Source: Solibacillus sp. FSL R7-0668
GTDB lineage: Bacteria; Bacillota; Bacilli; Bacillales_A; Planococcaceae
Reading direction: 5' to 3'
Length of the DNA: 64,000 nt
Assembly (NCBI RefSeq): GCF_038006205.1
Contig: NZ_JBBOUU010000001.1
Span: 436,001 to 500,000, forward strand
Within the stretch, counting starts at the first letter, position 1. The number at the start of each line of letters is the position of its first letter. A program made the translations under genes and the position numbers. This document shows positions 1 through 64,000 of this stretch, piece after piece. The notes beneath the pieces are model-generated. The model did no database searches, was not told the origin of the DNA, and saw only the letters and a program-made list of their open reading frames with translations.

Positions 1-1
1 G

Positions 2-772
2 ATGCTCTTCTTTACGATTACATGTGGAGCACTTTCTGGATTCCATGCAACGCAAACACCGATTATTTCACGTACGACGCAAAATGAAAAGCAAGGTCGT
101 AAAATTTTCTATGGCATGATGATTGCAGAAGGTATTATTGCGATGATTTGGGCAGCTGCGGCAATGAGTATTTTCAATGGTCCAGTAGGTCTAAATGAAG
201 TGCTTGCTGCGGGTGGTCCTGCGGGTGTTGTAAGTGAAGTTTCGATTGCGACATTAGGTGCTGTTGGCGGAACATTAGCGATTTTAGGTGTTATTGTATT
301 ACCGATTACATCAGGGGATACAGCATTCCGTGCAGCACGTATGATTATCGCTGATTATTTCAAGTTCGCCCAAGCAAAAATTATAAGTCGTTTATGGATT
401 GCGATTCCATTATTCGTCCTATCATTTGCCTTAACAAAAATTGACTTTAATATTTTATGGCGTTATTTCTCGTGGGCAAATGGGGTAACTGCAGTCATTG
501 CACTGTGGGTTGGCGCGATGTACCTGTTCTTGAAACAGAGCAATCACTGGATCGCCACAATACCTGCTACTTTCATGACGTCGATGGTATTTGTTTATAT
601 CATTTATGAGCCGACGATGGGCTTCGGGATGGAGCTAACAGAGTCGTACATTATCGGCACAGTGGCGACACTTGCCGTCGTTGCCTTATTCTTTGCCACA
701 GCCTTTAAAAAGCGGGGGACAAACTTCCTGCTTGACGAGGATGTTACAAGCTATAAAGCACATGAAAGCTAA
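2..772 (+). CDS. cstA: Carbon starvation protein CstA, C-terminal part (cut by window edge)
   Basis: C-terminal 256 residues of a polytopic membrane protein of the CstA family, which imports peptides or pyruvate. The family signature around CGALSGFHATQTP stands at the very start, followed by about six hydrophobic segments. Full-length members run to roughly 500-700 residues, so the true start lies left of the window; the first ATG here is probably an internal Met. The gene ends in front of a strong two-way hairpin shared with the convergent ABC-F gene. Substrate cannot be read from the fragment. Confidence 0.85.
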   Translation: MLFFTITCGALSGFHATQTPIISRTTQNEKQGRKIFYGMMIAEGIIAMIWAAAAMSIFNGPVGLNEVLAAGGPAGVVSEVSIATLGAVGGTLAILGVIVLPITSGDTAFRAARMIIADYFKFAQAKIISRLWIAIPLFVLSFALTKIDFNILWRYFSWANGVTAVIALWVGAMYLFLKQSNHWIATIPATFMTSMVFVYIIYEPTMGFGMELTESYIIGTVATLAVVALFFATAFKKRGTNFLLDEDVTSYKAHES

Positions 773-794
773 TTAGCGAAAAGCGTTATATAGA

Positions 795-836
795 AAAACG
801 CCATTTCCCACTTTGACAGGGAAATGGCCTTTTTTC
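795..836. terminator. Bidirectional terminator between cstA and the ABC-F gene
   Basis: Ten-bp perfect stem GCCATTTCCC (800-809) / GGGAAATGGC (819-828), flanked by an A-run on the left and a T-run on the right, so it can stop both convergent transcripts. Confidence 0.85.
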
Positions 837-838
837 GA

Positions 839-2419
839 TTATTTAAATTCGTTTAATTCCTTTGTTTCGCGTGTAGTGAACCAGTCTTGTACGTTCCAGA
901 CCTTTGTTGCAAGTCCCTCATAAAATTCAGGCTCATGGGATACGAGTACAATCGTCCCTTTGAATTCCTTCATCGCACGTTTTAATTCTTCCTTCGCATC
1001 GACGTCTAAGTGGTTAGTCGGCTCGTCAAAGATTAACCAGTTTGTTTGGTCCATCATTAATTTACATAAACGAACTTTCGCCTGCTCACCACCAGAAAGG
1101 GAGTTCAATGGGCGCGTAATATGATCCGTTTTTAAGCCAGCGCGCGCTAATGCAGCACGAACCTGCGCTTGCTCCATCGAAGGGAACGCATTCCATACAT
1201 CATCGATTGGCGTGATTTTATCTGCTTTTACTTCCTGTTCGAAGTAGGAAGGCTCTAAGTAGTCGCCTAAAATCACTTTTCCATCTAACGGCTGTACTTT
1301 GCCAAGCATCGTTTTTAGTAATGTTGATTTACCGACACCGTTCATCCCAACAAGGGCGATTTTTTCACCGCGCTCGATTTGGAAGGTTAAAGGTGGTAAT
1401 AACGGCTTTTCTTTGTCATAGCCAATGACTAAGTTTTCTGCCTCTACAACATAGCGCCCTGGTGTACGTGCCTCTTTAAAGCTGAATTCTGGTTTTACAG
1501 CTGTTTCAGGACGGTCAATACGCTCCATACGGTCTAATTGCTTGGCACGTGATTTGGCACGACCACTTGTTGAATAACGTGCCTTATTGCGTGCGATGAA
1601 GTCCTCCTGCTGCTTAATGAATTCCTGTTGTTTTTCATAGGCATCAATATGCTGACGCTTGTTGATTTCCGCAAGCTCGGTGAATTTTTCGTATGTCGCT
1701 GTGTAACGCGTCATTTTCGTAAATTCTAAATGTAAAATGACATCCACCACGTCATTCATGAATTCTGTATCATGCGAAATTAATAAAAACGCATGAGGAT
1801 AGTTTTTTAAATAATTTTTTAACCATGTAACATGCTCTTCGTCCAAATAGTTCGTCGGCTCGTCCAGTAATAGAACTTTCGGCTTTTCCAGTAACAGCTT
1901 AGCTAGTAAAACCTTTGTACGCTGACCACCAGAAAGGGCTGCCACATCACGCTCTAAGCCGATTGCATCTAGACCTAAACCACGTGCAACTTCCTCGATT
2001 TTCATATCTAAGCTGTAGAAATCACCTGCATCTAAAGCATCTTGAATTTCAGCCATTTCTTCTAATAGCTTGTCGTAATCTGCATCGGGCTCCGCAAGTT
2101 CTGTAGAGATTTCGTTTAAACGTTCTTCTTTCTTATATAAAGGTAAAAACGCATCACGTAATGCATCGCGCATCGAACGCCCCGCTGTTAAGATTGTGTG
2201 CTGATCTAAGTAACCATAGTGCGTGCCCGGTAGCCATTCGACCTTACCTTCATCATGAATTTGCTGACCTGTAATGATGCCCATTAAGGTCGATTTTCCG
2301 ACACCATTTGCACCAACTAAACCGATGTGGTCGCCTTCTACTAGGCGGAAAGAAACCTCTTTAAATAATGTGCGGTCACCGAATGAATGACCTAAGTTTT
2401 CAACTGTTAATATTGCCAT
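839..2419 (-). CDS. ABC-F family ATPase (YfmM-like)
   Basis: Soluble 526-residue protein with two ABC ATPase domains and no membrane segment, the layout of ABC-F proteins, which act on the ribosome (translation factors or antibiotic protection). Domain 1 has Walker A GANGVGKST (residues 36-44), signature LSGGQ and Walker B LLLDEPTNYLD; domain 2 has GMNGVGKST, LSGGE and FDEPTNHLD. A charged linker rich in Lys/Arg/Gln joins them. The ATG lies about 8 nt after GGAGG. The N-terminus resembles B. subtilis YfmM, so a housekeeping ABC-F is more likely than a resistance determinant; that sub-assignment is from memory. Confidence 0.88.
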   Translation of the reverse strand: MAILTVENLGHSFGDRTLFKEVSFRLVEGDHIGLVGANGVGKSTLMGIITGQQIHDEGKVEWLPGTHYGYLDQHTILTAGRSMRDALRDAFLPLYKKEERLNEISTELAEPDADYDKLLEEMAEIQDALDAGDFYSLDMKIEEVARGLGLDAIGLERDVAALSGGQRTKVLLAKLLLEKPKVLLLDEPTNYLDEEHVTWLKNYLKNYPHAFLLISHDTEFMNDVVDVILHLEFTKMTRYTATYEKFTELAEINKRQHIDAYEKQQEFIKQQEDFIARNKARYSTSGRAKSRAKQLDRMERIDRPETAVKPEFSFKEARTPGRYVVEAENLVIGYDKEKPLLPPLTFQIERGEKIALVGMNGVGKSTLLKTMLGKVQPLDGKVILGDYLEPSYFEQEVKADKITPIDDVWNAFPSMEQAQVRAALARAGLKTDHITRPLNSLSGGEQAKVRLCKLMMDQTNWLIFDEPTNHLDVDAKEELKRAMKEFKGTIVLVSHEPEFYEGLATKVWNVQDWFTTRETKELNEFK

Positions 2420-2732
2420 ATAAGAATCCTCCGAGTGTTTTTATTTATAGTAATTATAGTGCTGTTACGTTTTTATTTGATTTCAACGTTATTCAAATGC
2501 GGTTCATCACAGCGATTTATAGTGAAAAAAGGGTAAATATGGTTAATCGAGCATATATTTCGGGAACCGAGCATAAAACTCAAAAAACGAGCATAAAATC
2601 CAAAAATCGATCATAAAAAACGGAATTTCGAGCATAAGACTCCAGAAACCGAGCATATTCCCACGAAATAGTCACCCTTTGGCTAATTGGGAAATTCATC
2701 CCAAATTCGGCTGTTAACCGCTATATTTCCTC
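2420..2732. other. Intergenic stretch with the CGAGCAT array
   Basis: No convincing gene. Apart from the iterated CGAGCAT units (2548-2656), it holds the upstream region of the ABC-F gene; the short open frames here are A-rich repeat translations. Confidence 0.6.
2548..2656. repeat. Six CGAGCAT units at 20-21-bp spacing
   Basis: CGAGCAT starts at 2548, 2568, 2588, 2608 (variant CGATCAT), 2629 and 2650, each usually followed by A-rich sequence. The spacing is 20, 20, 20, 21 and 21 bp, about two helical turns, so the units face the same side of DNA. The bases between units are poorly conserved. It could be a multi-site protein-binding array or a decayed tandem repeat. Confidence 0.8.
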
Positions 2733-2766
2733 AAAAAAAACTCGCAGGCATTAAAGTGCTGCGAGC
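2733..2766 (-). terminator. Terminator of the small coiled-coil gene
   Basis: On the minus strand CTCGCAG ... CTGCGAG is followed by eight T. The upstream arm overlaps the last codons of the 2751-2936 gene. Confidence 0.8.
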
Positions 2767-2936
2767 TGTTTATTTAGTTCTGCGAGCCGTGCTTCCATAT
2801 TCTCTAGACGTGCTACCGCCTGCTTCACTGAATCTGCATGGCCAAGTGATTCTAATTTTTCCATATCGCCTTGAAGATTTATGTAATCCATCTTCAATTC
2901 GGCAATTTGCTGCTGTAATTGGTCCTTAGTTAGCAT
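2751..2936 (-). CDS. Small coiled-coil protein (SE1832-like)
   Basis: A 61-residue, highly charged helix-forming protein with heptad-like Leu/Ile spacing (QQIAELKMDY, EKLESLG, ARLENMEARLAELNKQL). It lacks Cys, signal peptide and membrane segment. AAAGGAG precedes the ATG by about 9 nt, and its own terminator follows, so it is a real monocistronic gene. I recognise the general look of the conserved SE1832-type small proteins of Staphylococcaceae/Bacillaceae; no function is known to me. Confidence 0.7.
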   Translation of the reverse strand: MLTKDQLQQQIAELKMDYINLQGDMEKLESLGHADSVKQAVARLENMEARLAELNKQLAAL

Positions 2937-3006
2937 CGATAGTTGCTCCTTTAATTAACGAAAATTGATCTTTTCATATTGTAACATAATGCATCTAAAA
3001 TTTTCA

Positions 3007-4041
3007 CTACATGTGCGCAAGATTATGACGAGAATAGGCTAAATCGAGCAGTAAATTTTTTAAAATCTCATTGTTCGTTAAAATTTCTAAGGCGCGTTGT
3101 TTGCGGACAGCACGTTCACGGCGAGATTCGTGCAGTAGTAGCTCCATCACCGCGTTTTGTAAAATGGACTGCTTCATTTTACGACCTAAACCAATATGAA
3201 TAAAGCCGTTCATTTCACGGGCAAAGGTATAGTTTAATTCCTGTTCGTGCTGGGCAGTCGTAATACAAGGAATACCAGCAGCGGCTACTTTGTAAGGCGT
3301 ATAAAGCGCATTACAAATAATTAAATCGGCTGTTGGCATGAGGTGAAGTAGGGCATCAGGACGTTGCACGAGCTCGACATTACGTCGGCTAAGTGCCATC
3401 ATTTTTAGGCTATCAACATCGTGCTTGTAATCATCATCAATGGCGATTGAAATTTTGAGTGGGATATGTAGCTGCGTTAAGTGGCGTAATGTGCGGTACG
3501 TTAAATTATTGGCATCACCGTCTTCAAAGGCAATGACGATGTGAGGGAGTTCACCTTTAATACTACAATCGGCTGCATCATAAATTTCTTGGGCGGTTTG
3601 CTGTAAATTTGGCGGCACAGCAAATGCGTAGCTACCAGCAAGCTCTTGTGGAATGGATTCTTCGTGCGGCTCACCGAATAGCGCAATAATATGACAGTCG
3701 ACAAGCTGTACACCCATTCCAAAATCATCAAAATGAACAATAGTTGAGCAAAACGGACGAATCATCTCGACCTGTTCGAGCTGTGTATCCTTCCCATCAT
3801 GCACAATTAAATCTGGCTCCAAATCGCGAATTTTCTTTTTTAATTCTATGAAACGATCGAATAAAACAATCGTTAAACCCGTTGTCGCTAGCTTATCAAT
3901 CAGCGCCTGGTTTTCTGTTTTGATAAATAAAAAAACACTTTCATCCTGCATGAAATTTGCAAGGGTAACGGCGCGTTCTATTGGATACATGCCTTTCGTA
4001 TCGCAATGCTCGATAATCCATACAATTCTTTTTTTCGGCAA
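3007..4041 (-). CDS. SpsG/PseG-like nucleotide-sugar hydrolase or GT-B glycosyltransferase
   Basis: Protein of 344 residues with a GT-B-like look: an N-terminal Rossmann half opening with RIVWIIEHCDTKGMYP, a middle segment PHIVIAFEDGD, and a C-terminal half with ADLIICNALYTPYKVAAAGIPCI, which matches the glycine/acid-rich nucleotide-sugar site of the SpsG/PseG group (spore-coat or sialic-like sugar pathways). The start is TTG at 4041 with AAAGGA about 10 nt upstream. It is flanked by unrelated genes and no other sugar-pathway gene lies in the window, so the substrate is unknown. Confidence 0.6.
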   Translation of the reverse strand: MPKKRIVWIIEHCDTKGMYPIERAVTLANFMQDESVFLFIKTENQALIDKLATTGLTIVLFDRFIELKKKIRDLEPDLIVHDGKDTQLEQVEMIRPFCSTIVHFDDFGMGVQLVDCHIIALFGEPHEESIPQELAGSYAFAVPPNLQQTAQEIYDAADCSIKGELPHIVIAFEDGDANNLTYRTLRHLTQLHIPLKISIAIDDDYKHDVDSLKMMALSRRNVELVQRPDALLHLMPTADLIICNALYTPYKVAAAGIPCITTAQHEQELNYTFAREMNGFIHIGLGRKMKQSILQNAVMELLLHESRRERAVRKQRALEILTNNEILKNLLLDLAYSRHNLAHM

Positions 4042-4139
4042 TTCAATCCCATCCTTTCCACTATCTCTATAAAATATGGTGGAATATCCGAAAATATGAA
4101 TATGTACATAACATACACTACGAAAAATGAGGGATAGAG

Positions 4140-4949
4140 ATGAAGGAGATGCGTTCGGCTTTAGTAGTTGGTGCGACCGGCTTAGTCGGTTCCGCTTTAG
4201 TAAAATTATTATGCGATAGTGATGAATACGTGGCAGTTAATGTCATTTCGAGGAAGCCGCTCGATTATGTTCATCCGAAGTTAGAGGTCAGATTGCGCGA
4301 ATTTGATCAAATTGCAGACCATGATATCGAATTTGCGCACGAGGTTTTTTGTTGCTTAGGCACAACGATGAAAAAGGCTGGGTCAAAGGAGCAATTTGAA
4401 AAGGTCGATTTCGAATACCCACTTATGATTGCAGCCATGGCAAAAAATCGGGGCATTGGGCATTTTATTGTGATTTCGGCAATGGGTGCAAATGAACAGG
4501 CACTTGCGTATTATAGTCGTGTAAAGGGAAAGTTAGAAGCCGAGCTAATTGATATGGATTTCCCGCAATTATCCATTGTTCGTCCATCACTGATTACGGG
4601 GGACCGTGGCGAGTTTCGATTGGGGGAATCCATCGGCGCAAAGGCACTGGCTGTGGTGAATCCTCTATTAAAAGGGCCACTGAAAAAATTGCACTCCATT
4701 GCAGCCGAGCAAATCGCGCGGGCGATGAAGCTCATTGCCTTACATGGTGACAAGCAGAAGGTGATGATTTATCCATCTGACAAGCTTTTAACAATGGAGC
4801 CGCCGTTACAAAAGGAAACAGAGCGGGAAGTAGCCGATAAAGAGGTTGCGTTTAATTGGGATAAATTGAAAAAAGAGGAGCTCCCACCGATAGACGAGGA
4901 TGTTGTATTTGATCGCAAAAAACGAAAAGAAATGAATCAAGATCGCTAA
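4140..4949 (+). CDS. NAD(P)-binding atypical SDR oxidoreductase (TIP30/HTATIP2-like)
   Basis: A 269-residue Rossmann protein: nucleotide-binding GATGLVGSALV near residue 11, then FCCLGTTMKKAGS, HFIVISAMGA and YYSRVKGKLE (Tyr and Lys of the SDR YxxxK pair), then IVRPSLITG. This is the arrangement of atypical SDRs of the HTATIP2 type. The tail beyond about residue 215 is charged and less conserved. GAGGG lies 6 nt before the chosen ATG; the ATG at 4149 would put the purine run too close. It is divergent from the SpsG-like gene. Physiological substrate unknown. Confidence 0.75.
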   Translation: MKEMRSALVVGATGLVGSALVKLLCDSDEYVAVNVISRKPLDYVHPKLEVRLREFDQIADHDIEFAHEVFCCLGTTMKKAGSKEQFEKVDFEYPLMIAAMAKNRGIGHFIVISAMGANEQALAYYSRVKGKLEAELIDMDFPQLSIVRPSLITGDRGEFRLGESIGAKALAVVNPLLKGPLKKLHSIAAEQIARAMKLIALHGDKQKVMIYPSDKLLTMEPPLQKETEREVADKEVAFNWDKLKKEELPPIDEDVVFDRKKRKEMNQDR

Positions 4950-5072
4950 TCGCTACAGTACTGACAAGTTACGACAAAAGACTGAAATTCAAATTATATA
5001 AGCAACTACCTATTATCGGGAATCATTATTCTGATACAATAAGGGTACAATGAGTTACATGGAGGAACAGCA

Positions 5073-5627
5073 ATGAAAATTTTACTTGTCGATGGGACAA
5101 TTTTTGGTCGTAAAACCGGCGTTCTTTTAGAGCAGGTTCAACAATATATTCAAGCCTTTAACCCAGAGTTAGAGCTTGAAATTTTATATTTCTCAAAGCT
5201 TCAGCACCAAATTTTAGACGGCAGTCCGCTAAATGAGGATATGAAAAAAATGATTCAAAAATTCGAAGAGGCGGATGGATATATTTTCGCTTCACCGATT
5301 TTCCAAGCTTCAATTCCAGGTGTACTAAAAAATGCGTTTGATATGATTCCACCAAAAGCAATGCGCTACAAACCGGCAGCAATCATCGGTAATGGTGGTA
5401 CGTACCAGCATCATTTAGTATTAGAAAATCAATTACGCCCAATTTTAGACTACTTCCGTTGCCTAGTCACACCAAACTATGTGTACACGCATGCAGATCA
5501 TTTCGATAAAGACAATAAAATCACCGATGAGGACGTACACAACCGTCTACGCGAATTAGCCCGCGTGTTCGTGCAATATTGTGAAATGACCAAAACCTTA
5601 TCTAAGCAGGCAGTGGATATTCAATAA
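5073..5627 (+). CDS. NAD(P)H-dependent FMN reductase-family flavoprotein
   Basis: Flavodoxin-like protein of 184 residues. The N-terminal LLVDGTIFGRKTG is the phosphate-binding loop, ADGYIFASPIFQASIPGVLKN is the second FMN loop, and PAAIIGNGGTYQHH is the third; together they are typical of NADPH-dependent FMN reductases (SsuE/YwqN type). The ATG follows GGAGG by 9 nt. A clean terminator follows, so it is monocistronic. Substrate (FMN, quinone or azo compound) cannot be inferred. Confidence 0.82.
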   Translation: MKILLVDGTIFGRKTGVLLEQVQQYIQAFNPELELEILYFSKLQHQILDGSPLNEDMKKMIQKFEEADGYIFASPIFQASIPGVLKNAFDMIPPKAMRYKPAAIIGNGGTYQHHLVLENQLRPILDYFRCLVTPNYVYTHADHFDKDNKITDEDVHNRLRELARVFVQYCEMTKTLSKQAVDIQ

Positions 5628-5635
5628 CCGTAAGC

Positions 5636-5661
5636 ACCCTCGAAATTCGGGGGTTTTTTTT
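5636..5661 (+). terminator. Terminator of the FMN reductase gene
   Basis: Stem ACCCTCGA (5636-5643) / TCGGGGGT (5647-5654) with one G-T pair, three-base loop, then a run of T. Confidence 0.8.
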
Positions 5662-5816
5662 ATGCAATTTGGAACTATATAAAAGGATGCGTCATATAAG
5701 AAAATAAATGATACGTAAAACAGCACAGCCCCTTCTAGAAAATCAGACTTTTAAATGACGCTTTTCTTTTTATAAAGTGGTAATTTTGACGTAATAAAAG
5801 AGAAGAGGTTGATCTT

Positions 5817-6509
5817 ATGAATATAAACCACGTAACAATGTGTGCTTCTAACTATGAAGCAACAAAACAATTCTATGAAACAACACTCCATTTCCCTTTA
5901 ACTTCAGAGGAACATAACCGTTTTACAATAAAGGTAGGAACATCCATGATTACATTTGTGGAAGCCCCTTTGGAAAAAAGCCCATTCTACCATTTTGCAT
6001 TTGATGTACCATCCAATCAGTTTGAAGAAGCAAAGGCATGGATAAAAGAGAAAACAGAATTATCCCAGGAGCAAGGGGAGGATGAAGTATATTTTCCTTT
6101 CATCGATGCCAAGTCGATTTATTTTGAGGATCCTGCCGGAAACATTGTGGAATTGATTTGTCGCTTTTCAGATGCAAAACCAAGTGAGGAGCCGTTTACT
6201 ACTGCCTCCTTACAGAAAGTATCTGAGATGAGTATAGTTGTAACGGATAAATTAAACGCCCTTTCAGCATTACAGAAAGTATCCATTTTTGAACGGGACC
6301 GTGAAGAAATCTCAGCAGACGGCTTATCTTTTATGGGGGAACGCGAGGATGCGACCTATCTACTATTTGTAAATGAGGGACGTACATGGTATTTCTCAAA
6401 TAAAAAATCAGCCGCTTATCCTGTCGAGATTATACTAGATGATGGGGTTTCGGTTAAAATTAATGAAAAGTTGGAATTGGCCAGTTCAGTAGACTTGTCA
6501 ATTTTGTAA
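5817..6509 (+). CDS. VOC-family (glyoxalase/bleomycin-resistance fold) protein
   Basis: Protein of 230 residues. The first 115 residues form a VOC module (INHVTMCASNYEATKQFYE, then YFEDPAGNIVELI); the second half is a weaker, partly degenerate VOC-like half. His4 and Glu of NIVELI are metal-ligand candidates in the first module. AGAGG stands upstream of the ATG. It lies just before an MFS exporter gene but has its own spacing, so co-transcription is uncertain. Substrate unknown. Confidence 0.75.
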   Translation: MNINHVTMCASNYEATKQFYETTLHFPLTSEEHNRFTIKVGTSMITFVEAPLEKSPFYHFAFDVPSNQFEEAKAWIKEKTELSQEQGEDEVYFPFIDAKSIYFEDPAGNIVELICRFSDAKPSEEPFTTASLQKVSEMSIVVTDKLNALSALQKVSIFERDREEISADGLSFMGEREDATYLLFVNEGRTWYFSNKKSAAYPVEIILDDGVSVKINEKLELASSVDLSIL

Positions 6510-6620
6510 CCACTATATCATTTAAAAAGGGTTTTTTTCGCAAAAATATTCTATGGTATGATAGTAAGGTTGTGCATCTACTAGGTCACATATTCACATT
6601 CATCTAAGAAAGAGGTATTT

Positions 6621-7811
6621 ATGCACGCCACAAAATTATCCAAGCAACATTGGTTACTGATCGTAACACTATCTTTATTAACATTTGTTCTCGGGACAAG
6701 CGAATTTGTTATTGTCGGAATCTTAACAGAGATCTCTTCAAGCCTACAGATGACAAATGCAAAAGCAGGCACACTTGTCTCTGCCTTTGCCATTACGTTT
6801 GCCATCGCTACACCACTCGTGATGTCAGCAACAAGTCATTTTCCAAAACGAAAATGGATGTTGTTTTTAATAGGAACTTTTATCGTCCTAAATGCTTTGT
6901 GCATAATATCGACGAGCTATATCATGCTGCTCACACTTCGCATTATGACAGCGATTGTGACAGGCGTTTTAATCTCTCTAGCTATGATTGTAGCAAGTGA
7001 AACCATGCCGATTGAAAAACGCGGACTTGCAATTTCCTTCGTTTTCGGTGGTTTTACACTTGCGAATGTCGTTGGCGTGCCATTGGGTATTGTAATCGCC
7101 GGAGAGTACGGCTGGAATGCCACGTTTATGTTAACCACTATCCTCGGAGGATTGGCGTTTTTGGCCTCTTTCTTTGTTTTACCACATAGACTTAGCCAAG
7201 TACGCAGCTCGATGCGTGATCAGTTTTCTTTATTGACGAATCCGCGTATATTGATGGCTTTTCTCATTCCTGCACTCGGATTTGGCGCAACATATGCAAT
7301 CTTTACGTATCTTGTTCCAATCTTGAATGAAATGGGAGCACCAAATAATTCAATTAGTATAATCTTATTTGGGTACGGGTTTATTTCGATTTTTAGTAAT
7401 ATTCTCGCAGGTAAAATTGCGAGCCACAATGCTATCGGTCGCCTTCGATTTGTTTTTCTCGTGCAAGCAATTGTTCTGACAAGCTTATTTTGGACGACCA
7501 ATCATTTTGTTTTAGGCTTAATAAATATTGGTTTCATGTCGTTAATGGCGATCCTCTTAACAACATCTACTCAGCTATATTTAATTGACCTCGCAGAAAT
7601 TTATCAGCCAAAAGCAACAGGGCTGGCTGCTTCACTAATGCCAGTGGCAAGCAACGTAGGTATCGCATTTGGTTCGGCATTAGGAGGAATTGTGTACCAT
7701 CAAGGAAGTTTAATGAATGTAACTTGGGTCGGAGGGATAGTCGCAGTCTGTGCAAGTCTGCTAACCTTCTATAGTTATCATTTAGATAAAAAACAAAAGA
7801 CAGCAAAATAG
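6621..7811 (+). CDS. MFS transporter, DHA1 type (drug or metabolite efflux)
   Basis: A 396-residue protein with about 12 hydrophobic helices. The first helix carries LGTSEFVIVGIL, a signature of DHA1 efflux pumps of the AraJ/PbuE/YdhP kind; the loop after helix 2 has HFPKRKW. It starts at ATG with AAAGAGG upstream and ends before a strong terminator. A candidate -10 (TATGAT) lies near 6558. Exported substrate cannot be told; drugs, purines or sugars are known in relatives. Confidence 0.82.
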   Translation: MHATKLSKQHWLLIVTLSLLTFVLGTSEFVIVGILTEISSSLQMTNAKAGTLVSAFAITFAIATPLVMSATSHFPKRKWMLFLIGTFIVLNALCIISTSYIMLLTLRIMTAIVTGVLISLAMIVASETMPIEKRGLAISFVFGGFTLANVVGVPLGIVIAGEYGWNATFMLTTILGGLAFLASFFVLPHRLSQVRSSMRDQFSLLTNPRILMAFLIPALGFGATYAIFTYLVPILNEMGAPNNSISIILFGYGFISIFSNILAGKIASHNAIGRLRFVFLVQAIVLTSLFWTTNHFVLGLINIGFMSLMAILLTTSTQLYLIDLAEIYQPKATGLAASLMPVASNVGIAFGSALGGIVYHQGSLMNVTWVGGIVAVCASLLTFYSYHLDKKQKTAK

Positions 7812-7865
7812 AAATGATTAGAAGCAATCTGAAAAACCATGTTTCTTAAAAATTATTTCTATTGT

Positions 7866-7898
7866 AAAACCACTAAAAACGTTGTTAGTGGTTTTTTC
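7866..7898 (+). terminator. Terminator of the MFS gene
   Basis: Stem AACCACTAA (7868-7876) / TTAGTGGTT (7885-7893) followed by T6. Confidence 0.85.
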
Positions 7899-7927
7899 TT
7901 TTCCCGTTAGAAAAATCAGCCCTTCTA

Positions 7928-7996
7928 TTGACAGAAAATTCTAACTTCGTATATAATTTTTGGTATTACCAATGAATTTTAATTGTATTACCAAAA
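7928..7996 (+). promoter_or_regulatory. Sigma-A promoter with FadR-type operator at the start point
   Basis: TTGACA (7928-7933), 18 bp, TATAAT (7952-7957). The start point would fall inside the palindrome TTGGTATTACCAA (7960-7972), which fits the GntR/FadR-type core TGGTnnnACCA. A second, imperfect copy TTGTATTACCAA lies at 7983-7994, 22 bp on. The position predicts repression by steric block, probably by the adjacent gene's own product. Confidence 0.75.
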
Positions 7997-8013
7997 GCAA
8001 AGGGGAAGAGGAA

Positions 8014-8697
8014 TTGAAAGAAAAAGAACGGTCTTCAGATAAAATTGCGAGCGTATTAATTAAAGCCATATTGGATGGTATTTACGCTGTAGGAAGTACG
8101 TTGCCGCCGGAAAGGGAGCTTGCAAAGGAATTTGCTGTTGGCCGTCCAACGATTCGGGAGGCACTTCAACGTTTAGAAAGGGGAGGATGGATAGAGGGGA
8201 GAACAGGAATGCCCGCGGTTGTAAATGATTACTGGCACGATGGCAATATTACGACTCTTGTGAATATTATTGAGAATCACCAAACGATAACAGATGAATT
8301 TATCTTGTATTTATTAGAATTACGAAGTTCTTTGACGCCCGCTTATATTCGGGATGCGGTTACGTTTAATCAGCCTAAGGTCGTTGCGCTTTTGGCCAAT
8401 CTAGAGCAGCTTGAGGATCGGGCAGAAAGCTATGCAGCATTTGATTGGGCGTTGCAAAAAAGATGTGCTGCCCTTGCCGTCAATCCAATCTATCTACTCA
8501 TCTTAAATAGCTTCGATTCCATTTATCTAGATATGGCGGAAATCTATTTTTCTGTAAAGGATCATCGAGAGCTGTCCTTCAATTATTATCATGAATTATT
8601 AAAAGCTGCGTTAAAGGGAGATGCGATGGAGGTGGAGCAGTTAACGAAGACAACAATGGAAAAAAGCTTGGCTCTCTGGAAAAATCGAAAAAAATAA
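8014..8697 (+). CDS. FadR-like GntR-family transcriptional regulator
   Basis: A 227-residue regulator: winged helix (LPPERELAKEFAVGRPTIREAL, about residues 29-50) and an FCD/FadR-type helical effector domain. The wing and linker GRTGMPAVVNDYWHDGNI closely echo E. coli FadR (HGKPTKVNNFWETSGLNI in that protein), more than generic GntR proteins. I chose TTG at 8014 (AGGGG 8 nt upstream) because the open frame to 7960 would start inside the operator and at the transcription start. It probably controls itself and the fatty-acid hydroxylase gene 20 nt downstream in response to an acyl-CoA; the ligand is inferred from the family. Confidence 0.78.
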   Translation: MKEKERSSDKIASVLIKAILDGIYAVGSTLPPERELAKEFAVGRPTIREALQRLERGGWIEGRTGMPAVVNDYWHDGNITTLVNIIENHQTITDEFILYLLELRSSLTPAYIRDAVTFNQPKVVALLANLEQLEDRAESYAAFDWALQKRCAALAVNPIYLLILNSFDSIYLDMAEIYFSVKDHRELSFNYYHELLKAALKGDAMEVEQLTKTTMEKSLALWKNRKK

Positions 8698-8717
8698 AAA
8701 CGCTGGAGGTATGGTAA

Positions 8718-9335
8718 ATGAAATTGAAATATATGAAAGAATATTTTTCTTATCCTGATATATTAATCATGAGCTGTCTGTTCCTCATTAGCTTTGGCTA
8801 TATGCTGTTAAATTTCACCTCAATTATTATTTTGGGTACCTTTATTCTTGGCATGATTATGTATTCCTTAGCGGAGTATTTGATACACAGATTTGTTTTT
8901 CATCTAAAGCCACCAAAAAATGCATTTCTGTTAAAAATCCTAAAACGTTTACATTATGACCACCATGCCAATCCAAATGAATTGCATTTATTATTTTTAC
9001 CTTTATGGTATAGTGTGCCGAACATTGCAGTGGCAGCGGCCATTTTTTATGTGATTTCCTCTAGCGTTGTCATGACGAATGCATTTACTGCAGGGATTAT
9101 GTTCTTTTTATTATATTATGAGTGGAAGCATTACATCGCGCATCGCCCCCTACAGCCAATCTCACCATGGGGGCGTTGGATGAAAAAAGTTCATTTATTG
9201 CATCATTTCAAAAATGAGAATTACTGGTATGGTGTTACGAACCCAGCCTATGATTATCTCATGGGGACCTTTAAAAACCAAAAGGATGTTGCGCAAAGTA
9301 AAACGGCTAAAAACTTAGAGAAACGTGGGGAATAG
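8718..9335 (+). CDS. Fatty-acid hydroxylase / sterol desaturase superfamily membrane protein
   Basis: Integral membrane di-iron enzyme of 205 residues with the His clusters of the superfamily: HRFVFH (residues 57-62), HYDHH (79-83), HYIAHR (about 138-143) and HLLHHFKNENYWYG (about 159-172). About four membrane helices alternate with them. GGAGG lies upstream of the ATG and the gene follows the FadR-like regulator by 20 nt, with a terminator after it, so the two form an operon. The likely job is hydroxylation of a lipid acyl chain or related substrate; the precise substrate is unknown. Confidence 0.8.
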   Translation: MKLKYMKEYFSYPDILIMSCLFLISFGYMLLNFTSIIILGTFILGMIMYSLAEYLIHRFVFHLKPPKNAFLLKILKRLHYDHHANPNELHLLFLPLWYSVPNIAVAAAIFYVISSSVVMTNAFTAGIMFFLLYYEWKHYIAHRPLQPISPWGRWMKKVHLLHHFKNENYWYGVTNPAYDYLMGTFKNQKDVAQSKTAKNLEKRGE

Positions 9336-9388
9336 AGGGGCGAATTATAAAAGTAATGCATGCAAGAAGGTTCATTTATACTAAAACT

Positions 9389-9426
9389 GTGCCAGCCCAC
9401 ATCAGGACTGGCACTTTGTTTTTTCT
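9389..9426 (+). terminator. Terminator of the fadR-like/hydroxylase operon
   Basis: GTGCCAG (9389-9395) / CTGGCAC (9408-9414) then a T-rich tail. Confidence 0.8.
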
Positions 9427-9469
9427 TTATCGTATTCTTAAGGTATAATTGATTTTAAGAGGTGATAAA

Positions 9470-10378
9470 ATGGATACTCCTATTTATAGATTTCAAGATA
9501 TGATAGATTATTTTGATCGTAAAGGTATTACATATACATCAGGTACAGAAGATATTGTATCTTTTCTGTCTAAAAATAATTATTTTTTTAAGCTTATCTC
9601 TTATAGAAAAAACTTCACTAAAAACAATAAAGACCAATATACTAATGTTTCTTTCGAATTATTAAGCGATTTAGCATCTTTAGATATGCAATTACGCTAC
9701 CTCTTAATGAAAATGGCTTTAGATTTAGAACATAGAATTAAAACTATAATACTTGCTGAAATCACCAATAATCTTACAGAAGATGGGTATTCTATTATTG
9801 ATACATTTATAGCAACATCTAAAGACCCAACTAAAAGAAAAAAAGACATACTCGGCTATTCAAAATACTCCAAGTACAGTTCCACGCTTTACGAAAAATA
9901 TAAAGCACATACACCTATCTGGGTTGCTTTTGAAACAATGTCTTTTGGGACTCTTATTGATTTTGTTGAGTTTTATTTAAAGCGTAATGCCGAATCCGAA
10001 TATCATTATTTAAGTAAGAATCTATATTCAATTAAAAATATAAGAAACACAGCTGCTCATAGTTCTTCTCTTTTAAATGAAATTGTTGAAGATATTGAGC
10101 AATTTGATAGTAGTGAACTCGTTACTACATATGTATACAAAAGAATCCGTAATAAAACTTCCGCTAAAAAGAAACTAAACAATTTCAGAATTTATGATAT
10201 GACAGTTCTCTATATTATCTATGATCAGTTAATGCCTAAAGGTAGAACAAAATCAGAAAGAAAAAAAGAAATCTATAAATTTTTACTTCGAGCAAGAAGA
10301 AATAATGATTTATATTTAAAACATAATCAACTTCATTCTATCTATACATTTTTCTGCAAAATTATCTTGCCTAAATAA
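9470..10378 (+). CDS. Abi family protein (Abi_2/AbiD-F type, HEPN)
   Basis: 302-residue soluble protein of the Abi_2 family, whose lactococcal founders AbiD and AbiF abort phage infection. It shows LSKNNYFFKLISYRKNF, LRYLLMKMALDLEHRIKT, and the HEPN-type R-x4-H motif RNTAAH at residues 192-197, the presumed RNase active site. ATG at 9470 follows AGAGGTGAT; the frame extends 7 codons upstream without a ribosome site. TATAAT at 9444-9449 may be its -10. It is more A/T- and Lys-rich than its neighbours and is framed by two terminators, which suggests a separately acquired defence gene. Activity is inferred. Confidence 0.8.
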   Translation: MDTPIYRFQDMIDYFDRKGITYTSGTEDIVSFLSKNNYFFKLISYRKNFTKNNKDQYTNVSFELLSDLASLDMQLRYLLMKMALDLEHRIKTIILAEITNNLTEDGYSIIDTFIATSKDPTKRKKDILGYSKYSKYSSTLYEKYKAHTPIWVAFETMSFGTLIDFVEFYLKRNAESEYHYLSKNLYSIKNIRNTAAHSSSLLNEIVEDIEQFDSSELVTTYVYKRIRNKTSAKKKLNNFRIYDMTVLYIIYDQLMPKGRTKSERKKEIYKFLLRARRNNDLYLKHNQLHSIYTFFCKIILPK

Positions 10379-10447
10379 AATTACTTGCATTTAAATCTGT
10401 TTTAAACATATAATAAAGTACATGAAAAAATCCGTACGCGATTTGTA

Positions 10448-10491
10448 AAGGCTGATTTTCTAAAAAGAAAATCGGCCTTAGTTTTTTTTTC
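10448..10491 (+). terminator. Terminator of the Abi gene
   Basis: A 14-bp stem AAGGCTGATTTTCT (10448-10461) / AGAAAATCGGCCTT (10466-10479) with one wobble pair, four-base loop, then T9. Confidence 0.9.
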
Positions 10492-10538
10492 GCATCTACC
10501 TACGACACAATTTACCGAAACCTAAGTAAATGGCAGTT

Positions 10539-11264
10539 TCAAACCGCACTCAAATATAAATTTAACGAAGCTTCAACTTCCTTTGCGACAAGTTCAACAA
10601 ATTCCTCGTAATTCTCGGTTGTATGTGCCTTATCTAAAGCATTGTAGTACGCTAAACGATTTTCGACACGAATAACAATTGGGGGATAACCTGATTTCAT
10701 TAATCCTAAGTTTAATAAAAGGCGAGACATACGCCCATTGCCATCAATAAATGGATGGATCCCAACAAAAATTGCATGTAGCATAGCACCTCGTACAATG
10801 GGATGTAAATTTTGCGCTTCTCCGTCATACCAAGTCATTAAAGCATCCATTTGCTCTTGAATTTTAAAGGGTGGTGGCGGTGTATGAGCAGCCCCTGAAA
10901 TAAAGACTTGCTGATCTCGGTAAACACCCGCATAGCTATCATCAATCCCTTTTAAAACAAGTCGATGTAAGTTTTTAACTTGCCATTCTGAAAAAGGCTC
11001 TTCTTTATGCACGACATCTTCAACATAAGAAATCGCATCTCGGTGATTGATGACTTCTAAATGTTCTCTCATCGTCTTACCACCAACCGTAATGCCTTCA
11101 AGTACGACCTTTGTTTCATTAATAGTTAAGGTATTGCCCTCGATCGCATTTGAGTTATACGTCCATTCTAAAAATAACTTTTCACGTAGGCTTTGTACGG
11201 TATATTTCGGTAGTGGCCTTTTTACATCCAACTGCTGTTTCTTTAAATCCATTTGTTTGAACAA
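10539..11264 (-). CDS. Fic family protein (AMPylator-type)
   Basis: Fic-domain protein with an N-terminal Fic_N region. The catalytic HPFIDGNGRMSR is intact, including the essential His and the phosphate-binding GNGR, and an inhibitory-helix motif SNAIEGN sits in the N-terminal part, as in self-inhibited class II Fic enzymes, which transfer AMP to a target protein. The open frame reaches ATG 11306 (255 aa), but AAAGGAG (11274-11280) fits best a TTG start at 11264 (241 aa). It is monocistronic; no antitoxin gene is adjacent. Target unknown. Confidence 0.82.
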   Translation of the reverse strand: MFKQMDLKKQQLDVKRPLPKYTVQSLREKLFLEWTYNSNAIEGNTLTINETKVVLEGITVGGKTMREHLEVINHRDAISYVEDVVHKEEPFSEWQVKNLHRLVLKGIDDSYAGVYRDQQVFISGAAHTPPPPFKIQEQMDALMTWYDGEAQNLHPIVRGAMLHAIFVGIHPFIDGNGRMSRLLLNLGLMKSGYPPIVIRVENRLAYYNALDKAHTTENYEEFVELVAKEVEASLNLYLSAV

Positions 11265-11424
11265 AATTTTCATCTCCTTTATAGATGAATGTTTATTAAT
11301 TATCATATTATATGTTAATCTCTTTTTGTCTATTTCTAATGAGAAAATTCTAAAACGATACAGTTCGCATAATATATCTAAGTATGGATTTTATTTATCA
11401 TTCAAATCTTACATCATTTGAATA

Positions 11425-11574
11425 TTACTTTATCTTTTCCAAATTTAAAATTTGAAGCGTATCTCCATGTCGAATAATGACTTCTTCTTCACTCCACTTT
11501 TTAATATACGATTTAAATGTCTTTTTGTTGTGCCAATCAAATGAAGCGACTTCATCTAACGTTCGTGTTTCAAT
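11425..11574 (-). pseudogene. Fragment of a Crp/Fnr-family regulator (C-terminal HTH part)
   Basis: The minus strand reads about 49 codons to a TAA at 11425. The peptide runs TRTLDEVASFDWHNKK, FKSYIKKW, EEEVIIRHGD, LQILNLEKIK, which matches the HTH-plus-wing end of Crp/Fnr proteins (tl.evA..., s.yikkw.eE.vI, l.I.n.ekl). An in-frame TAG (11575-11577) and another TAG at 11611-11613 break the reading upstream, and no sensory domain or start is present, so it is a relic. Confidence 0.45.
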
Positions 11575-11713
11575 CTACTCAATATTTACCTCAACAGATG
11601 CAAATGTGCACTAATAGGCTGTTAAACATGTAGCTACAGAAGATAGGGCATTTACAAGGAAGCTGTCGCAGAAACAACGTTGCAGCAAATAAATGAGCCC
11701 TTTATTAGATAAC

Positions 11714-11760
11714 AAAAGAGCTTAGAGAACATTGATTATTTATGTCCTTTAAGCTCTTTT
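11714..11760 (-). terminator. Probable terminator of the ATP-grasp gene, now separated from it
   Basis: Perfect 11-bp inverted repeat AAAAGAGCTTA (11714-11724) / TAAGCTCTTTT (11750-11760). If the integrated element is removed, it lies about 35 nt downstream of the stop of the ATP-grasp gene now at 22266-23303. Confidence 0.5.
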
Positions 11761-11776
11761 CAAAAACTTCACTTAC

Positions 11777-11793
11777 TTATGATACGGTTCACC
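11777..11793 (+). repeat. Left att core (attL)
   Basis: TTATGATACGGTTCACC, exact copy of 22239-22255. To its right GTGACAATTTAA would, in the recombinase frame, encode Val-Thr-Ile-stop. Confidence 0.7.
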
Positions 11794-11823
11794 GTGACAA
11801 TTTAAGAGGCAAAACACAAACTA

Positions 11824-11860
11824 AACGAGCTTGCAACCACAAGCTCGTTGTTTGTTTTCT
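11824..11860. terminator. Hairpin terminator downstream of lnu
   Basis: AACGAGCTTG (11824-11833) / CAAGCTCGTT (11840-11849), six-base loop, T-rich on both outer sides; serves the minus-strand lnu gene and could act on the plus strand too. Confidence 0.7.
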
Positions 11861-11900
11861 TCTATATAAAGAATCACTGTTAGTACAATAAGGACTTTTT

Positions 11901-12704
11901 CTATTCATTCATATAATGTAACAGTTTTTCGAAAAAATCATTGCTAACAGTTAGTTGATATCGTCTTTCAAGAAGTTTATACAGTTCTATAATGAAGAGT
12001 AAGGAATTTTTGTACGCTTCGTGTAGTTCTGATTTCTCTAATCGAGCAGTAGTCTTTCTAAACTTTTCATAGCTTTCAGAACTAATTTCCTTTTCAAGAT
12101 TTTTAGTCATATTGAGCCAGTTATCAGCGTTTTCTTCCACTATTCGAATGAGTTGCAGAATGCTTTTTTGGAATTGTGATAGAAGTTCCAACGAACGAGC
12201 GTATTCTCCTCTTTTGAGAACATTAATCCCCATCAACCATAGGTTAGAAAAATTATTCAATAAAAAATTAACGTTTTCTTCTGTCAGTCTTTTTGGCCCT
12301 GAACCGCCTAATCCTGATAAATACTGCTCTAATTGTCCTGTTTCATCATAAATGAACATAGATTTTGTATCAGGAAAGAAACCCGTTTCTTTGAACGAAG
12401 GAATGATATTCATTTCCCTTTCAGAAAGGAAATGAAATTCACCACGTATTAGATTTTCAAAAATCACTACTTCCGTACCGTACTCATTTTGGTAGAGTAA
12501 TGAGTATGGAGCGACTTCATATAGCCATTTTGCTGAATCAAAAGTGGAAACCGTGTCATCTTTTAGGAAAACATAAAATTCTATATCAGAGTATTGATCG
12601 CCCTCTCCTTTTGTAAAAGAGCCATACATCATACAAGCAGATATGTTTTTATCTAACTCGACCAGTTTCTTAACCCTTGCTATTAGTTCTTTTTGTTTTA
12701 ACAA
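11901..12704 (-). CDS. lnu: Lincosamide nucleotidyltransferase, Lnu(B)/Lnu(G)-like
   Basis: 267 residues, the usual length of Lnu(B) and Lnu(G), which adenylylate lincomycin/clindamycin. The N-terminal nucleotidyltransferase signature GSFTKGEGDQYSDIE (residues 28-42) provides the metal-binding Asp/Glu; NEYGTEVVIF, LIRGEFHFLSE and FSNLWLMGINVLKRGEYARS follow as I recall them from Lnu(B). It appears a diverged homologue, not identical. Start is TTG at 12704 with GAGGAG 6 nt upstream. It is preceded by a long leader with a terminator and short reading frames, suggesting drug-induced attenuation. Resistance spectrum is inferred, not shown. Confidence 0.82.
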   Translation of the reverse strand: MLKQKELIARVKKLVELDKNISACMMYGSFTKGEGDQYSDIEFYVFLKDDTVSTFDSAKWLYEVAPYSLLYQNEYGTEVVIFENLIRGEFHFLSEREMNIIPSFKETGFFPDTKSMFIYDETGQLEQYLSGLGGSGPKRLTEENVNFLLNNFSNLWLMGINVLKRGEYARSLELLSQFQKSILQLIRIVEENADNWLNMTKNLEKEISSESYEKFRKTTARLEKSELHEAYKNSLLFIIELYKLLERRYQLTVSNDFFEKLLHYMNE

Positions 12705-12741
12705 TTTAATCTCCTCTTTCTTAATTTAGTTTAGGGAGAAT

Positions 12742-12777
12742 AAAAAATCCTCCCAAATGATTTTGGAAGGATTAGTC
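12742..12777 (-). promoter_or_regulatory. Attenuator terminator with overlapping antiterminator strand
   Basis: On the transcript AATCCTTCC (12773-12765) pairs with GGGAGGATT (12754-12746), followed by a T-run: an intrinsic terminator about 40 nt before the lnu start. Its 5' arm is part of GACTAATCCT (12777-12768), the exact complement of AGGATTAGTC at 12867-12858, so the two hairpins exclude each other. Confidence 0.75.
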
Positions 12778-12857
12778 AAATAGCATTTTTACCATACTCA
12801 AATAAAGCCATTTAGCTATTTAGCATTAAAGTAATATAGTATATAGAAAAATGGGCA

Positions 12858-12959
12858 GACTAATCCTAAATTTTTTAATCTGAAATATGCTATTTCAAAT
12901 TCTGAAAAATTAGGTTAGTTCTTCATTGTCCACCCATCATTCCTTTCATTTATAGTATA
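12858..12959 (-). promoter_or_regulatory. lnu leader: promoter, short upstream ORFs and antiterminator strand
   Basis: A weak -35 (TTAATT, 12983-12978) and -10 TATACT (12959-12954) precede AAAGGA (12946-12941). Two very short frames follow: ATG-GGT-GGA-CAA-TGA (12937-12923) and, overlapping it as ATGA, ATG-AAG-AAC-TAA (12926-12915). Just after them CTAACCTAATTTTT (12918-12905) can pair, with two single-base bulges, with the region around AAAAATTTAGGATTAG, which would hide the antiterminator strand. This is a 1-2-3-4 attenuator layout controlled by a stalled ribosome. Confidence 0.65.
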
Positions 12960-12989
12960 ACAATTTTAACATCTCTAAATTAAGAATTC

Positions 12990-13589
12990 AAGTTATAGTA
13001 GCTAACAATCAAAACTACAAACTGTGAAGAAATATACTTAAACTCTATTGCCCCTATAGTTTAAGTGGGTTCCTCTTTAACTTATTTTAATCGATTTTTC
13101 TTTATGAATTCATCGAAGTCGCTATCAACATTCTTTACTAACCGATTTTGATTAAACTTCTCATTATATTGTTCCTTTCAATTTCTATACTGTTGCCTTC
13201 TAAACGAATTTCAATTCTCACACAATTTGTTCAACTAATATTTTTTTTACTTCTCACAGTTTGTGAATACAAATATATGCAAATGTCTAATCGAATAACA
13301 ATTATAATCACTAATCTAATTTGAAATAGATGCGCAAACATATTGCGATTATGAATACAATTGCAATACAACTCACTGGCAAATATATTCATGAATAACT
13401 TTACGATTATATTCAAACAGTAATTGCTTATCTAATTACAGTTCTATTCGCACATCTACTTTAAATCAATACATAAATATATTATTACGAATAATACAGT
13501 CACAATATAATTCGCATACAAGTTTAACCGCGAATAGATTTCCGATTTCATTTGGAACAGAATCGCATATTTCAACCAAATAGCAGTTG
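12990..13589. other. AT-rich, mostly non-coding stretch of the element
   Basis: About 600 bp between lnu's promoter and the end of the broken replication gene. Apart from a possible 31-codon gene remnant near 13082-13177 it shows only short AT-rich words (variants of GAATACAAT, ATTCGCA, TTGCGAT) without clear periodicity. Its place beside a replication gene allows a replication-origin role, but nothing specific proves it. Confidence 0.4.
13082..13177 (-). pseudogene. Possible gene remnant (31 codons, no start)
   Basis: Minus-strand frame between TGA (13180-13178) and TAA (13084-13082) reads KEQYNEKF, NQNRLVKNVDSDFDEF, IKKNRLK: plausible protein composition, but no ATG/GTG/TTG with a ribosome site. 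It may be the tail of a lost element gene or chance. Family not recognised. Confidence 0.25.
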
Positions 13590-13730
13590 TTATTTAAACT
13601 TCGTGTATAAGTCATTCAATGGGTTTTTAAAGTGACGTGGAGCTTGAGGATAGTTCTTTGGAATCGTGATAGGGTTTATATTTAAGTCGCCTAAATAATT
13701 TAGCATTTTATTATAAACGTATTTTGAGTA
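13590..13730 (-). pseudogene. 3' part of the replication-initiator gene cut by IS66
   Basis: About 47 codons ending in TAA at 13590. The peptide starts after the IS66 boundary with RSYSKYVYNKML, then NYLGDLNINPITIPKNYP and a short basic tail. It continues, in the same reading frame once IS66 and one target duplication are removed, the protein encoded at 16103-16960. LNINPITIPKN-like ends are common in gene II/X-type plasmid and phage replication proteins. Confidence 0.75.
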
Positions 13731-13738
13731 GGAACGTT
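13731..13738. repeat. Target-site duplication, left copy
   Basis: GGAACGTT immediately left of the IS66 end; identical copy at 16103-16110. Eight-bp duplications are the rule for IS66. Confidence 0.9.
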
Positions 13739-13775
13739 GTAAGCCCCCAATCAAATAACGCATATAAACACCCTG

Positions 13776-13815
13776 GCACCTCCGGTACGATAAACGTATC
13801 AATTTAAGGAGGTGC
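13776..13815 (+). promoter_or_regulatory. IS66 leader hairpin covering the ribosome site of tnpA
   Basis: GCACCTCC (13776-13783) and GGAGGTGC (13808-13815) are perfectly complementary; the second arm contains the GGAGG site for the ATG at 13822 and is followed by T6. RNA entering from outside would hide the ribosome site and may also terminate. Confidence 0.65.
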
Positions 13816-13821
13816 TTTTTT

Positions 13822-14016
13822 ATGCCAACGAATCAACCGACAATTGTGCCAGTTTATCTGGATCCTCTGCCAACCAAACAATCTTCGATGTCTTCTTTCC
13901 CACATGCAGCTGGGCCAAGCTGTGTGATTAAAACCGCTGCGGCTGAAATTTCCTTTTTCAATGGTGTAGAGGAGCGCATCATTCAAGCCGTGATAAAGGA
14001 GCTGATTCAAAAATGA
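13822..14016 (+). CDS. tnpA: IS66 accessory protein TnpA-like (short)
   Basis: 64-residue product, first gene of the IS66 set. It is shorter than the 100-plus residues of classical IS66 TnpA and I see no clear HTH; the conserved end is EISFFNGVEERIIQAVIKEL. GGAGG at 13808-13812 precedes the ATG. The stop overlaps the tnpB start as ATGA, implying translational coupling. Firmicutes IS66 copies often have such a short first frame. Confidence 0.7.
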   Translation: MPTNQPTIVPVYLDPLPTKQSSMSSFPHAAGPSCVIKTAAAEISFFNGVEERIIQAVIKELIQK

Positions 14017-14366
14017 AGCACGATTTTACGCGTGTGCAAAATATTTATATTGTCTGTGGAAAAACAGACATGCGTAAAGGGATTGATGGTCTAGCGACCC
14101 TCGTTCAAGATTCATTTGAACTCGATCCTTTTAGTGACTCGATTTTTTTATTTTCAGGTACAAGTAAGGACCGCTATAAGTGTCTTTATTTTGATGGGGA
14201 TGGCTTTGCGTTGCTTTATAAAAGGCTAGACAGTGGCCGATTACAATGGCCGAAAAATGAAAAAGAAGTGCGCAATCTCTCTCAACAGGAATTGCGTTGG
14301 TTATTAGAAGGCTTATCTCTTCAACAACCAAAAGCGATTTTAAAATCTGCAAAAGGTGCCTTTTAA
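14013..14366 (+). CDS. tnpB: IS66 TnpB (Orf2) accessory protein
   Basis: 117 residues with the hallmark of the family: YIVCGKTDMRKGIDGLA near the N-terminus, SIFLFSGTSKDRYKCLYFDGDGFALLYKRL in the centre, and RLQWPKNEKEVRNLSQQELRWLLEGL near the end. It overlaps the preceding gene by 4 nt. It is required with TnpA and TnpC for transposition in studied IS66 members; the biochemical role is unclear. Confidence 0.93.
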   Translation: MKHDFTRVQNIYIVCGKTDMRKGIDGLATLVQDSFELDPFSDSIFLFSGTSKDRYKCLYFDGDGFALLYKRLDSGRLQWPKNEKEVRNLSQQELRWLLEGLSLQQPKAILKSAKGAF

Positions 14367-14416
14367 TCCTAACCTTCCAAATGGTATAATTAACCTCATA
14401 TTATTCGAACGGAAAT

Positions 14417-16015
14417 GTGGTGAATCAGATGAGTGCAGAAGCAACTGAAAAAATAATTCAGTTATTAGAAGAACAACTCGCTTTTATGAAACAACAAAAT
14501 CAAGAGCTTTCGAAAAAATTAGATGCATCGTTCGCCCAAAATAAATACTTATCTGAACAAGTTCGCCAATTAACAAAAATGATTTATGGTTCACGCTCAG
14601 AGAAGTCAAAATACCAAGCACCCGATGGGCAAGTCTCGCTATTTGAGGATGACCCATCTTTTAATGATTCTGAGCAAACAGAAGAACAAAGCACGGAAAC
14701 TGTAACCTATACAGTGACCCGTTTAAATAAAAAGAAAAAGCGCAATGATTCATTCATAGAAGGTGTGGAAGTAGAGGAAATTCACCATCATCCAACCAAT
14801 CTCGAATGTGACTGTTGCCAAAATCAACTACAAAAAATTGGCTCCACAATTGCTCGGGAAGAAGCAACATTTATTCCAGCTAAGTTGGTGCGCGTGCAGC
14901 ATATTGAGCATGCCTATGAGTGTAAGCAATGTAAAAAAGATAACGAGCAAAGTTCGTTTATTCAACGCGGAAAAGCGCCAACGGCGGCGATTCCTCGTAG
15001 CATTGCAGGGCCAACGGTGTTGGCAAAAGTAATTTATGATAAATTCTCGCTTTATCTACCGCTTTATCGTCAAGTCAAAGAGTGGACACGTGCAGGATTA
15101 ATCACGAATGATAAAAATCTTTCGAATTGGGTCATTCGTGTAGCTGAAGATTGGCTATTGCCAATTTACGAGGAAATGAAAAATGTCCTTTCGGCCAAAA
15201 CACTGCTTCATATTGATGAAACGGTTGCTAAAGTATTAAATCGTTCCGATGGAAAACGTCCACAATCAAATGCGTATAACTGGGTATTCCGATCCGTTCC
15301 AACAGAGGGGCCAGTGGTTATTCTATTTGAGCATGCATTAACGAGAAGTCGAACGGTATTGGAGAACTATTTGGCTGACTTTAAAGGCACGGTTATTTGT
15401 GATGGTTACGCTGCCTATGATAAGTTATCCAACATTACGTTCGCTAACTGTTGGGCGCACGTTCGACGCTATTGGGGAAAGGTTGAAAGCAAGAATGGGC
15501 GTATTGGCTTGGCTTACTGCAACAAACTCTATGTATTAGAACAAAAATTCAAAGGACTACCACCGAAGCAACGACAAAAAATGCGATGGCGATATGCAAG
15601 AAAGGTTATTCGTAAGTTTTTTGGCTGGCTTGAAAAGTCACAGTTCTTTGGTAAAAATGCATTAGCTACGGCAACCGAGTATACGTTGAATAGAAGAAAA
15701 GAGCTGAAAGCCTTCCTGTATAATGGGCAGATCGAAATTGATAATAACCCAGCAGAAAATGCGATTCGTCCAACGGTAATCGGTCGAAAAAATTGGCTCT
15801 TCTCTGTAAGTGAGGCGGGTGCAAAAGCGAATGCGATTTGTTTGAGTTTAGCGGAAACAGCAAAAGCAAACGGAATTGATTTCTATCAATACCTGGTAAA
15901 GCTTTTAACGGAACTGCCGAATTTACCAATTCACCAGCAACCTGAATTATTACAAGAGTACATGCCTTGGTCGGCTAAAATTCAAGCAACATGTGCCAAA
16001 ATCAAAGCAGCATAA
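14417..16015 (+). CDS. tnpC: IS66 transposase TnpC
   Basis: DDE transposase of 532 residues: N-terminal Leu/Gln-rich coiled coil, zinc-finger region (LECDCCQNQL ... YECKQCKKD), then the catalytic domain with LLHIDETVAKV (first Asp), VICDGYAAYDKL (second Asp) and IDNNPAENAIRP (Glu). The frame is full length and uninterrupted. The open frame begins at 14417; the later ATG at 14429 is also possible (short of a good ribosome site). It lies 50 nt after tnpB and ends inside a strong terminator. Confidence 0.93.
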   Translation: MVNQMSAEATEKIIQLLEEQLAFMKQQNQELSKKLDASFAQNKYLSEQVRQLTKMIYGSRSEKSKYQAPDGQVSLFEDDPSFNDSEQTEEQSTETVTYTVTRLNKKKKRNDSFIEGVEVEEIHHHPTNLECDCCQNQLQKIGSTIAREEATFIPAKLVRVQHIEHAYECKQCKKDNEQSSFIQRGKAPTAAIPRSIAGPTVLAKVIYDKFSLYLPLYRQVKEWTRAGLITNDKNLSNWVIRVAEDWLLPIYEEMKNVLSAKTLLHIDETVAKVLNRSDGKRPQSNAYNWVFRSVPTEGPVVILFEHALTRSRTVLENYLADFKGTVICDGYAAYDKLSNITFANCWAHVRRYWGKVESKNGRIGLAYCNKLYVLEQKFKGLPPKQRQKMRWRYARKVIRKFFGWLEKSQFFGKNALATATEYTLNRRKELKAFLYNGQIEIDNNPAENAIRPTVIGRKNWLFSVSEAGAKANAICLSLAETAKANGIDFYQYLVKLLTELPNLPIHQQPELLQEYMPWSAKIQATCAKIKAA

Positions 16016-16056
16016 TAGCCAGCTTTCTGAAAAAAACGTCAGAAAGCTGGCTATTT
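16014..16056 (+). terminator. Terminator of IS66
   Basis: Perfect 17-bp stem (16014-16030 with 16039-16055; arms AATAGCCAGCTTTCTGA and its inverse), eight-base loop, followed by only a short T-run. Confidence 0.7.
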
Positions 16057-16102
16057 GTCGTGCGTGCAGTCAGGTGCGCTTGTTTTTTGAATTCGGGCTT
16101 AC

Positions 16103-16110
16103 GGAACGTT
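16103..16110. repeat. Target-site duplication, right copy
   Basis: GGAACGTT, identical to 13731-13738, directly after the IS66 right end. Confidence 0.9.
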
Positions 16111-16960
16111 TTGCTGTCGATAAACTTTTATAGGCGGACTTTTTAAGGAATTCTTTAAGAAGCGCTTTATCAGTAGCTTTTAGTGGCGCGTAGCCGATCC
16201 ACTTTTCGGCATATGCATATTTATAATAATCTCCTTGAGGATAAATACTTAAAAGATAGGATTTCAAGTAAGAATAGTAAACACTTTCTTTGAAGTAGCT
16301 TTCCAATTTCATTGGAATAGGGGTTTTACATCTCTTACTTGCCTTATAGTATAAGTGATTATAAAGAAGCCTTACTTCAAAACGTATTACGTCTTTTTCA
16401 TAAGGTTGAAGTTTACAGCGCTTTGCAAACCTTTCAGCTTCTTTATCATACGCAGTTGTTACTACCGATTGCGAATTATGATAAACCGTCGTATTAAAGT
16501 CTTCGAATTCACCTGAAGCATTTTTCTTACCTGTACACTTTATTTGATGACGGTATTTTTCAACATGTTTCTTAATTAAATGGAAATATAACTTGCGCAA
16601 TTGTTTATTTTCAATTGTTACATCGAATCGGTAGTCTAATCTCGCGAGTATGTGAGAATCGTAATGCGTTGCGTGATTAAACAACAGTATTAAGCACTCA
16701 AGTATATTTAACTTGATCTCCCTGTAATCCGTTTCAGTTATGTCAGATTTTTGTAACAGCGCCACCGCATCAACAAACAATGATAAATACCATCTCCCAT
16801 GTCCTTTTGTGATTTGAGGGACTAACGCAAAATTAAAGTATTCACCGTATACCTTTTGGAAATATTGATTTAAATGTTTGTAATCCGTTCCAAATTTAAT
16901 TTGCGCTACGTTTACATCTTCATCAGTAATTGGAAACTTCATTAAAAAAGTATGAATCAT
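16103..16960 (-). pseudogene. 5' part of a replication-initiation protein gene (gene II/X-like), disrupted by IS66
   Basis: The first 286 codons of a protein that would be about 332 residues long; the frame then runs into IS66 and stops at 16070 after ten foreign residues. Segments ILARLDYRFDV, TVYHNSQSVVTTAYDKEAE and KDVIRFEVRLLYN are like replication-initiation proteins of the filamentous-phage gene II/X (Phage_CRI) group, which nick and start rolling-circle replication. ATG at 16960 has AGGAGTG upstream. Family call is from motif resemblance; the function is probably lost here unless the truncated product works. Confidence 0.6.
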
Positions 16961-17275
16961 ATGTGATCACTCCTAATCTATTAGTATGTAATTAGGTTTA
17001 TCTAACTCTGTGATTTCATAGTATTTAGGAGTTTATTTTTTTCCCAATTCAAATATATTTATTCTTCACGAGAACGTGCGCACGAGGACACAAAGCACCG
17101 CTAATAATGAAGCTTGTCGCGCCAAATCAATATGCCATTTTCAACGAACAAATATATATGAGAATAAAAATGAAAGGGATAAATTATGATTGTGGGAATT
17201 TAGAGGTTTTCAAAAGACATTATACATACAATTTATTATTTGAAAAGCCCTTCTAATGTCGGACACTGTTCAATA
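16961..17275. other. Region upstream of the replication gene
   Basis: About 315 bp without a gene. It holds a 10-bp palindrome CGTGCGCACG (17075-17084) inside a wider CGAG/CTCG-like context, and AT-rich sequence. It could contain the replication gene's promoter and a nick or origin site; no known nick motif was recognised. Confidence 0.4.
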
Positions 17276-17306
17276 CAAAAAAGACCGAGAACATACCGTC
17301 CTCGGC
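17276..17306 (-). terminator. Terminator of the XRE regulator gene
   Basis: Minus-strand CCGAG ... CTCGG followed by TCTTTTTT; short stem. Confidence 0.6.
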
Positions 17307-17313
17307 ATAGAAG

Positions 17314-17742
17314 TCATTTTAAATTCTTCAACTTATTAATTGCATTACCTAACTCAGAAAGTTCATGCCACTGCGATTCTCTGCTCCATTCAAATTCAAC
17401 TATCCTTTCTATCATGTTCAATACCATCATTGTTTCTTCTCTCGTCAAAATCTTATCTGCCACTCGTAACGGCGACTTAAACATTAATGAGTAAAGATCC
17501 AAGACTCCCTCCTGCTCAGCTAACCCTTCTGCCAAGGTCATTAAATCTACCTTGAGCGCGCGCGACAGCTCCATCAAAATTGGAAAAGACGGACACTGCT
17601 TTTCGCTGCGCTCCAAGCGTGAAATATACGAGGGGCTAATTCCTGTCGCCGCGCTCAATTGTTGCAACGTCATGCCACGTGCTTTACGCAAACGTTTCAA
17701 TTTCTCCGCAAATGCTTCATCAAATACTTTTACCGCTTTCAT
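17314..17742 (-). CDS. XRE-family HTH regulator of the element
   Basis: 142 residues from the ATG at 17742, which follows AGGGGG by 10 nt (the frame goes 7 codons further, without a ribosome site). The HTH spans about residues 12-66: FAEKLKRLRKARGMTLQQL, ATGISPSYISRLER, then PILMELSRALKVDL. The C-terminal half is a helical domain of unknown type with LTREETMMVLNMIERIVEFEW. It stands between the replication gene and the cargo/recombinase side, facing left, and is the likely controller of the element. Confidence 0.85.
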   Translation of the reverse strand: MKAVKVFDEAFAEKLKRLRKARGMTLQQLSAATGISPSYISRLERSEKQCPSFPILMELSRALKVDLMTLAEGLAEQEGVLDLYSLMFKSPLRVADKILTREETMMVLNMIERIVEFEWSRESQWHELSELGNAINKLKNLK

Positions 17743-17763
17743 ATCTTTGATTCCCCCTAACAT

Positions 17764-17778
17764 ATACCGATCTGGTAT
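17764..17778. promoter_or_regulatory. Candidate operator of the XRE gene
   Basis: Dyad ATACC-GATCT-GGTAT, 22 bp upstream of the XRE start codon and in the space to the divergent cargo gene; a plausible autoregulatory site. Confidence 0.45.
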
Positions 17779-17867
17779 TCCAATATTTGTGTTTTTATAT
17801 TTTAATTAGATTAAAGTTTTTTATAACTTCTAAATAGAAATGAAACATATAAATTAGGAGATGTTTT

Positions 17868-18533
17868 ATGTATATTCATGCTATTATCAAATTCGGAAAT
17901 CGAAAGTGGATGGATGAATTTCAAAAAGGAAAAATACATTTTAAGCAACTTAAACAGTTTCAAGACTTTGAAAAAAAACATGATAATGCAAAGCGCGGAG
18001 ATAAATATGAGGGCGCTCATATGGTTCTTTCGCCAGCACAAAACAAAATAGTTATTGGAAATTATGAGTTAGATAGCAATGACTTAGTGGGACCAATACG
18101 TACTTATAAAAATTCATCTTCCAAGAATCCTATTTTTTGCTTATATGCGCTTACAGAAGAAATTGTAGAATCATTTTTAACATCCAATAGAACATTTTTA
18201 ATCGATCCTAAAGTTCAAACTTTTGGTGACACCGCTGTATATATAACGGATTTTAAAGAATTTCTTAATAGATTTGAATCTGCTCTCAACAAGCAATTAG
18301 GTATAGGTTATAGCCGAGGTCTTGTTGAATATGTCGATGTTAATGAGGTTAATGGCGAATGGGGAGCTTTTCGTAAACCAAGAGAGTATGATTTTCAATC
18401 TGAATATAGACTTTTAATAAACTCACCTATTAATGACCCGAGTATTGACCTGGATATTGGTGATATAAGTGACATAACCATCTCTATGCCTATCGAAAGC
18501 ATTCAAAGTATAGAACTCCAGACTAAACTTTAA
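17868..18533 (+). CDS. Hypothetical cargo protein of the element
   Basis: 221-residue soluble protein of unrecognised function. It opens MYIHAIIKFGNRKWMDEFQKG and has FKQLKQFQDFE, KRGDKYEGAHMVLS, and a late EYRLLINSP. The combination 'K-F-G ... short-line ... RGDxxEG ... EYRLLI' recurs in uncharacterised proteins of Firmicutes islands, in my recollection. GGAG precedes the ATG; no membrane segment or signal peptide. It diverges from the XRE gene, which may control it. A role in cell or phage defence would be a guess. Confidence 0.65.
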   Translation: MYIHAIIKFGNRKWMDEFQKGKIHFKQLKQFQDFEKKHDNAKRGDKYEGAHMVLSPAQNKIVIGNYELDSNDLVGPIRTYKNSSSKNPIFCLYALTEEIVESFLTSNRTFLIDPKVQTFGDTAVYITDFKEFLNRFESALNKQLGIGYSRGLVEYVDVNEVNGEWGAFRKPREYDFQSEYRLLINSPINDPSIDLDIGDISDITISMPIESIQSIELQTKL

Positions 18534-18569
18534 TTCTAATGCATAGACATTTCTCGGACAGTTTTTCTA

Positions 18570-18597
18570 TTGACAAATGAAAAAATTTTTTTAAAAT
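18570..18597 (+). promoter_or_regulatory. Candidate promoter reading towards the recombinases
   Basis: TTGACA (18570-18575), 16 bp, TAAAAT (18592-18597). A transcript from here would run through the hairpin at 18661-18782. Confidence 0.45.
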
Positions 18598-18660
18598 TAC
18601 AATTATAAAATTGCATATAGACATTTAACATATGATTTTTTTATGGTTTTTGTATATTTT

Positions 18661-18782
18661 AACTGGTTTATTTAGATACATGTTTTTACTTAAAATGCTT
18701 GATAGCTCACTGGGATTTTTGCGCCCATTTTTGGCTAACTGCGCATTTTAATACATGTGTTTCTAAATAAGCCAGTTTTTTG
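18661..18782 (+). repeat. Long imperfect inverted repeat before the recombinase genes
   Basis: Outer arms AACTGGTTTATTTAG-ATACATG (18661-18682) and CATGTGTTTCTAAATAAGCCAGTT (18754-18777, nearly the inverse); inner arms TTAAAATGC (18690-18698) / GCATTTTAA (18743-18751); apex TGGG/CCCA. A T6 run follows. It may be a terminator, an attenuator or a structured DNA site. Confidence 0.65.
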
Positions 18783-18862
18783 TGCCTTCCCCCTTACATA
18801 GGCTATTGAAGCTTTTTCTTCGTTAGCCTTCCTCAATAAATTCCACGAAAGGATGACCTCTT

Positions 18863-19036
18863 ATGAAACAATCCCCTTCTCTAAACTTCCACGAAGAAAT
18901 CGAAAAACAATTACTAATTGGTACCGATCTTGAAAAGTACCATGCTCGCCATTTTTTAAATACCCTCTCAGAAATGATCCTTAAATATGAAAAAAACCTT
19001 TGCGAACAACATAAACAAGATCAATTAGGAGCGTGA
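18863..19036 (+). CDS. Small protein immediately upstream of recombinase 1
   Basis: A 57-residue frame starting ATG at 18863, 10 nt after AAAGGA, and ending 5 nt before the recombinase ATG (its end holds the recombinase's AGGAG). Sequence: MKQSPSLNFHEEIEKQLLIG, then TDLEKYHARHFLNTLSEMIL and a charged end with one Cys. It is acidic, helical and soluble. Its tight coupling suggests a recombinase helper or excision-control protein. Family not recognised. Confidence 0.6.
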   Translation: MKQSPSLNFHEEIEKQLLIGTDLEKYHARHFLNTLSEMILKYEKNLCEQHKQDQLGA

Positions 19037-19041
19037 TATAT

Positions 19042-20511
19042 ATGCGTGCAGTAGGTTATGTTCGAGTAAGTACAGATAAACAATTAGATAACACTTCTAT
19101 CGCAAAGCAAACCGAAGAAATTAAAAGATACTGTGACTCTAATGACATTACACTCGTTCATATCTTTGACGAAGGTGCTAAATCCGCGAAATCCTTTAGA
19201 AATCGCGATGCATTTAAGGAATTATATTCGTTCATTATGGACAAGAAAAATAAAATTGATTGTGTCGTTGTATATGACTCAGACCGTATTTCGCGCGACA
19301 ATTTAGAGGCTCTTTACATTTATAAGCGCCTCAACGAAGAAGAAATACGACTCATTTGTATTGCTGATAACATCGATACAAGCGACCCGCGTTCAAAGAT
19401 TCTCTATCAAATCATGTCGTTAGTGGCTGAGCTGGAAAGAGATATGATTATTTTCAGGACGAGTTCAGGCATGGAAAAGAGAGCTTCGGAAGGACATTTT
19501 AATGGCGGTATCATTTACGGCTACACATCCTCAAATAAAAAGTTAAAGATTGTCCCTGAAGAAGCAAAAGTTGTAAGCTTTATTTTCGATAAATACGCAA
19601 ACGAACAATGGGGTTATAAAAAGATTGCATCTGCATTAAATACGTTAGGGATTCGTACAAAGAAAGATAATTATTGGACCATTTTTGCTGTAAAGACCAT
19701 TCTTAGTAATCCTATATATATCGGGAATATGAAATGGCGCGGTGAATTAAGGAAGGGCAAACACGCTCCTATTATAGATGTGACATTATGGGAAAAAGCT
19801 CAGAGTATCATGAAATTAAATAGTCATCTTCATGAAAAGATTCACCCTGGTAGCTTTCCGCTGTCTGGTTTATTAAGATGCCCCCAATGTGGCGCGCCAA
19901 TGGTTCAAGGAAACAGCAGTCCGAAGTATAAATATTATCAATGCTCTCGCAACAAAAATAGCGGTTCCTCTGCCTGCTTAGCAAACCTTATCTCAAAGGA
20001 ATACGCTGAAAAAGCTGTATATGAGCAAGTTTTCACTACCCTTCAAAAGCATAATCTAATAGAGCCATTAATTAATACACTCCATTCCTATTCCATAAAT
20101 GAAGTTATGCCTTTGCAACAGCAAATAAAGAAACAGGAAGCAGACTTGGTAGATTTAAAGCGAAAAAGAAAAGAACTCATAAATTGGCGCATGCGGGACA
20201 TTATCACAGAAGAAATCTTTGAAGAGGAGATGCACGATTTACAGCAAGAAGAGCAAGCACTTGTAAAGCAAATAGAAAGCTTGAATCAACAGATAAAACT
20301 TAGTGATAAACAATTCTTAACAACTATTGTTGCGAATTCATTGAAGGACTTCTTACAATTTTTCAGCATGATAAAAGATGATGATAAGAAAATTCTTTTA
20401 CAATCTTTAATTAAAAAAATCCACGTTAATCCAGGTGACAAACCCAAGAACCGAACAATTAAGGACATCATTTATAAATTTGATTTAACGTATTTAAATC
20501 AGGTTATTTAG
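19042..20511 (+). CDS. Large serine recombinase 1
   Basis: 489 residues. Resolvase-type catalytic domain with YVRVSTDKQ (nucleophile Ser), then VVVYDSDRISRD and MSLVAELERDMI; recombinase domain (NTLGIRTKKDNYWT, ILSNPIYIGN); zinc ribbon LRCPQCGAPM ... YYQCSRNKNSGSSAC; then a C-terminal coiled coil. ATG at 19042 follows AGGAG; the GTG at 19033 lacks one. Followed by its own terminator and a second recombinase. It may work jointly with recombinase 2 or be a relic of a multi-recombinase unit. Confidence 0.9.
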   Translation: MRAVGYVRVSTDKQLDNTSIAKQTEEIKRYCDSNDITLVHIFDEGAKSAKSFRNRDAFKELYSFIMDKKNKIDCVVVYDSDRISRDNLEALYIYKRLNEEEIRLICIADNIDTSDPRSKILYQIMSLVAELERDMIIFRTSSGMEKRASEGHFNGGIIYGYTSSNKKLKIVPEEAKVVSFIFDKYANEQWGYKKIASALNTLGIRTKKDNYWTIFAVKTILSNPIYIGNMKWRGELRKGKHAPIIDVTLWEKAQSIMKLNSHLHEKIHPGSFPLSGLLRCPQCGAPMVQGNSSPKYKYYQCSRNKNSGSSACLANLISKEYAEKAVYEQVFTTLQKHNLIEPLINTLHSYSINEVMPLQQQIKKQEADLVDLKRKRKELINWRMRDIITEEIFEEEMHDLQQEEQALVKQIESLNQQIKLSDKQFLTTIVANSLKDFLQFFSMIKDDDKKILLQSLIKKIHVNPGDKPKNRTIKDIIYKFDLTYLNQVI

Positions 20512-20540
20512 AGAAAGGTGCGCATCCTTTCTCTTTTTTT
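20510..20540 (+). terminator. Terminator between the two recombinase genes
   Basis: Perfect 9-bp stem AGAGAAAGG (20510-20518) / CCTTTCTCT (20526-20534), then T7. It overlaps the stop codon of recombinase 1. Confidence 0.85.
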
Positions 20541-20578
20541 CGTTTCATATTAAAATGGCGGTGAAAGGAGGATTTATC

Positions 20579-22342
20579 ATGAATGAAATTAGACAAGTAG
20601 CGATTTATTGTCGGGTGTCGACTGAGGAACAAGCAACAGAAGGTTATAGTATTTCCGCGCAACTACAAACATTACGACAATATGCACAGCTATACGGTTG
20701 GGAAATTGCTGGTGAATATGTCGATGAAGGGATAAGTGGTAAAAACATTACACGTCGCCCTGCAATTCAAAAACTTATTGCTGATGTCGAGAACAATAAG
20801 TTCCAAGCTGTGCTCGTTTGGAAAATCTCACGTCTATCGCGCAACATGTTAGATACACTTACGTTATTAGACTTGTTTGAAGCGAACGATGTAAAATTCA
20901 TTTCTTACTCTGAAAACTTTGATACAGGTACCCCAATTGGACGTTTAGTTGTTCAGCTTATGGCTTCGATTGCTGAAATGGAACGTAATACGCTATCAGA
21001 AAACGTAAAGCTCGGCATGAAGCAACGCGCATATGAAGGTTATTGGAATGGGGGCATCGTATTCGGCTATGACGTCGTCGATAAAGCGTTAGTCATTAAC
21101 GAAAAGGAAGCATTTATTGTTAAATTAGCCTTTGAACTATACGCGGAAGGCAAAGGGTTAAAAGCAGTTGCTAATCACTTGAACAAGGCAGGTTATCGAA
21201 CGAAGCGCGGACATCATTTTTCGGTTAATGGTGTTGCACAGATTTTGGACAACATTATATACAACGGTAAAGTAAGTTGGGCAAAAGTTGAGAATTGGGA
21301 TAGCAAGCGCAGAAAAGGCAAAAACCCTAATCCAATCATTGTTGAAGGTAAACATGAGGCAATTATTCCAGACGACCTTTGGAATATCGTGCAAGCACGA
21401 CGAAATAGTAGGTCCTTTAAACAGCGCCAATCAAACGAACCTTTTTTACTTAGTAGTCTGCTACGCTGTCCTACTTGCAATCAAGGTATGGTGCCAGCCA
21501 TTACTACGTGGAAATCAAAAGACGGCACTAAAAAGAAATACCGTTATTACGTCTGCTCTGACTTTCATAACAAAGGATCATCTGCCTGTCATGCGAACTC
21601 AACGAAAGCATATGAAGCAGAAGCGCAACTCATTGAGCGAATTGAACAATTTGCCCATAGCGAACAACAGCTTTTCTCAAAACTACAAGCTCTTAACACG
21701 ACATCTATTGAATTGCTCCATTCCTTATCTACCGAGCTTGAGGACATAAAAAAACGACTGCTCGAAATACAGTCGCTTCAAAACCAATATTTAGATGCCT
21801 TTGAACAAAAGACGCTTCCCGTTACAATACTACAAGAGCGCCTTCAAAAACTAACAGCTGAAAAGACGGATTTAGAGCAAAGACAAAACGAAATCACCGC
21901 GCAACTAAGCTCTAACGATTCAAAAGTAATACAGCCTGACTTGATTCAAACGTTGCTATTACGTTTTTTAGATGCTTATAAATGCGCGCCACGAGAACAT
22001 CAGAAACGGTTACTACAATTACTAATTGGACAGATTACGGTAAAACAGCCAACTGGCAAACCGCGCTCCATCGACACCATTGAACTCGACTTCGATTTTT
22101 CAGAAGTAAACGTTTCGAAGACATTTACCCTTCTTCACCTTTTGTATCGTGAAGCAAATATGGAAGATGAATTTTCATCCCCAAAATTCGCTTACGATCA
22201 CAAAATGCCACCTTATTTACAACTTTTTTTGCCTCTATTTATGATACGGTTCACCTTACCTAATGCTAAACCAGCATCTTCTCATGAACACAAGCCAAAA
22301 TCTCCTCCGCCACACGATGCGCCAATTCTAGCTCAGAGGTGA
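20579..22342 (+). CDS. Large serine recombinase 2 (probable integrase of the element)
   Basis: 587 residues as read here. Catalytic YCRVSTEEQATEGYSISAQ, VLVWKISRLSRN and ASIAEMERNTLSE; recombinase domain; zinc ribbon LRCPTCNQGM ... YYVCSDFHNKGSSAC; long coiled coil. ATG at 20579 has AAAGGAGG upstream. The 17-bp att core covers codons ending at 22255; the last 28 codons are foreign sequence, antisense to the ATP-grasp gene. In the excised circle the frame would instead read Val-Thr-Ile-stop, giving 562 residues. Confidence 0.9.
   Translation: MNEIRQVAIYCRVSTEEQATEGYSISAQLQTLRQYAQLYGWEIAGEYVDEGISGKNITRRPAIQKLIADVENNKFQAVLVWKISRLSRNMLDTLTLLDLFEANDVKFISYSENFDTGTPIGRLVVQLMASIAEMERNTLSENVKLGMKQRAYEGYWNGGIVFGYDVVDKALVINEKEAFIVKLAFELYAEGKGLKAVANHLNKAGYRTKRGHHFSVNGVAQILDNIIYNGKVSWAKVENWDSKRRKGKNPNPIIVEGKHEAIIPDDLWNIVQARRNSRSFKQRQSNEPFLLSSLLRCPTCNQGMVPAITTWKSKDGTKKKYRYYVCSDFHNKGSSACHANSTKAYEAEAQLIERIEQFAHSEQQLFSKLQALNTTSIELLHSLSTELEDIKKRLLEIQSLQNQYLDAFEQKTLPVTILQERLQKLTAEKTDLEQRQNEITAQLSSNDSKVIQPDLIQTLLLRFLDAYKCAPREHQKRLLQLLIGQITVKQPTGKPRSIDTIELDFDFSEVNVSKTFTLLHLLYREANMEDEFSSPKFAYDHKMPPYLQLFLPLFMIRFTLPNAKPASSHEHKPKSPPPHDAPILAQR
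22239..22255 (+). repeat. Right att core (attR) inside the recombinase 3' end
   Basis: TTATGATACGGTTCACC, exact copy of 11777-11793, 10 bp from the stop codon of the convergent chromosomal gene. Confidence 0.7.
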
Positions 22343-23303
22343 AGCCCACGCAAGAGCAGTTCATTTCCCCTAAAATGTAGGTATCTTGACCATTTTCGTC
22401 GGTATCTAAAATGAAATCCGCTGTCCAAATCAGGGGTAAATCATAGCCGCCGAGTAGGGAGGTGATTTCATCGAGCTGACCTAAAAAGCCCTGTACTAAT
22501 ATTGACCATTCCTCGGGGCTGTCATAGCGATAGTGCGCGCCTGAAAATAGGGTAGCGCTAAAGGCATCGGCATCCTCAGCCGGCTTTTTGTGGACGACAT
22601 TAATCGGCTTGTCGCGCAGCATGAATAAACGGATTTCGCCCTCTTTAATGCGCGGTAAAAATGGCATATCCACAAGCATGCCGTTTGCGCCAATGATGTA
22701 TTGCTGACAAAATATCATGAAATCACCAAGCTCATGGTATTCCACATGGTTATCCTTGGCTTCCGTGCATTTAATTTTGGCATTAAGTGGCACAATGTAA
22801 GTCCCTTCCTCTAATGCATCAACTAATTGTACGCGCCAAATGCCTTCACCTGTTGACCCGCGATTTTGCTTTAATACACGCTCACCATTTGCGAGAGCGC
22901 GCGGGAAGATAGCGTTAAACTCATCGATTGTATAGTAGGCATACGTATCTTCAGGAACGAGTGACGTATGGCGTAGCTTTACTAATGCATCCTTTGCACC
23001 GTAGCAAATCATCGCATCCGGATGTGGCATCCCAATAACACCTGTCGCACATAATTCACGTAGCATATCAAAGTACTCGGCCTCATGCGCTAAGTTCCCA
23101 GGGTTAATGCGCGAAACATACGCTACCGCATTGTCCTTTACATAGTTAAAAATCTCATCACGCTTTTCTAACTCAAAGAAAATAACCTCTGCCTCTTGTC
23201 CACGCTGCTGTAATGCCTTCACCATGGGCATCGTATCACCGCGATATCCATCTGGTCCTTTATCGCTACCACCTTGCACTTCAAAAAATATGACTTTACT
23301 CAT
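22266..23303 (-). CDS. ATP-grasp-type protein (Cj0069 family)
   Basis: 345 residues. N-terminal VIFFEVQGGSDKGPDGYRGDT and a central KQNRGSTGEGIWRVQL (nucleotide-binding loop of ATP-grasp enzymes), then late acidic residues in TADFILD and LGEMNCSCVGF, which fit metal-ATP binding. The call matches the conserved Cj0069 family; ligase substrate unknown. ATG at 23303 follows AAAGGAG. Its last codons overlap antisense with the recombinase extension, and its probable terminator lies across the integrated element at 11714-11760. Confidence 0.72.
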   Translation of the reverse strand: MSKVIFFEVQGGSDKGPDGYRGDTMPMVKALQQRGQEAEVIFFELEKRDEIFNYVKDNAVAYVSRINPGNLAHEAEYFDMLRELCATGVIGMPHPDAMICYGAKDALVKLRHTSLVPEDTYAYYTIDEFNAIFPRALANGERVLKQNRGSTGEGIWRVQLVDALEEGTYIVPLNAKIKCTEAKDNHVEYHELGDFMIFCQQYIIGANGMLVDMPFLPRIKEGEIRLFMLRDKPINVVHKKPAEDADAFSATLFSGAHYRYDSPEEWSILVQGFLGQLDEITSLLGGYDLPLIWTADFILDTDENGQDTYILGEMNCSCVGFTSELELAHRVAEEILACVHEKMLV

Positions 23304-23842
23304 AATGTACTACTCCTTTCGAATTATATATTCTAAAATCATCATAACGTGAAATAGTATTTGGTATGTTAAGGAAATGTATCGGAATTGTTAATAAATG
23401 CTTCATTTGTCGAGATAACGCTCGAAGAAAGCATAGTCAGATACTCAACATTAATAAAAACATATGTATAAAAATGTATATTTATAGTAATTTTCGAACT
23501 AGATTAAATTCTGCCTATTTCAAGATTTTCGAATAAAAAACAAGAAATAAATCAATTAAAAAGAAAAAGCATGAAAAATGCAAAAGCAGTCCAAAATCAA
23601 TAAATCCACAAAAATAGGTCAATTTAAATAGGGGCACATAAAAATCTGCTTTCAATAAAAATCCCGAAAATTTGAACAGATTGTGTCAGCTTGTTGCATG
23701 AAGAGGATAACGAAGGAAATACAGAAAAAAGGAAAAGTTAATGGACAACGATTGAATGAAAAGTGATTTTGATGTAGCATGTATTTTTATGAAAAGTGTG
23801 AAATGAAGTGTTAACTTTCGCAGCATTTGGAGGCGACCGAAG
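23304..23842. other. 539-bp AT-rich intergenic region
   Basis: Between divergent ATP-grasp and helD genes. I see no gene, hairpin or repeat I can support; it presumably holds both promoters. Confidence 0.5.
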
Positions 23843-26035
23843 ATGGAACAAACAATTTGGCAGCAAGAACAGGCTCATTTAAAAGAAACGAGCGCGCTGT
23901 TAAAGCAACATATTGCAGACTTAGAAACGCAATTACAAAAACAAAAAGGCGAAATTGTCGAGGAACGCACGCAAGCCTCTGCTGAATTTAATGATGTGTC
24001 GGGTGAAAACGCTGTGCAATTTTCGCAAATGCTCCAAACGATGCAATTACGAGAGCGCGAATATTTGCAGCAAAGCGATCAGCTCGCAAAGGCGCAAATT
24101 TTATATAAAAGCCCTTATTTTGGGCGTATTTCTATTGGAAATGAACAGGGCGAGCAGGAGCATTTATATATTGGACTTTCCACATTCCGCGAGCAGCAAA
24201 CGGATGACGTCTTAATTTTTGACTGGCGTGCACCGATTTCGAGCCTTTTTTATGAAAATAAGGTCGGCCAGTCACGCTACCAAATTCCGAACGGCGAATA
24301 CATTGATGTACGAATCGAAGGGCGCCGTCAATACAAAATAAAGTACGATGAGCTATTGCAATTATTTGATGCCGATATTTATGTAGGTGACGAAGTGCTG
24401 CAGGGGCTATTAACCGATACGGCAAAGGAAAAGATGAAGTCCATTGTCGCAACGATTCAAAGTGAACAAAATCTCGTGATTCGTTCTTCTAATAAAGATA
24501 ATTTAATCGTACTTGGCCCACCAGGTAGTGGTAAAACCTCAGTAGCGATGCAGCGAATTGCTTTTCTACTATATGAATACCGCGAGTCGATGAATGCCCG
24601 CAGTATTTTACTGATTTCACCGTCTGACCTGTTTAACGATTATATTTCCAACGTTTTACCGGAGCTCGGTGAAGAAAATGTACAGCATACCACGTACTTT
24701 CATTTAGCAAAGGACGTAAAGCTAGCGCGCTATAAAATCGAAACGAATTACGAAAATATCGAACGTCTTTACACCGCAGGCCAAGCAGAGCGAGCAAGCT
24801 ATGCCTTTAAAGGCTCGCATCGCTATGTGAAGCAGCTTCTTCATTATATGGAATATGTAAAAAAAGCAGGGATGCCGTTTTACAACTTAAAAATGGGTGA
24901 GGAACTGTTCGCCTCTGCGAAAAAACTATCCGAGCTCTTTTACGAACGCTTTGGCGGCTTAGATATCGACTTTCGCCTAAAGAAAATTCGGACGCTGTTA
25001 CTTGAAAAAGTCGCGCAGCGTAAAGCAAAGGACCGCAAAGCCTATTTAAAGGAATTACAGGCAGTCACAACATACATCGGCACGGATAAAGAAATTGAGC
25101 AGCAAGTTAATGAACGCTTACAAAAGAAATACGGCAAGCTTGAAATGACGATTCAGCAGCTTGGCTTTGTCAATCTAAACAAAATGTATGTGCAATCGCT
25201 CGCGCATCAAAACAATGATCAATGGATAAAAGCTATTTCACAAGCGACAGCCGAAACATTAAAGCAGCGCATCATGCATTATGAAGATTTGGCACCGATG
25301 ATGTACCTGCAGGCCGTTATGAAAGGGTTGTACGCCGACAATACGATTAAGCATATCGTCATCGATGAAATTCAGGATTATTCGTATTTACAGCTACTTG
25401 CCATTAAAGCACTGCATCCAAAAGCCCATTACACCTTGCTTGGCGACAAAAATCAGCTCGTGCACCCACAAATGAAGGATTCGCTCGCAGATCCATTGGC
25501 GAAGCATTTTAAAGTGATCGAGCTCAACAAATCATACCGTTCTACCAATGAAATTACGGATTTCATGAGTGCGATTTTAAATAATACAACAACACTTTCC
25601 CTAGGTGTCATAGGGGACAAGCCGCAAATCATAGAAACAAAGGATTTGCTAGGGAGCATCAAAGAGCTAGCAGAAACCCAATATGAAGCCAATGATAGCT
25701 TTGTCATCCTATGTAAAAATAAAGCCACATGTGAGCGGCTGTACACTGATTTGAAGCCGCTAATCCCAGAGCTACAATTAATTACCGAAAAGCAAAAGGT
25801 TTATATGAAGGGCATCTTGATCATGCCGGGCTATATGGCAAAGGGCTTTGAGTTTACAACGGTTGTGTTAGCGGATGCTGATGCGTATGTTTACGCGGAA
25901 GACATGGATGCATATTTGCTGTATACAATTGCATCTCGCGCGACACGTCAACTATTTTTACTAACAGAAGGGCAGCTACCAAAAGCACTTGCCCATATTG
26001 ATGCGCAGTATTATCGGAAAGAAGTGAACATCTAG
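23843..26035 (+). CDS. helD: RNA polymerase recycling motor ATPase HelD
   Basis: 730 residues, the length of Firmicutes HelD, a UvrD-like ATPase that removes stalled RNA polymerase from DNA. It has the long N-terminal coiled coil (residues 1-85) that enters the secondary channel, Walker A GPPGSGKT (225-232), IDEIQDYSYLQL (Walker B) and LNKSYRST, and a C-terminal helicase half ending MPGYMAKGFEF and YTIASRAT. ATG at 23843 follows GGAGG. Monocistronic. Confidence 0.92.
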   Translation: MEQTIWQQEQAHLKETSALLKQHIADLETQLQKQKGEIVEERTQASAEFNDVSGENAVQFSQMLQTMQLREREYLQQSDQLAKAQILYKSPYFGRISIGNEQGEQEHLYIGLSTFREQQTDDVLIFDWRAPISSLFYENKVGQSRYQIPNGEYIDVRIEGRRQYKIKYDELLQLFDADIYVGDEVLQGLLTDTAKEKMKSIVATIQSEQNLVIRSSNKDNLIVLGPPGSGKTSVAMQRIAFLLYEYRESMNARSILLISPSDLFNDYISNVLPELGEENVQHTTYFHLAKDVKLARYKIETNYENIERLYTAGQAERASYAFKGSHRYVKQLLHYMEYVKKAGMPFYNLKMGEELFASAKKLSELFYERFGGLDIDFRLKKIRTLLLEKVAQRKAKDRKAYLKELQAVTTYIGTDKEIEQQVNERLQKKYGKLEMTIQQLGFVNLNKMYVQSLAHQNNDQWIKAISQATAETLKQRIMHYEDLAPMMYLQAVMKGLYADNTIKHIVIDEIQDYSYLQLLAIKALHPKAHYTLLGDKNQLVHPQMKDSLADPLAKHFKVIELNKSYRSTNEITDFMSAILNNTTTLSLGVIGDKPQIIETKDLLGSIKELAETQYEANDSFVILCKNKATCERLYTDLKPLIPELQLITEKQKVYMKGILIMPGYMAKGFEFTTVVLADADAYVYAEDMDAYLLYTIASRATRQLFLLTEGQLPKALAHIDAQYYRKEVNI

Positions 26036-26254
26036 GGGGATAAAGCGTCTAACATACAACAATCACTTTTTTAAGGGGGAAGGGGCGAATATTGCGATGA
26101 TTTTTTGCACATTCCCTGTAATCCCTAACGCATTCATGTCATAATTCTACTAACAGTCGCTTCGCATATGCTAAGTAGTGACATGTCTGTTGTAAAGTAA
26201 ACTAAAAAGTGATAAAATTTTGAAAATTAAAAATTAAAGGGAAGAGATTTTAAC

Positions 26255-27421
26255 ATGCAATATTCTGATAGTATTTTAAACACACCATCTTCATTCATCC
26301 GCAATATTTTAAAAGTAACCGATTCAGCGGATGTCATTTCATTTGCGGGCGGTTTACCGAATCCGATTTCATTTCCAATTGATGCGCTAAAGGCTTCTGT
26401 AAATCACGCAATCGATGAAAGTGGTGCAAAGCTGTTCCAATATTCAACGACACAAGGTTATTTACCGCTGCGTCAGTATATTGCAGAAAAATACAATAAA
26501 AAACAACCTGACTTAAATTTCACAGCTGATGATGTATTAATTACAACAGGCTCACAGCAAGCATTAGAGCTCATTTCTAAAGTGCTTTTAAACAAGGGAG
26601 ACGGCGTTGTCATTGAAGAGCCCGGCTATCTTGGGGCAATTCAGGCGTTCACATTGCGCGAGCCACAATTTTACGGCGTGACGTTAGAGCAGGATGGGAT
26701 TAATGTAGACGAATTAAAGAACGCATTAAAACAACCAAACGTCAAAATGGTGTATACCGTACCAAACTTCCAAAATCCAACGGGGCTTACGTATACAAAG
26801 GACCGTCGTGAAGAGGTTTACGAGGCCATTAAGGACGAAGATGTGATTTTCATCGAGGACGATCCCTACGGCGAGTTACGCTTCACTGGAGAGCATTTAC
26901 CATATATCGCAGCAGGCAAAACGACAAATAGCGTGGTGCTTGGTTCATTTTCAAAAACAGTAACACCGGGGATGCGTTTAGGCTTTATTTTAACGAAAAA
27001 CCATGAGCTACTAAACCATATCGAAACAGCGAAACAAGCATCTGATTTGCATACGAATATTTTTGCACAATATATTTTACACGACTATTTAACAAACAAT
27101 GCCTACGAGCAGCATGTCGAAAAAATAATCAAGCTTTATAAAGCACAGGCAGATGCCATGCTAGCGGCGATGGAAAAATACTTCCCAGCACATGTATCCT
27201 ACACAAAACCAGAGGGCGGCATGTTCATCTGGGTAACGATGAATAACGGCGCCAACGCACTCGACAAATTCCATGAAGCGATGGAGCAAAAGGTTGCCTT
27301 CGTACCGGGCAATCCATTCTACACTTCCAAAACAGACGTCAATACAATGCGTCTAAACTATACAAACGCCACACCTGAAACGATAGAAGAGGGTATTAAG
27401 CGTTTAGGGAAAATTTTATAA
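26255..27421 (+). CDS. PLP-dependent class I/II aminotransferase
   Basis: 388-residue fold-type I aminotransferase: substrate-site ISFAGGLPNPISFP at the N-terminus, ITTGSQQALELISK, NFQNPTGLTY, IEDDPYGELRF, and the PLP lysine in GSFSKTVTPGMRLG. The sequence pattern (AGGLP..., EDDPY) is that of LysN-like/MocR-related aminotransferases acting on aromatic or 2-aminoadipate substrates; there is no DNA-binding domain here. A promoter TTGTAA-17-TAAAAT lies just upstream. Specificity cannot be fixed from sequence. Confidence 0.85.
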   Translation: MQYSDSILNTPSSFIRNILKVTDSADVISFAGGLPNPISFPIDALKASVNHAIDESGAKLFQYSTTQGYLPLRQYIAEKYNKKQPDLNFTADDVLITTGSQQALELISKVLLNKGDGVVIEEPGYLGAIQAFTLREPQFYGVTLEQDGINVDELKNALKQPNVKMVYTVPNFQNPTGLTYTKDRREEVYEAIKDEDVIFIEDDPYGELRFTGEHLPYIAAGKTTNSVVLGSFSKTVTPGMRLGFILTKNHELLNHIETAKQASDLHTNIFAQYILHDYLTNNAYEQHVEKIIKLYKAQADAMLAAMEKYFPAHVSYTKPEGGMFIWVTMNNGANALDKFHEAMEQKVAFVPGNPFYTSKTDVNTMRLNYTNATPETIEEGIKRLGKIL

Positions 27422-27432
27422 ACGATCTACAC

Positions 27433-27476
27433 GAAAAGCCATTGTCTTGAATTTACGCAGGACAATGGCTTTTCAT
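27433..27476. terminator. Terminator after the aminotransferase gene
   Basis: Perfect 14-bp stem GAAAAGCCATTGTC (27433-27446) / GACAATGGCTTTTC (27461-27474). Confidence 0.8.
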
Positions 27477-27557
27477 GTTGTATAGAACTAATATTGGTGC
27501 AAAAACAATAGTATAATACGGTTAACAAAATTTTCAAGATAGAAGGAGTGTATCGGT

Positions 27558-28490
27558 GTGCAAATAAAAATTGATGAAGTGATAGAGTTAGGGGAAGTCC
27601 TTTTACCGCACTTTCTCTTGGATTTTGAACAAGCCATTACAACTATTTATACAGATGTAACAAGGCTCAATTTTTTAAAAAAGCAATTACTCAATAACAA
27701 ATCCATTTATGTACATACACAGCAATTGGGCTATTATGAAAGATTAACGGTTGAAGAAACATTTCGTTTTTACAATGATTTATACAATGGTAAGCAATCT
27801 ACTGCTCAGCTAATCACAGAATTTGGATTTGAACAGCAACGAAAAACACGCGTGAGTGAACTATCAATGACACAACGCCAAGTATTAAGCTTTATCCAGC
27901 CGTATTTAGATGAAAAAAAGCTGCTTGTGTTCATTGAACCCTTTCAAAATTTACAACAAAATGAGCGGAAAATCCTTATGCATATCCTGACGCAGCTTAA
28001 GCAAGTACATAGAAACATTTTAATACTATCGAATAACTTGGAGCATCTCATTAGTGTGGGCGATGAAATTTTTAGATTGGACGAAGATGGTCTCCATCCA
28101 TTAGACGTCAAGGAAGAACAGGCCGACACAGCCCCAATTGAAACAACTCAATTAAAAATTGAAAAAATACCGACCAAGAAAAATGACAAAATCATTTTAT
28201 TTAATCCTCCTGAAATTGATTATATTGAAAGTGTGGAAGGGGAAGTTTACATCTATGTCGCAGGAGAAGGCTATTTATGCGCATGGACACTAAATGAATT
28301 AGAAAAACGACTCATACACTTTGGCTTTTTTAGATGCCATCGTTCCTATATCGTCAATTTGCAAAAGGTACGTGAAATCATTTCGTGGACGCGCAACAGC
28401 TACAGCTTAGTGTTACAAGGCGCTGCCAAATCAGAAGTGCCACTTTCCCGAAATAAGCTATCTGAGCTAAAAGAAATTGTCGGAATTTAA
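27558..28490 (+). CDS. LytTR regulator fused to a degenerate ABC ATPase domain
   Basis: 310 residues. Residues 1-190 resemble a nucleotide-binding ABC domain without a Walker A loop: Q-loop-like YYERLTVEETFRFYNDLY, signature remnant VSELSMTQRQVL, Walker B remnant LLVFIEPFQNL. Residues about 200-310 are a LytTR DNA-binding domain (IDYIESVEGEVYIYV, FFRCHRSYIVNL, VPLSRNKLSELK). GTG start 9 nt after AAGGAG. It precedes a two-gene ABC exporter, which it presumably controls. The ATPase half can hardly bind ATP normally. Confidence 0.8.
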   Translation: MQIKIDEVIELGEVLLPHFLLDFEQAITTIYTDVTRLNFLKKQLLNNKSIYVHTQQLGYYERLTVEETFRFYNDLYNGKQSTAQLITEFGFEQQRKTRVSELSMTQRQVLSFIQPYLDEKKLLVFIEPFQNLQQNERKILMHILTQLKQVHRNILILSNNLEHLISVGDEIFRLDEDGLHPLDVKEEQADTAPIETTQLKIEKIPTKKNDKIILFNPPEIDYIESVEGEVYIYVAGEGYLCAWTLNELEKRLIHFGFFRCHRSYIVNLQKVREIISWTRNSYSLVLQGAAKSEVPLSRNKLSELKEIVGI

Positions 28491-28636
28491 CGTATTTCCC
28501 GGGAAATTTGCTGCACCATTCATCGCCATATAACACCAAATAGCAACAATTCGCTACAACTCACATGCAAAATAATGCAGGTGCTGACAAAGTCCTTTAA
28601 ATTGAAGGTAACAACTGAATTAAAGGAGGCACCAAT

Positions 28637-29485
28637 ATGACAATGATTATTGATGTGCAAAACATGCGAATGAAGTTTGGAAACGAGGTAGCATTGAAGA
28701 ATGTTTCGTTTTCCATTAAAAAAGGAGAGATCTTTGGCTTTTTAGGCCCAAGTGGTTCGGGTAAGACAACGACGATTAAAATACTAACAGCGCAATTAAC
28801 GCAGTCAAGCGGGCATGCCTTTGTGTTCGGGCAACCGGCTAGGGAAATGCATCAGCCTCAGCATAAAGCTAAAATGGGCTTATTATCGGATAATAGCGGG
28901 CTATATCAGCGCTTAACGGTGGAAGAAAATTTATTATTATATAGTAATTTGTATGATGTTCCAAAGAGCGCTGTTGAAGAAGCATTACAATTTGTGAATT
29001 TGCAAGATCAACGGAAGAAGAAGGTGAGCCAGCTTTCAAAAGGAATGCTGCAGCGTGTCCTATTAGCGCGAACAATTATGCATAAGCCTCAGCTTCTATT
29101 TTTAGATGAGCCAACGTCTGCGCTCGATCCTGTGAATGCGCAGCATATTTACAAAGGTTTACGAAAATTAAATGAATTAGGCACGACGATTTTTTTGACA
29201 ACGCATAATATGGCGGAAGCAGAGCTACTTTGTGATCGCGTTGCCTTCTTATACAAGGGTGAAATTCGTGAATTGGATACGCCTGCTGCCTTAAAGAAAA
29301 AGTACAGTGACCATTCATTTACGATTGAATTACATGGTGGTGAGCAGCATACTGTCCGAAACGGCGAAGAAGATGCCGTAAACGTAATGAACTGGATGAA
29401 AAATGAACAAATCGCACGTATGGATTCAAATGAACCGTCACTAGGCGATATTTTCGTAAAATTAACAGGGAGTGATTTACTATGA
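28637..29485 (+). CDS. ABC transporter ATP-binding protein (exporter)
   Basis: 282-residue ABC ATPase with Walker A GPSGSGKTT, signature LSKGMLQRV, Walker B LLFLDEPTSALDP and switch His in LTTHNM. The arrangement matches ATPases of ABC-2 exporters (antibiotic, bacteriocin or lipid export). GGAGG precedes the ATG; the stop overlaps the permease start (ATGA), so the two are co-translated. Its first half resembles the decayed domain of the upstream LytTR fusion, suggesting common origin. Confidence 0.9.
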   Translation: MTMIIDVQNMRMKFGNEVALKNVSFSIKKGEIFGFLGPSGSGKTTTIKILTAQLTQSSGHAFVFGQPAREMHQPQHKAKMGLLSDNSGLYQRLTVEENLLLYSNLYDVPKSAVEEALQFVNLQDQRKKKVSQLSKGMLQRVLLARTIMHKPQLLFLDEPTSALDPVNAQHIYKGLRKLNELGTTIFLTTHNMAEAELLCDRVAFLYKGEIRELDTPAALKKKYSDHSFTIELHGGEQHTVRNGEEDAVNVMNWMKNEQIARMDSNEPSLGDIFVKLTGSDLL

Positions 29486-30192
29486 ACATATCATTAAAAC
29501 GTATTCAAGCCATTTTCATGAAGGATTATAAGGAATTTTCTCGGAATTATGCCGTATCCATGATGATTTTTTTACCGATTATTTTAGCCTTTATGTATCG
29601 CCAAACAGGTACAGAATCGATACAAAATTCCTTTTTACCACTTAATATGACCTTTTCAATGGTGACGGCGTATGTGCAGGCATGTTTAATAGCAGAAGAA
29701 AAAGAGCGCAATACATTACGCAGCTTGATGATGTCACCTGCATCAATTGGTGATATTTTATTAGGCAAGAGCTTGTTTGTCTTCATTATGACGGGGGTTA
29801 TTTTGGCGATATGTGCGAATATTGTCGGCTATACACCGAATCAAATCGCGGTCATCATGCTTGCTTTAGCGATTTCTACTGTATTCTATGTAGCGCTAGG
29901 AACGATTTGTGGCTTGTTTACAAAGTCTGTCATGGAAGCATCATTAGCTGTATTACCAGTCGTGCTGATCTTTTCATTTGGTCCGATGGCGCTGTTCTTA
30001 AACGAAACGCACATCATTTATAAAATAGGACAATGGTTACCGAGTACACAGCTTGTCATTTTAGCAGAGCAGTCACAGCAGGGCGCTTCATTCGGTGGAA
30101 TAGCCGAGCCACTCGTCATTATTTTACTTTGGACAATTATCGCAGTTGCTGCTGCCGTCATCTTATTTAAAAAACGAACAAAAGACGAATAG
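29482..30192 (+). CDS. ABC-2 type permease subunit
   Basis: 236-residue membrane protein with six hydrophobic segments and the ABC-2 features EEKERNTLRSLMMSPASIGDIL (coupling region) and late LPSTQLVILAEQ. It partners the ATPase overlapping it by 4 nt. Cargo unknown; exporters of this size with LytTR control are often peptide or drug related. Confidence 0.88.
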   Translation: MNISLKRIQAIFMKDYKEFSRNYAVSMMIFLPIILAFMYRQTGTESIQNSFLPLNMTFSMVTAYVQACLIAEEKERNTLRSLMMSPASIGDILLGKSLFVFIMTGVILAICANIVGYTPNQIAVIMLALAISTVFYVALGTICGLFTKSVMEASLAVLPVVLIFSFGPMALFLNETHIIYKIGQWLPSTQLVILAEQSQQGASFGGIAEPLVIILLWTIIAVAAAVILFKKRTKDE

Positions 30193-30216
30193 CCTTCCTA
30201 TATGGAGGGCTTTTTT
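30192..30216 (+). terminator. Terminator of the ABC exporter operon
   Basis: GCCTTCC (30192-30198) / GGAGGGC (30204-30210), then T6; one G-T pair. Confidence 0.8.
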
Positions 30217-30221
30217 ACATA

Positions 30222-30257
30222 AGAAAAGAAGCACACTCGATGAGGAGTGTGCTTCTT
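30222..30257 (-). terminator. Terminator of the cold-shock gene
   Basis: Perfect 13-bp stem AAGAAGCACACTC / GAGTGTGCTTCTT (30226-30238 with 30245-30257), followed on the minus strand by TTCTT. Confidence 0.85.
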
Positions 30258-30289
30258 GCAACTAACTATATGAACTTAATTCGTTAAAA

Positions 30290-30490
30290 TTAAAGTTTTG
30301 TTACGTTAGTAGCTTGTGGTCCGCGGTTACCTTCTTCAACTTCGAACTCAACTTTTTGACCTTCGTCTAAAGTTTTGAATCCTTCACCTTGGATAGCTGA
30401 GAAGTGTACGAATACGTCATTGCCGCCTTCAACTTCGATGAAACCGAAACCTTTTTCTGAGTTAAACCATTTTACTGTACCTTGTTGCAT
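30290..30490 (-). CDS. Cold shock protein (CspA/CspB family)
   Basis: 66-residue single cold-shock domain, full length: [18 protein letters not shown] with RNP1 (KGFGFIEV) and [10 protein letters not shown] with RNP2 (VFVHF). These RNA chaperones bind single-stranded RNA. GGAGG precedes the ATG. A canonical promoter sits about 130 bp upstream, leaving a long leader with a hairpin, usual for cold-induced csp genes. Confidence 0.95.
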
Positions 30491-30541
30491 GAGAGAAAAC
30501 CTCCAAAAAATAAATTGTTAAATTGCTAAATGTATAGAAAA

Positions 30542-30595
30542 AATTCACACATTAAAAAAGGGAGCGTAGACGTTCACTTTTTTAATATGTGAATT
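30542..30595 (-). promoter_or_regulatory. Terminator-like hairpin in the csp leader
   Basis: On the transcript AATTCACATATTAAAAAAG pairs with CTTTTTTAATGTGTGAATT (19 positions, one wobble) and is followed by T6 (30541-30536). It may act as a temperature-dependent attenuator or leader structure. Confidence 0.65.
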
Positions 30596-30628
30596 AATCG
30601 TTAACAGCTGAGCAATTTAATTATCTTT

Positions 30629-30657
30629 ATTATATAACAACTTTATCCAACTGTCTA
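30629..30657 (-). promoter_or_regulatory. csp promoter
   Basis: Minus strand: TAGACA (30657-30652), 17 bp, TATAAT (30634-30629). Start point near 30622 gives a leader of about 130 nt. Confidence 0.75.
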
Positions 30658-30986
30658 CAAAATTTTAATGAAAAAGCGAGAAAAATTTTGATTATTCGTA
30701 TAAATGAAGGAAATAAAGGATTTAAACGAGCATTATAATTTTTATTGTACCACGGAATTTTTTAATTATAACATTAAATTTTTACCATTTATTTCTACGC
30801 ATTTTTGCTGAGCAAGCGGAAAAATTACTTGATAACTCCCTTATTTACGAAAATTATACTGTTTTATAGGCATTTAAATGTAAAAGGGATTAACGAATAA
30901 ATCAAAATATCTGATGACTTTTTACCTAATACATGTATATAATCGTGCATGGACAGTAAAAATTCTGAAAAATGGAGTGGTACGAG
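30658..30986. other. AT-rich intergenic region
   Basis: About 330 bp between divergent csp and chemoreceptor genes; no gene or clear hairpin seen. Confidence 0.5.
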
Positions 30987-32669
30987 ATGAAATTATCAAT
31001 TTCAAAAAAATTACGGCTATCGTTTTCGATTTCAATTGTACTGATTCTTTTTATTAATGGTATAGGAACTTTGGCTTTAAGTACTGTTAATAGTAAGTAT
31101 GAAAACATTTTAGATCGTGATATGCAACGTATAATATATGCAAAGGATTTAGAAATTGCTCAAAAGGATTTATCAACAAAATTAACAGAATACATAGTGC
31201 TTAATAAAGCAACAGCAAAATCAGGTATAGCGAGTGAAATCGAAAAACAAGAAAAGGCTGTAGCGGGGTTACTGGAATTAAATGAGGATAAAGCTTCAGC
31301 AGAACTCCTAAAGCAGCTACAAGAAAAACAAAGCTTGTTAGATGAAGCGAATGCTACATTGATGGATTTAAAAGCGAAACGTCTAAACACCTCGACTGCA
31401 CAGCTTACTTCGATGGGCATCAATTCAGAGGTGATGACGCTTATTGGTGAAATTGTCGATGTTCAACAACAAAATATAGAAAATACGCGTGCAGATATTG
31501 AACGATACCAACGCTTAGCTTTAATAACAATGAATTTATTAACGGGCGTTGCTTTTATACTTGCAATAGCGGTTTCGGCCTATATGAGCCGTCATATTTC
31601 AAAACCCGTCAACAAAGTTACAAAGGCACTGGAGGAAATCGCGCAAGGAAATTTAACAATGGCGCCATTACAAATTCAGAACAAAGATGAAATCGGACAA
31701 ATGGGCAATAGCTTTAACAAAATGCTAGAGGATTTACGCAGCATTGTTTCAAGTGTCAATGATTCATCCATACAAGTGGCTGCCAATGCACAGGAGCTGT
31801 CTGCAAGCTCACAGGAAAGCCTCGCATCTTCACAAATGGTTGCAAAATCAGCAGAAACTCAATTAGCAACAAGCACAGACCAAGCGCGTTTGATGGAAAC
31901 ATCGCTTGTTTCAATGGAAGAGTTGCGCACAAGTATCAATCAAATTGCAGATGACAATGAACAAATGCTTCAAGTGACAGGAAATGTGAAAGAACTCATT
32001 GATCAGGGCTCGATGTCCATTCAAAATGTTGTCAATCAAATGGAGACGATCCATGAAACCTTTGTGAACACAACAACGATGATGCGTGAAATGGAGCAAC
32101 ATTCCGATCGCATTCATAATATTACGAACCTGATTACCGATATTGCCGACCAAACCAATTTACTCGCATTAAATGCGGCAATTGAAGCGGCGCGAGCAGG
32201 AGAGCATGGGCAAGGCTTTGCGGTTGTCGCCGATGAGGTACGAAAATTAGCAGAGCAATCCAAAAATTCTGCGACCCAAATTGAAGGCATGGTTCAGCAA
32301 ATTCAACAAACGTCAAATGAAGCAACGAGAGTGATTGTTGCAGGCGGTGCTAAAGTGGATGAAGGAATGGAAAAAACCTCTGAATCGATGCGTATTTTCC
32401 AAAGCATTGAAACGGGCTCAGTAGAAGTAGTGTATCGTGTAGAATCTGTTTCCGCGGCAGTTGAGGAAATTCAAGCAATGACGGCCTCTGTTTCAGACGG
32501 CACAAAACGTGTGCAGCAGCTAGCGATGCAAACGGCCAACACCGCAAGTGATACAAGCGCAGCGACAGAAGAACAGCTTGCGTCAAACGAAGAAATTTCG
32601 GCAAATGCGCAAGTCTTATCAGAATTAGCCGAACGCTTACAACTTGAAATCAATCATTTCAAACTATAA
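30987..32669 (+). CDS. Methyl-accepting chemotaxis protein (transmembrane)
   Basis: 560 residues. Membrane helix 1 at about 11-31, a four-helix-bundle ligand domain (about 32-175), membrane helix 2 at about 177-199, HAMP, then the signalling coiled coil with the conserved hairpin tip [37 protein letters not shown]. The ligand domain has no recognisable binding motif. ATG at 30987 follows GGAG by 9 nt (the frame opens 5 codons earlier). Confidence 0.92.
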
Positions 32670-32674
32670 AGAAC

Positions 32675-32709
32675 AAGCGCCATTAGCAACGAAATCGCTA
32701 ATGGCGCTT
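32675..32709 (+). terminator. Terminator of the chemoreceptor gene
   Basis: Perfect 13-bp stem AAGCGCCATTAGC / GCTAATGGCGCTT; T-run weak. Confidence 0.7.
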
Positions 32710-32851
32710 ATTAGTGGTTAGGAAAGGCTTATTTTTCAATAAAATCCACAGAAGAAAGGGCATTATTTCACGGGACTGGACGCAATCACACCGAGGCATA
32801 ATTGATGTATGTTATAGTAAAAACAACGATTGATTGAAAGGGTGTAACACA

Positions 32852-35035
32852 ATGGCTAAAAGTTTAGTATTAGCAGAAAAACCATCAGTAGCACGCGATA
32901 TTGCCAGCGTGCTGAAGTGTACCAAAAAAGGAAACGGCTTTTTAGAAGGCGACAAATATATTGTGACATGGGCCTTAGGGCATTTAGTGACGTTAGCAGA
33001 TCCAGAAAGCTACGATGAAAAATATAAAAAGTGGAATTTAGAGGATTTACCAATGCTACCGGAGCGCTTAAAGCTTACGACAATTAAGCAAACGAGCAAG
33101 CAATATAATGCCGTAAAAGCACAGTTAATGCGTGGAGATGTGAATGAAATCATTATCGCTACGGATGCTGGACGCGAGGGCGAGCTTGTAGCACGTTGGA
33201 TACTTGACCGTGCCAAAGTCAATAAGCCCATTAAGCGTTTATGGATTTCATCGGTTACCAATAAAGCCATCAAAGAAGGATTCGCCAATTTAAAGCCAGG
33301 AAAGGCATACGAAAATCTGTACTATGCGGCTGTAGCGCGTAGTGAGGCCGACTGGTTTTTGGGACTGAATGCGACGCGCGCGCTATCCACTAAGCATAAT
33401 GCGCAGCTCAATACGGGGCGCGTACAAACACCAGTTGTTGCAATGGTGGCCTCACGCGAAGATGAAATTAAGCATTTTAAAGCCCAAACCTATTACGGTA
33501 TTGAAGCGCAAACAAAGGATTTAAAATTAACATGGCAGGATGCAAACGGTAATTCACGTAGCTTTGCCAAAGAAAAAATCGATGCCATCGTCAATAAATT
33601 AGGTAATCAAGAGGCAAAAGTTGTCGCGATTGACCGTAAGCCGAAAAAATCATTCGCACCAGGGCTGTATGATTTAACAGAATTACAGCGCGATGCCAAC
33701 AAACTATTCGGCTATTCAGCAAAAGAAACATTAAATATTATGCAAAAGCTGTATGAGTCACATAAGGTGCTGACGTATCCACGTACCGATTCACGCTACC
33801 TTTCAAGTGATATTGTGCCAACTTTGTCAGAGCGATTAAAAGCATGTGGCGTTGGAGAATATCGTTCTTTTGCCAATAAAGTATTAACAAAGCCTATTAA
33901 AGCGAATAAGTCATTTGTGGATGATAGCAAGGTAAGTGATCACCATGCCATCATTCCAACTGAAGAATACGTCAATTTCTCGGCATTTTCTGATAAAGAA
34001 CGCAAAATTTATGATTTAGTTGTCAAACGTTTCTTAGCGGTATTGTTCCCGGCTTATGAATATGAGCAATTAACGGTTCAGGCTGAAATCGGTTCGGAAA
34101 AATTCATTGCCCGTGGGAAAACCGTACTTGCGATGGGCTGGAAGGAAGTTTATTCGAACCATGTGGATGACGAGGAAACAGACGAAGTAAAAGAGCAGCT
34201 ATTACCACAACTTGAAAAAGGTCAAGTATTAAAGGTCAATTTACTGGCGCAAACATCTGGTCAAACAAAGCCACCAGCACGTTTTACGGAGGCAACGCTA
34301 TTATCGGCGATGGAAAATCCAGCGAAGTATATGAACACGCAAAACAAGCAGCTTGCCGATACATTAAAATCGACAGGCGGTTTAGGAACGGTAGCAACTC
34401 GTGCCGATATTATTGATAAGCTCTTTAACTCATTCTTAATCGAAAAGCGCGGCAAGGATATTCACATTACGTCAAAAGGTCGTCAGCTATTAGACTTAGT
34501 GCCTGATGAATTAAAATCGCCTGAAACAACAGCCGAGTGGGAGCAAAAGCTCGAGCTAATTGCAAAGGGCAAGCTGAAAAAAGATGCTTTCATCAATGAA
34601 ATGAAGCAGCATACAAAAAACGTAGTAGCCAACATTAAAAACAGCGATAAAAAATTCAAGCACGACAATATTTCCACAAAAACATGCCCAGATTGCGGAA
34701 AGCCAATGCTTGAAGTAAACGGCAAAAAGGGCAAAATGCTTGTCTGCCAGGACCGTGAATGTGGGCATCGCAAAAACGTATCCCGCGTAACGAATGCACG
34801 CTGTCCGCAATGTAAGAAGAAACTTGAGCTACATGGACAAGGCGACGGTCAAATTTTCGTATGTAAATGTGGTCACCGTGAAAAGCTATCAGCCTTTGAA
34901 GCACGTCGTAAAAAAGAAGGCGGCGGAAAAGTCGATAAGCGCAGTGTCCAACAATACATGAAGCAGCAAGAAAAAGAAGCAGAGCCGATTAATAATGCCT
35001 TTGCCGATTTATTAAAAGGGATGAAGTTTGACTAG
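32852..35035 (+). CDS. topB: DNA topoisomerase III
   Basis: 727-residue type IA topoisomerase, which decatenates DNA. TOPRIM domain begins SLVLAEKPSVARDIA and includes IIATDAGREGELVARW; the catalytic Tyr is in VLTYPRTDSRYLSSD; SDHHAIIPT follows. The C-terminus has two Cys4-type zinc ribbons (CPDCGKPML ... CGHRK and CPQCKKKLE ... CKCGH). ATG at 32852 with AAAGGGTG upstream was chosen over an earlier in-frame start at 32834. Monocistronic. Confidence 0.95.
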   Translation: MAKSLVLAEKPSVARDIASVLKCTKKGNGFLEGDKYIVTWALGHLVTLADPESYDEKYKKWNLEDLPMLPERLKLTTIKQTSKQYNAVKAQLMRGDVNEIIIATDAGREGELVARWILDRAKVNKPIKRLWISSVTNKAIKEGFANLKPGKAYENLYYAAVARSEADWFLGLNATRALSTKHNAQLNTGRVQTPVVAMVASREDEIKHFKAQTYYGIEAQTKDLKLTWQDANGNSRSFAKEKIDAIVNKLGNQEAKVVAIDRKPKKSFAPGLYDLTELQRDANKLFGYSAKETLNIMQKLYESHKVLTYPRTDSRYLSSDIVPTLSERLKACGVGEYRSFANKVLTKPIKANKSFVDDSKVSDHHAIIPTEEYVNFSAFSDKERKIYDLVVKRFLAVLFPAYEYEQLTVQAEIGSEKFIARGKTVLAMGWKEVYSNHVDDEETDEVKEQLLPQLEKGQVLKVNLLAQTSGQTKPPARFTEATLLSAMENPAKYMNTQNKQLADTLKSTGGLGTVATRADIIDKLFNSFLIEKRGKDIHITSKGRQLLDLVPDELKSPETTAEWEQKLELIAKGKLKKDAFINEMKQHTKNVVANIKNSDKKFKHDNISTKTCPDCGKPMLEVNGKKGKMLVCQDRECGHRKNVSRVTNARCPQCKKKLELHGQGDGQIFVCKCGHREKLSAFEARRKKEGGGKVDKRSVQQYMKQQEKEAEPINNAFADLLKGMKFD

Positions 35036-35104
35036 AAATCCCGGTTTAATTACGACGACCCCTTGAAAACTCAAGGTCAATTTATTTAAATGAAGTCAAA
35101 ACAA

Positions 35105-35141
35105 GACGCCTAAAGAAATTTACTTCTTTAGGCGTCTATTT
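35105..35141. terminator. Bidirectional terminator between topB and the GGDEF gene
   Basis: Perfect 13-bp stem GACGCCTAAAGAA (35105-35117) / TTCTTTAGGCGTC (35124-35136). Confidence 0.85.
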
Positions 35142-36553
35142 TAATTGAATGTAGCATCCACTTCAGAAATAACAATGGCTCCACGCGTGCGTTTTGCCTC
35201 GTAAATGGCCTTATCCGCAGCTTCAAATAAGACATCAATCGTTTGATAGCGTTCCCCCGTATAGCCAACCCCCACACTAATCGAAATCGGTATTTGCTGT
35301 TGTAATTTTTTGATATGGAAAGGTGTATGCATCATCTGTTGATGTAAAAGCTGTAGCTCCAATTTCATTTCTTCAATCGGGTAGGGCATTAACAGGATAA
35401 ATTCATCCCCACCAAAGCGAATGACGAAAATATCATGGTGCGGATTCCACTGGGCTAAATGCTTGGCCACAAATTGAATGGCTTCATCCCCAACTGTATG
35501 GCCATACGTGTCATTGATGGATTTGAAATGATCGATATCGAGCACCGCCACCGTATAGTTTTTGACTTGCTGCTGCTTCGCTAGTAAATCCTCGTAAAAG
35601 TTACGGTTTTTCACATTTGTCAGCTGATCGACATAAATTTGTCCTTCATAAAATTGACGAGACCGATCTTCCATCGATTGTTTACGCATCGCACTCATTT
35701 CGCTGTCATAATGCTTGTCAAGCAAGCGAATAAGCATGTCTTGATAGAGGATTACATCGTCCTTCATGTCGAATTTTTTCAAAGCATCCACCCAAAGCTT
35801 CATTTCAAAGCGGATATGCAGTAAATTGTCGGTTTTCTCTACACCCTGTTTAAATACTTCCTTCGCCATATGAATATCACCGATTTGCGCTTGTAAAAGC
35901 CCGTTACAAATATCCAACATATAAGAAAAGCTATCGACAATATGCACTTTAGGATTTTCTTGAATCGTTGTAATCATCAGCTGGCATTGTTTATAGTCCT
36001 CTTTTAAATAGAATAGTAAAAACGCATAAATATAGTGCATATAGAGCGTCATTTTATTGGTAAATTCAAAGCCTTGGTATGCATGCTCCAACTTTTCAAA
36101 CAGCGCAATCCCTCGTTCGATTTCATTTTTTTCGATGTATGTATAAATGAGGTTGCTGGCAATCAAAAACGTCAGATTTTTATCTTCACTCGTCCATGAA
36201 TCGTTTAGCAATGCCTCGTAATCCGCCACAACATCACCGATTAAATAATGATTATTGAAAATAACTTGATGCATACGATAGTAATAATAATCTTCCGGCG
36301 TCCCGTGCTCTGAGATGAAGGGGGCAAGAATCAGTAAAAAGGAATGCATTTTATCAAACTGCGATATATTGATGAAGGTACGATTCAAAAAAATAATGGC
36401 CGACACATAGGTTGGATAATCCTGATGCTGAAAGGCGCTTTCAATAACGAGACGCAGTAAAGGCTCGGCTTCTTTGTAATTGCCCTGTAGAAAAAAGCTT
36501 TGTGCAGCTTCAAAATGTTGCTGCTGTTCTTGCAATGTAAATAATTTTTCCAT
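35141..36553 (-). CDS. GGDEF-domain diguanylate cyclase with TPR-like sensor region
   Basis: About 470 residues. The first 300 are all-helical with repeat-like Tyr/Phe/Leu spacing typical of TPR-type domains and no membrane segment; the last 160 form a GGDEF domain with LTNVKNRNFYEDLL, DIDHFKSINDTYGHTVGDE and the intact active-site RFGGDEFILL, so it should make c-di-GMP. No RxxD inhibitory site is obvious. Three starts are close (GTG 36562, ATG 36559, ATG 36553); I prefer the last, 6 nt after GAGTG. Confidence 0.85.
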   Translation of the reverse strand: MEKLFTLQEQQQHFEAAQSFFLQGNYKEAEPLLRLVIESAFQHQDYPTYVSAIIFLNRTFINISQFDKMHSFLLILAPFISEHGTPEDYYYYRMHQVIFNNHYLIGDVVADYEALLNDSWTSEDKNLTFLIASNLIYTYIEKNEIERGIALFEKLEHAYQGFEFTNKMTLYMHYIYAFLLFYLKEDYKQCQLMITTIQENPKVHIVDSFSYMLDICNGLLQAQIGDIHMAKEVFKQGVEKTDNLLHIRFEMKLWVDALKKFDMKDDVILYQDMLIRLLDKHYDSEMSAMRKQSMEDRSRQFYEGQIYVDQLTNVKNRNFYEDLLAKQQQVKNYTVAVLDIDHFKSINDTYGHTVGDEAIQFVAKHLAQWNPHHDIFVIRFGGDEFILLMPYPIEEMKLELQLLHQQMMHTPFHIKKLQQQIPISISVGVGYTGERYQTIDVLFEAADKAIYEAKRTRGAIVISEVDATFN

Positions 36554-36805
36554 TGTCATCACTCATTTCTTTATTTTAGTGTCCACCCTTGGATTTTGAA
36601 ATGTTTAACAGTATTTACTAATACTAATGTATAACTAAGGATACATCAATTTCAATAAGCGGACTTACGAACTTCGACATTCGTTTACAGGAGTTAGAAA
36701 ATAGTAAAATAGATTCAAATATGTACATTTAGTGAAAATTCTATTTTTAAATCCGATAATATTTCATATAGATAGTTGCAAAACGAATGTAAAGGGGGGA
36801 TAGTT

Positions 36806-37636
36806 ATGAAAATTTCTGGTTTATTACATGGGTATAATCCTGATTTAGAGGAAAGAAAACGCTCAGTCCAGCGCAAAGAGGTTGGGAATGTTTATAAAAA
36901 GCATGCCAAATATGCCGATGCTAGCAAAAATCCAATGCTCCAAGCGCTTGAAAATTTACTTTCCGGTAAAACAGAAAAGGATTTACACGAAGCAGATGCA
37001 GCAGCACGAAAAGATGCTCAGCCAACTGCTACAGAGGCAAAAGAGGAGCAGCTGGCACGTCCGGAAGTAAAAAAGGAAATTTCACAGTTAAAGCAATCAG
37101 AGCAAGAAGTCATTGCACATGAAAATGCGCATAAATCAGCGGGTGCAGGGGTAACGGGTGCAGTTACGTATACGCATACAACTGGTCCAGATGATCAGCG
37201 CTTTATTAATGGTGGTGAAGTGGCCATTCAAATGCCAGCGACCACTGGAGAGTCGGATGAAACGATTGCGCTACTGGAAAGGATACGTCAAGCGGCCTTA
37301 GCACCAGCAGAGCCCTCTTCGCAAGACTTACGTGTCGCGGCAAGTGCTTCAGCGCAAATTCAACAAGTACGAGCAGATAAATACGGCGAAGTAGTGGAAG
37401 AACAAGACGAAACAGTGCCATTTGCAGATGAAGATTTCACCTTTGACATCCCTGACAAATTCCAAAAGGATTTTGCACGCAATCCGGAAGAACAAACCAT
37501 TTTCGGACAGGATTTAGAAAAGCTTTTATTCCAACGCACATTTAACAACGCATCGCAAAAATATAGTTCACATATGGCAATGGTGAATAACGGCTACCGT
37601 TCTGTAACAGAGCCGACCTTCACACAGGTTGCCTAA
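36806..37636 (+). CDS. SprA-like putative metalloprotease
   Basis: 276 residues; the core EQEVIAHENAHKSAGAGVTG with HENAH (residues 105-109, an HExxH zinc-protease motif) followed by AVTYTHTTGPDDQRFINGGEV is the hallmark of SprA-related catalytic-domain proteins. The N-terminal 90 residues are charged and disordered, and the C-terminus is acidic. There is no signal peptide. ATG at 36806 follows AAAGGGGGG; the frame is open 10 codons upstream. Function in the cell is unknown. Confidence 0.75.
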   Translation: MKISGLLHGYNPDLEERKRSVQRKEVGNVYKKHAKYADASKNPMLQALENLLSGKTEKDLHEADAAARKDAQPTATEAKEEQLARPEVKKEISQLKQSEQEVIAHENAHKSAGAGVTGAVTYTHTTGPDDQRFINGGEVAIQMPATTGESDETIALLERIRQAALAPAEPSSQDLRVAASASAQIQQVRADKYGEVVEEQDETVPFADEDFTFDIPDKFQKDFARNPEEQTIFGQDLEKLLFQRTFNNASQKYSSHMAMVNNGYRSVTEPTFTQVA

Positions 37637-37641
37637 AGGGA

Positions 37642-37680
37642 AAATCGCTTTAGCCTCTTTATGCTAGAGCGATTTTTTTA
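37642..37680 (+). terminator. Terminator of the SprA-like gene
   Basis: AAATCGCTTTAGC / GCTAGAGCGATTT (one wobble) followed by T-run to 37680. Confidence 0.8.
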
Positions 37681-37756
37681 TCTGCAAAATAGAATGATTC
37701 CAATTTCAAACAAAGGTGCTATACTATTTTTTAACGAAAACACTGAGGTGATAGTT

Positions 37757-38245
37757 TTGGCAAAGAAGCATGTAAAGACAAATGCGATTCGATTAATTGA
37801 ACAGCAAAAAATTGTCCATGAAATCGTTGAATATACATCAGAGGATGGCGCCGCAGTAGATGGTATGACGGTCGCAACCAAAATCGGCCAGTCGGTGGAG
37901 CATGTGTATAAAACCTTAATCGCTACTGCTGGAAAGGGGAACTATTTTGTGTTCGTCATTCCCGTTGCAGCCGAGCTCAATTTAAAGGCTGCAGCAAAAG
38001 TAGTCGGAGAGAAAAAGATCGAAATGATTGCGGTAAAGGAGCTGCTTGGTTTAACGGGCTATGTACGAGGCGGCTGTTCGCCAATTGGGATGAAAAAGCC
38101 ATTCCCAACGTATATCGAGCAAGCAGCCGAAACGCTCGATTATATCATTGTCAGCGCTGGTAAGATTGGTATGCAAATGAAGCTCGCACCAATAGATTTA
38201 GCGAAAGCTTCCAATGCACAATTTGCCCAGCTGGTAACACAATAG
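37757..38245 (+). CDS. ybaK: Cys-tRNA(Pro) deacylase YbaK
   Basis: 162 residues, the family length. It hydrolyses Cys mis-charged on tRNA-Pro. Motifs: [33 protein letters not shown], and [14 protein letters not shown] with the conserved GxxSPxG loop. I chose TTG at 37757, six nt after GAGGTG; the open frame back to 37661 runs through the previous terminator and is not coding. A membrane-protein gene follows 14 nt on, so the two may be one operon. Confidence 0.9.
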
Positions 38246-38259
38246 GAAGAAGGGTTTGT

Positions 38260-38877
38260 ATGTCAAAAAAATTATGGTGGCAATGGGGAAGCTTTTTTGT
38301 CGGACTGATGGTGATGGCACTCGGCATTACAATGACGATTAAAGGTAATGTTATTGGCACAAGCCCGTGGGATGTATTTCATATCGGCATGTTTAAGCAA
38401 TTTGGCTTGACGATTGGCACGTGGTCGATTTTAACAGGACTATTTATTATTTGCGTCACGTCGATTTATTTAAAACGTGTGCCCAAATTAGCGACGATTC
38501 TCAATATGCTGTTAATCGGTTCGTTTATTGATTTGTTCAACTGGCTCTTACCAGAAGCGACTGTCTTTGTGTTTGAAATCGCTTATTTTGTAGCAGGCTT
38601 TTTTGTCATGAGTATTGGCTGTGCACTGTATATTGCGGCAAGTCTTGGTGAAGGGCCACGGGATACGGTGATGATGATTATCGCGAGCAAGGGCTATTCA
38701 GTGAAAACGGGTCGTATGGTAATGGAAGTCATTGCGGCAAGCATTGGCTGGCTACTTGGCGGACCAGTTGGGATGGGAACCATTATTTTAGCGCTTGGCA
38801 CAGGCTATATTATTCAGCCCGCGCTGTTTTTCTTTAAAGATAAGCTCGAACAAATTGTGGGTGAGCCACTTACGTAA
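38260..38877 (+). CDS. YczE/YitT-family integral membrane protein
   Basis: 205 residues with about five membrane helices. The first repeats the family pattern FFVGLMVMALGITMTIKGNV-GTSPWDVFH, and the later ALYIAASLGEGPRDTVMMI is the second hallmark. B. subtilis YczE is needed for lipopeptide production through an unknown mechanism. Closely follows ybaK. No transported substrate is known. Confidence 0.8.
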   Translation: MSKKLWWQWGSFFVGLMVMALGITMTIKGNVIGTSPWDVFHIGMFKQFGLTIGTWSILTGLFIICVTSIYLKRVPKLATILNMLLIGSFIDLFNWLLPEATVFVFEIAYFVAGFFVMSIGCALYIAASLGEGPRDTVMMIIASKGYSVKTGRMVMEVIAASIGWLLGGPVGMGTIILALGTGYIIQPALFFFKDKLEQIVGEPLT

Positions 38878-38935
38878 AAAAACGAATACTTATGCTACAC
38901 TAGTACTGATGTTAATATCGAAAGGATGAACGAGC

Positions 38936-40126
38936 ATGTCAAACGTATTAAATACCTTTTTAGATGAAAATTTACAAGACTTACGCGCACAAGGCTTATA
39001 CAACGAAATTGATCCGGTTGAAGGTGCGAATGGCCCGATCATTCAAGTAGCAGGGAAAAAGCTAATAAACTTATCATCAAATAACTATTTAGGCTTAGCA
39101 ACCAATGCCGAGCTGAAAAAAATTGCGCAAAACACAATCGAAACATACGGTGTTGGTGCAGGTGCGGTACGTACAATTAACGGCACATTAGATTTACACA
39201 TTAAATTAGAACAAACATTAGCGAAATTCAAAGGTACAGAGGCAGCCATTAGCTATCAATCAGGCTTTAACTGTAATATGGCGGCAATTTCTGCTGTGAT
39301 GGACAAAAACGATGCCATCCTTTCTGATGCATTGAATCATGCGTCTATTATTGATGGCTGCCGCTTATCAAAGGCGAAGATTATTCCATTTGCCCATGCT
39401 GATATGGATGATTTACGTGCAAAGGCAAAGGAAGCAACAGAATCAGGCCTTTACAATAAAGTCATGGTCATTACAGACGGCGTGTTCTCGATGGATGGCG
39501 ACATTGCAAAGCTACCAGAAATCGTGGAAATCGCAAAAGAGTTTGATTTAATTACGTATGTAGACGATGCACATGGTTCAGGTGTAACAGGCAAGGGCGC
39601 AGGGACAGTGAAGCAGTTCGGCCTACAAAACGAAATTGATTTCCAAATCGGGACATTATCAAAAGCAATCGGTGTTGTCGGTGGCTATGTAGCAGGTAAG
39701 AAAAACTTAATAGACTGGTTAAAGGTTCGTTCTCGTCCGTTCTTATTCTCAACAGCCTTACCACCAGGGGATGTGGCTGCCATTACACGCGCGGTGGAAA
39801 TGTTAATGGAATCAACAGAGCTTCACGACAAATTATGGGAAAACGGCGATTATTTAAAGAAGGGTTTAAACGAGCTTGGCTTTAATATCGGCGCTTCAGA
39901 AACACCGATCACACCATGCATTATCGGTGACGAGAAGCTAACACAGCAATTCTCGAAACGTTTAATCGAAGAAGGCGTGTATGCAAAATCAATCGTGTTC
40001 CCAACCGTACCAAAAGGAACAGGGCGCGTCCGCAATATGCCAACTGCCGCCCATACAAAGGAAATGCTAGATGACGCCTTAGCCATTTATGCAAAAGTTG
40101 GCCGTGAATTAGGTGTTATTCAGTAA
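38936..40126 (+). CDS. kbl: Glycine C-acetyltransferase (2-amino-3-ketobutyrate CoA ligase)
   Basis: 396-residue PLP enzyme of the alpha-oxoamine synthase family, which cleaves 2-amino-3-oxobutyrate with CoA to glycine and acetyl-CoA, the second step of threonine degradation. Features: [52 protein letters not shown] and the PLP lysine in [19 protein letters not shown] follows AAAGGATG. Its pathway partner tdh lies at 42554, separated by mtnE and mtnU. Confidence 0.92.
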
Positions 40127-40147
40127 ACACTGAGCAATCACAGCATG

Positions 40148-40192
40148 AAAAGGCTCCGTACTACAATTAAGTGTAGCGCGGAGCCTTTTATT
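40148..40192. terminator. Bidirectional terminator between kbl and mtnE
   Basis: AAAAGGCTCCG (40148-40158) / CGGAGCCTTTT (40179-40189) with inner TACTACA/TGTAG pairing. Confidence 0.85.
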
Positions 40193-41369
40193 AGTTTACT
40201 TTTACAGCGAAAAGCCCCAATTTAGCAACCCGCTGCATCGCTTCACGTAAGCGCGCTTCATCAACGAGCAGCCCCACTCGAATATAGCCTTCCCCGTATT
40301 TACCAAAGCCATTGCCCGCAGCGACTGCGATATCGGCTTTTTCAAGTAAAAGGTCAGCAAATTGCTCACTTGTATAGCCGTCTGCAACAGGCAGCCATGC
40401 AAAAAACGAGCCCTTTGGTGCGGTAATATCCCAGCCAATTTTCTGTGCTTCTTCAACGAGTACATTGCGGCGGCTTTCATAGAGCGCGCGCAGGCTTTCG
40501 ACGCATGTTTGTTCCTCGTTTAATGCCGCAGCCGCTGCATGCTGAACTGCTGGGAATTGACTGCAAAATAGATGATCCTGAATAAGGTTAATCGCTTCAA
40601 TCATTTTAGCATTGCCAACCGCAAAGCCGATGCGCCAGCCCGCCATATTGAAGGATTTTGATAATGTATACAATTCAATACCGACTTCCTTTGCGCCAGG
40701 TGCTTGTAAAAAGCTTGGTGGACGTTTGCCATCAAAGCCAATCGCTCCATAGGCAAAATCATGGGCAACCGCGATTTGATTATCTTTAGCGAATTGAACG
40801 GTTTCTTCAAAAAACACTTTCGTTGCGACACCACCAGTTGGATTATTTGGATAGTTTAAATACATTAATTTCGCACGTGTTTTCACTTCATCAGACAGCG
40901 CACTATAATCCGGTAAAAAGTCGTTGTGCGCCGTTAATGGGAGTGTATCGAACTGAACATCCGCAAGTGCAACGCCTGATAAATAATCCGGATAGCCTGG
41001 GTCAGGAAGCAGCATGTAATCACCAGGATTTAAGACAGCAAGCGGTAATTCCACAAGCCCGACCTTTGTACCACCAAGAATGGCTACCTCGGTATTTGGA
41101 TCAATGTCAACATTGTATTCACGCTTATAAAAGTCCGCTGCTGCTTGACGTAGCTCAGCAATGCCACGAAATGGCGAGTATTTATGCGTTTGTGGATTCG
41201 TTGCTGCCACCTGTAAAGCTTCAATAATATGATCAGGCGTTGGTTGGTCGGGATTGCCTTGACCTAAATTAATGACATCACGCCCCTGTGCAAGCGCGGC
41301 ATTGACCTTACCGACAAGTGCAGCGAAAAATTGAGGAGGGAGCTGCTGTAGTTTTTTCGAAAATTCCAT
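40191..41369 (-). CDS. mtnE: Methionine-salvage aminotransferase MtnE-like
   Basis: 392-residue class I aminotransferase that strongly resembles B. subtilis MtnE (YkrV): QGRDVINLGQGNPDQPTPDH, KYSPFRGIAELRQAAADFYK, LNYPNNPTGG, VAHDFAYGAIGFDGKRP, and PLP lysine in YTLSKSFNMAGWRIGFA. MtnE converts 4-methylthio-2-oxobutyrate to methionine, preferring glutamine as donor. It is divergent from the omega-amidase gene, the natural partner, which supports the call. Confidence 0.85.
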   Translation of the reverse strand: MEFSKKLQQLPPQFFAALVGKVNAALAQGRDVINLGQGNPDQPTPDHIIEALQVAATNPQTHKYSPFRGIAELRQAAADFYKREYNVDIDPNTEVAILGGTKVGLVELPLAVLNPGDYMLLPDPGYPDYLSGVALADVQFDTLPLTAHNDFLPDYSALSDEVKTRAKLMYLNYPNNPTGGVATKVFFEETVQFAKDNQIAVAHDFAYGAIGFDGKRPPSFLQAPGAKEVGIELYTLSKSFNMAGWRIGFAVGNAKMIEAINLIQDHLFCSQFPAVQHAAAAALNEEQTCVESLRALYESRRNVLVEEAQKIGWDITAPKGSFFAWLPVADGYTSEQFADLLLEKADIAVAAGNGFGKYGEGYIRVGLLVDEARLREAMQRVAKLGLFAVKVN

Positions 41370-41487
41370 TGTTTGTTCATCCCCTTTGTTTAGAGTGAAT
41401 TAATCTTAGTACTTTTCTAGGTTTAAGTAAAGTGAAGATTATGATAATTTAGAGTGGAGTGAAATTGTTAAAGGACGGTGTTTACAT

Positions 41488-42276
41488 ATGAAAATCGGTT
41501 GTATTCAATTAAATGTAGGCTTTGGTAAAGTAGATGAAAACTATGAGCGCGCGGAAAAATGGATTCGCGAGGCGGCTGCTGGGGGTGCAGAAGTCATTGT
41601 GCTGCCCGAAATGTGGAACACGGGCTATGCGCTAGAAAAATTAGAAGAACTTGCGGATGAAAATGGCGAACGTACAAAAGCCTTTTTAGCAAAATTAACA
41701 AAAGAGCTAGCCGTACATATTGTCGGAGGTTCTGTGGCGGTCAAGCGTGATGGGCAGTTTTATAATACGATGTACACGTATAATTGTGACGGCGAATTGG
41801 TGGGCGAGTATAGCAAGGCACACTTATTCCGCCTAATGGATGAGCATTTGTATTTGCAGGCGGGTGATGAGATGAACCGTTTTGCACTCGGTGACTTACA
41901 AGCGGGCGGGGTAATTTGCTATGATATTCGTTTCCCAGAATGGCTGCGCTCCCATGCGTTAGACGGTGCGAAGGTATTGTTCGTTCCGGCACAATGGCCA
42001 ACACCGCGTATCGATCATTGGAAGATTTTATTACAGGCACGTGCCATTGAAAATCAGTGCTTTGTTGTAGCGGTTAACCGTATTGCACGTAAAGTGGAGA
42101 ATTTCAACGGACAGTCGATGATTATCGGGCCATGGGGTGAAGTATTATGGACAGGCGCGGAAGATGAAGAGCTAGCTATTATCGATGTAGATTTTTCAAC
42201 GGTGGATGAGGTGCGAGAGCGTATTCCGGTTTATGAAGATCGCCGTCCACAGTTGTATGAAAAGGTAACAAAATAA
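41488..42276 (+). CDS. mtnU: Carbon-nitrogen hydrolase, omega-amidase MtnU-like
   Basis: 262-residue nitrilase-superfamily amidase with catalytic Glu in VIVLPEMWNTGY, Lys in SKAHLFRLMDEH and Cys in GGVICYDIRFPEWLR. Omega-amidases of this kind hydrolyse 2-oxoglutaramate left after glutamine transamination. Pairing with mtnE, as in B. subtilis (ykrU-ykrV), makes it the MtnU equivalent. ATG has AAGGACGGTG upstream. Confidence 0.85.
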   Translation: MKIGCIQLNVGFGKVDENYERAEKWIREAAAGGAEVIVLPEMWNTGYALEKLEELADENGERTKAFLAKLTKELAVHIVGGSVAVKRDGQFYNTMYTYNCDGELVGEYSKAHLFRLMDEHLYLQAGDEMNRFALGDLQAGGVICYDIRFPEWLRSHALDGAKVLFVPAQWPTPRIDHWKILLQARAIENQCFVVAVNRIARKVENFNGQSMIIGPWGEVLWTGAEDEELAIIDVDFSTVDEVRERIPVYEDRRPQLYEKVTK

Positions 42277-42285
42277 AGTTTCGGC

Positions 42286-42315
42286 AGCGTATCTCCTTGT
42301 GAGGTGCGCTTTTTG
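42286..42315 (+). terminator. Terminator of mtnU
   Basis: Ten-pair stem with wobbles AGCGTATCTC / GAGGTGCGCT, five-base loop, then T5. Confidence 0.65.
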
Positions 42316-42553
42316 TATAGCATCATTTGTAAGAAAACACACAGAATTCGAATATTTGAGACGTACAATTGTATCACTGAAAAAGAATTTTTTTTACGAT
42401 ATTGTGTTTTATAAAAGAACACCATATAATAAATTCGAGAAAAAGCTTTTCATATTAGGTTTTGTCCGGCAATCAATGTGTTTTTACAGAGGACATTTGT
42501 GTTATTAAATATTTTATTGGAATACTTTTTTCGACGATAGGGAGGCATCAAGC

Positions 42554-43504
42554 GTGAAAAAAATTATGGTGACCGGCGCATTAGGTCAAATTGGTTCAGA
42601 ATTAGTAGAGAAATTACGTCATACGTATGGCGTCGACAATGTATTAGCAACAGATATTAGAAAAATAGATCAGCTTGAGGGACCATTTGAAGTGTTGGAT
42701 GTAACAGATGGCAAGCGCATGCATGCACTCGCACATGATTTTGGCGCAGACACAATGATTCACATGGCGGCATTACTATCAGCAACAGCAGAAAAAAATC
42801 CAGTATTCGCATGGAATTTAAATATGGGTGGCTTAATGAATGCACTTGAAGTGGCGCGTGAACGCGAGATGCAATTTTTTACACCAAGCTCAATCGGTGC
42901 ATTTGGTCCATCAACACCAAAGGACAACACACCACAAGATACATTGCAGCGCCCAACAACGATGTATGGGGTAAATAAAGTAGCTGGTGAATTGCTATGT
43001 GACTATTATTTCACACGCTTTGGTTTAGATACACGTGGTGTTCGTTTCCCAGGCTTAATTTCGTACGTAACCCCTCCAGGTGGCGGTACAACGGATTATG
43101 CGGTCGATATTTACTACAAAGCGATTGCAGATGGGCGCTACACATCTTATATTGCAGAAGGAACATATATGGATATGATGTATATGCCCGATGCACTGCA
43201 GGCGATTGTTGATTTAATGGAAGCAGACCCAGCAAAACTGATTCACCGTAATGCCTTTAATATTTCAGCAATGAGCTTTGAGCCATCACAAATCGCAGCA
43301 GAAATTAAAAAGCATCTGCCAACGTTTACGATGGACTATGAGGTCGACCCAGTGCGCCAAGCCATTGCAAACAGCTGGCCAAACGCAATCGATTCATCAG
43401 CAGCAATGCAGGAGTGGGGCTTTAAAGCAAGCTATGATTTAGAAAAAATGACTGCCGATATGCTAGAAAAGCTAAAAGTACGTTTAGATCAAAAATTAAT
43501 CTAA
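42554..43504 (+). CDS. tdh: L-threonine 3-dehydrogenase, SDR/epimerase type
   Basis: 316 residues. It oxidises threonine to 2-amino-3-oxobutyrate, the Kbl substrate, and belongs to the short-chain TDH class, not the zinc MDR class of E. coli. NAD loop [39 protein letters not shown] with catalytic Tyr/Lys, and the substrate segment [20 protein letters not shown] typical of this class. GTG start after GGGAGG. Own terminator follows. Confidence 0.92.
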
Positions 43505-43510
43505 TCACAG

Positions 43511-43551
43511 CACGAGCACAGGGATGAAAATTCTGTGCTCGTGTTTTTTTA
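43511..43551 (+). terminator. Terminator of tdh
   Basis: Perfect 11-bp stem CACGAGCACAG (43511-43521) / CTGTGCTCGTG (43533-43543), then T7. Confidence 0.9.
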
Positions 43552-43638
43552 GATTAAGCAAATAATGTTTTATTAAACTAAATATTTACATTTTTCAGTA
43601 AATTATATTAAAATGATATTGTGGGAGATAAAAATGCC

Positions 43639-43666
43639 GTTATCGAAAATGGGGATTGTCGATAAC
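43639..43666. promoter_or_regulatory. Candidate operator upstream of the acyl-CoA ligase
   Basis: Perfect 8-bp inverted repeat GTTATCGA (43639-43646) - 12 bp - TCGATAAC (43659-43666), between a possible promoter (TTTACA-18-TAAAAT, about 43588-43617) and the start codon at 43698. Confidence 0.5.
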
Positions 43667-43697
43667 AAGAGCGTTTCATACAAGGGGGAATTGGAAG

Positions 43698-45314
43698 ATG
43701 ATGATGCAAACACCGCTCGTTTTAACGGATATGTTAAAACGCGCAGAGACATATTATGCACATAAGGAGATTATTTCACGTACAAGTGACAAAATGGTTC
43801 ATCGTTTAACATATGGTGAGTGGGTGAAGCGTACGCGTCAGCTGGCTCATGCACTTACAAAGCTAGGCATGGAGCGCGGAGATAAAATTGCGTCATTTGC
43901 ATGGAATCAGCACCGCCATTTAGAGGCCTACTTTGCTGTGCCATGTGCGGGAGCCGTGTTACATATGGTGAACATCCGCTTATCGCCAGAGCATATTACG
44001 TACATTATTAATCATGCACAAGATAAAATACTATTAATAGATGAAGATTTAGTCCCGTTAATTGAAGAGGTGCAAGCCGAGTTAAAAACCGTGCAGCACT
44101 ATATTATTATGGCGGACGGTGAGTTACCGCAAACGACATTACCGAATGCACTTTCTTATGAGGCGCTATTAGCAGAGGCAGATGAGACATTTGTATTTCC
44201 AGAGGATTTAGATGAAAATTCTCCAGCGAGTATGTGCTACACAAGTGCGACGACAGGGAATCCAAAAGGAGTTGTCTATACGCATCGTTCGTTAGTGCTG
44301 CATAGTATGACGATTTCAATGGTCGATACGATGGGGATTTCAGAGCGTGACGTGATTTTACCAATCGTCCCAATGTTCCACGTAAATGCATGGGGAATGC
44401 CATTTGCTGGCGTAAACATTGGCGCAACACAAGTACTAATCGGGCCACAATTTACACCGGATTTAATTTTAGATTTCATTGAAACGTACGGGGTAACGAA
44501 AACAGCGGGGGTACCAACAATTTGGCTAGGTGCCTTACAAGAGCAAGAAAAAAAAGCGCGTAATTTGTCTTCCTTGCAAGCCATTTTCTGTGGGGGCTCG
44601 GCATCTCCAAAAGGGCTTATTAAAAAATACGAAGAGCTTGGCATTAACTATATTGTTGTCTACGGCATGACCGAAACGTCACCGATTGTTTCCCTGTCAC
44701 GTGAGCTGTCACATATGGATGGCTGGACATTAGATGAAAAGCTAGAAACGCGTGCAATGCAGGGACTAACTGTGCCCGGCATTGAATCGAGCATTGTCAA
44801 TGAGCATGGCGAAGTACCTTGGGACGGTGAGACGATGGGCGAGCTGCGCTTACGTGGACCATGGATTGCAGCAGAATATTATCATGATGGGCGCACAGCG
44901 GATGCATTCAAAGACGGCTGGCTATATACAGGCGATATCGCGGTACGTTCAAAAGAGGGCTTCATTAAAATTACCGATCGCACAAAGGATTTAATTAAAT
45001 CAGGGGGCGAGTGGATTTCGTCGGTGGATTTAGAAAATGCCCTAATGTCTCATGATGCCATTTTCGAAGCAGCCGTTATCGCGATTCCACATGCAAAATG
45101 GCAGGAGCGTCCACTTGCTTGCGTCGTATTAAAAAAGGATGTAGAAGTCAGAAAAGAGGAGCTAATGGAGTTTCTAGCAGGCCAATTTGCAAAATGGTGG
45201 CTACCAGATGATATTGTCTTTTTAGAGGAAATCCCAAAGACATCGGTTGGTAAGTTTTTAAAGGCCAAGCTACGTGAAAGTGTTCATGAAATTTATCCGC
45301 AGCTAACATTTTAA
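43698..45314 (+). CDS. Fatty-acid/acyl-CoA ligase (AMP-forming)
   Basis: 538-residue adenylate-forming enzyme that activates an acid to acyl-AMP then acyl-CoA. Motifs: CYTSATTGNPKGVVYTHRS (ATP loop), YGMTETSPIVSLS, GWLYTGDIA, ITDRTKDLIKSGGEWIS and the C-terminal Lys in KTSVGKFLKAKLRE. It resembles medium/long-chain fatty acid CoA ligases. ATG at 43698 follows AAGGGGG by about 10 nt; the open frame to 43656 overlaps the candidate operator. Monocistronic. Confidence 0.88.
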   Translation: MMMQTPLVLTDMLKRAETYYAHKEIISRTSDKMVHRLTYGEWVKRTRQLAHALTKLGMERGDKIASFAWNQHRHLEAYFAVPCAGAVLHMVNIRLSPEHITYIINHAQDKILLIDEDLVPLIEEVQAELKTVQHYIIMADGELPQTTLPNALSYEALLAEADETFVFPEDLDENSPASMCYTSATTGNPKGVVYTHRSLVLHSMTISMVDTMGISERDVILPIVPMFHVNAWGMPFAGVNIGATQVLIGPQFTPDLILDFIETYGVTKTAGVPTIWLGALQEQEKKARNLSSLQAIFCGGSASPKGLIKKYEELGINYIVVYGMTETSPIVSLSRELSHMDGWTLDEKLETRAMQGLTVPGIESSIVNEHGEVPWDGETMGELRLRGPWIAAEYYHDGRTADAFKDGWLYTGDIAVRSKEGFIKITDRTKDLIKSGGEWISSVDLENALMSHDAIFEAAVIAIPHAKWQERPLACVVLKKDVEVRKEELMEFLAGQFAKWWLPDDIVFLEEIPKTSVGKFLKAKLRESVHEIYPQLTF

Positions 45315-45350
45315 TCGCTTTGTACTTAGAAAAAGCATGACAGAATAAAG

Positions 45351-45391
45351 AAAAACGGGAACAGCTCCAGATGCGAGCGTTCCCGTTTTTG
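45351..45391. terminator. Bidirectional terminator after the acyl-CoA ligase
   Basis: AAAAACGGGAAC-a-GCTC (45351-45366) / GAGCGTTCCCGTTTTT (45375-45390), one bulge. Confidence 0.85.
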
Positions 45392-45395
45392 CTTA

Positions 45396-45617
45396 TCAGC
45401 TCTTTTGCTGTGAATGACCGCCAAAAAACTTTTTAATAAAGGTTAAGCCTAAATTGAACAGAAAAATAATCAATGCAACGCGGAAGAAGGCTACGAAATA
45501 TTGCCAAACAGTCGTTGCATCTTTAAATAACAACGACATATCCGTTACAAGCTCATACGTAAAATAGCCCGCAACGCCGATAAATAGTAACCCCGCAAAG
45601 AAATCCTTAATATTCAT
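45396..45617 (-). CDS. Small membrane protein of unknown function
   Basis: 73 residues: MNIKDFFAGLLFIGVAGYFT begins the first hydrophobic segment and FFRVALIIFLFNLGLTF forms the second, with a short basic tail. ATG at 45617 has GGAGG 7 nt upstream; the frame runs further into trpA but without a ribosome site. It lies 56 nt downstream of trpA and shares the operon's end, so it may be transcribed with trp genes. Family not recognised. Confidence 0.65.
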   Translation of the reverse strand: MNIKDFFAGLLFIGVAGYFTYELVTDMSLLFKDATTVWQYFVAFFRVALIIFLFNLGLTFIKKFFGGHSQQKS

Positions 45618-45673
45618 GTAGACGCCTCCATTCGATAAGTTTACGATACCACATGAAGGAATTGGAAAATAGC

Positions 45674-46453
45674 TTAAACTGCCTCTACTTTTTTCGCCGC
45701 TTTTACTAATTGCTCGACTGTAGACCAATCATCCTCTAAAATAGCCGTGACAATTTTACTGCCGACAATGACACCATCTGCAATTTCACCAAAGCTTTTT
45801 ACATGCTCAGGCGTTGAAATGCCAAAGCCTGCTAATACAGGAATCGAGCTTGCCTCTTTTAATGCCGCAAAATGCTCGGCTAGCTGAGAGGCAAAGCTTA
45901 TGCGTTCACCTGTAATGCCGTTTACTGTAACCGCATAAATAAAGCCTTCACTTGCTCGCGCTAATTTTTTCACCCGTTCAGGTGGGCTTGTTAAGGAAAC
46001 GAGTTGAACAAGCGCGATATTTTGCTGCTTTAACGCAGGGTGAATGACATCACTTTCCTCGTAGGGCATATCCGGCACGATGACGCCCTTAATACCAGCA
46101 AGGCGTGCATCTCGCGCGAAAGCATCAATACCATATGCCAAGATTGGGTTTAAGTATGTCATCATCACAAGCGGTACCGTAATGTCATCGACAAAGCTTG
46201 TTAGCTGTGCGATGACCTTCTTTAATGTGACACCGTGACTAAGCGCACGTTCACCGGCCTTTTCAATTGTTGGACCATCTGCTACAGGGTCTGTAAAAGG
46301 AATCCCAACTTCAATGGCAGATACCCCTAATTTCTGTAGCTTTAAAATGGTTGGCTTTAATGTTGCAAGTCCACCATCGCCCGCCATAATATAGGGCACA
46401 AATGCTTTATCACCAGTTGCTAAGACGTTTTCAAGATGTGCTTGTAATGTCAT
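45674..46453 (-). CDS. trpA: Tryptophan synthase alpha subunit
   Basis: 259 residues, TIM barrel: [42 protein letters not shown] (catalytic Glu and Asp region), [15 protein letters not shown], and [14 protein letters not shown]. It cleaves indole-glycerol phosphate to indole. The start overlaps the trpB stop (ATGA). Last biosynthetic gene of the operon. Confidence 0.95.
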
Positions 46454-47637
46454 GCGTGGTCACCTCCAAGCTTTTCGATTAACGTGTGTACATCCTTATC
46501 GCCACGACCAGATAGACAAACGACGATCAGCTCATCTTGCGGACGCGTTTTGGCATATTCCGCAGCATAGTAGACGGCATGCGCACTTTCTAAGGCAGGT
46601 AAAATACCTTCAGTTTCGCAAAGCAGCTTCACGCCCTCTAATGCTTGGCTATCCGTAACAGAAGGGTACTTCGCGCGGCCTGTTTCATGTAAATAACAGT
46701 GTTCAGGACCAACGCCAGGATAATCCAATCCCGCTGAAATCGAATGTGCCTCTTGTACGAAGCCATTATCATCCTGTAGTAAATACATTAGCGCACCGTG
46801 TAATACACCTGTTTTCCCAACATGAATCGCTGCAGCATGCTGATCGGTATCTACACCAGCACCAGCTGCTTCAATGCCGTATAGCGCTACCTCTTTGTCG
46901 TTCACAAATGGATAGAACATGCCGATTGCGTTACTCCCACCACCGATACATGCAATGACGGTGTCTGGTAAACGACCTTCTTGCTGTAAAATTTGGGCAC
47001 GTGTTTCATCACCAATGACACGCTGGAAATCGCGAACAATCGTCGGGAATGGGTGAGGACCAAGCGCTGAGCCTAAAATATAATGCGTATCGTCAATATG
47101 TGTAACCCAGTGACGTAACGCTTCATTTACAGCGTCTTTTAATGTGGCCGAGCCTTTTTCGACCGCTACGACCTTTGTGCCAAGGAGCTCCATACGGAAT
47201 ACATTTAACTGTTGGCGGCGTACATCTTCTGCGCCCATATAGACGATACATTCCATATCAAGTAGCGCACAGGCAGTTGCTGTGGCCACACCGTGCTGAC
47301 CCGCGCCTGTTTCTGCGACTATTTTCTTTTTGCCCATACGTTTAGCAAGGAGTGCTTGACCGATTGCGTTATTAATTTTATGAGCACCTGTATGATTTAA
47401 GTCTTCACGCTTTAAGTAAATTTTTGCACCACCCATTTTTGCACTTAAACGTTCTGCGTAATAAAGCGGTGTTTCGCGTCCGACATATTGCTTTAAATAG
47501 TAAGCGAGCTCCTCTTGAAAGGCGGGGTCATGTTTTGCCTGTTCATAGGCTGCTTCAAGCTCGGCCAGTGGGGTCATTAATGTTTCGGGAACAAACTGAC
47601 CACCGAATTGTCCGAAGCGTCCTTTTTCTGCTGTCAT
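46450..47637 (-). CDS. trpB: Tryptophan synthase beta subunit
   Basis: 395 residues from ATG 47637. PLP lysine in [36 protein letters not shown], phosphate loop [12 protein letters not shown], and [16 protein letters not shown]. It joins indole and serine. The TTA-TGA end of trpF overlaps this ATG; the open frame runs 8 codons further without a ribosome site. Confidence 0.95.
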
Positions 47638-48251
47638 AAAATAAATTCTCCTTTCGCACATTCCACAAAGCGTTTGATCTTTTCTATGTCTTTGCGTCCA
47701 TCAATTTCCACGCCGCTCGATACATCGACTGCAAAGGGTTGGACTAACATCGTTGCAATGCCGACGTTTTCTTCCGTTAAACCACCGGCTAAAATAACCT
47801 TGTCTAACGGGATATTCACATCATCTAATAGCGTCCAATCAAAGGAATTTCCACTGCCACCGCGGAAATCTGTGCCTGGTGCATCAAATAGGTAGTAATC
47901 AATCGTATAAGTCGAAGCCCGCTTGACATCCTCCTTTGTGCGAATCGAGAATGCTTTAATAGCAGGCAGTCCAATCGCTGCAATTTGTTCAGCTGATTCA
48001 TCCCCATGATATTGAATGAAATCGAGTCCAACTAGCTCGGCAATCTGCTTAATTATTTCGGGCTTTTCATTTACAAAGACCCCCACTTTTTTCACATTGG
48101 GCGGGATATGCTGAGCAAGTACGATTGCTTGTTCTATCGTAATGCGGCGTTTACTCGGTGCAAACATAAGCCCGATAAAATCCGCGCCCGCTTCAACAGC
48201 TGCTTGTATATGTTCAGCCTCTTTTAAACCGCATATTTTCACTTTTGTCAT
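47634..48251 (-). CDS. trpF: Phosphoribosylanthranilate isomerase
   Basis: 205-residue TIM barrel: [20 protein letters not shown] (catalytic Cys), [27 protein letters not shown], and [24 protein letters not shown] (catalytic Asp region). It isomerises N-(5'-phosphoribosyl)-anthranilate. Starts 3 nt after trpC. Confidence 0.95.
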
Positions 48252-48254
48252 GTT

Positions 48255-49043
48255 TTATTCGCCAACCTTTGTTGAAAGTTTGATTTGTAGTGCTTGTAAT
48301 GCTGTTTGGACATCGCCACTACGCATGAGCGATTCGCCAACTAATACAGCTCGCGCGCCAGCATTTGCTACATACTGGGCATCTTCCTTATTCCAAATCC
48401 CGCTTTCGCTAATAAAGGCGATGTTGGATGAAGGCAGATGCTGTGCAATTTCACGTGTTTTCGTCAATGAAACATCAAAGGTTTTCAAATTTCGATTATT
48501 GACGCCGATAATCCTCGCACCAATATGGACAGCGCGCTGTAATTCTTCTGGATCATGCACTTCTACAAGCACCTCTAAACCGAGGCTTGTTGCGTACGTA
48601 TAAAGTGCCTGTAGTTGCTCATCGGTTAATGCCGCAACAATGAGTAAAATGACGGAAGCACCAGCTGCCTTTGCATAATCAATTTGTACCTCATGAATGA
48701 TGAAGTCCTTACACAAAACAGGGATGGAAACGGCCTGTGCAACCGCGTTTAAATCATGGAAGCTCCCTTTGAAGAAGGCTTGCTCCGTTAAGACCGAAAT
48801 ACAGGCTGCCCCCGCCACTTCATACTGTGTTGCTTGTTCAACAGGATCAATATGTGTGGCGATATCTCCTTTAGAAGGAGAGGCGCGCTTCATTTCGGAA
48901 ATGACTTGTAGGGTGTTGCTCGTCATTAATGTTTCATAAAGGGAAGGGCGCACGTTTGTCACGGCTGGAAAGCTTGGTGTTTGTGCAAGTAGCCCTGGTA
49001 ATTCTGATTTTTTTTGTTCGATAATTTTATTTAAAATCGTCAT
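48255..49043 (-). CDS. trpC: Indole-3-glycerol phosphate synthase
   Basis: 262-residue TIM barrel: VISEMKRASPSKGDIATHID (catalytic Glu/Lys), ISVLTEQAFFKGS, VLCKDFIIHEVQIDYAKAAG, IIGVNNRNLKTFDV, and FISESGIWNKEDA. The ATG overlaps the trpD stop. Confidence 0.95.
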   Translation of the reverse strand: MTILNKIIEQKKSELPGLLAQTPSFPAVTNVRPSLYETLMTSNTLQVISEMKRASPSKGDIATHIDPVEQATQYEVAGAACISVLTEQAFFKGSFHDLNAVAQAVSIPVLCKDFIIHEVQIDYAKAAGASVILLIVAALTDEQLQALYTYATSLGLEVLVEVHDPEELQRAVHIGARIIGVNNRNLKTFDVSLTKTREIAQHLPSSNIAFISESGIWNKEDAQYVANAGARAVLVGESLMRSGDVQTALQALQIKLSTKVGE

Positions 49044-50077
49044 TTTGCTGATTCCTCCTGAACGACTTGCTTACTATAAGCAACAACATTTTCAAGCTTT
49101 TCGAGTGCACGACCGGAAAGAATACTGTCCTTTGCCATGTCGATGCCTTCCTTCATAGTGTCGGCTAAGCCATATGCGAAAAAGCCAATGCCGGCATTAA
49201 GTATGACCGTATCGAAATAAACGCTTTGCTTTCCTTTTAAAAGCTCGCGCATAATTACAGCATTTTCAGCGGGTGTGCCTCCACGAATGGCTGAAAGTGG
49301 CTGCGGTGTTAAGCCGACATCTTCTGCACGTAATTTAAAGGGAATAATATCGCCTCGATCAAGCAGGACAAATGTATTTTCCCCATCCAGTGACGCTTCA
49401 TCCATGCCTTGTGAGCCAGATACAACAATGGCGCGTTCACGTCCAAGCATATGCAACACTTCCGCATAATCCGTCGTAAAGTTTGGACGATTAATGCCAA
49501 CAAATTGTGTTTTCAATGGCACGGGATTAGTTAATGGGCCAACTAAGTTAAAAATCGTCGGCTTGCCAAGTGCTTGGCGAACCTCACCAATGCGCTTTAA
49601 TTTTGGGTGCATATTCGGTGCGTGTAAAAAGGCGATGCCATGTAATTTTAAAAGCTCTGTTGTTTGTGCAGTATTGGGAAGCAATGTAATGCCAAGTGCC
49701 TCTAATACGTCTGAGCTACCAGAGGCACTGGAGATTTTACGATTGCCGTGCTTGGCGACTAAAATGCCACCACCTGCTAAAACGAATGCAGCTGTTGTAC
49801 TAATGTTGAAGCTTTGCAAGCCATCGCCGCCTGTACCGCAGTTGTCGATATAAATACCTTCAGGTGCATCCACCGCTACAGCATGGGATTTCATTACATG
49901 TGCTAGGCCTGCCACTTCATGTGCTGTAACCCCTTTATCATTCATCGCCAATAAAAACGAGGCGATTTGCTCTTTTGGTGTTTGTTCATTAAAAATGATT
50001 TGCGCGGCTTGTTGCATTTCCTCAAACACTAAATGCTCCTGACGCGAAATTTGTTCAATATATGAAATTAACGTCAT
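49040..50077 (-). CDS. trpD: Anthranilate phosphoribosyltransferase
   Basis: 345 residues. Family marks: DNCGTGGDGLQSFNISTTAA (PRPP loop), AKHGNRKISSASGSSDVLEA, GPLTNP and VSGSQGMDEASL. It couples anthranilate to PRPP. It lies 7 nt downstream of the trpE-like gene and overlaps trpC by 4 nt. Confidence 0.95.
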   Translation of the reverse strand: MTLISYIEQISRQEHLVFEEMQQAAQIIFNEQTPKEQIASFLLAMNDKGVTAHEVAGLAHVMKSHAVAVDAPEGIYIDNCGTGGDGLQSFNISTTAAFVLAGGGILVAKHGNRKISSASGSSDVLEALGITLLPNTAQTTELLKLHGIAFLHAPNMHPKLKRIGEVRQALGKPTIFNLVGPLTNPVPLKTQFVGINRPNFTTDYAEVLHMLGRERAIVVSGSQGMDEASLDGENTFVLLDRGDIIPFKLRAEDVGLTPQPLSAIRGGTPAENAVIMRELLKGKQSVYFDTVILNAGIGFFAYGLADTMKEGIDMAKDSILSGRALEKLENVVAYSKQVVQEESAK

Positions 50078-50084
50078 TGTGAAG

Positions 50085-51065
50085 TCATCCTTTCAAAAGC
50101 GTTTCGAATGGTACGCCTGTAGTTAAATTTGATTGAATTTGTGCCGTGTCGCCCGTAATGGTAATCATCTTTTCAGGTGTTATGAAATCGACCTGTCCGT
50201 TAAAGCCGATATAGCCAATTAACCCTTGCGCTGGCTTCAATGCCTTGACGACATCAATCGCGTGGCTTGTTGGGCTGAGTTCACCGCATTGTACCGTATT
50301 TGCGGTATAGGTCGAGCTTTGGCAAAAACGCTCGATGGATGGCGCTTCAGTAGTTACTGAAAGCGCACCATCCTGAACCTGTAGATAATTGTGCTCGGAT
50401 GTCCCAACAATCGTGCAATCATCGAATTCCAAGTAGTACATATAAGGTGCGGCATGCTCGACACGTAGCTTACGGTAAAGTGCAAATGCATCACCTGAGA
50501 ACTGTGCTTGGTATTGGCCTTCTGCTAGGGATTCCATACGATGAAGGGTGTATGACGTTTCCTTCGTTGTTGGATTGGCAAATAGCTCGTCGATAAAAGC
50601 ATCGATATTTGGCTCCTTTTGCTCGGCTTCGATATTGGTATGAAACACGGCAATTTCATCTGTTAAATGATCGAAAATGACGAGCGTATCATAAATATGA
50701 AACTGTAATGCAGGTAGCCCTTTTGGCGCAGCCTCAATATAGCCAATCCCCCCACCTGTGAACGGGTATTCTGTATGAGACGATACACGTGGCATCACTT
50801 GCTTTAATAGGGCAATCAATTCGCCCTCGTACGTATATTGTTTATTTGTTAAATGCGATAAATCGATTAATTGCTCCTGCTCACCACGATAGGTTTTTCG
50901 AGGACTGATGCCAATAAACGAGTAGCGCCCGTGACCTTCATATTTCATGGAACTTTCTAATAAAAATTTTCGTTCACCTTGCAAACGCTGGAAAATGGAA
51001 ATAGGTGTTAGTAAATCACCGTTTACTTTTTTCATTGACGTGCGAAAGCGCTGTTTAATGGACAT
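50085..51065 (-). CDS. trpE: TrpE-like protein lacking the catalytic core
   Basis: 326 residues where TrpE has about 460-510. The N-terminal domain is recognisable and keeps the tryptophan-binding FLLESSMKYEGHGRYSFIG (LLES, residues 35-38). In the chorismate domain, pieces align (GDAFALYRKLRV, PYMYYLEFDDCTIVGTSE, GLIGYIGFNGQVDF), but three blocks are missing without frameshift: the aGDIFQVVLSqRF region, the block from PIAGTRPRG through DLGRNDLGRV, and PAGTVSGAPKxRA. It cannot be a normal anthranilate synthase. It still sits first in a T-box-controlled operon. Whether it is decaying or repurposed as a Trp-binding protein is open. Confidence 0.8.
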   Translation of the reverse strand: MSIKQRFRTSMKKVNGDLLTPISIFQRLQGERKFLLESSMKYEGHGRYSFIGISPRKTYRGEQEQLIDLSHLTNKQYTYEGELIALLKQVMPRVSSHTEYPFTGGGIGYIEAAPKGLPALQFHIYDTLVIFDHLTDEIAVFHTNIEAEQKEPNIDAFIDELFANPTTKETSYTLHRMESLAEGQYQAQFSGDAFALYRKLRVEHAAPYMYYLEFDDCTIVGTSEHNYLQVQDGALSVTTEAPSIERFCQSSTYTANTVQCGELSPTSHAIDVVKALKPAQGLIGYIGFNGQVDFITPEKMITITGDTAQIQSNLTTGVPFETLLKG

Positions 51066-51086
51066 CTGTATACACTCCTCTTAAAT

Positions 51087-51398
51087 AAAATAAAAAAGTC
51101 CCCAGCAAAAGAATCGCTTTTGCTGAGGACGATAAAAGACCGCGTTGCCACCTCGATTGAAGTAAATAACTTACTTCCACTCAACCTGATAACGGCAGGG
51201 AACCGTCCGCTGACTCATGCCAGCAGCTTTCATAAGGCCCATTCACATTGTACTTTTGACGCATTCACACCAACCATGCGTTCTCTTAGCAAAAGTATCA
51301 ATATTACTCCTCTTACTCGACAATTTACTATGCTCATCTCAAACTAAACTCAAACGGTGGTCGTGCTCTCACAACCTGCTACCGTGAATATCAAAATA
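51087..51398 (-). promoter_or_regulatory. Tryptophan T-box leader of the trp operon
   Basis: Minus-strand leader with the T-box sequence AGGTGGCAACGCGGTC (51153-51138), specifier-type context GTGAATGGGCC with UGG (Trp) at 51241-51239, and the terminator GTCCTCAGCAAAAG ... CTTTTGCTGGGGAC plus T6 (51130-51092). Uncharged tRNA-Trp would stabilise the antiterminator and switch the operon on. Confidence 0.92.
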
Positions 51399-51408
51399 GA
51401 ATAAACTT

Positions 51409-51436
51409 ATTTTAACACTGAAATTCGAAAAGTCAA
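51409..51436 (-). promoter_or_regulatory. trp operon promoter
   Basis: TTGACT (51436-51431), 16 bp, TAAAAT (51414-51409) on the minus strand, just before the T-box leader. Confidence 0.65.
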
Positions 51437-51507
51437 ACAATTCTAAAATTTAATTATAATTAATAAAAAACCAGCTAGCCCAAACTAACTGGTGAAACGA
51501 TCTATAA

Positions 51508-51990
51508 TTATATTAATTTTTTAAAATCAAGTCGTTTATTCAATGTATACATAATCGGCGCACCGACAATCAGTACAACGAATTCGCCTGCAGCCACCGT
51601 TAACCAAGTCCATAGGAATGGCAACTCCAATGCTAAGTTTAACTCAAACGCAATGATGAACATCGTAAACGTAAATAACAATGAGTTAATAATAAGGCGT
51701 GCAGCAATGTTTTTCACAAATTTGCAAATCAAAATAAAGATACCAAGTGTGACAGCAGAATGAATAACGCCAAACACCAGGTCGTACCAGCCAAGTGGCG
51801 AGAACATATTGGAGATGAATACTCCTAAAATAATCCCACCGGCAAAGCGTGGATTAAATGCTACTAAATGATTAAACATTTCAGAAATACGAAATTGTAC
51901 CTCCGTAAATCCGAATGGTGCAACAAGCATTGTCACAGCAATATAAAGCGCCGCAATAATCCCAGTTGTTGCTAAAAATTTGACTTTCAT
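51508..51990 (-). CDS. queT: QueT family queuosine-precursor transporter
   Basis: 160 residues with five to six membrane helices, the size of ECF-type S components. GFTEVQFRISEMFNHLVAFNP near helix 2 and SPLGWYDLVFGVIHSAVTLG are QueT traits. It imports preQ1/preQ0 or a related base. ATG at 51990 follows AGGAGG by 8 nt; TTG at 51996 would overlap the ribosome site. A preQ1-type aptamer directly precedes it. Confidence 0.88.
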   Translation of the reverse strand: MKVKFLATTGIIAALYIAVTMLVAPFGFTEVQFRISEMFNHLVAFNPRFAGGIILGVFISNMFSPLGWYDLVFGVIHSAVTLGIFILICKFVKNIAARLIINSLLFTFTMFIIAFELNLALELPFLWTWLTVAAGEFVVLIVGAPIMYTLNKRLDFKKLI

Positions 51991-52000
51991 ATTCAATTCC

Positions 52001-52038
52001 TCCTAGTTTTTTTACGTGGGATGGTTACGAACCACGTG
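52001..52038 (-). promoter_or_regulatory. PreQ1-I riboswitch
   Basis: Minus strand: CACGTGG-TTCGTAACCATC-CCACGT then AAAAAAACTAGGAGG. The compact hairpin with an A-rich tail reaching the GGAGG fits a class-I preQ1 aptamer that hides the ribosome site; placing before queT supports it. Confidence 0.78.
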
Positions 52039-52284
52039 AAGCAACTGCAATCATAGCAATAACGTCTGCAAATGTAAATAAATATAGCCCCAAATATAAA
52101 TAGTAGAAATTTTTTTATAATTATATCGTGCAGTATTCAAAAGTAGCTACAGTTGTATTACAATAATGACGGATTGATTAAGTTTGTATTTTATTGGATA
52201 ATAAGTAGAATTTATCACTCCGTATGTAATAGGAAATCGATTCTATTTAGAATAAAAGCTGTAGAGCTATTTGGGGGAAATAAC

Positions 52285-53109
52285 ATGAATATTATTGAAG
52301 CATTAGCGATGTCGGCTCCGTATATTCACGCGGCATTAAAGGAAGAAGCAATTGTTGCTGTATGCGATAAAAGCACAGAAACAATCGTGAAATATTTAAA
52401 AGGTAAGCGCGTGGACTCGGGTTATAAGGACGGAGAAAAAGTAAACGCTAGCGACACAAATGTCTATACAGCATTTAATGGACAAAATGCAGACGTGATT
52501 ATTTCGGAAGATGTGTATGGTGTGGCGATTAACGCGTTTGCATTTCCAATCCGTGAAAATGGCCAAGTAGTCGGGGCATTAGCATTCGGTTTACCGATTG
52601 ATAAAGAACAAGAATTAGAAAAGTACATGGATGGTATCTCACGCATTATTCATAATTTACAAGATAATGTGCATACGCTGGCGTCTCATTCGGAAGAGCT
52701 TGCCGCGACGAGCGAAGAGATTAATAAGCAAACACAGGTAGCATTGGACGATGCCGAAAAATCAAATGGTGTCACATCATTAATTAAAAATATTTCGCGT
52801 CAAACGAACTTACTTGGCTTAAATGCATCGATTGAGGCTGCGCGTGCAGGTCAGCATGGTGCCGGATTTAATATTGTGGCGCAAGAAGTCCGCAAATTAT
52901 CATTTGAAACATCTACAGCTACCGAAAATATTGAAGCATCACTACATAGCATTAACCTAAATTTATCGAATTTAATGCAAAATATGGGGCAAATCAATTC
53001 AGCATCAAACGAACAGGCACAATTAATTCAAGATTTTAGTGAAGTTATCGATGAATTAAGCAACTTAAGTAAAGAAATGAAAGTATTCATGCATAATGCA
53101 TTGAAATAG
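52285..53109 (+). CDS. Soluble short chemoreceptor (YfmS-like)
   Basis: 274 residues, no membrane helix. N-terminal 125 residues form a sensory domain ([20 protein letters not shown], then [20 protein letters not shown]); the C-terminal part is a short MCP signalling coil with [20 protein letters not shown] and [13 protein letters not shown]. Size and layout resemble B. subtilis YfmS. ATG at 52285 follows GGGGAAA; the 44 codons before it in frame are non-coding-like. Confidence 0.82.
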
Positions 53110-53118
53110 TATAAACAG

Positions 53119-53152
53119 CGAATGAGCGCAAAGTCCGTTCATTCGTTTTTTT
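53119..53152 (+). terminator. Terminator of the soluble chemoreceptor gene
   Basis: CGAATGA (53119-53125) / TCATTCG (53139-53145), then T7. Confidence 0.75.
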
Positions 53153-53235
53153 GTTCATGGAATCGACAAATAAGAGAAGAATCATGATGCTACGCCGCAA
53201 GATACGACAAATTGACTGCTAAATTGTGAATATTG

Positions 53236-53301
53236 AATTCAGAACATTCCAAATGTTATTGACTATCTGAATTTGAAAGGGTAATATATTTTTAATTCAG
53301 A
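53236..53301 (+). promoter_or_regulatory. Promoter with three AATTCAGA boxes before the ABC importer
   Basis: TTGACT (53259-53264), 17 bp, TAATAT (53282-53287). AATTCAGA at 53236-53243, its inverse TCTGAATT at 53266-53273 and AATTCAGA at 53294-53301 flank and overlap the promoter at spacings of 30 and 28 bp, so a regulator binding here is likely. Confidence 0.6.
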
Positions 53302-53363
53302 CTTTATCTAAATGAAGTATGACGCTTTAAATCGACAGAGAAGAAATAGGGGGACATTTCAAA

Positions 53364-54359
53364 ATGAAACGCAATTTACTGAAGCTATCATTCGTATTAT
53401 TCGGACTTCTGTTTGTATTAGCAGCATGTGGTGGAGAAGAGAAAGAAACTTCTTCTACTGGCGGCGCTGGGGAAACAGGAGCATCAAAAACATTTAAAAT
53501 CGGTACAACTCAAATTGTAGAGCATCCATCTTTAGATGCAGCAAGTAAAGGGTTTAAAAAGGCTATTGAAGATGCTGGCATTAAAGCCGAGTATGTTGAT
53601 GAATCAGCAAACGGTGATAACAGTAACAATATGACAATTGCACAAAAACTAGTAAGTGAAAACGTAGATTTAATATTTGCGAACTCAACACCATCAGCAC
53701 AGGCGGCAAAAAGTGCAACAGCGGATATTCCGATTATCTTTACTTCTGTAACAGATGCCATTGGAGCAGAGTTAATTGATTCGATGGAGCAACCAGGCGC
53801 AAACGTTACAGGGACAATCGATTTACACCCAGAAACAATGCCAAAAACAGTGGCATTCTTAAAAGAACTAGGTGCGAAAAATGTTGGAATGATCTATAAC
53901 GCGGGCGAGCAAAACTCAGTCGCACAAATTGCAGCAGTAAAAGAATTAGCTGCAAAAGAAGGCGTAACAATCGTGGATGCAGCGGTATCTGCTTCTTCAG
54001 AAGTAAAGCAAGCAGCGGAATCATTAATCGGTAAAGTAGATGCATTCTACGTAGTAACAGATAATACAGTGGTTTCGGCATTAGAATCAGTAGTAGATGT
54101 AGCAAATACCAACACATTACCGTTAATCGTTGGGGAGTTAGATTCTGTTGAGCGCGGTGGTTTAGCAGCATACGGTTTCGACTACTTCGATATCGGTTAT
54201 GAAGCAGGTCAAATGGCAGCACAAGTATTATTAGAAGGTAAAACACCTGCTGATATTCCTTCTGCTTATCCTGCAAATTTAAAATTAGTTATTAATAAAG
54301 CAGTTGCAGAAAGCTTAGACTTAAAAGTGAAGCCTGAGTGGGAAGCAGAAGTAAAATAA
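53364..54359 (+). CDS. ABC importer substrate-binding lipoprotein (TrpX-type)
   Basis: 331 residues. Lipoprotein signal with lipobox LAAC (Cys at residue 22), acidic/Ser linker, then a periplasmic-binding fold of the ABC_sub_bind (PF04392) family: KIGTTQIVEHPSLDAASKGF, LIFANSTPSAQAAKS, GYEAGQMAAQVL. This family includes TrpX and serves aromatic amino acids in several Firmicutes. Located near the trp operon, which favours tryptophan, but the ligand is inferred. First gene of a three-gene operon. Confidence 0.85.
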   Translation: MKRNLLKLSFVLFGLLFVLAACGGEEKETSSTGGAGETGASKTFKIGTTQIVEHPSLDAASKGFKKAIEDAGIKAEYVDESANGDNSNNMTIAQKLVSENVDLIFANSTPSAQAAKSATADIPIIFTSVTDAIGAELIDSMEQPGANVTGTIDLHPETMPKTVAFLKELGAKNVGMIYNAGEQNSVAQIAAVKELAAKEGVTIVDAAVSASSEVKQAAESLIGKVDAFYVVTDNTVVSALESVVDVANTNTLPLIVGELDSVERGGLAAYGFDYFDIGYEAGQMAAQVLLEGKTPADIPSAYPANLKLVINKAVAESLDLKVKPEWEAEVK

Positions 54360-54428
54360 TTTTTCATTCGCGCTTGGCAATTCAGGCGCGAATACTTATT
54401 TAAAGAAAAGATTAGGAGATGATTCGAG

Positions 54429-55463
54429 ATGTTTACAGCTTTGTTTGGTTCAGTGGAGCAAGGGATCATCTATGCAATTATGGCACTTGGCGTGTATTTA
54501 ACATTCCGCGTGCTAGATTTTCCGGATTTAACCGTTGATGGAAGCTTTGTAACGGGGGCAGGGACAGCCGCGATGATGATCGTACTAGGCTACAATCCAA
54601 TACTCGCAACATTAGTGGCAACAATTGCTGGATTTATTGCTGGATGTATGACCGGGATTTTACATACAAAGGGGAAAATTAACCCATTATTATCCGGGAT
54701 TTTAATGATGATTGCGCTGTACTCGATTAATCTGCGCATTATGGGATTAAGCTCGGATTCTGGTGTCACTCGTCCCAATATTCCACTATTAAATTCAGAA
54801 ACAATTTTCTCAATGTTTGGCAACTTTTGGTCGGGGCTTGGTATTGATAGCGCCTTATCAAGCATGCTGAAATCAATGGGCGTTCAATCCATCCCATCTA
54901 CATGGGGCGTCTTAGTATTAATGCTGATTGTAACGATGATGATTAAGTTCATTGTAGACTGGTTCTTAAAAACAGAAGTAGGTCTTGCCATCCGTGCAAC
55001 AGGGGACAATAAGCGCATGATTCGTAGCTTCTCTGCCAATACCGACTCACTAATCATTTTAGGCTTAGGGCTATCCAATGCGATGGTGGCATTATCAGGC
55101 GCATTAATTGCTCAGTATACAAAATTCGCGGATGTTGGTTTGGGGATTGGGATGATTGTAGTCGGCTTAGCTTCTGTTATTATAGGGGAAGCTATTTTCG
55201 GTACAAAATCGATTGTCCGTATTACATTTGCGGTGATCGCTGGTGCTGTTATTTACCGCATTATTTACGCATTAGCACTGCGCGTAAAATGGTTAGATTC
55301 TGGGGATATGAAGCTCATTACGGCATTGATCGTTATTTTAGCATTAGTCATTCCGCAAATTGTCAGCAAGTATAAAGAAAAGAAACGAAAAGCGCGTCGT
55401 TTAGAAGAACGATTAGCTACCCAAAAAGCAAACGTAGAGCAGGGAGGTAAGGGCCTTGCTTAA
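54429..55463 (+). CDS. ABC importer permease (TrpY-type)
   Basis: 344 residues with about eight to nine membrane helices of the branched-chain-type permease family: MALGVYLTFRVLDFPDLTVDGSF at the start, GLAIRATGDNKRMIRSF as coupling loop. Basic tail. AGGAG upstream of the ATG. It pairs with the lipoprotein and the ATPase that overlaps it by 8 nt. Confidence 0.88.
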   Translation: MFTALFGSVEQGIIYAIMALGVYLTFRVLDFPDLTVDGSFVTGAGTAAMMIVLGYNPILATLVATIAGFIAGCMTGILHTKGKINPLLSGILMMIALYSINLRIMGLSSDSGVTRPNIPLLNSETIFSMFGNFWSGLGIDSALSSMLKSMGVQSIPSTWGVLVLMLIVTMMIKFIVDWFLKTEVGLAIRATGDNKRMIRSFSANTDSLIILGLGLSNAMVALSGALIAQYTKFADVGLGIGMIVVGLASVIIGEAIFGTKSIVRITFAVIAGAVIYRIIYALALRVKWLDSGDMKLITALIVILALVIPQIVSKYKEKKRKARRLEERLATQKANVEQGGKGLA

Positions 55464-56250
55464 ATTAGATGGCATCAACAAAGTATTTAACGAAGGTACA
55501 CCAGACGAAAAAATTGCCTTAGACAATATTAACTTACATTTAGCACCTGGCGATTTTGTAACGATTATCGGCAGTAACGGTGCAGGGAAATCCACGATGA
55601 TGAACATGATTTCTGGTGCACTGACACCGGATTTTGGTTCCGTTATGATTGATGGCAATGATTTAACTCGTTTACCAGAATATAAGCGTGCGGTGCATAT
55701 TGGCCGCGTGTTCCAAGATCCAATGGCCGGTACAGCACCAACTATGACAGTTGAAGAAAACTTGGCGATTGCCTATTCACGTAACACGAAGCGTGGTTTA
55801 CGTTTTGGAGTCGATAAAAAGCGCCGTGAGTTTTTCAAAACATCATTAGAAAAGCTACACTTAAACTTAGAAAACCGTTTGTCGGCAAAAGTGGGATTGC
55901 TATCAGGTGGGGAACGCCAAGCCTTAAGCCTGCTCATGGCAACCTTCACAAAGCCGTCCATCTTACTGTTAGATGAGCATACAGCAGCACTAGACCCATC
56001 GCGTGCCGAGCTCATTACCAACCTAACGAAAGAGCTTGTGGAAGAAAGTAAGCTTACGACCCTGATGGTAACGCATAATATGCAGCAAGCGCTAGATTTA
56101 GGGAATCGTTTAATTATGATGGATAAAGGTCAAATCATTTTAAAGGTAGAGGAAGACCGCAAGCCGCATTTAACGATTCCAGATTTAATGGCAGAGTTCG
56201 AAAGTATCCGTGGTGAAAAGATGAACTCGGATCGCGCATTATTAGGATAA
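55456..56250 (+). CDS. ABC importer ATPase (TrpZ-type)
   Basis: 264 residues: Walker A GSNGAGKST, signature LSGGERQAL, Walker B LLLDEHTAALDP (His where Pro is usual, common in this subfamily), switch VTHNM. TTG start with GGGAGG upstream, overlapping the permease gene by 8 nt. Energises import with the two preceding gene products. Confidence 0.88.
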   Translation: MLKLDGINKVFNEGTPDEKIALDNINLHLAPGDFVTIIGSNGAGKSTMMNMISGALTPDFGSVMIDGNDLTRLPEYKRAVHIGRVFQDPMAGTAPTMTVEENLAIAYSRNTKRGLRFGVDKKRREFFKTSLEKLHLNLENRLSAKVGLLSGGERQALSLLMATFTKPSILLLDEHTAALDPSRAELITNLTKELVEESKLTTLMVTHNMQQALDLGNRLIMMDKGQIILKVEEDRKPHLTIPDLMAEFESIRGEKMNSDRALLG

Positions 56251-56255
56251 TTTAA

Positions 56256-56294
56256 AAATCTCTAGCTGTCTTTTGGCAGGCTAGAGATTTTTTT
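56256..56294 (+). terminator. Terminator of the ABC importer operon
   Basis: Perfect 11-bp stem AAATCTCTAGC / GCTAGAGATTT, then T-run. Confidence 0.85.
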
Positions 56295-56296
56295 GC

Positions 56297-56331
56297 AAAA
56301 AAATACCCGCTACTTATAAAAGTAACGGGTA
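56297..56331 (-). terminator. Terminator of ilvA
   Basis: Minus strand ACCCGTTACTT / AAGTAGCGGGT (one wobble) followed by A then T7. Confidence 0.85.
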
Positions 56332-56337
56332 CAAAGC

Positions 56338-57606
56338 TTAGACAAGTAGCGCAAATAATGTACTGTCTTTATTGACTTCCTTATATTCAAAGCCGTTTGC
56401 ACGCATACGCTCCACTAAACCAGCGTGATCATCCGGGTGGCCAATTTCGATGCCGACAAGTGCCGGGCCGCTTTCTTTGTTATTTTTCTTCGTATATTCA
56501 AAGGTTGTAATATCATCATTTGGTCCAAGCACCTCGGTTAAAAACTGACGAAGTGCACCTGAACGTTGTGGGAAGCTAACGATGTAGTAATGGAGCAGCC
56601 CTTCGTAAATTAACGAGCGTTCCTTAATTTCCTGCATGCGCCCGATGTCATTATTGCCTCCAGAAATAATGACTACGACTGATTTTCCACGAATTTGCTC
56701 GGCATAAAAATCAAGTGCCGCTACGGATAATGCGCCAGCAGGTTCTGCGATAATCGCATGCTTGTTATATAAATCTAAGATGGTTGTACACACTTTGCCC
56801 TCAGGTACAGATACGATATCGTCTAAATACGTACGACATACTTGATACGTATCATTGCCAACGCATTTCACCGCAGCTCCATCAACAAATTTATCAATCG
56901 AATTTAGTGCAACCGGACCTTCATTATCAAAAGCCGATTTCATGCTTATTGCGCCAGCAGGTTCCACACCAATTACTTGACTAGTTGGTGATAAGTTTTT
57001 CACATAAGCGGACACACCCGACATTAAGCCACCGCCGCCAATGCTACCGAAAATATAGTCAATCGGCTCCTCGATATCGTTCATAATTTCCACCGCGACC
57101 GTACCTTGACCGGCCATTACGTCATAATCATCAAATGGGTGAATGAAAATCTGATTATTTTCTTCGCAATAAGCAATTGCACTTTCAGCAGAATCGTCAA
57201 ATGTATCGCCAGCGAGGATGATTTCAACAAAGCTACGTCCAAACATGCGCACCTGATCAATTTTTTGCTTTGGCGTCGTTTTTGGCATAAAAATAGTAGC
57301 CTTAATTTCGAGCTTGGCACAGGCATAAGCAACTCCTTGTGCGTGGTTGCCAGCGCTTGCACATACGACACCCGAAGCACGCGCCTCATCTTCAATTTTT
57401 TTGATTTTATAGTAAGCACCACGCAATTTGAAGGAACGAACATGCTGTAAGTCCTCACGCTTGAAATAAATTTTTGCGCCATATTTTTCTGATAAATAGT
57501 CATTTAACTGTAGTGGCGTATGTACAACAACATCCTTTAAAAAATGATGTGCAATTAATACGTTTTCCACCGCAATGGTTTTAGGTTGAGCAACTTCCAT
57601 CTCCAT
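56338..57606 (-). CDS. ilvA: Threonine ammonia-lyase (biosynthetic, short form)
   Basis: 422 residues. It converts threonine to 2-oxobutyrate for isoleucine synthesis. PLP lysine in VRSFKLRGAYYKIK, ASAGNHAQGVAYA, phosphate loop GSIGGGGLMSG, and one ACT-like regulatory domain (residues about 330-422), the form common in Bacillales. GGAGG lies 4 nt before ATG 57606 and 10 nt before ATG 57600; either can be the start. Monocistronic. Confidence 0.93.
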   Translation of the reverse strand: MEMEVAQPKTIAVENVLIAHHFLKDVVVHTPLQLNDYLSEKYGAKIYFKREDLQHVRSFKLRGAYYKIKKIEDEARASGVVCASAGNHAQGVAYACAKLEIKATIFMPKTTPKQKIDQVRMFGRSFVEIILAGDTFDDSAESAIAYCEENNQIFIHPFDDYDVMAGQGTVAVEIMNDIEEPIDYIFGSIGGGGLMSGVSAYVKNLSPTSQVIGVEPAGAISMKSAFDNEGPVALNSIDKFVDGAAVKCVGNDTYQVCRTYLDDIVSVPEGKVCTTILDLYNKHAIIAEPAGALSVAALDFYAEQIRGKSVVVIISGGNNDIGRMQEIKERSLIYEGLLHYYIVSFPQRSGALRQFLTEVLGPNDDITTFEYTKKNNKESGPALVGIEIGHPDDHAGLVERMRANGFEYKEVNKDSTLFALLV

Positions 57607-57743
57607 GTAACCTCCGTCATCTGTGTAAAGATTACATTATTTTATCATAAAACGGACAATTAATGTTGTAAAAATTCAGTTAATTAAGAAAATTTACAAT
57701 AACGTGATAATGAAAGCGGTTTAGAACAGAAACGGTACATAGC

Positions 57744-57786
57744 TAAACAAAATCCGCATTTTGCAAATGACAAAATGCGGATCTTG
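57744..57786. terminator. Terminator of the YjiH-like gene
   Basis: AATCCGCATTTTG (57751-57763) / CAAAATGCGGAT (57771-57782), T-rich on both sides. Confidence 0.75.
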
Positions 57787-57787
57787 T

Positions 57788-59140
57788 TTAGAATAATAAA
57801 TGCGCAATGGCTGCGACAAGGGGAATAGAAATAATCGTACGGATTAAGAAAATTACGAATAAATCCCATAATTTTAATGGAAGCTTTGTCCCTAAAATAA
57901 GCCCACCAACCTCAGACATATAAATTAATTGCGTTACCGAAACCGTTGCGATGAAGAAACGTGTCATTTCTGATTCGATCCCCGCACCTAAAATCGAAGG
58001 CAATAGCATATCCGCAAACCCAACGATCATCGTTTGTGCTGCTTCACCAGCTTCTGGAATTTGAAGGAAGGCTAAAATAGGCTCAAATGGCATTCCTAAA
58101 ATGCGGAAGAAGCTTGTGAATTCAGCTAATACTAATGCGATTGTACCGAATGCCATAATAATCGGCGTCACCGCAAACCACATTTCCAATACATTGATGA
58201 ACCCGTTTTTCACCATCTTCCCTAAGTTACGGTTTGCATTCGCTTTTGATAAAGCATTGTGTAAACCATAAGAGACAACATTGAAGCCCTTTTGCACTTC
58301 TTCACGATTGTTAAGAGCTTCGGAACCATCAATGAACGTATCGACCTTGTGCTTTAACGGATAAATGCGTGGCATAATAAATGCCAACACCAAGCCAGAG
58401 AAAATAACCGATGCATAAAATTCTAAGAAATACGCTTCGATACCAATCGTTTCTACTACGACTAAGCAGAATGTAATCGACACAACGGAGAAAGTTGTCG
58501 CAATCGTAGCGGCTTCACGTGCGGTGTAGTTCTTTTCCTCGTATTGTTTACTCGTAAGTAACACACCGATTGTCCCGTCACCGACCCATGATGCCAAGCA
58601 GTCAATGGCAGAACGACCAGGGATTTTGAACAGCGGACGCATAATTTTGACCATCATCGAACCGAAAAACTCAAGCAAACCGAAGTCTGTTAATAACGGA
58701 AGTAATAGCCCAGCAAATAGGAACAAAATGAACATAAATGTCACAAGACCACTTGCAGGATCGATTAATAGCCCTGTTGTATCAGCACTTGTTAAGCTTT
58801 CAGGTCCAATTTGTAATAAATAAGCCCCCGCAAAGACAACTGCTAATACGCGCATCACTGTCCAAAACCAATGAACGCGGAATAATGCATCCCAGACGCT
58901 ACGCGGCCCACGCTGAGGAATAAAATGCATCACGATTGAACCAAGTGCGGCAATCATAAAGACAACCCATGCAAACCAATGAATATACGATTCAGCATAG
59001 CCAGCTAGCCAATTTGCAAGTAATGCGATCGGTACCTTTATGCCATCCTCTGTACTGAGCGGTGTAATAAAAATGAAAACACCGAGTGCAGACATCGCTA
59101 AAAATAAAAACCATGTGTAAAAAGAAAATTTTGCTTTCAT
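57788..59140 (-). CDS. YjiH-type membrane protein with Gate (nucleoside-recognition) domains
   Basis: 450 residues with about eleven hydrophobic segments. The segment around GRSAIDCLASWVGDGTIGVLLTS (a Gate/nucleoside-recognition motif) and the second ADMLLPSILGAGIESEMTRFF repeat mark the YjiH family. Transported substrate is unknown. ATG at 59140 with a weak upstream purine run (AGG). No partner gene is adjacent. Confidence 0.8.
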   Translation of the reverse strand: MKAKFSFYTWFLFLAMSALGVFIFITPLSTEDGIKVPIALLANWLAGYAESYIHWFAWVVFMIAALGSIVMHFIPQRGPRSVWDALFRVHWFWTVMRVLAVVFAGAYLLQIGPESLTSADTTGLLIDPASGLVTFMFILFLFAGLLLPLLTDFGLLEFFGSMMVKIMRPLFKIPGRSAIDCLASWVGDGTIGVLLTSKQYEEKNYTAREAATIATTFSVVSITFCLVVVETIGIEAYFLEFYASVIFSGLVLAFIMPRIYPLKHKVDTFIDGSEALNNREEVQKGFNVVSYGLHNALSKANANRNLGKMVKNGFINVLEMWFAVTPIIMAFGTIALVLAEFTSFFRILGMPFEPILAFLQIPEAGEAAQTMIVGFADMLLPSILGAGIESEMTRFFIATVSVTQLIYMSEVGGLILGTKLPLKLWDLFVIFLIRTIISIPLVAAIAHLLF

Positions 59141-59372
59141 TTATAATAACCTCATTAAATTATAATGTTGAATATTTATACACTATAAAAGGTTAGAATA
59201 GCGCTTGTCTACCGTTTTGCATAAAGATTAACATTTCAGAATACTTGTCATGAATAAGATACTGAATATAGGAAAGGAAATGCTTGGTATCTAGACAACT
59301 GAACGAGGAATATAAAAGGTTACTAATTAAAAGGAGTATGTATGAAAATACATATACTTGAATTGTGAAAGA
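59141..59372. other. Intergenic region upstream of the YjiH-like gene
   Basis: Contains a short hairpin AGTATGTAT-GAAA-ATACATATACT (about 59335-59358) and AT-rich sequence; no gene supported. Confidence 0.4.
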
Positions 59373-59376
59373 AAAA

Positions 59377-59410
59377 AGAGATGCTTCGTCATAGTGACAA
59401 AAACATCTCT
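59377..59410 (-). terminator. Minus-strand terminator, probably once that of bshB2
   Basis: Minus strand AGAGATG ... CATCTCT followed by T6. No minus-strand gene now ends here; bshB2 stops at 60962, across the IS1182-like insertion. Confidence 0.6.
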
Positions 59411-59486
59411 CATCATTAATCATTAAATGAGTTAATTTCATAATTCCAACCCCTTGTCTCCCATGGGTTTCAAAACAATAAAAAAA

Positions 59487-59551
59487 GGGCACCTCCCCAA
59501 TTTGGTATAATTTAAGTGACCAAACCAAAATTATCCCTGAGGTGAATGCCC
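59487..59551 (+). promoter_or_regulatory. Foldback in the IS1182 leader covering the ribosome site
   Basis: CACCTC (59490-59495) pairs with GAGGTG (59539-59544), the ribosome site of the transposase, and GGGC (59487-59490) can pair with GCCC (59548-59551). TATAAT (about 59515-59520) lies in the loop, so a transcript from the internal promoter would lack the first arm while read-through RNA would fold. Confidence 0.6.
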
Positions 59552-59552
59552 T

Positions 59553-60905
59553 ATGACTATTGTAAAGCAAATGCGTCTATTTGACATCCATGAATTAATG
59601 GAAATGGAAAGTTCTCATCGTTTTGATGCGATTTTGGCTACTTTTGATTTACAGCCGATTTTTCAACTGTTTAGTAAAAAGACAATGCGTGGCGCTCCAA
59701 GAGAATTAAACTATAGTGCGATGATTCAATCGCTCGTGATTCGTATTATTGAGCGTATTCCAACGGTAAAAGATTTAATCAAGCGTCTGAAAAATGATCT
59801 TATCTTTCGTTTAGATTGCGGCTTTTTACTTTCTGATTCAGTACCTTCTGACTCTTCTTATTCACGTATGGTCGATGTGATTAGCCAATCAGAAGTCTTT
59901 GATAAAATGCAAGATGAACTCATCCAAAATGCCTTTACAGAAGGATTTCTAGAGGAAGAACATCTCGCTTTTGACGCGACACATTTTGAAGCGCGCGATG
60001 CATCAAAACCATCTGAGAAAAAGGAAAAAATCCCGAAAAAGCGTGGTCGCAAATCGAAAGAAGAGCATGAAGCCTGGCTCGCTGAACAAGCAGAAATCGA
60101 GGCAAATCTTACAACCTATGAAAAGAAATTAGAAGCTCAATTAACGATTCCAACATCGACACTTTGGCGAGACATCCCAATCGAACCCAAGTGGGGTGTC
60201 AAGAAAAATAGTGACGGTAAAAACACGTTCTGGTTCGGCTTTAAAGGGCATTTAGCTGTCTTGACAAAAAGTCAGTACATTGTGGCACGCTTGATGTCGT
60301 CTGGTAATTTAAGTGATAGTAAAGCAGCCATTCCACTGTTAAAAAAGGTAGCTGAAGTCGTGCCAAATCAATTTACAACAACGATATTTGATGCAGGGTA
60401 TGATTACAAAGCGATCTATCGACAAATTTTAAATCAAGACATGAAAGCAGTCATTCCATACGTTAAACGTCGTGAATCCGAAATCTTGGGTTTCGATGAA
60501 AATTTCCGTCCAACGTGCGTACGTGAACATAGCTACTGTTACGACAGCTATGACGAGAAATATCAGTGTTTAAAATTTACACGTCCAAAAGAATGTGCAA
60601 CGTGTCCATTACGTGAGGATTCACTGTGTCAAAAAGTTTTTAAAATCAAGTGTGAAACGGATATTCGCAAGTATACGTATCCAGCAAGAGGCTCCGCATT
60701 ATGGGAGAAACTGTACAAAGAACGTACAGCTGTTGAACGTGTGAATGCCTACTTAAAAGAATATTTTCAATTAAATAATGTCCGTCATCGAACAGGTAGA
60801 AAAGCCAAGCTCCATTTCAATCTGGTGACGTTTATTTATAATGCCTGCAAATTAGCCGTTGATCGTTTGAATGCACAATTAAATGAACAAAACACAGCTG
60901 CATAA
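59553..60905 (+). CDS. IS1182-family transposase
   Basis: 450-residue DDE transposase: N-terminal DUF772-type region (MRGAPRELNYSAMIQSLVIR), catalytic Asp in LAFDATHFEARD, Asp in TIFDAGYDYKAIY and Glu in RTAVERVNAYLKEYF, with a Cys cluster ECATCPLREDSLC before the last. A charged KKRGRKSKEEHEA insertion follows the first Asp. ATG follows GAGGTG by 8 nt. Full length, no frameshift, so possibly active. Confidence 0.9.
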   Translation: MTIVKQMRLFDIHELMEMESSHRFDAILATFDLQPIFQLFSKKTMRGAPRELNYSAMIQSLVIRIIERIPTVKDLIKRLKNDLIFRLDCGFLLSDSVPSDSSYSRMVDVISQSEVFDKMQDELIQNAFTEGFLEEEHLAFDATHFEARDASKPSEKKEKIPKKRGRKSKEEHEAWLAEQAEIEANLTTYEKKLEAQLTIPTSTLWRDIPIEPKWGVKKNSDGKNTFWFGFKGHLAVLTKSQYIVARLMSSGNLSDSKAAIPLLKKVAEVVPNQFTTTIFDAGYDYKAIYRQILNQDMKAVIPYVKRRESEILGFDENFRPTCVREHSYCYDSYDEKYQCLKFTRPKECATCPLREDSLCQKVFKIKCETDIRKYTYPARGSALWEKLYKERTAVERVNAYLKEYFQLNNVRHRTGRKAKLHFNLVTFIYNACKLAVDRLNAQLNEQNTAA

Positions 60906-60961
60906 TTTTTAAAAATGAAAATCAAAAAATTGTATTCGTCTAAGTTCTTGAAAAAATCGAT

Positions 60962-61645
60962 TTATGAAATTGATTCAAATGTAATATTGTAAAATTTTTC
61001 AACATTTAGCCAGCTATCAGACATGACCTCGCCATCATCGACACGCTTAGCTGTTTCTTGCATCATCCAGCCTGTTTGAGAGGCATGGGCCTGTAGTGCT
61101 TTTACTTTGTCGTTTTTCACAGAACGAATGTCAATAACGACATGTGCCTCACCATTTTTTTCAACGGTGTCATTTGCAAAAGCACAGGCTAAAATGCGTG
61201 GTCGCTTTTCTGGAGCCATACGACGAACCGCTTCCACAACCGCTTTTGCTGTTGCTTCATGGTCTGGATGCACGGCAAAGCCCGGTAAAAATGTATAGAT
61301 TAATGATGGATTTAGCTCATCGATTAAATCCGCTACAAGCTTTACCATTTTTTCATCATCTTCAAATTCAACTGTTTTGTCGCGCAGACCCATCATACGC
61401 AAATCTTCAATACCCATCGCAGCACATGCCGCAATTAGCTCTTTACGGCGAATTTCTGGTAGGGATTCACGTGTTGCTGTTGGCGGATTTCCTAAATTAC
61501 GGCCCATTTCACCTAATGTTAAACAAGCGTATGTAACAGGTACCCCCATATTACGGTGCATACGAACAACACCTGCAACAGAAAAAGCCTCATCATCTGG
61601 GTGAGGGTAAACGACTAATACGTGACGTTCTTGTTGTAATGTCAT
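60962..61645 (-). CDS. bshB2: Bacillithiol biosynthesis deacetylase BshB2
   Basis: 227-residue LmbE-like zinc deacetylase with metal motifs PHPDDEAF near the N-terminus and HPDHEAT in the centre. It removes acetyl from GlcNAc-malate (second step of bacillithiol synthesis) or deacetylates conjugates. ATG at 61645 follows AAGGAGG; the open frame extends 8 codons without a ribosome site. Follows yojF as in B. subtilis (yojF-yojG). The downstream IS1182-like copy cuts it off from its likely terminator. Confidence 0.9.
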   Translation of the reverse strand: MTLQQERHVLVVYPHPDDEAFSVAGVVRMHRNMGVPVTYACLTLGEMGRNLGNPPTATRESLPEIRRKELIAACAAMGIEDLRMMGLRDKTVEFEDDEKMVKLVADLIDELNPSLIYTFLPGFAVHPDHEATAKAVVEAVRRMAPEKRPRILACAFANDTVEKNGEAHVVIDIRSVKNDKVKALQAHASQTGWMMQETAKRVDDGEVMSDSWLNVEKFYNITFESIS

Positions 61646-61658
61646 GAATAAGTCCTCC

Positions 61659-62009
61659 TTAATAAGCAAATGGCAATTCGCTAATTTCTAGTGCAACCGC
61701 CAGCTTCCCTGTATAGTCTAAGCCCGCCATTAATAAGCGTCCTTGATCGTCCAGTTCATAATGTGTAATGCCCTGTGCATATACCCAGCCATGTGGCAAT
61801 TTTAAGCCAACACGGTGTGGAGCATCGCCAACAACCTTCCCTAATTCGTAATTTAATTTGACGTTGCGAATAAATGCCCCCGCATTAAAAAATTTTTCGT
61901 CGTAATGGGCTGCATACGAGCCATTTGTTGTTTCAAGATGAATATAAACGTCTTTGTTCGCGAAAGAATTAAGTAATTCTTGGAGCTCTTTTTGATTTAC
62001 TTCCTTCAT
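61659..62009 (-). CDS. yojF: YojF family protein (DUF1806)
   Basis: 116 residues, soluble: VNQKELQELLNSFANKDVYI, NGSYAAHYDEKFFNAGAFIRN, LKLPHGWVYAQGITHYE. It is conserved next to bshB2 in Bacillales, 13 nt upstream here, so the two are co-transcribed. Function is not known; a partner role for BshB2 is inferred from the constant linkage. Confidence 0.88.
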   Translation of the reverse strand: MKEVNQKELQELLNSFANKDVYIHLETTNGSYAAHYDEKFFNAGAFIRNVKLNYELGKVVGDAPHRVGLKLPHGWVYAQGITHYELDDQGRLLMAGLDYTGKLAVALEISELPFAY

Positions 62010-62112
62010 CCTAATTCTCCTTTCGAATCTAGTTACTACTAGTATAGTAAAATTTCATGCTTGATGAAAAGAAAAAGTCGTATAAGTCACGATTTCTTCG
62101 TTAAAAATAAAA

Positions 62113-62147
62113 AACAACATTTCACGCCAGTTGACGCAAAATGTGTT
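62113..62147 (-). terminator. Terminator of pdxK
   Basis: Minus strand ACATTTTGCG / CGTGAAATGT with a central mismatch, followed by T6. Confidence 0.6.
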
Positions 62148-62161
62148 TTTTAGTGATGTCA

Positions 62162-63007
62162 TTAAGCTTGTGTATAACTTGGAATCGTTGTTACCGTAAC
62201 TTCCGGTGCACCGAAACGAGGTTTTGCACCGTGCATAACAGGTCCAACAAATTGATTTAACGCCCAACCATGTTGAATTGCCGCCGAAACGAATTCTTTT
62301 GCTTCGATAACGGATTCTTCAACCGAAAGTCCATTTGCTAAGTTTGCACATACGCTCGCGGCAAATGTACAGCCAGCCCCGTGATTATAAGGCGCAGCAA
62401 ATTTTTCTGTTTCTAATAATTTAAATTCTGTACCATTATAAAATAAATCGACCGCTTTTTCATGTGCCAACGCTTTACCGCCCTTGATGACTACGTTTTT
62501 AGCACCTAATGCATGAATTTTTGCGGCAGCAACTTGCATTTCTTCAATCGTTTTCGGTGTACGAGTACCCGCTAATTGACCAGCTTCAAATAAGTTTGGT
62601 GTTACAACCGTTGCGTAAGGTAATAGGTGGTTAATCATCGCTGTTGTATTACCAGGATTTAAAACCTCATCGTCGCCTTTACATATCATAACTGGGTCAA
62701 TGACAACCTTGTCCGTGCCAGAAGCTTGAATCGCCTTTGAAGCCGTTTGAATAATTTCTTCTGTAGAAAGCATACCTGTTTTAATCGCATCCACACCTGT
62801 AGATAAGGCCGTATCGATTTGCTTTTGTAATAATTCAGTTGGCAGTGGTGTCACGCTATGGCTCCATGTTTTTGGGTCCATTGTTACGACTACAGTTAGT
62901 GCAACCATTCCATATGTGCCATGCTCTTGGAAGGCCTTTAAATCTGCTTGCATCCCTGCGCCGCCTGATGTATCTGACCCGGCAATTGTTAACGTTTTTT
63001 TCAACAT
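62162..63007 (-). CDS. pdxK: Pyridoxine/HMP kinase (PdxK, ThiD-like)
   Basis: 281-residue ribokinase-fold enzyme: LTIAGSDTSGGAGMQADLKA, VIDPVMICKGDDEVL, VVIKGGKALAHEKAVD, and anion-hole/catalytic PYNHGAGCTFAASV. It phosphorylates pyridoxine/pyridoxal; the sequence is nearer B. subtilis PdxK than ThiD (ALTVVVTMDPKTWSHSV segment), but HMP kinase activity is possible. The ATG follows AAAGGAG. Monocistronic. Confidence 0.85.
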   Translation of the reverse strand: MLKKTLTIAGSDTSGGAGMQADLKAFQEHGTYGMVALTVVVTMDPKTWSHSVTPLPTELLQKQIDTALSTGVDAIKTGMLSTEEIIQTASKAIQASGTDKVVIDPVMICKGDDEVLNPGNTTAMINHLLPYATVVTPNLFEAGQLAGTRTPKTIEEMQVAAAKIHALGAKNVVIKGGKALAHEKAVDLFYNGTEFKLLETEKFAAPYNHGAGCTFAASVCANLANGLSVEESVIEAKEFVSAAIQHGWALNQFVGPVMHGAKPRFGAPEVTVTTIPSYTQA

Positions 63008-63169
63008 AAGTCAAAACTCCTTTAAATACATATTCGAAAATAATTGCTTCTATTATAACGCTTGTCTGGCTATATAAAAATGGTCAGAAATAATAAAAAC
63101 TAAAAGGTCAGATAAATGAACTTGAATTTAGCGCGAATTTTCACTACTGTTTGATGTGAGGTGAAAAGA

Positions 63170-63871
63170 ATGATTGAGCAAATACCAAATGAATGGCGAC
63201 AAATTTTGGCATCGCAACAACAAGAAACGTACTACCAAAATTTAATGCAATTTGTAACGCAGCAATATGAAACAGCGACGGTCTATCCAAAGAAAGAGCA
63301 AATAGTAAACGCGCTGCATTATACCGATTATAAAGATGTCAAAGTAGTGCTCTTAGGCCAAGATCCGTATCATGGACCGAATCAAGCACATGGCTTAAGC
63401 TTCTCCGTTGAGCCGGGTCAAAAGCTCCCACCATCCTTAAAAAATATGATGAAGGAATTACAGGACGATTTGGGCTGCCCAATGCCTGATCACGGAGCAT
63501 TATTTGATTGGGCAAAACAAGGCGTTCTTCTATTAAATACGGTACTCACGGTACGTCAAGGTGAGGCCAATTCCCATAAAGGACAAGGCTGGGAACAATT
63601 TACGGATATCATCATTGAAAAATTAGCTGCGCGCAAACAGCCGATTGTGTTCTTATTATGGGGCAAACCAGCGCAAAGTAAGCGTGCCATTATCGAACGA
63701 ATTTCTAATCAGCATATTATTTTAGAGGCACCGCATCCAAGTCCACTAAGTGCGCATCGCGGCTTTTTTGGTAGCAAGCCGTATTCCAAAGCAAATGCAG
63801 CCTTAGTGGCACTGGGGCAACAGCCAATTGATTGGTGTATTCAAAGCAAACAGGCTAAACTTTTTGACTGA
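63170..63871 (+). CDS. ung: Uracil-DNA glycosylase
   Basis: 233-residue family 1 UDG: catalytic loop [21 protein letters not shown] (Asp of GQDPYHG), [11 protein letters not shown], and the minor-groove loop [16 protein letters not shown] with the second catalytic His. It removes uracil from DNA. ATG at 63170 lies 6 nt after GAGGTG; GTG at 63161 would be inside it. Confidence 0.95.
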
Positions 63872-63909
63872 AGCATGGTAAAGTAAGGAAAGAAAGAGAG
63901 GGCAAGCTG

Positions 63910-64000
63910 ATGAAAATTGATTGCTTTAAATGTCAGCATTTTCGTGTGACATGGGATCAAGCCAATCCGCGTGGTTGCACGGCATACGGCTTTAAAACAA
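63910..64000 (+). CDS. Small Cys-containing protein, N-terminal part (cut by window edge)
   Basis: Thirty codons before the edge: MKIDCFKCQHFRVTWDQANP followed by RGCTAYGFKT. The CxxC plus later Cys suggests a small metal-binding protein. GAGAGGG lies upstream of the ATG, 38 nt after ung. Short proteins of this pattern stand near ung in related genomes, in my recollection; function unknown. Confidence 0.6.
   Translation, partial: MKIDCFKCQHFRVTWDQANPRGCTAYGFKT

Follow-up and report, generated by a model that had tools for sequence, protein, structure and literature searches.

The 64,000-nucleotide stretch of Solibacillus DNA analyzed here (the window) very probably carries a cassette of the staphylococcal cassette chromosome (SCC) type. 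Judged by its sequence, the element has rlmH as its usual target and lies here in a second core copy at the edge of an older island. The same element was found at rlmH in another Solibacillus species (genome G011), where it was 100.000% identical over 8,115 bp, with no mismatches over stretches of 1,962 and 6,153 bp and with edges falling exactly at the two 17-mers that bound the window element. The chromosomes of the two strains are 78.3% identical at rlmH over 2,070 bp. Because of the identical G011 copy the insertion is established, and the window copy is a recent product of site-specific integration, at a secondary site adjoining an ATP-grasp gene and other SCC-type cassettes. This agrees with the preliminary description, which had proposed a site-specifically integrated element with exactly these ends; the same two ends were now found in another species and at another locus.

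The rlmH core and the ends of the cassette

The cassette, its attachment cores and its inner inverted repeats are as follows.

11777..22255, unstranded: SCC-type cassette (very probable assignment), 10,479 bp with both cores; the identical G011 copy at rlmH fixes both ends exactly
11777..11793, minus strand: attachment core at the far cassette end, GGTGAACCGTATCATAA on the minus strand
11804..11814, plus strand: inner inverted repeat, left arm, AAGAGGCAAAA, read by eye
22227..22236, plus strand: inner inverted repeat, right arm, TTTTGCCTCT, read by eye
22239..22255, minus strand: attachment core at the recombinase end, within the 3' end of ccr-2

An exact 17-bp direct repeat 10,462 bp apart had been described, with its right copy in the 3' end of a large serine recombinase gene and its left copy in a gene-poor stretch, and all of this was confirmed. 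The 17-mer TTATGATACGGTTCACC is present on the plus strand at 11777-11793, between open reading frames, and at 22239-22255, inside a 595-codon reading frame (20555-22342). Allowing up to three mismatches, these were the only two copies in the window, and two copies were obtained in none of 100 dinucleotide shuffles. Elsewhere in this genome, rlmH closes with a third exact copy (C1:3950269), at which another SCC-like cassette ends, and one further copy with a single mismatch lies at C1:3929275. The 17-mer thus corresponds to the end of the rlmH coding sequence (...GEPYHK-stop), and rlmH terminates in a core in all 16 Solibacillus genomes examined. The attachment site, which the preliminary description did not recognise, can be named from this sequence as the rlmH 3' end, the docking site of SCC elements. 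The core is followed by ATAGAGGCAAAA in all seven elements carrying Ccr-2 or a relative, the window's included, and inverted repeats placed like the left arm were found in this genome's rlmH cassette and in other cassettes.

The neighbouring island and cassette arrays in Solibacillus

The following features belong to the neighbouring island or flank it.

9449..10378, plus strand: Abi_2/AbiD gene of the same island (family match)
10500..10516, minus strand: weak candidate for a decayed core, 6 mismatches, third-best profile hit in the window
10539..11306, minus strand: Fic-domain gene of a neighbouring cassette (family match)
11353..11369, minus strand: probable core, decayed, where two small neighbouring cassettes meet, TGCGAACTGTATCGTTT, with 6 mismatches
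11714..11760, unstranded: hairpin marking the start of the neighbouring cassette, by homology with cassette starts of G007 and G011
22266..23303, minus strand: ATP-grasp-like gene (DUF6815, Cj0069 family; "ATP-grasp" is the earlier label) flanking the island

The hairpin (fold z -3.5 under DNA parameters; a fold as good was seen in 1 of 200 shuffles) had been taken for the terminator of the ATP-grasp gene, to which joining of the outer flanks would return that gene. This had to be given up, since the hairpin is homologous to cassette starts elsewhere and represents the terminus of the neighbouring cassette. Together with the core (11709-11791) it shares 86.7% identity with a G007 cassette start, and positions 11665-11803 share 76.6% with one in G011; no match to the ATP-grasp protein was found in either genome. 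The DNA on the far side of the cassette is itself cassette-derived. The probable decayed core at 11353..11369 was outside the 15 best profile hits and sits at the junction of two homologies, to a G011 unit (11378-11533) and to a Fic unit of G005 (10546-11352). The weaker candidate at 10500..10516 had a profile score of -14.7, compared to -18.3 for the next hit, and is found between the Fic-unit homology and a segment (10402-10486) matching a G006 cassette.

A core also adjoins the ATP-grasp gene in G001 and G002, and none was found beside it in G008, G009, G012, G013, and G015. Most likely the site before insertion was a core with the ATP-grasp gene on one side and an older cassette on the other, a layout surviving in G001 and G002, and the neighbouring cassettes would predate the window cassette. 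Further out, an MFS gene (6621-7811) is 88-89% identical to a cassette gene of G011 and G014; we do not count it as a recent cassette, as the homology extends little beyond the gene itself (6528-7820) and a search for a core at this place found none. The adjacent FadR/fatty-acid-hydroxylase block (7907-9425) lies inside a core-bounded unit in G001 and G002, and a profile search found no core at this block in the window.

The host of the cassette is a soil bacterium of the genus Solibacillus. In arrays from 16 Solibacillus genomes, one per species, 85 cores were identified; 10 of these genomes have clusters of cores at places other than rlmH. Most core-enclosed units matched neither recombinase (50 of 55), and 40 of the 55 were at most 4 kb long. 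At its own rlmH, the window genome has 21 kb between two cores, encoding a CcrB-like recombinase and a DUF927/Cch-type protein.

The cores might instead be dispersed palindromic repeats, terminator- or REP-like, and the units products of homologous recombination or chance. By sequence reading, core and inverted repeats could indeed form a hairpin, the sites are many, and single cores make up 9 of the 30 clusters. Against this, the core region of the window showed no special fold (z -0.5 and 0.0), its junctions folding no better than shuffles, and neighbouring cores within 25 kb had the same orientation in 55 of 55 pairs and opposite orientation in none, a count that leaves out two opposite-strand hits which overlap, at 9 bp, with a stronger core. 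Moreover, five unit pairs (I00/I48, I04/I40, I19/I40, I09/I37, and I46/I53) shared units in different surroundings, which begin and end within ~35 bp of cores. We regard dispersed repeats as very unlikely. The remaining unit pairs compared had part of a unit in common or were located in related arrays.

Genomes G001 and G002 carry core arrays without a Ccr-2 relative at E <= 1e-60, and their cores bound other DNA. Core copies alone are therefore no proof of insertion by Ccr-2. The preliminary description had held that relatives keeping core copies without the recombinase would speak against the insertion; such relatives were found in part, in these two genomes, and the insertion still stands through the G011 copy.

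Cassette genes and recombinases

11901..12704, minus strand: homologue of lincosamide nucleotidyltransferases, with 82.0% identity to Lnu(G)
12741..12958, minus strand: ncr1575-type leader RNA with a terminator-like end, upstream of the lnu gene (Rfam RF02452, 129 bits)
13739..16102, unstranded: IS66-family insertion sequence (TnpB, transposase) with an 8-bp target duplication, GGAACGTT
16070..16960, minus strand: rolling-circle replication initiator-like gene, 3' end broken by the IS66 element
17314..17763, minus strand: XRE-family regulator (family match)
17868..18533, plus strand: 221-aa protein with no match in Pfam, NCBIfam or PADLOC
19033..20511, plus strand: Ccr-1, a 492-aa large serine recombinase; identity to the S. 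aureus proteins 32% (CcrB) and 23% (CcrA)
20555..22342, plus strand: Ccr-2, a large serine recombinase of 595 aa in the integrated state; identity to the S. aureus proteins 36% (CcrB) and 23% (CcrA)

The leader RNA had a fold z of -4.8. The IS66 element is missing in the G011 copy of the cassette, where the intact Rep-like protein is 332 aa. This protein had a fold match to the RepDE initiator. A Pfam search gave no family for the protein itself; two of its relatives had weak Rep_trans matches under the cut-off, one of them with a G2P match above cut-off as well. The Rep-like protein may replicate a circular form of the cassette or help its transfer.

For both recombinases the best NCBIfam family was CcrB, at 222 and 379 bits, well under the cut-off of 900, and neither of the two adjacent proteins is CcrA-like. 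Ccr-2 relatives (E <= 1e-130) were found in 7 of 261 family genomes, the window genome counted. Five of the seven elements are located at rlmH and one 23 kb off; only the window copy is far away. The best 5,000 plasmid records matching Ccr-2 were all below 60% identity, and a pattern scan of named genomes matched 12 stretches, none of which encoded a relative.

The ccr-2 reading frame runs through the core into host DNA, and in all seven elements the frame overlaps a core. Past the left core the recombinase frame reads GTG ACA ATT TAA, which is the Val-Thr-Ile-stop ending that had been predicted for the recombinase across the junction of the circle. Among elements with an identified far end (a set without G109, G134, and G025), codon 4 after the far-end core was an in-frame stop in three of three distinct elements (VTI, VSI, and VMI), compared to 2 of 52 other units. 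An in-frame stop for ccr-2 thus appears conserved across the circle junction, although shared ancestry of the element ends could explain part of the pattern. The short V-x-I-stop ending would exist only on the circle.

Phages and conjugative transposons too have large serine recombinases, and the integrases of TP901-1, TnpX, and A118 are among the solved relatives. The XRE regulator also gave weak matches to the phage RstR and TrbA families, under their cut-offs. A phage-like or ICE-like serine-integrase element with an unrelated att site of its own is nevertheless strongly disfavoured and very unlikely: this genome's own rlmH closes with the core, the inner inverted repeats have the SCC layout, CcrB is the top family, and the identical element at rlmH in G011 contradicts such a reading. 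Phage or conjugation families above curated cut-offs were found for none of the eight protein genes examined, a set without the short ORF near 18863-19036; a DUF927/Cch helicase, which SCC elements often have but do not require, was not found among the eight either. That the G011 identity reflects contamination or misassembly is hardly credible even though 8.1 kb at 100.000% between species is unusual, as the two copies sit at separate loci and each runs without a break into its own chromosome, the IS66 element is present in one only, and a 97% identical relative of Ccr-2 from another genus marks a further step of divergence.

Related systems and proposed mechanism

The SCC-type cassette resembles SCC/SCCmec of Staphylococcus and the Enterococcus cassette chromosome (ECC) in its rlmH 3'-end core with the TATCATAA motif carried by the SCC/ECC core, its inner inverted repeats, an adjacent pair of Ccr-like serine recombinases, tandem cassettes, and an optional rolling-circle rep gene, which ECC has in 6 of 32 cases (PMC6222049). 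It differs from SCC/ECC in that its recombinases are only 32-36% identical to S. aureus CcrB, ccr-2 lies at the cassette end overlapping the core, and the window copy is outside rlmH, beside the ATP-grasp gene, with the identical G011 copy at rlmH. The DUF927/Cch gene, not found in the window element, is present in this genome's rlmH cassette. The CI-ccrDE islands of S. brunensis are likewise SCC-like islands with a ccr pair outside rlmH, but they target rimL and have other repeats (PMC10581047), whereas the window element is flanked by the DUF6815/Cj0069-family gene and retains the rlmH core, with its twin at rlmH in G011. In the ssrA islands of Dehalococcoides, the 3' end of the gene for DsiB, a CcrB homologue, always overlaps the attachment site, and the islands are tandem, some without an integration module (PMC3146451). 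The window element shares this overlap, and the Solibacillus arrays likewise have tandem units, some without a recombinase. The Dehalococcoides islands differ in having the tmRNA gene as target, while the window core is that of rlmH.

Integrons with gene cassettes are likewise arrays of small units with recombination sites in the same orientation, mostly without a recombinase of their own, and use the tyrosine recombinase IntI and attC. Unlike these, the Solibacillus system has serine recombinases, a 17-bp rlmH core, genes in either orientation, and arrays at several loci.

In the mechanism we propose, the two neighbouring Ccr-like serine recombinases would recombine a circular form with a 17-bp core whose sequence is that of the rlmH 3' end, the attachment site of the circle spanning the 3' end of ccr-2. 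The cassette would have entered the second core copy at the edge of the older SCC-type island, which an FMN reductase gene and the ATP-grasp gene flank. Ccr-1 and Ccr-2 presumably do the cutting, and we infer that the cassette forms a circle, is excised, and is transferred; units may also be mobilised in trans. A broader reading, which we offer tentatively, is that Solibacillus and relatives have an integron-like system on SCC machinery, in which small units of mostly 1-3 genes between rlmH-type cores might be moved in trans by the Ccr-like recombinases of occasional visiting elements, the window's among them, and stored at rlmH and several other sites, ccr-2 being completed only on the circle. 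If this is true, the Ccr-2 C-terminus would report the integrated versus the circular state.

SCC is best known as the carrier of methicillin resistance in staphylococci, and the origin of the cassettes and how they gather genes remain under debate. The present data place SCC-type cassettes throughout a non-staphylococcal genus, as many small units and with clusters away from rlmH. Among the matches listed, from a search with subscription papers and preprints outside its scope, no title dealt with SCC-type cassettes in Solibacillus or with arrays of small SCC cassettes. A cassette with a resistance-type gene is present in two species with zero base changes besides one IS insertion. Solibacillus provides hosts for testing cassette spread and the movement in trans of units without ccr genes. 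The overlap of a CcrB-type gene with the site at which its element attaches, whose reason was also left open for DsiB (PMC3146451), can be studied there as well.

The attachment core and rlmH

The element is bounded by exact 17-bp direct copies at 11777-11793 and 22239-22255, the right copy lying inside the 3' end of the open reading frame of the large serine recombinase Ccr-2, as the preliminary description had stated. With up to three mismatches allowed, the window contained two matches, a number found in 0/100 shuffles. Elsewhere in the genome (G000), one further exact copy (C1:3950269) and one copy with a single mismatch (C1:3929275) were located on the same strand, 21 kb apart, and four places had two mismatches, one of them resembling a further junction. 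The exact copy is the 3' end of rlmH (GEPYHK-stop; NCBIfam RlmH), and rlmH terminates in such a core in all 16 Solibacillus genomes. Since the third copy is the rlmH end and this ending is shared by all 16 genomes, the attachment core is, judged from its sequence, that of the SCC elements. Its TATCATAA motif has been described in SCCmec and ECC (PMC6222049).

The two remote copies delimit a second cassette:

C1:3929275-3950285 (G000; L009, L010): SCC-like cassette at rlmH, between two cores 21 kb apart

It encodes one CcrB-like recombinase (39% to Ccr-2), a DUF927 protein whose Cch-domain match is weak and does not reach the cut-off, a RadC-like protein and, by visual recognition alone, genes resembling a type I restriction-modification set. 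At C1:1547641-1548520 (L012), GGTGAGTCGTATCATAA followed by GTAAGTGCGGT forms a core-like junction, possibly a third SCC-type locus. By eye, another gene in G007 (L048) and G011 (L052) also has an in-frame core within its 3' end and so terminates in ...GFWIN-x-GEPYHK; G006 (L062) has a near copy in which one core base is changed. This gene may offer another docking site, its tail resembling that of rlmH.

An identical element in a second species

Features of the element
Element: lnu homologue, 82.0% identical to plasmid Lnu(G)
12741-12958 (-): ncr1575 leader RNA (Rfam RF02452), directly upstream of lnu
Element: IS66 element with an 8-bp target duplication
Element: Rep-like gene, 3' end broken by IS66, intact copy in G011
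Element: XRE regulator
17868-18533: 221-aa protein
19033-20511: Ccr-1, identity 32% with CcrB and 23% with CcrA of S. aureus
20555-22342: Ccr-2, identity 36% with CcrB and 23% with CcrA of S. aureus

The element was also found at rlmH of another Solibacillus species (G011:C1:3879346-3887452). The two copies were 100.000% identical over 1,962 + 6,153 bp, the G011 copy being without IS66, and identity stopped exactly at both cores. The chromosome around rlmH was just 78.3% identical between the two genomes (2,070 bp). Apart from IS66 the element is fully identical from core to core while the rlmH chromosome is not; it has thus been transferred recently and has inserted site-specifically at two separate loci, and we regard this comparison as the decisive one for the element. 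Adjoining the G011 copy is a 1.2-kb unit between two cores (L080 8178-9363) with an MNT/HEPN-type pair (Pfam).

Just within the cores are inner inverted repeats, AAGAGGCAAAA and TTTTGCCTCT, whose position, read from the sequence, agrees with that in other cassettes. The lnu product scored 510 bits against the Lnu(G) model, below the cut-off of 525, and its putative lincosamide-resistance-type function is assigned by homology only. The leader upstream folds strongly (z -4.8) with a 3' terminator-like hairpin, and is possibly an antibiotic-responsive attenuator. The predicted fold of P0001, a relative of the Rep-like protein (pLDDT 87), matched the RepDE rolling-circle initiator in Foldseek (E 1.9e-4, probability 1.00) with a low query TM-score of 0.40, and the inovirus G2P protein (E 1.2e-7) with a similarly low 0.44. 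The 221-aa protein had no Pfam, NCBIfam or PADLOC match and, among the loci searched for relatives, occurred outside the window only in G011.

The integrated end of ccr-2

Ccr-2 relatives at E <= 1e-130 were found in 7/261 family genomes and 3/19 genera, 68-100% identical with the window's own counted; close Ccr-2 (E <= 1e-60) was present in 4/16 Solibacillus genomes. In all seven, the reading frame overlaps a core followed by ATAGAGGCAAAA, and the integrated tail varies. The overlapped core is the rlmH core in five, lies 23 kb from rlmH in G109, and is far from rlmH only in the window copy.

Joining the right side of attL to the recombinase had been noted to give Val-Thr-Ile-stop, three codons past the core. 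This is indeed what was read past the far-end core in G000 and G011, with V-S-I-stop in G252 and V-M-I-stop in G014. A codon-4 stop thus occurred in 3/3 distinct Ccr-2 elements (G000 and G011 counted once; far ends of G109, G134 and G025 left out). Among units without Ccr-2 it occurred in 2/52, both copies of one cassette, and a stop within four codons in 6/52. We infer that a complete ccr-2 gene would exist on the circle, with its stop across the junction; the codon-4 statistic is only suggestive, because related element ends may share ancestry. DsiB of Dehalococcoides is a parallel in that both recombinase genes overlap the attachment site; DsiB always overlaps attL, its stop being left unclear in that account (PMC3146451).

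Neighbouring, probably older cassettes and core arrays

The ATP-grasp gene beside the element (22266-23303, -) is present in 8/16 Solibacillus genomes. A core lies just downstream of it in three (G000, G001, G002), in each case after the common sequence AGCRTTAGRTAA, and none in the other five. In G008 and G009 the gene is ~75-110 bp from an FMN reductase-like gene (window counterpart 5073-5627), so that window 5628-22265 is an island relative to them. The layout was similar in G012 and G013 (by reading the sequence); G015 had other DNA at this site, with no core in it.

The DNA left of 11777 is itself, by its likenesses, cassette-derived: the left hairpin with its core shares 86.7% identity with the start of a G007 cassette, 11378-11533 is 91% like a unit end in G011, and the Fic protein is 91-92% identical in G003, G005 and G013. 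For this reason the hairpin was rejected as terminator of the ATP-grasp gene, to which joining the outer flanks had been thought to return it. Two decayed cores are proposed:

11353-11369: probable decayed core, at the meeting point of two of the cassette homologies left of 11777
10500-10516: weaker candidate

As the element adjoins the anchoring gene, the neighbouring cassettes would have been in place before it. They carry an AbiD-type gene (9449-10378) and the Fic-domain gene (10539-11306), possible phage-defence cargo.

A core profile built from 61 sites was used to scan 726 kb of stretches from all 16 Solibacillus genomes, scores >=22 being kept; window 24001-64000 scored no higher than -10.6. 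Since the stretches were chosen for containing cores, and eight single-mismatch sites lie outside them (G001 1, G002 3, G006 1, G008 2, G010 1), the counts hold for the fetched arrays: the 85 cores formed 30 clusters, 16 holding rlmH and 14, spread over 10/16 genomes, without it, with nine clusters of a single core. Neighbouring cores <=25 kb apart had the same orientation in 55 pairs and opposite orientation in 0, two opposite-strand hits (27.8, 32.9) overlapping a stronger core at 9 bp being dropped as that core's own symmetry. A Ccr-1 or Ccr-2 match was found in 5/55 units and none in 50/55. Median unit length was 2,188 bp (<=4 kb in 40/55, <=1.6 kb in 23/55); 31/55 had one to three ORFs >=70 aa, 12/55 exactly one and 4/55 none. 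By eye the contents were MFS transporters, MerR regulators, QueC, methyltransferases, quinone reductase and a kinase-regulator pair; one unit had an MNT/HEPN pair (Pfam).

Thirteen unit pairs were compared with their flanks. Five matched core to core (I00/I48, I04/I40, I19/I40, I09/I37, and I46/I53 with one internal deletion), likeness ending ~35 bp or less from the cores in differing surroundings; the remainder were partial (e.g., I42/I47, I02/I26, I05/I27) or belonged to G001 and G002 arrays that are related. A 21-base core pattern, of which rlmH itself can give one match per genome, was found with <=1 mismatch in 73/121 family genomes (reversed control 0/121) and three or more times in 26/121.

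SCC-like elements at rlmH are reported in several Gram-positive genera, along with a ccrDE island in rimL and CcrAB action at non-canonical sites (PMC10581047, the latter citing Misiura 2013); one E. faecium chromosome carries ccrAB away from rlmH (PMC6222049), and in staphylococci regions downstream of rlmH are partitioned by repeats, with cassettes lacking known ccr (PMC4723332, PMC8407400). As far as our literature search shows, subscription papers and preprints being outside its scope, the following are new: the genus, this pair of ccr genes, the presence of one element in two species, at rlmH in one and at a secondary core in the other, a stop conserved across the predicted circle, and how many small units there are at several sites. 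The Solibacillus cassettes may, on this reading of their sequences, undergo excision and transfer, with possible activity in trans.
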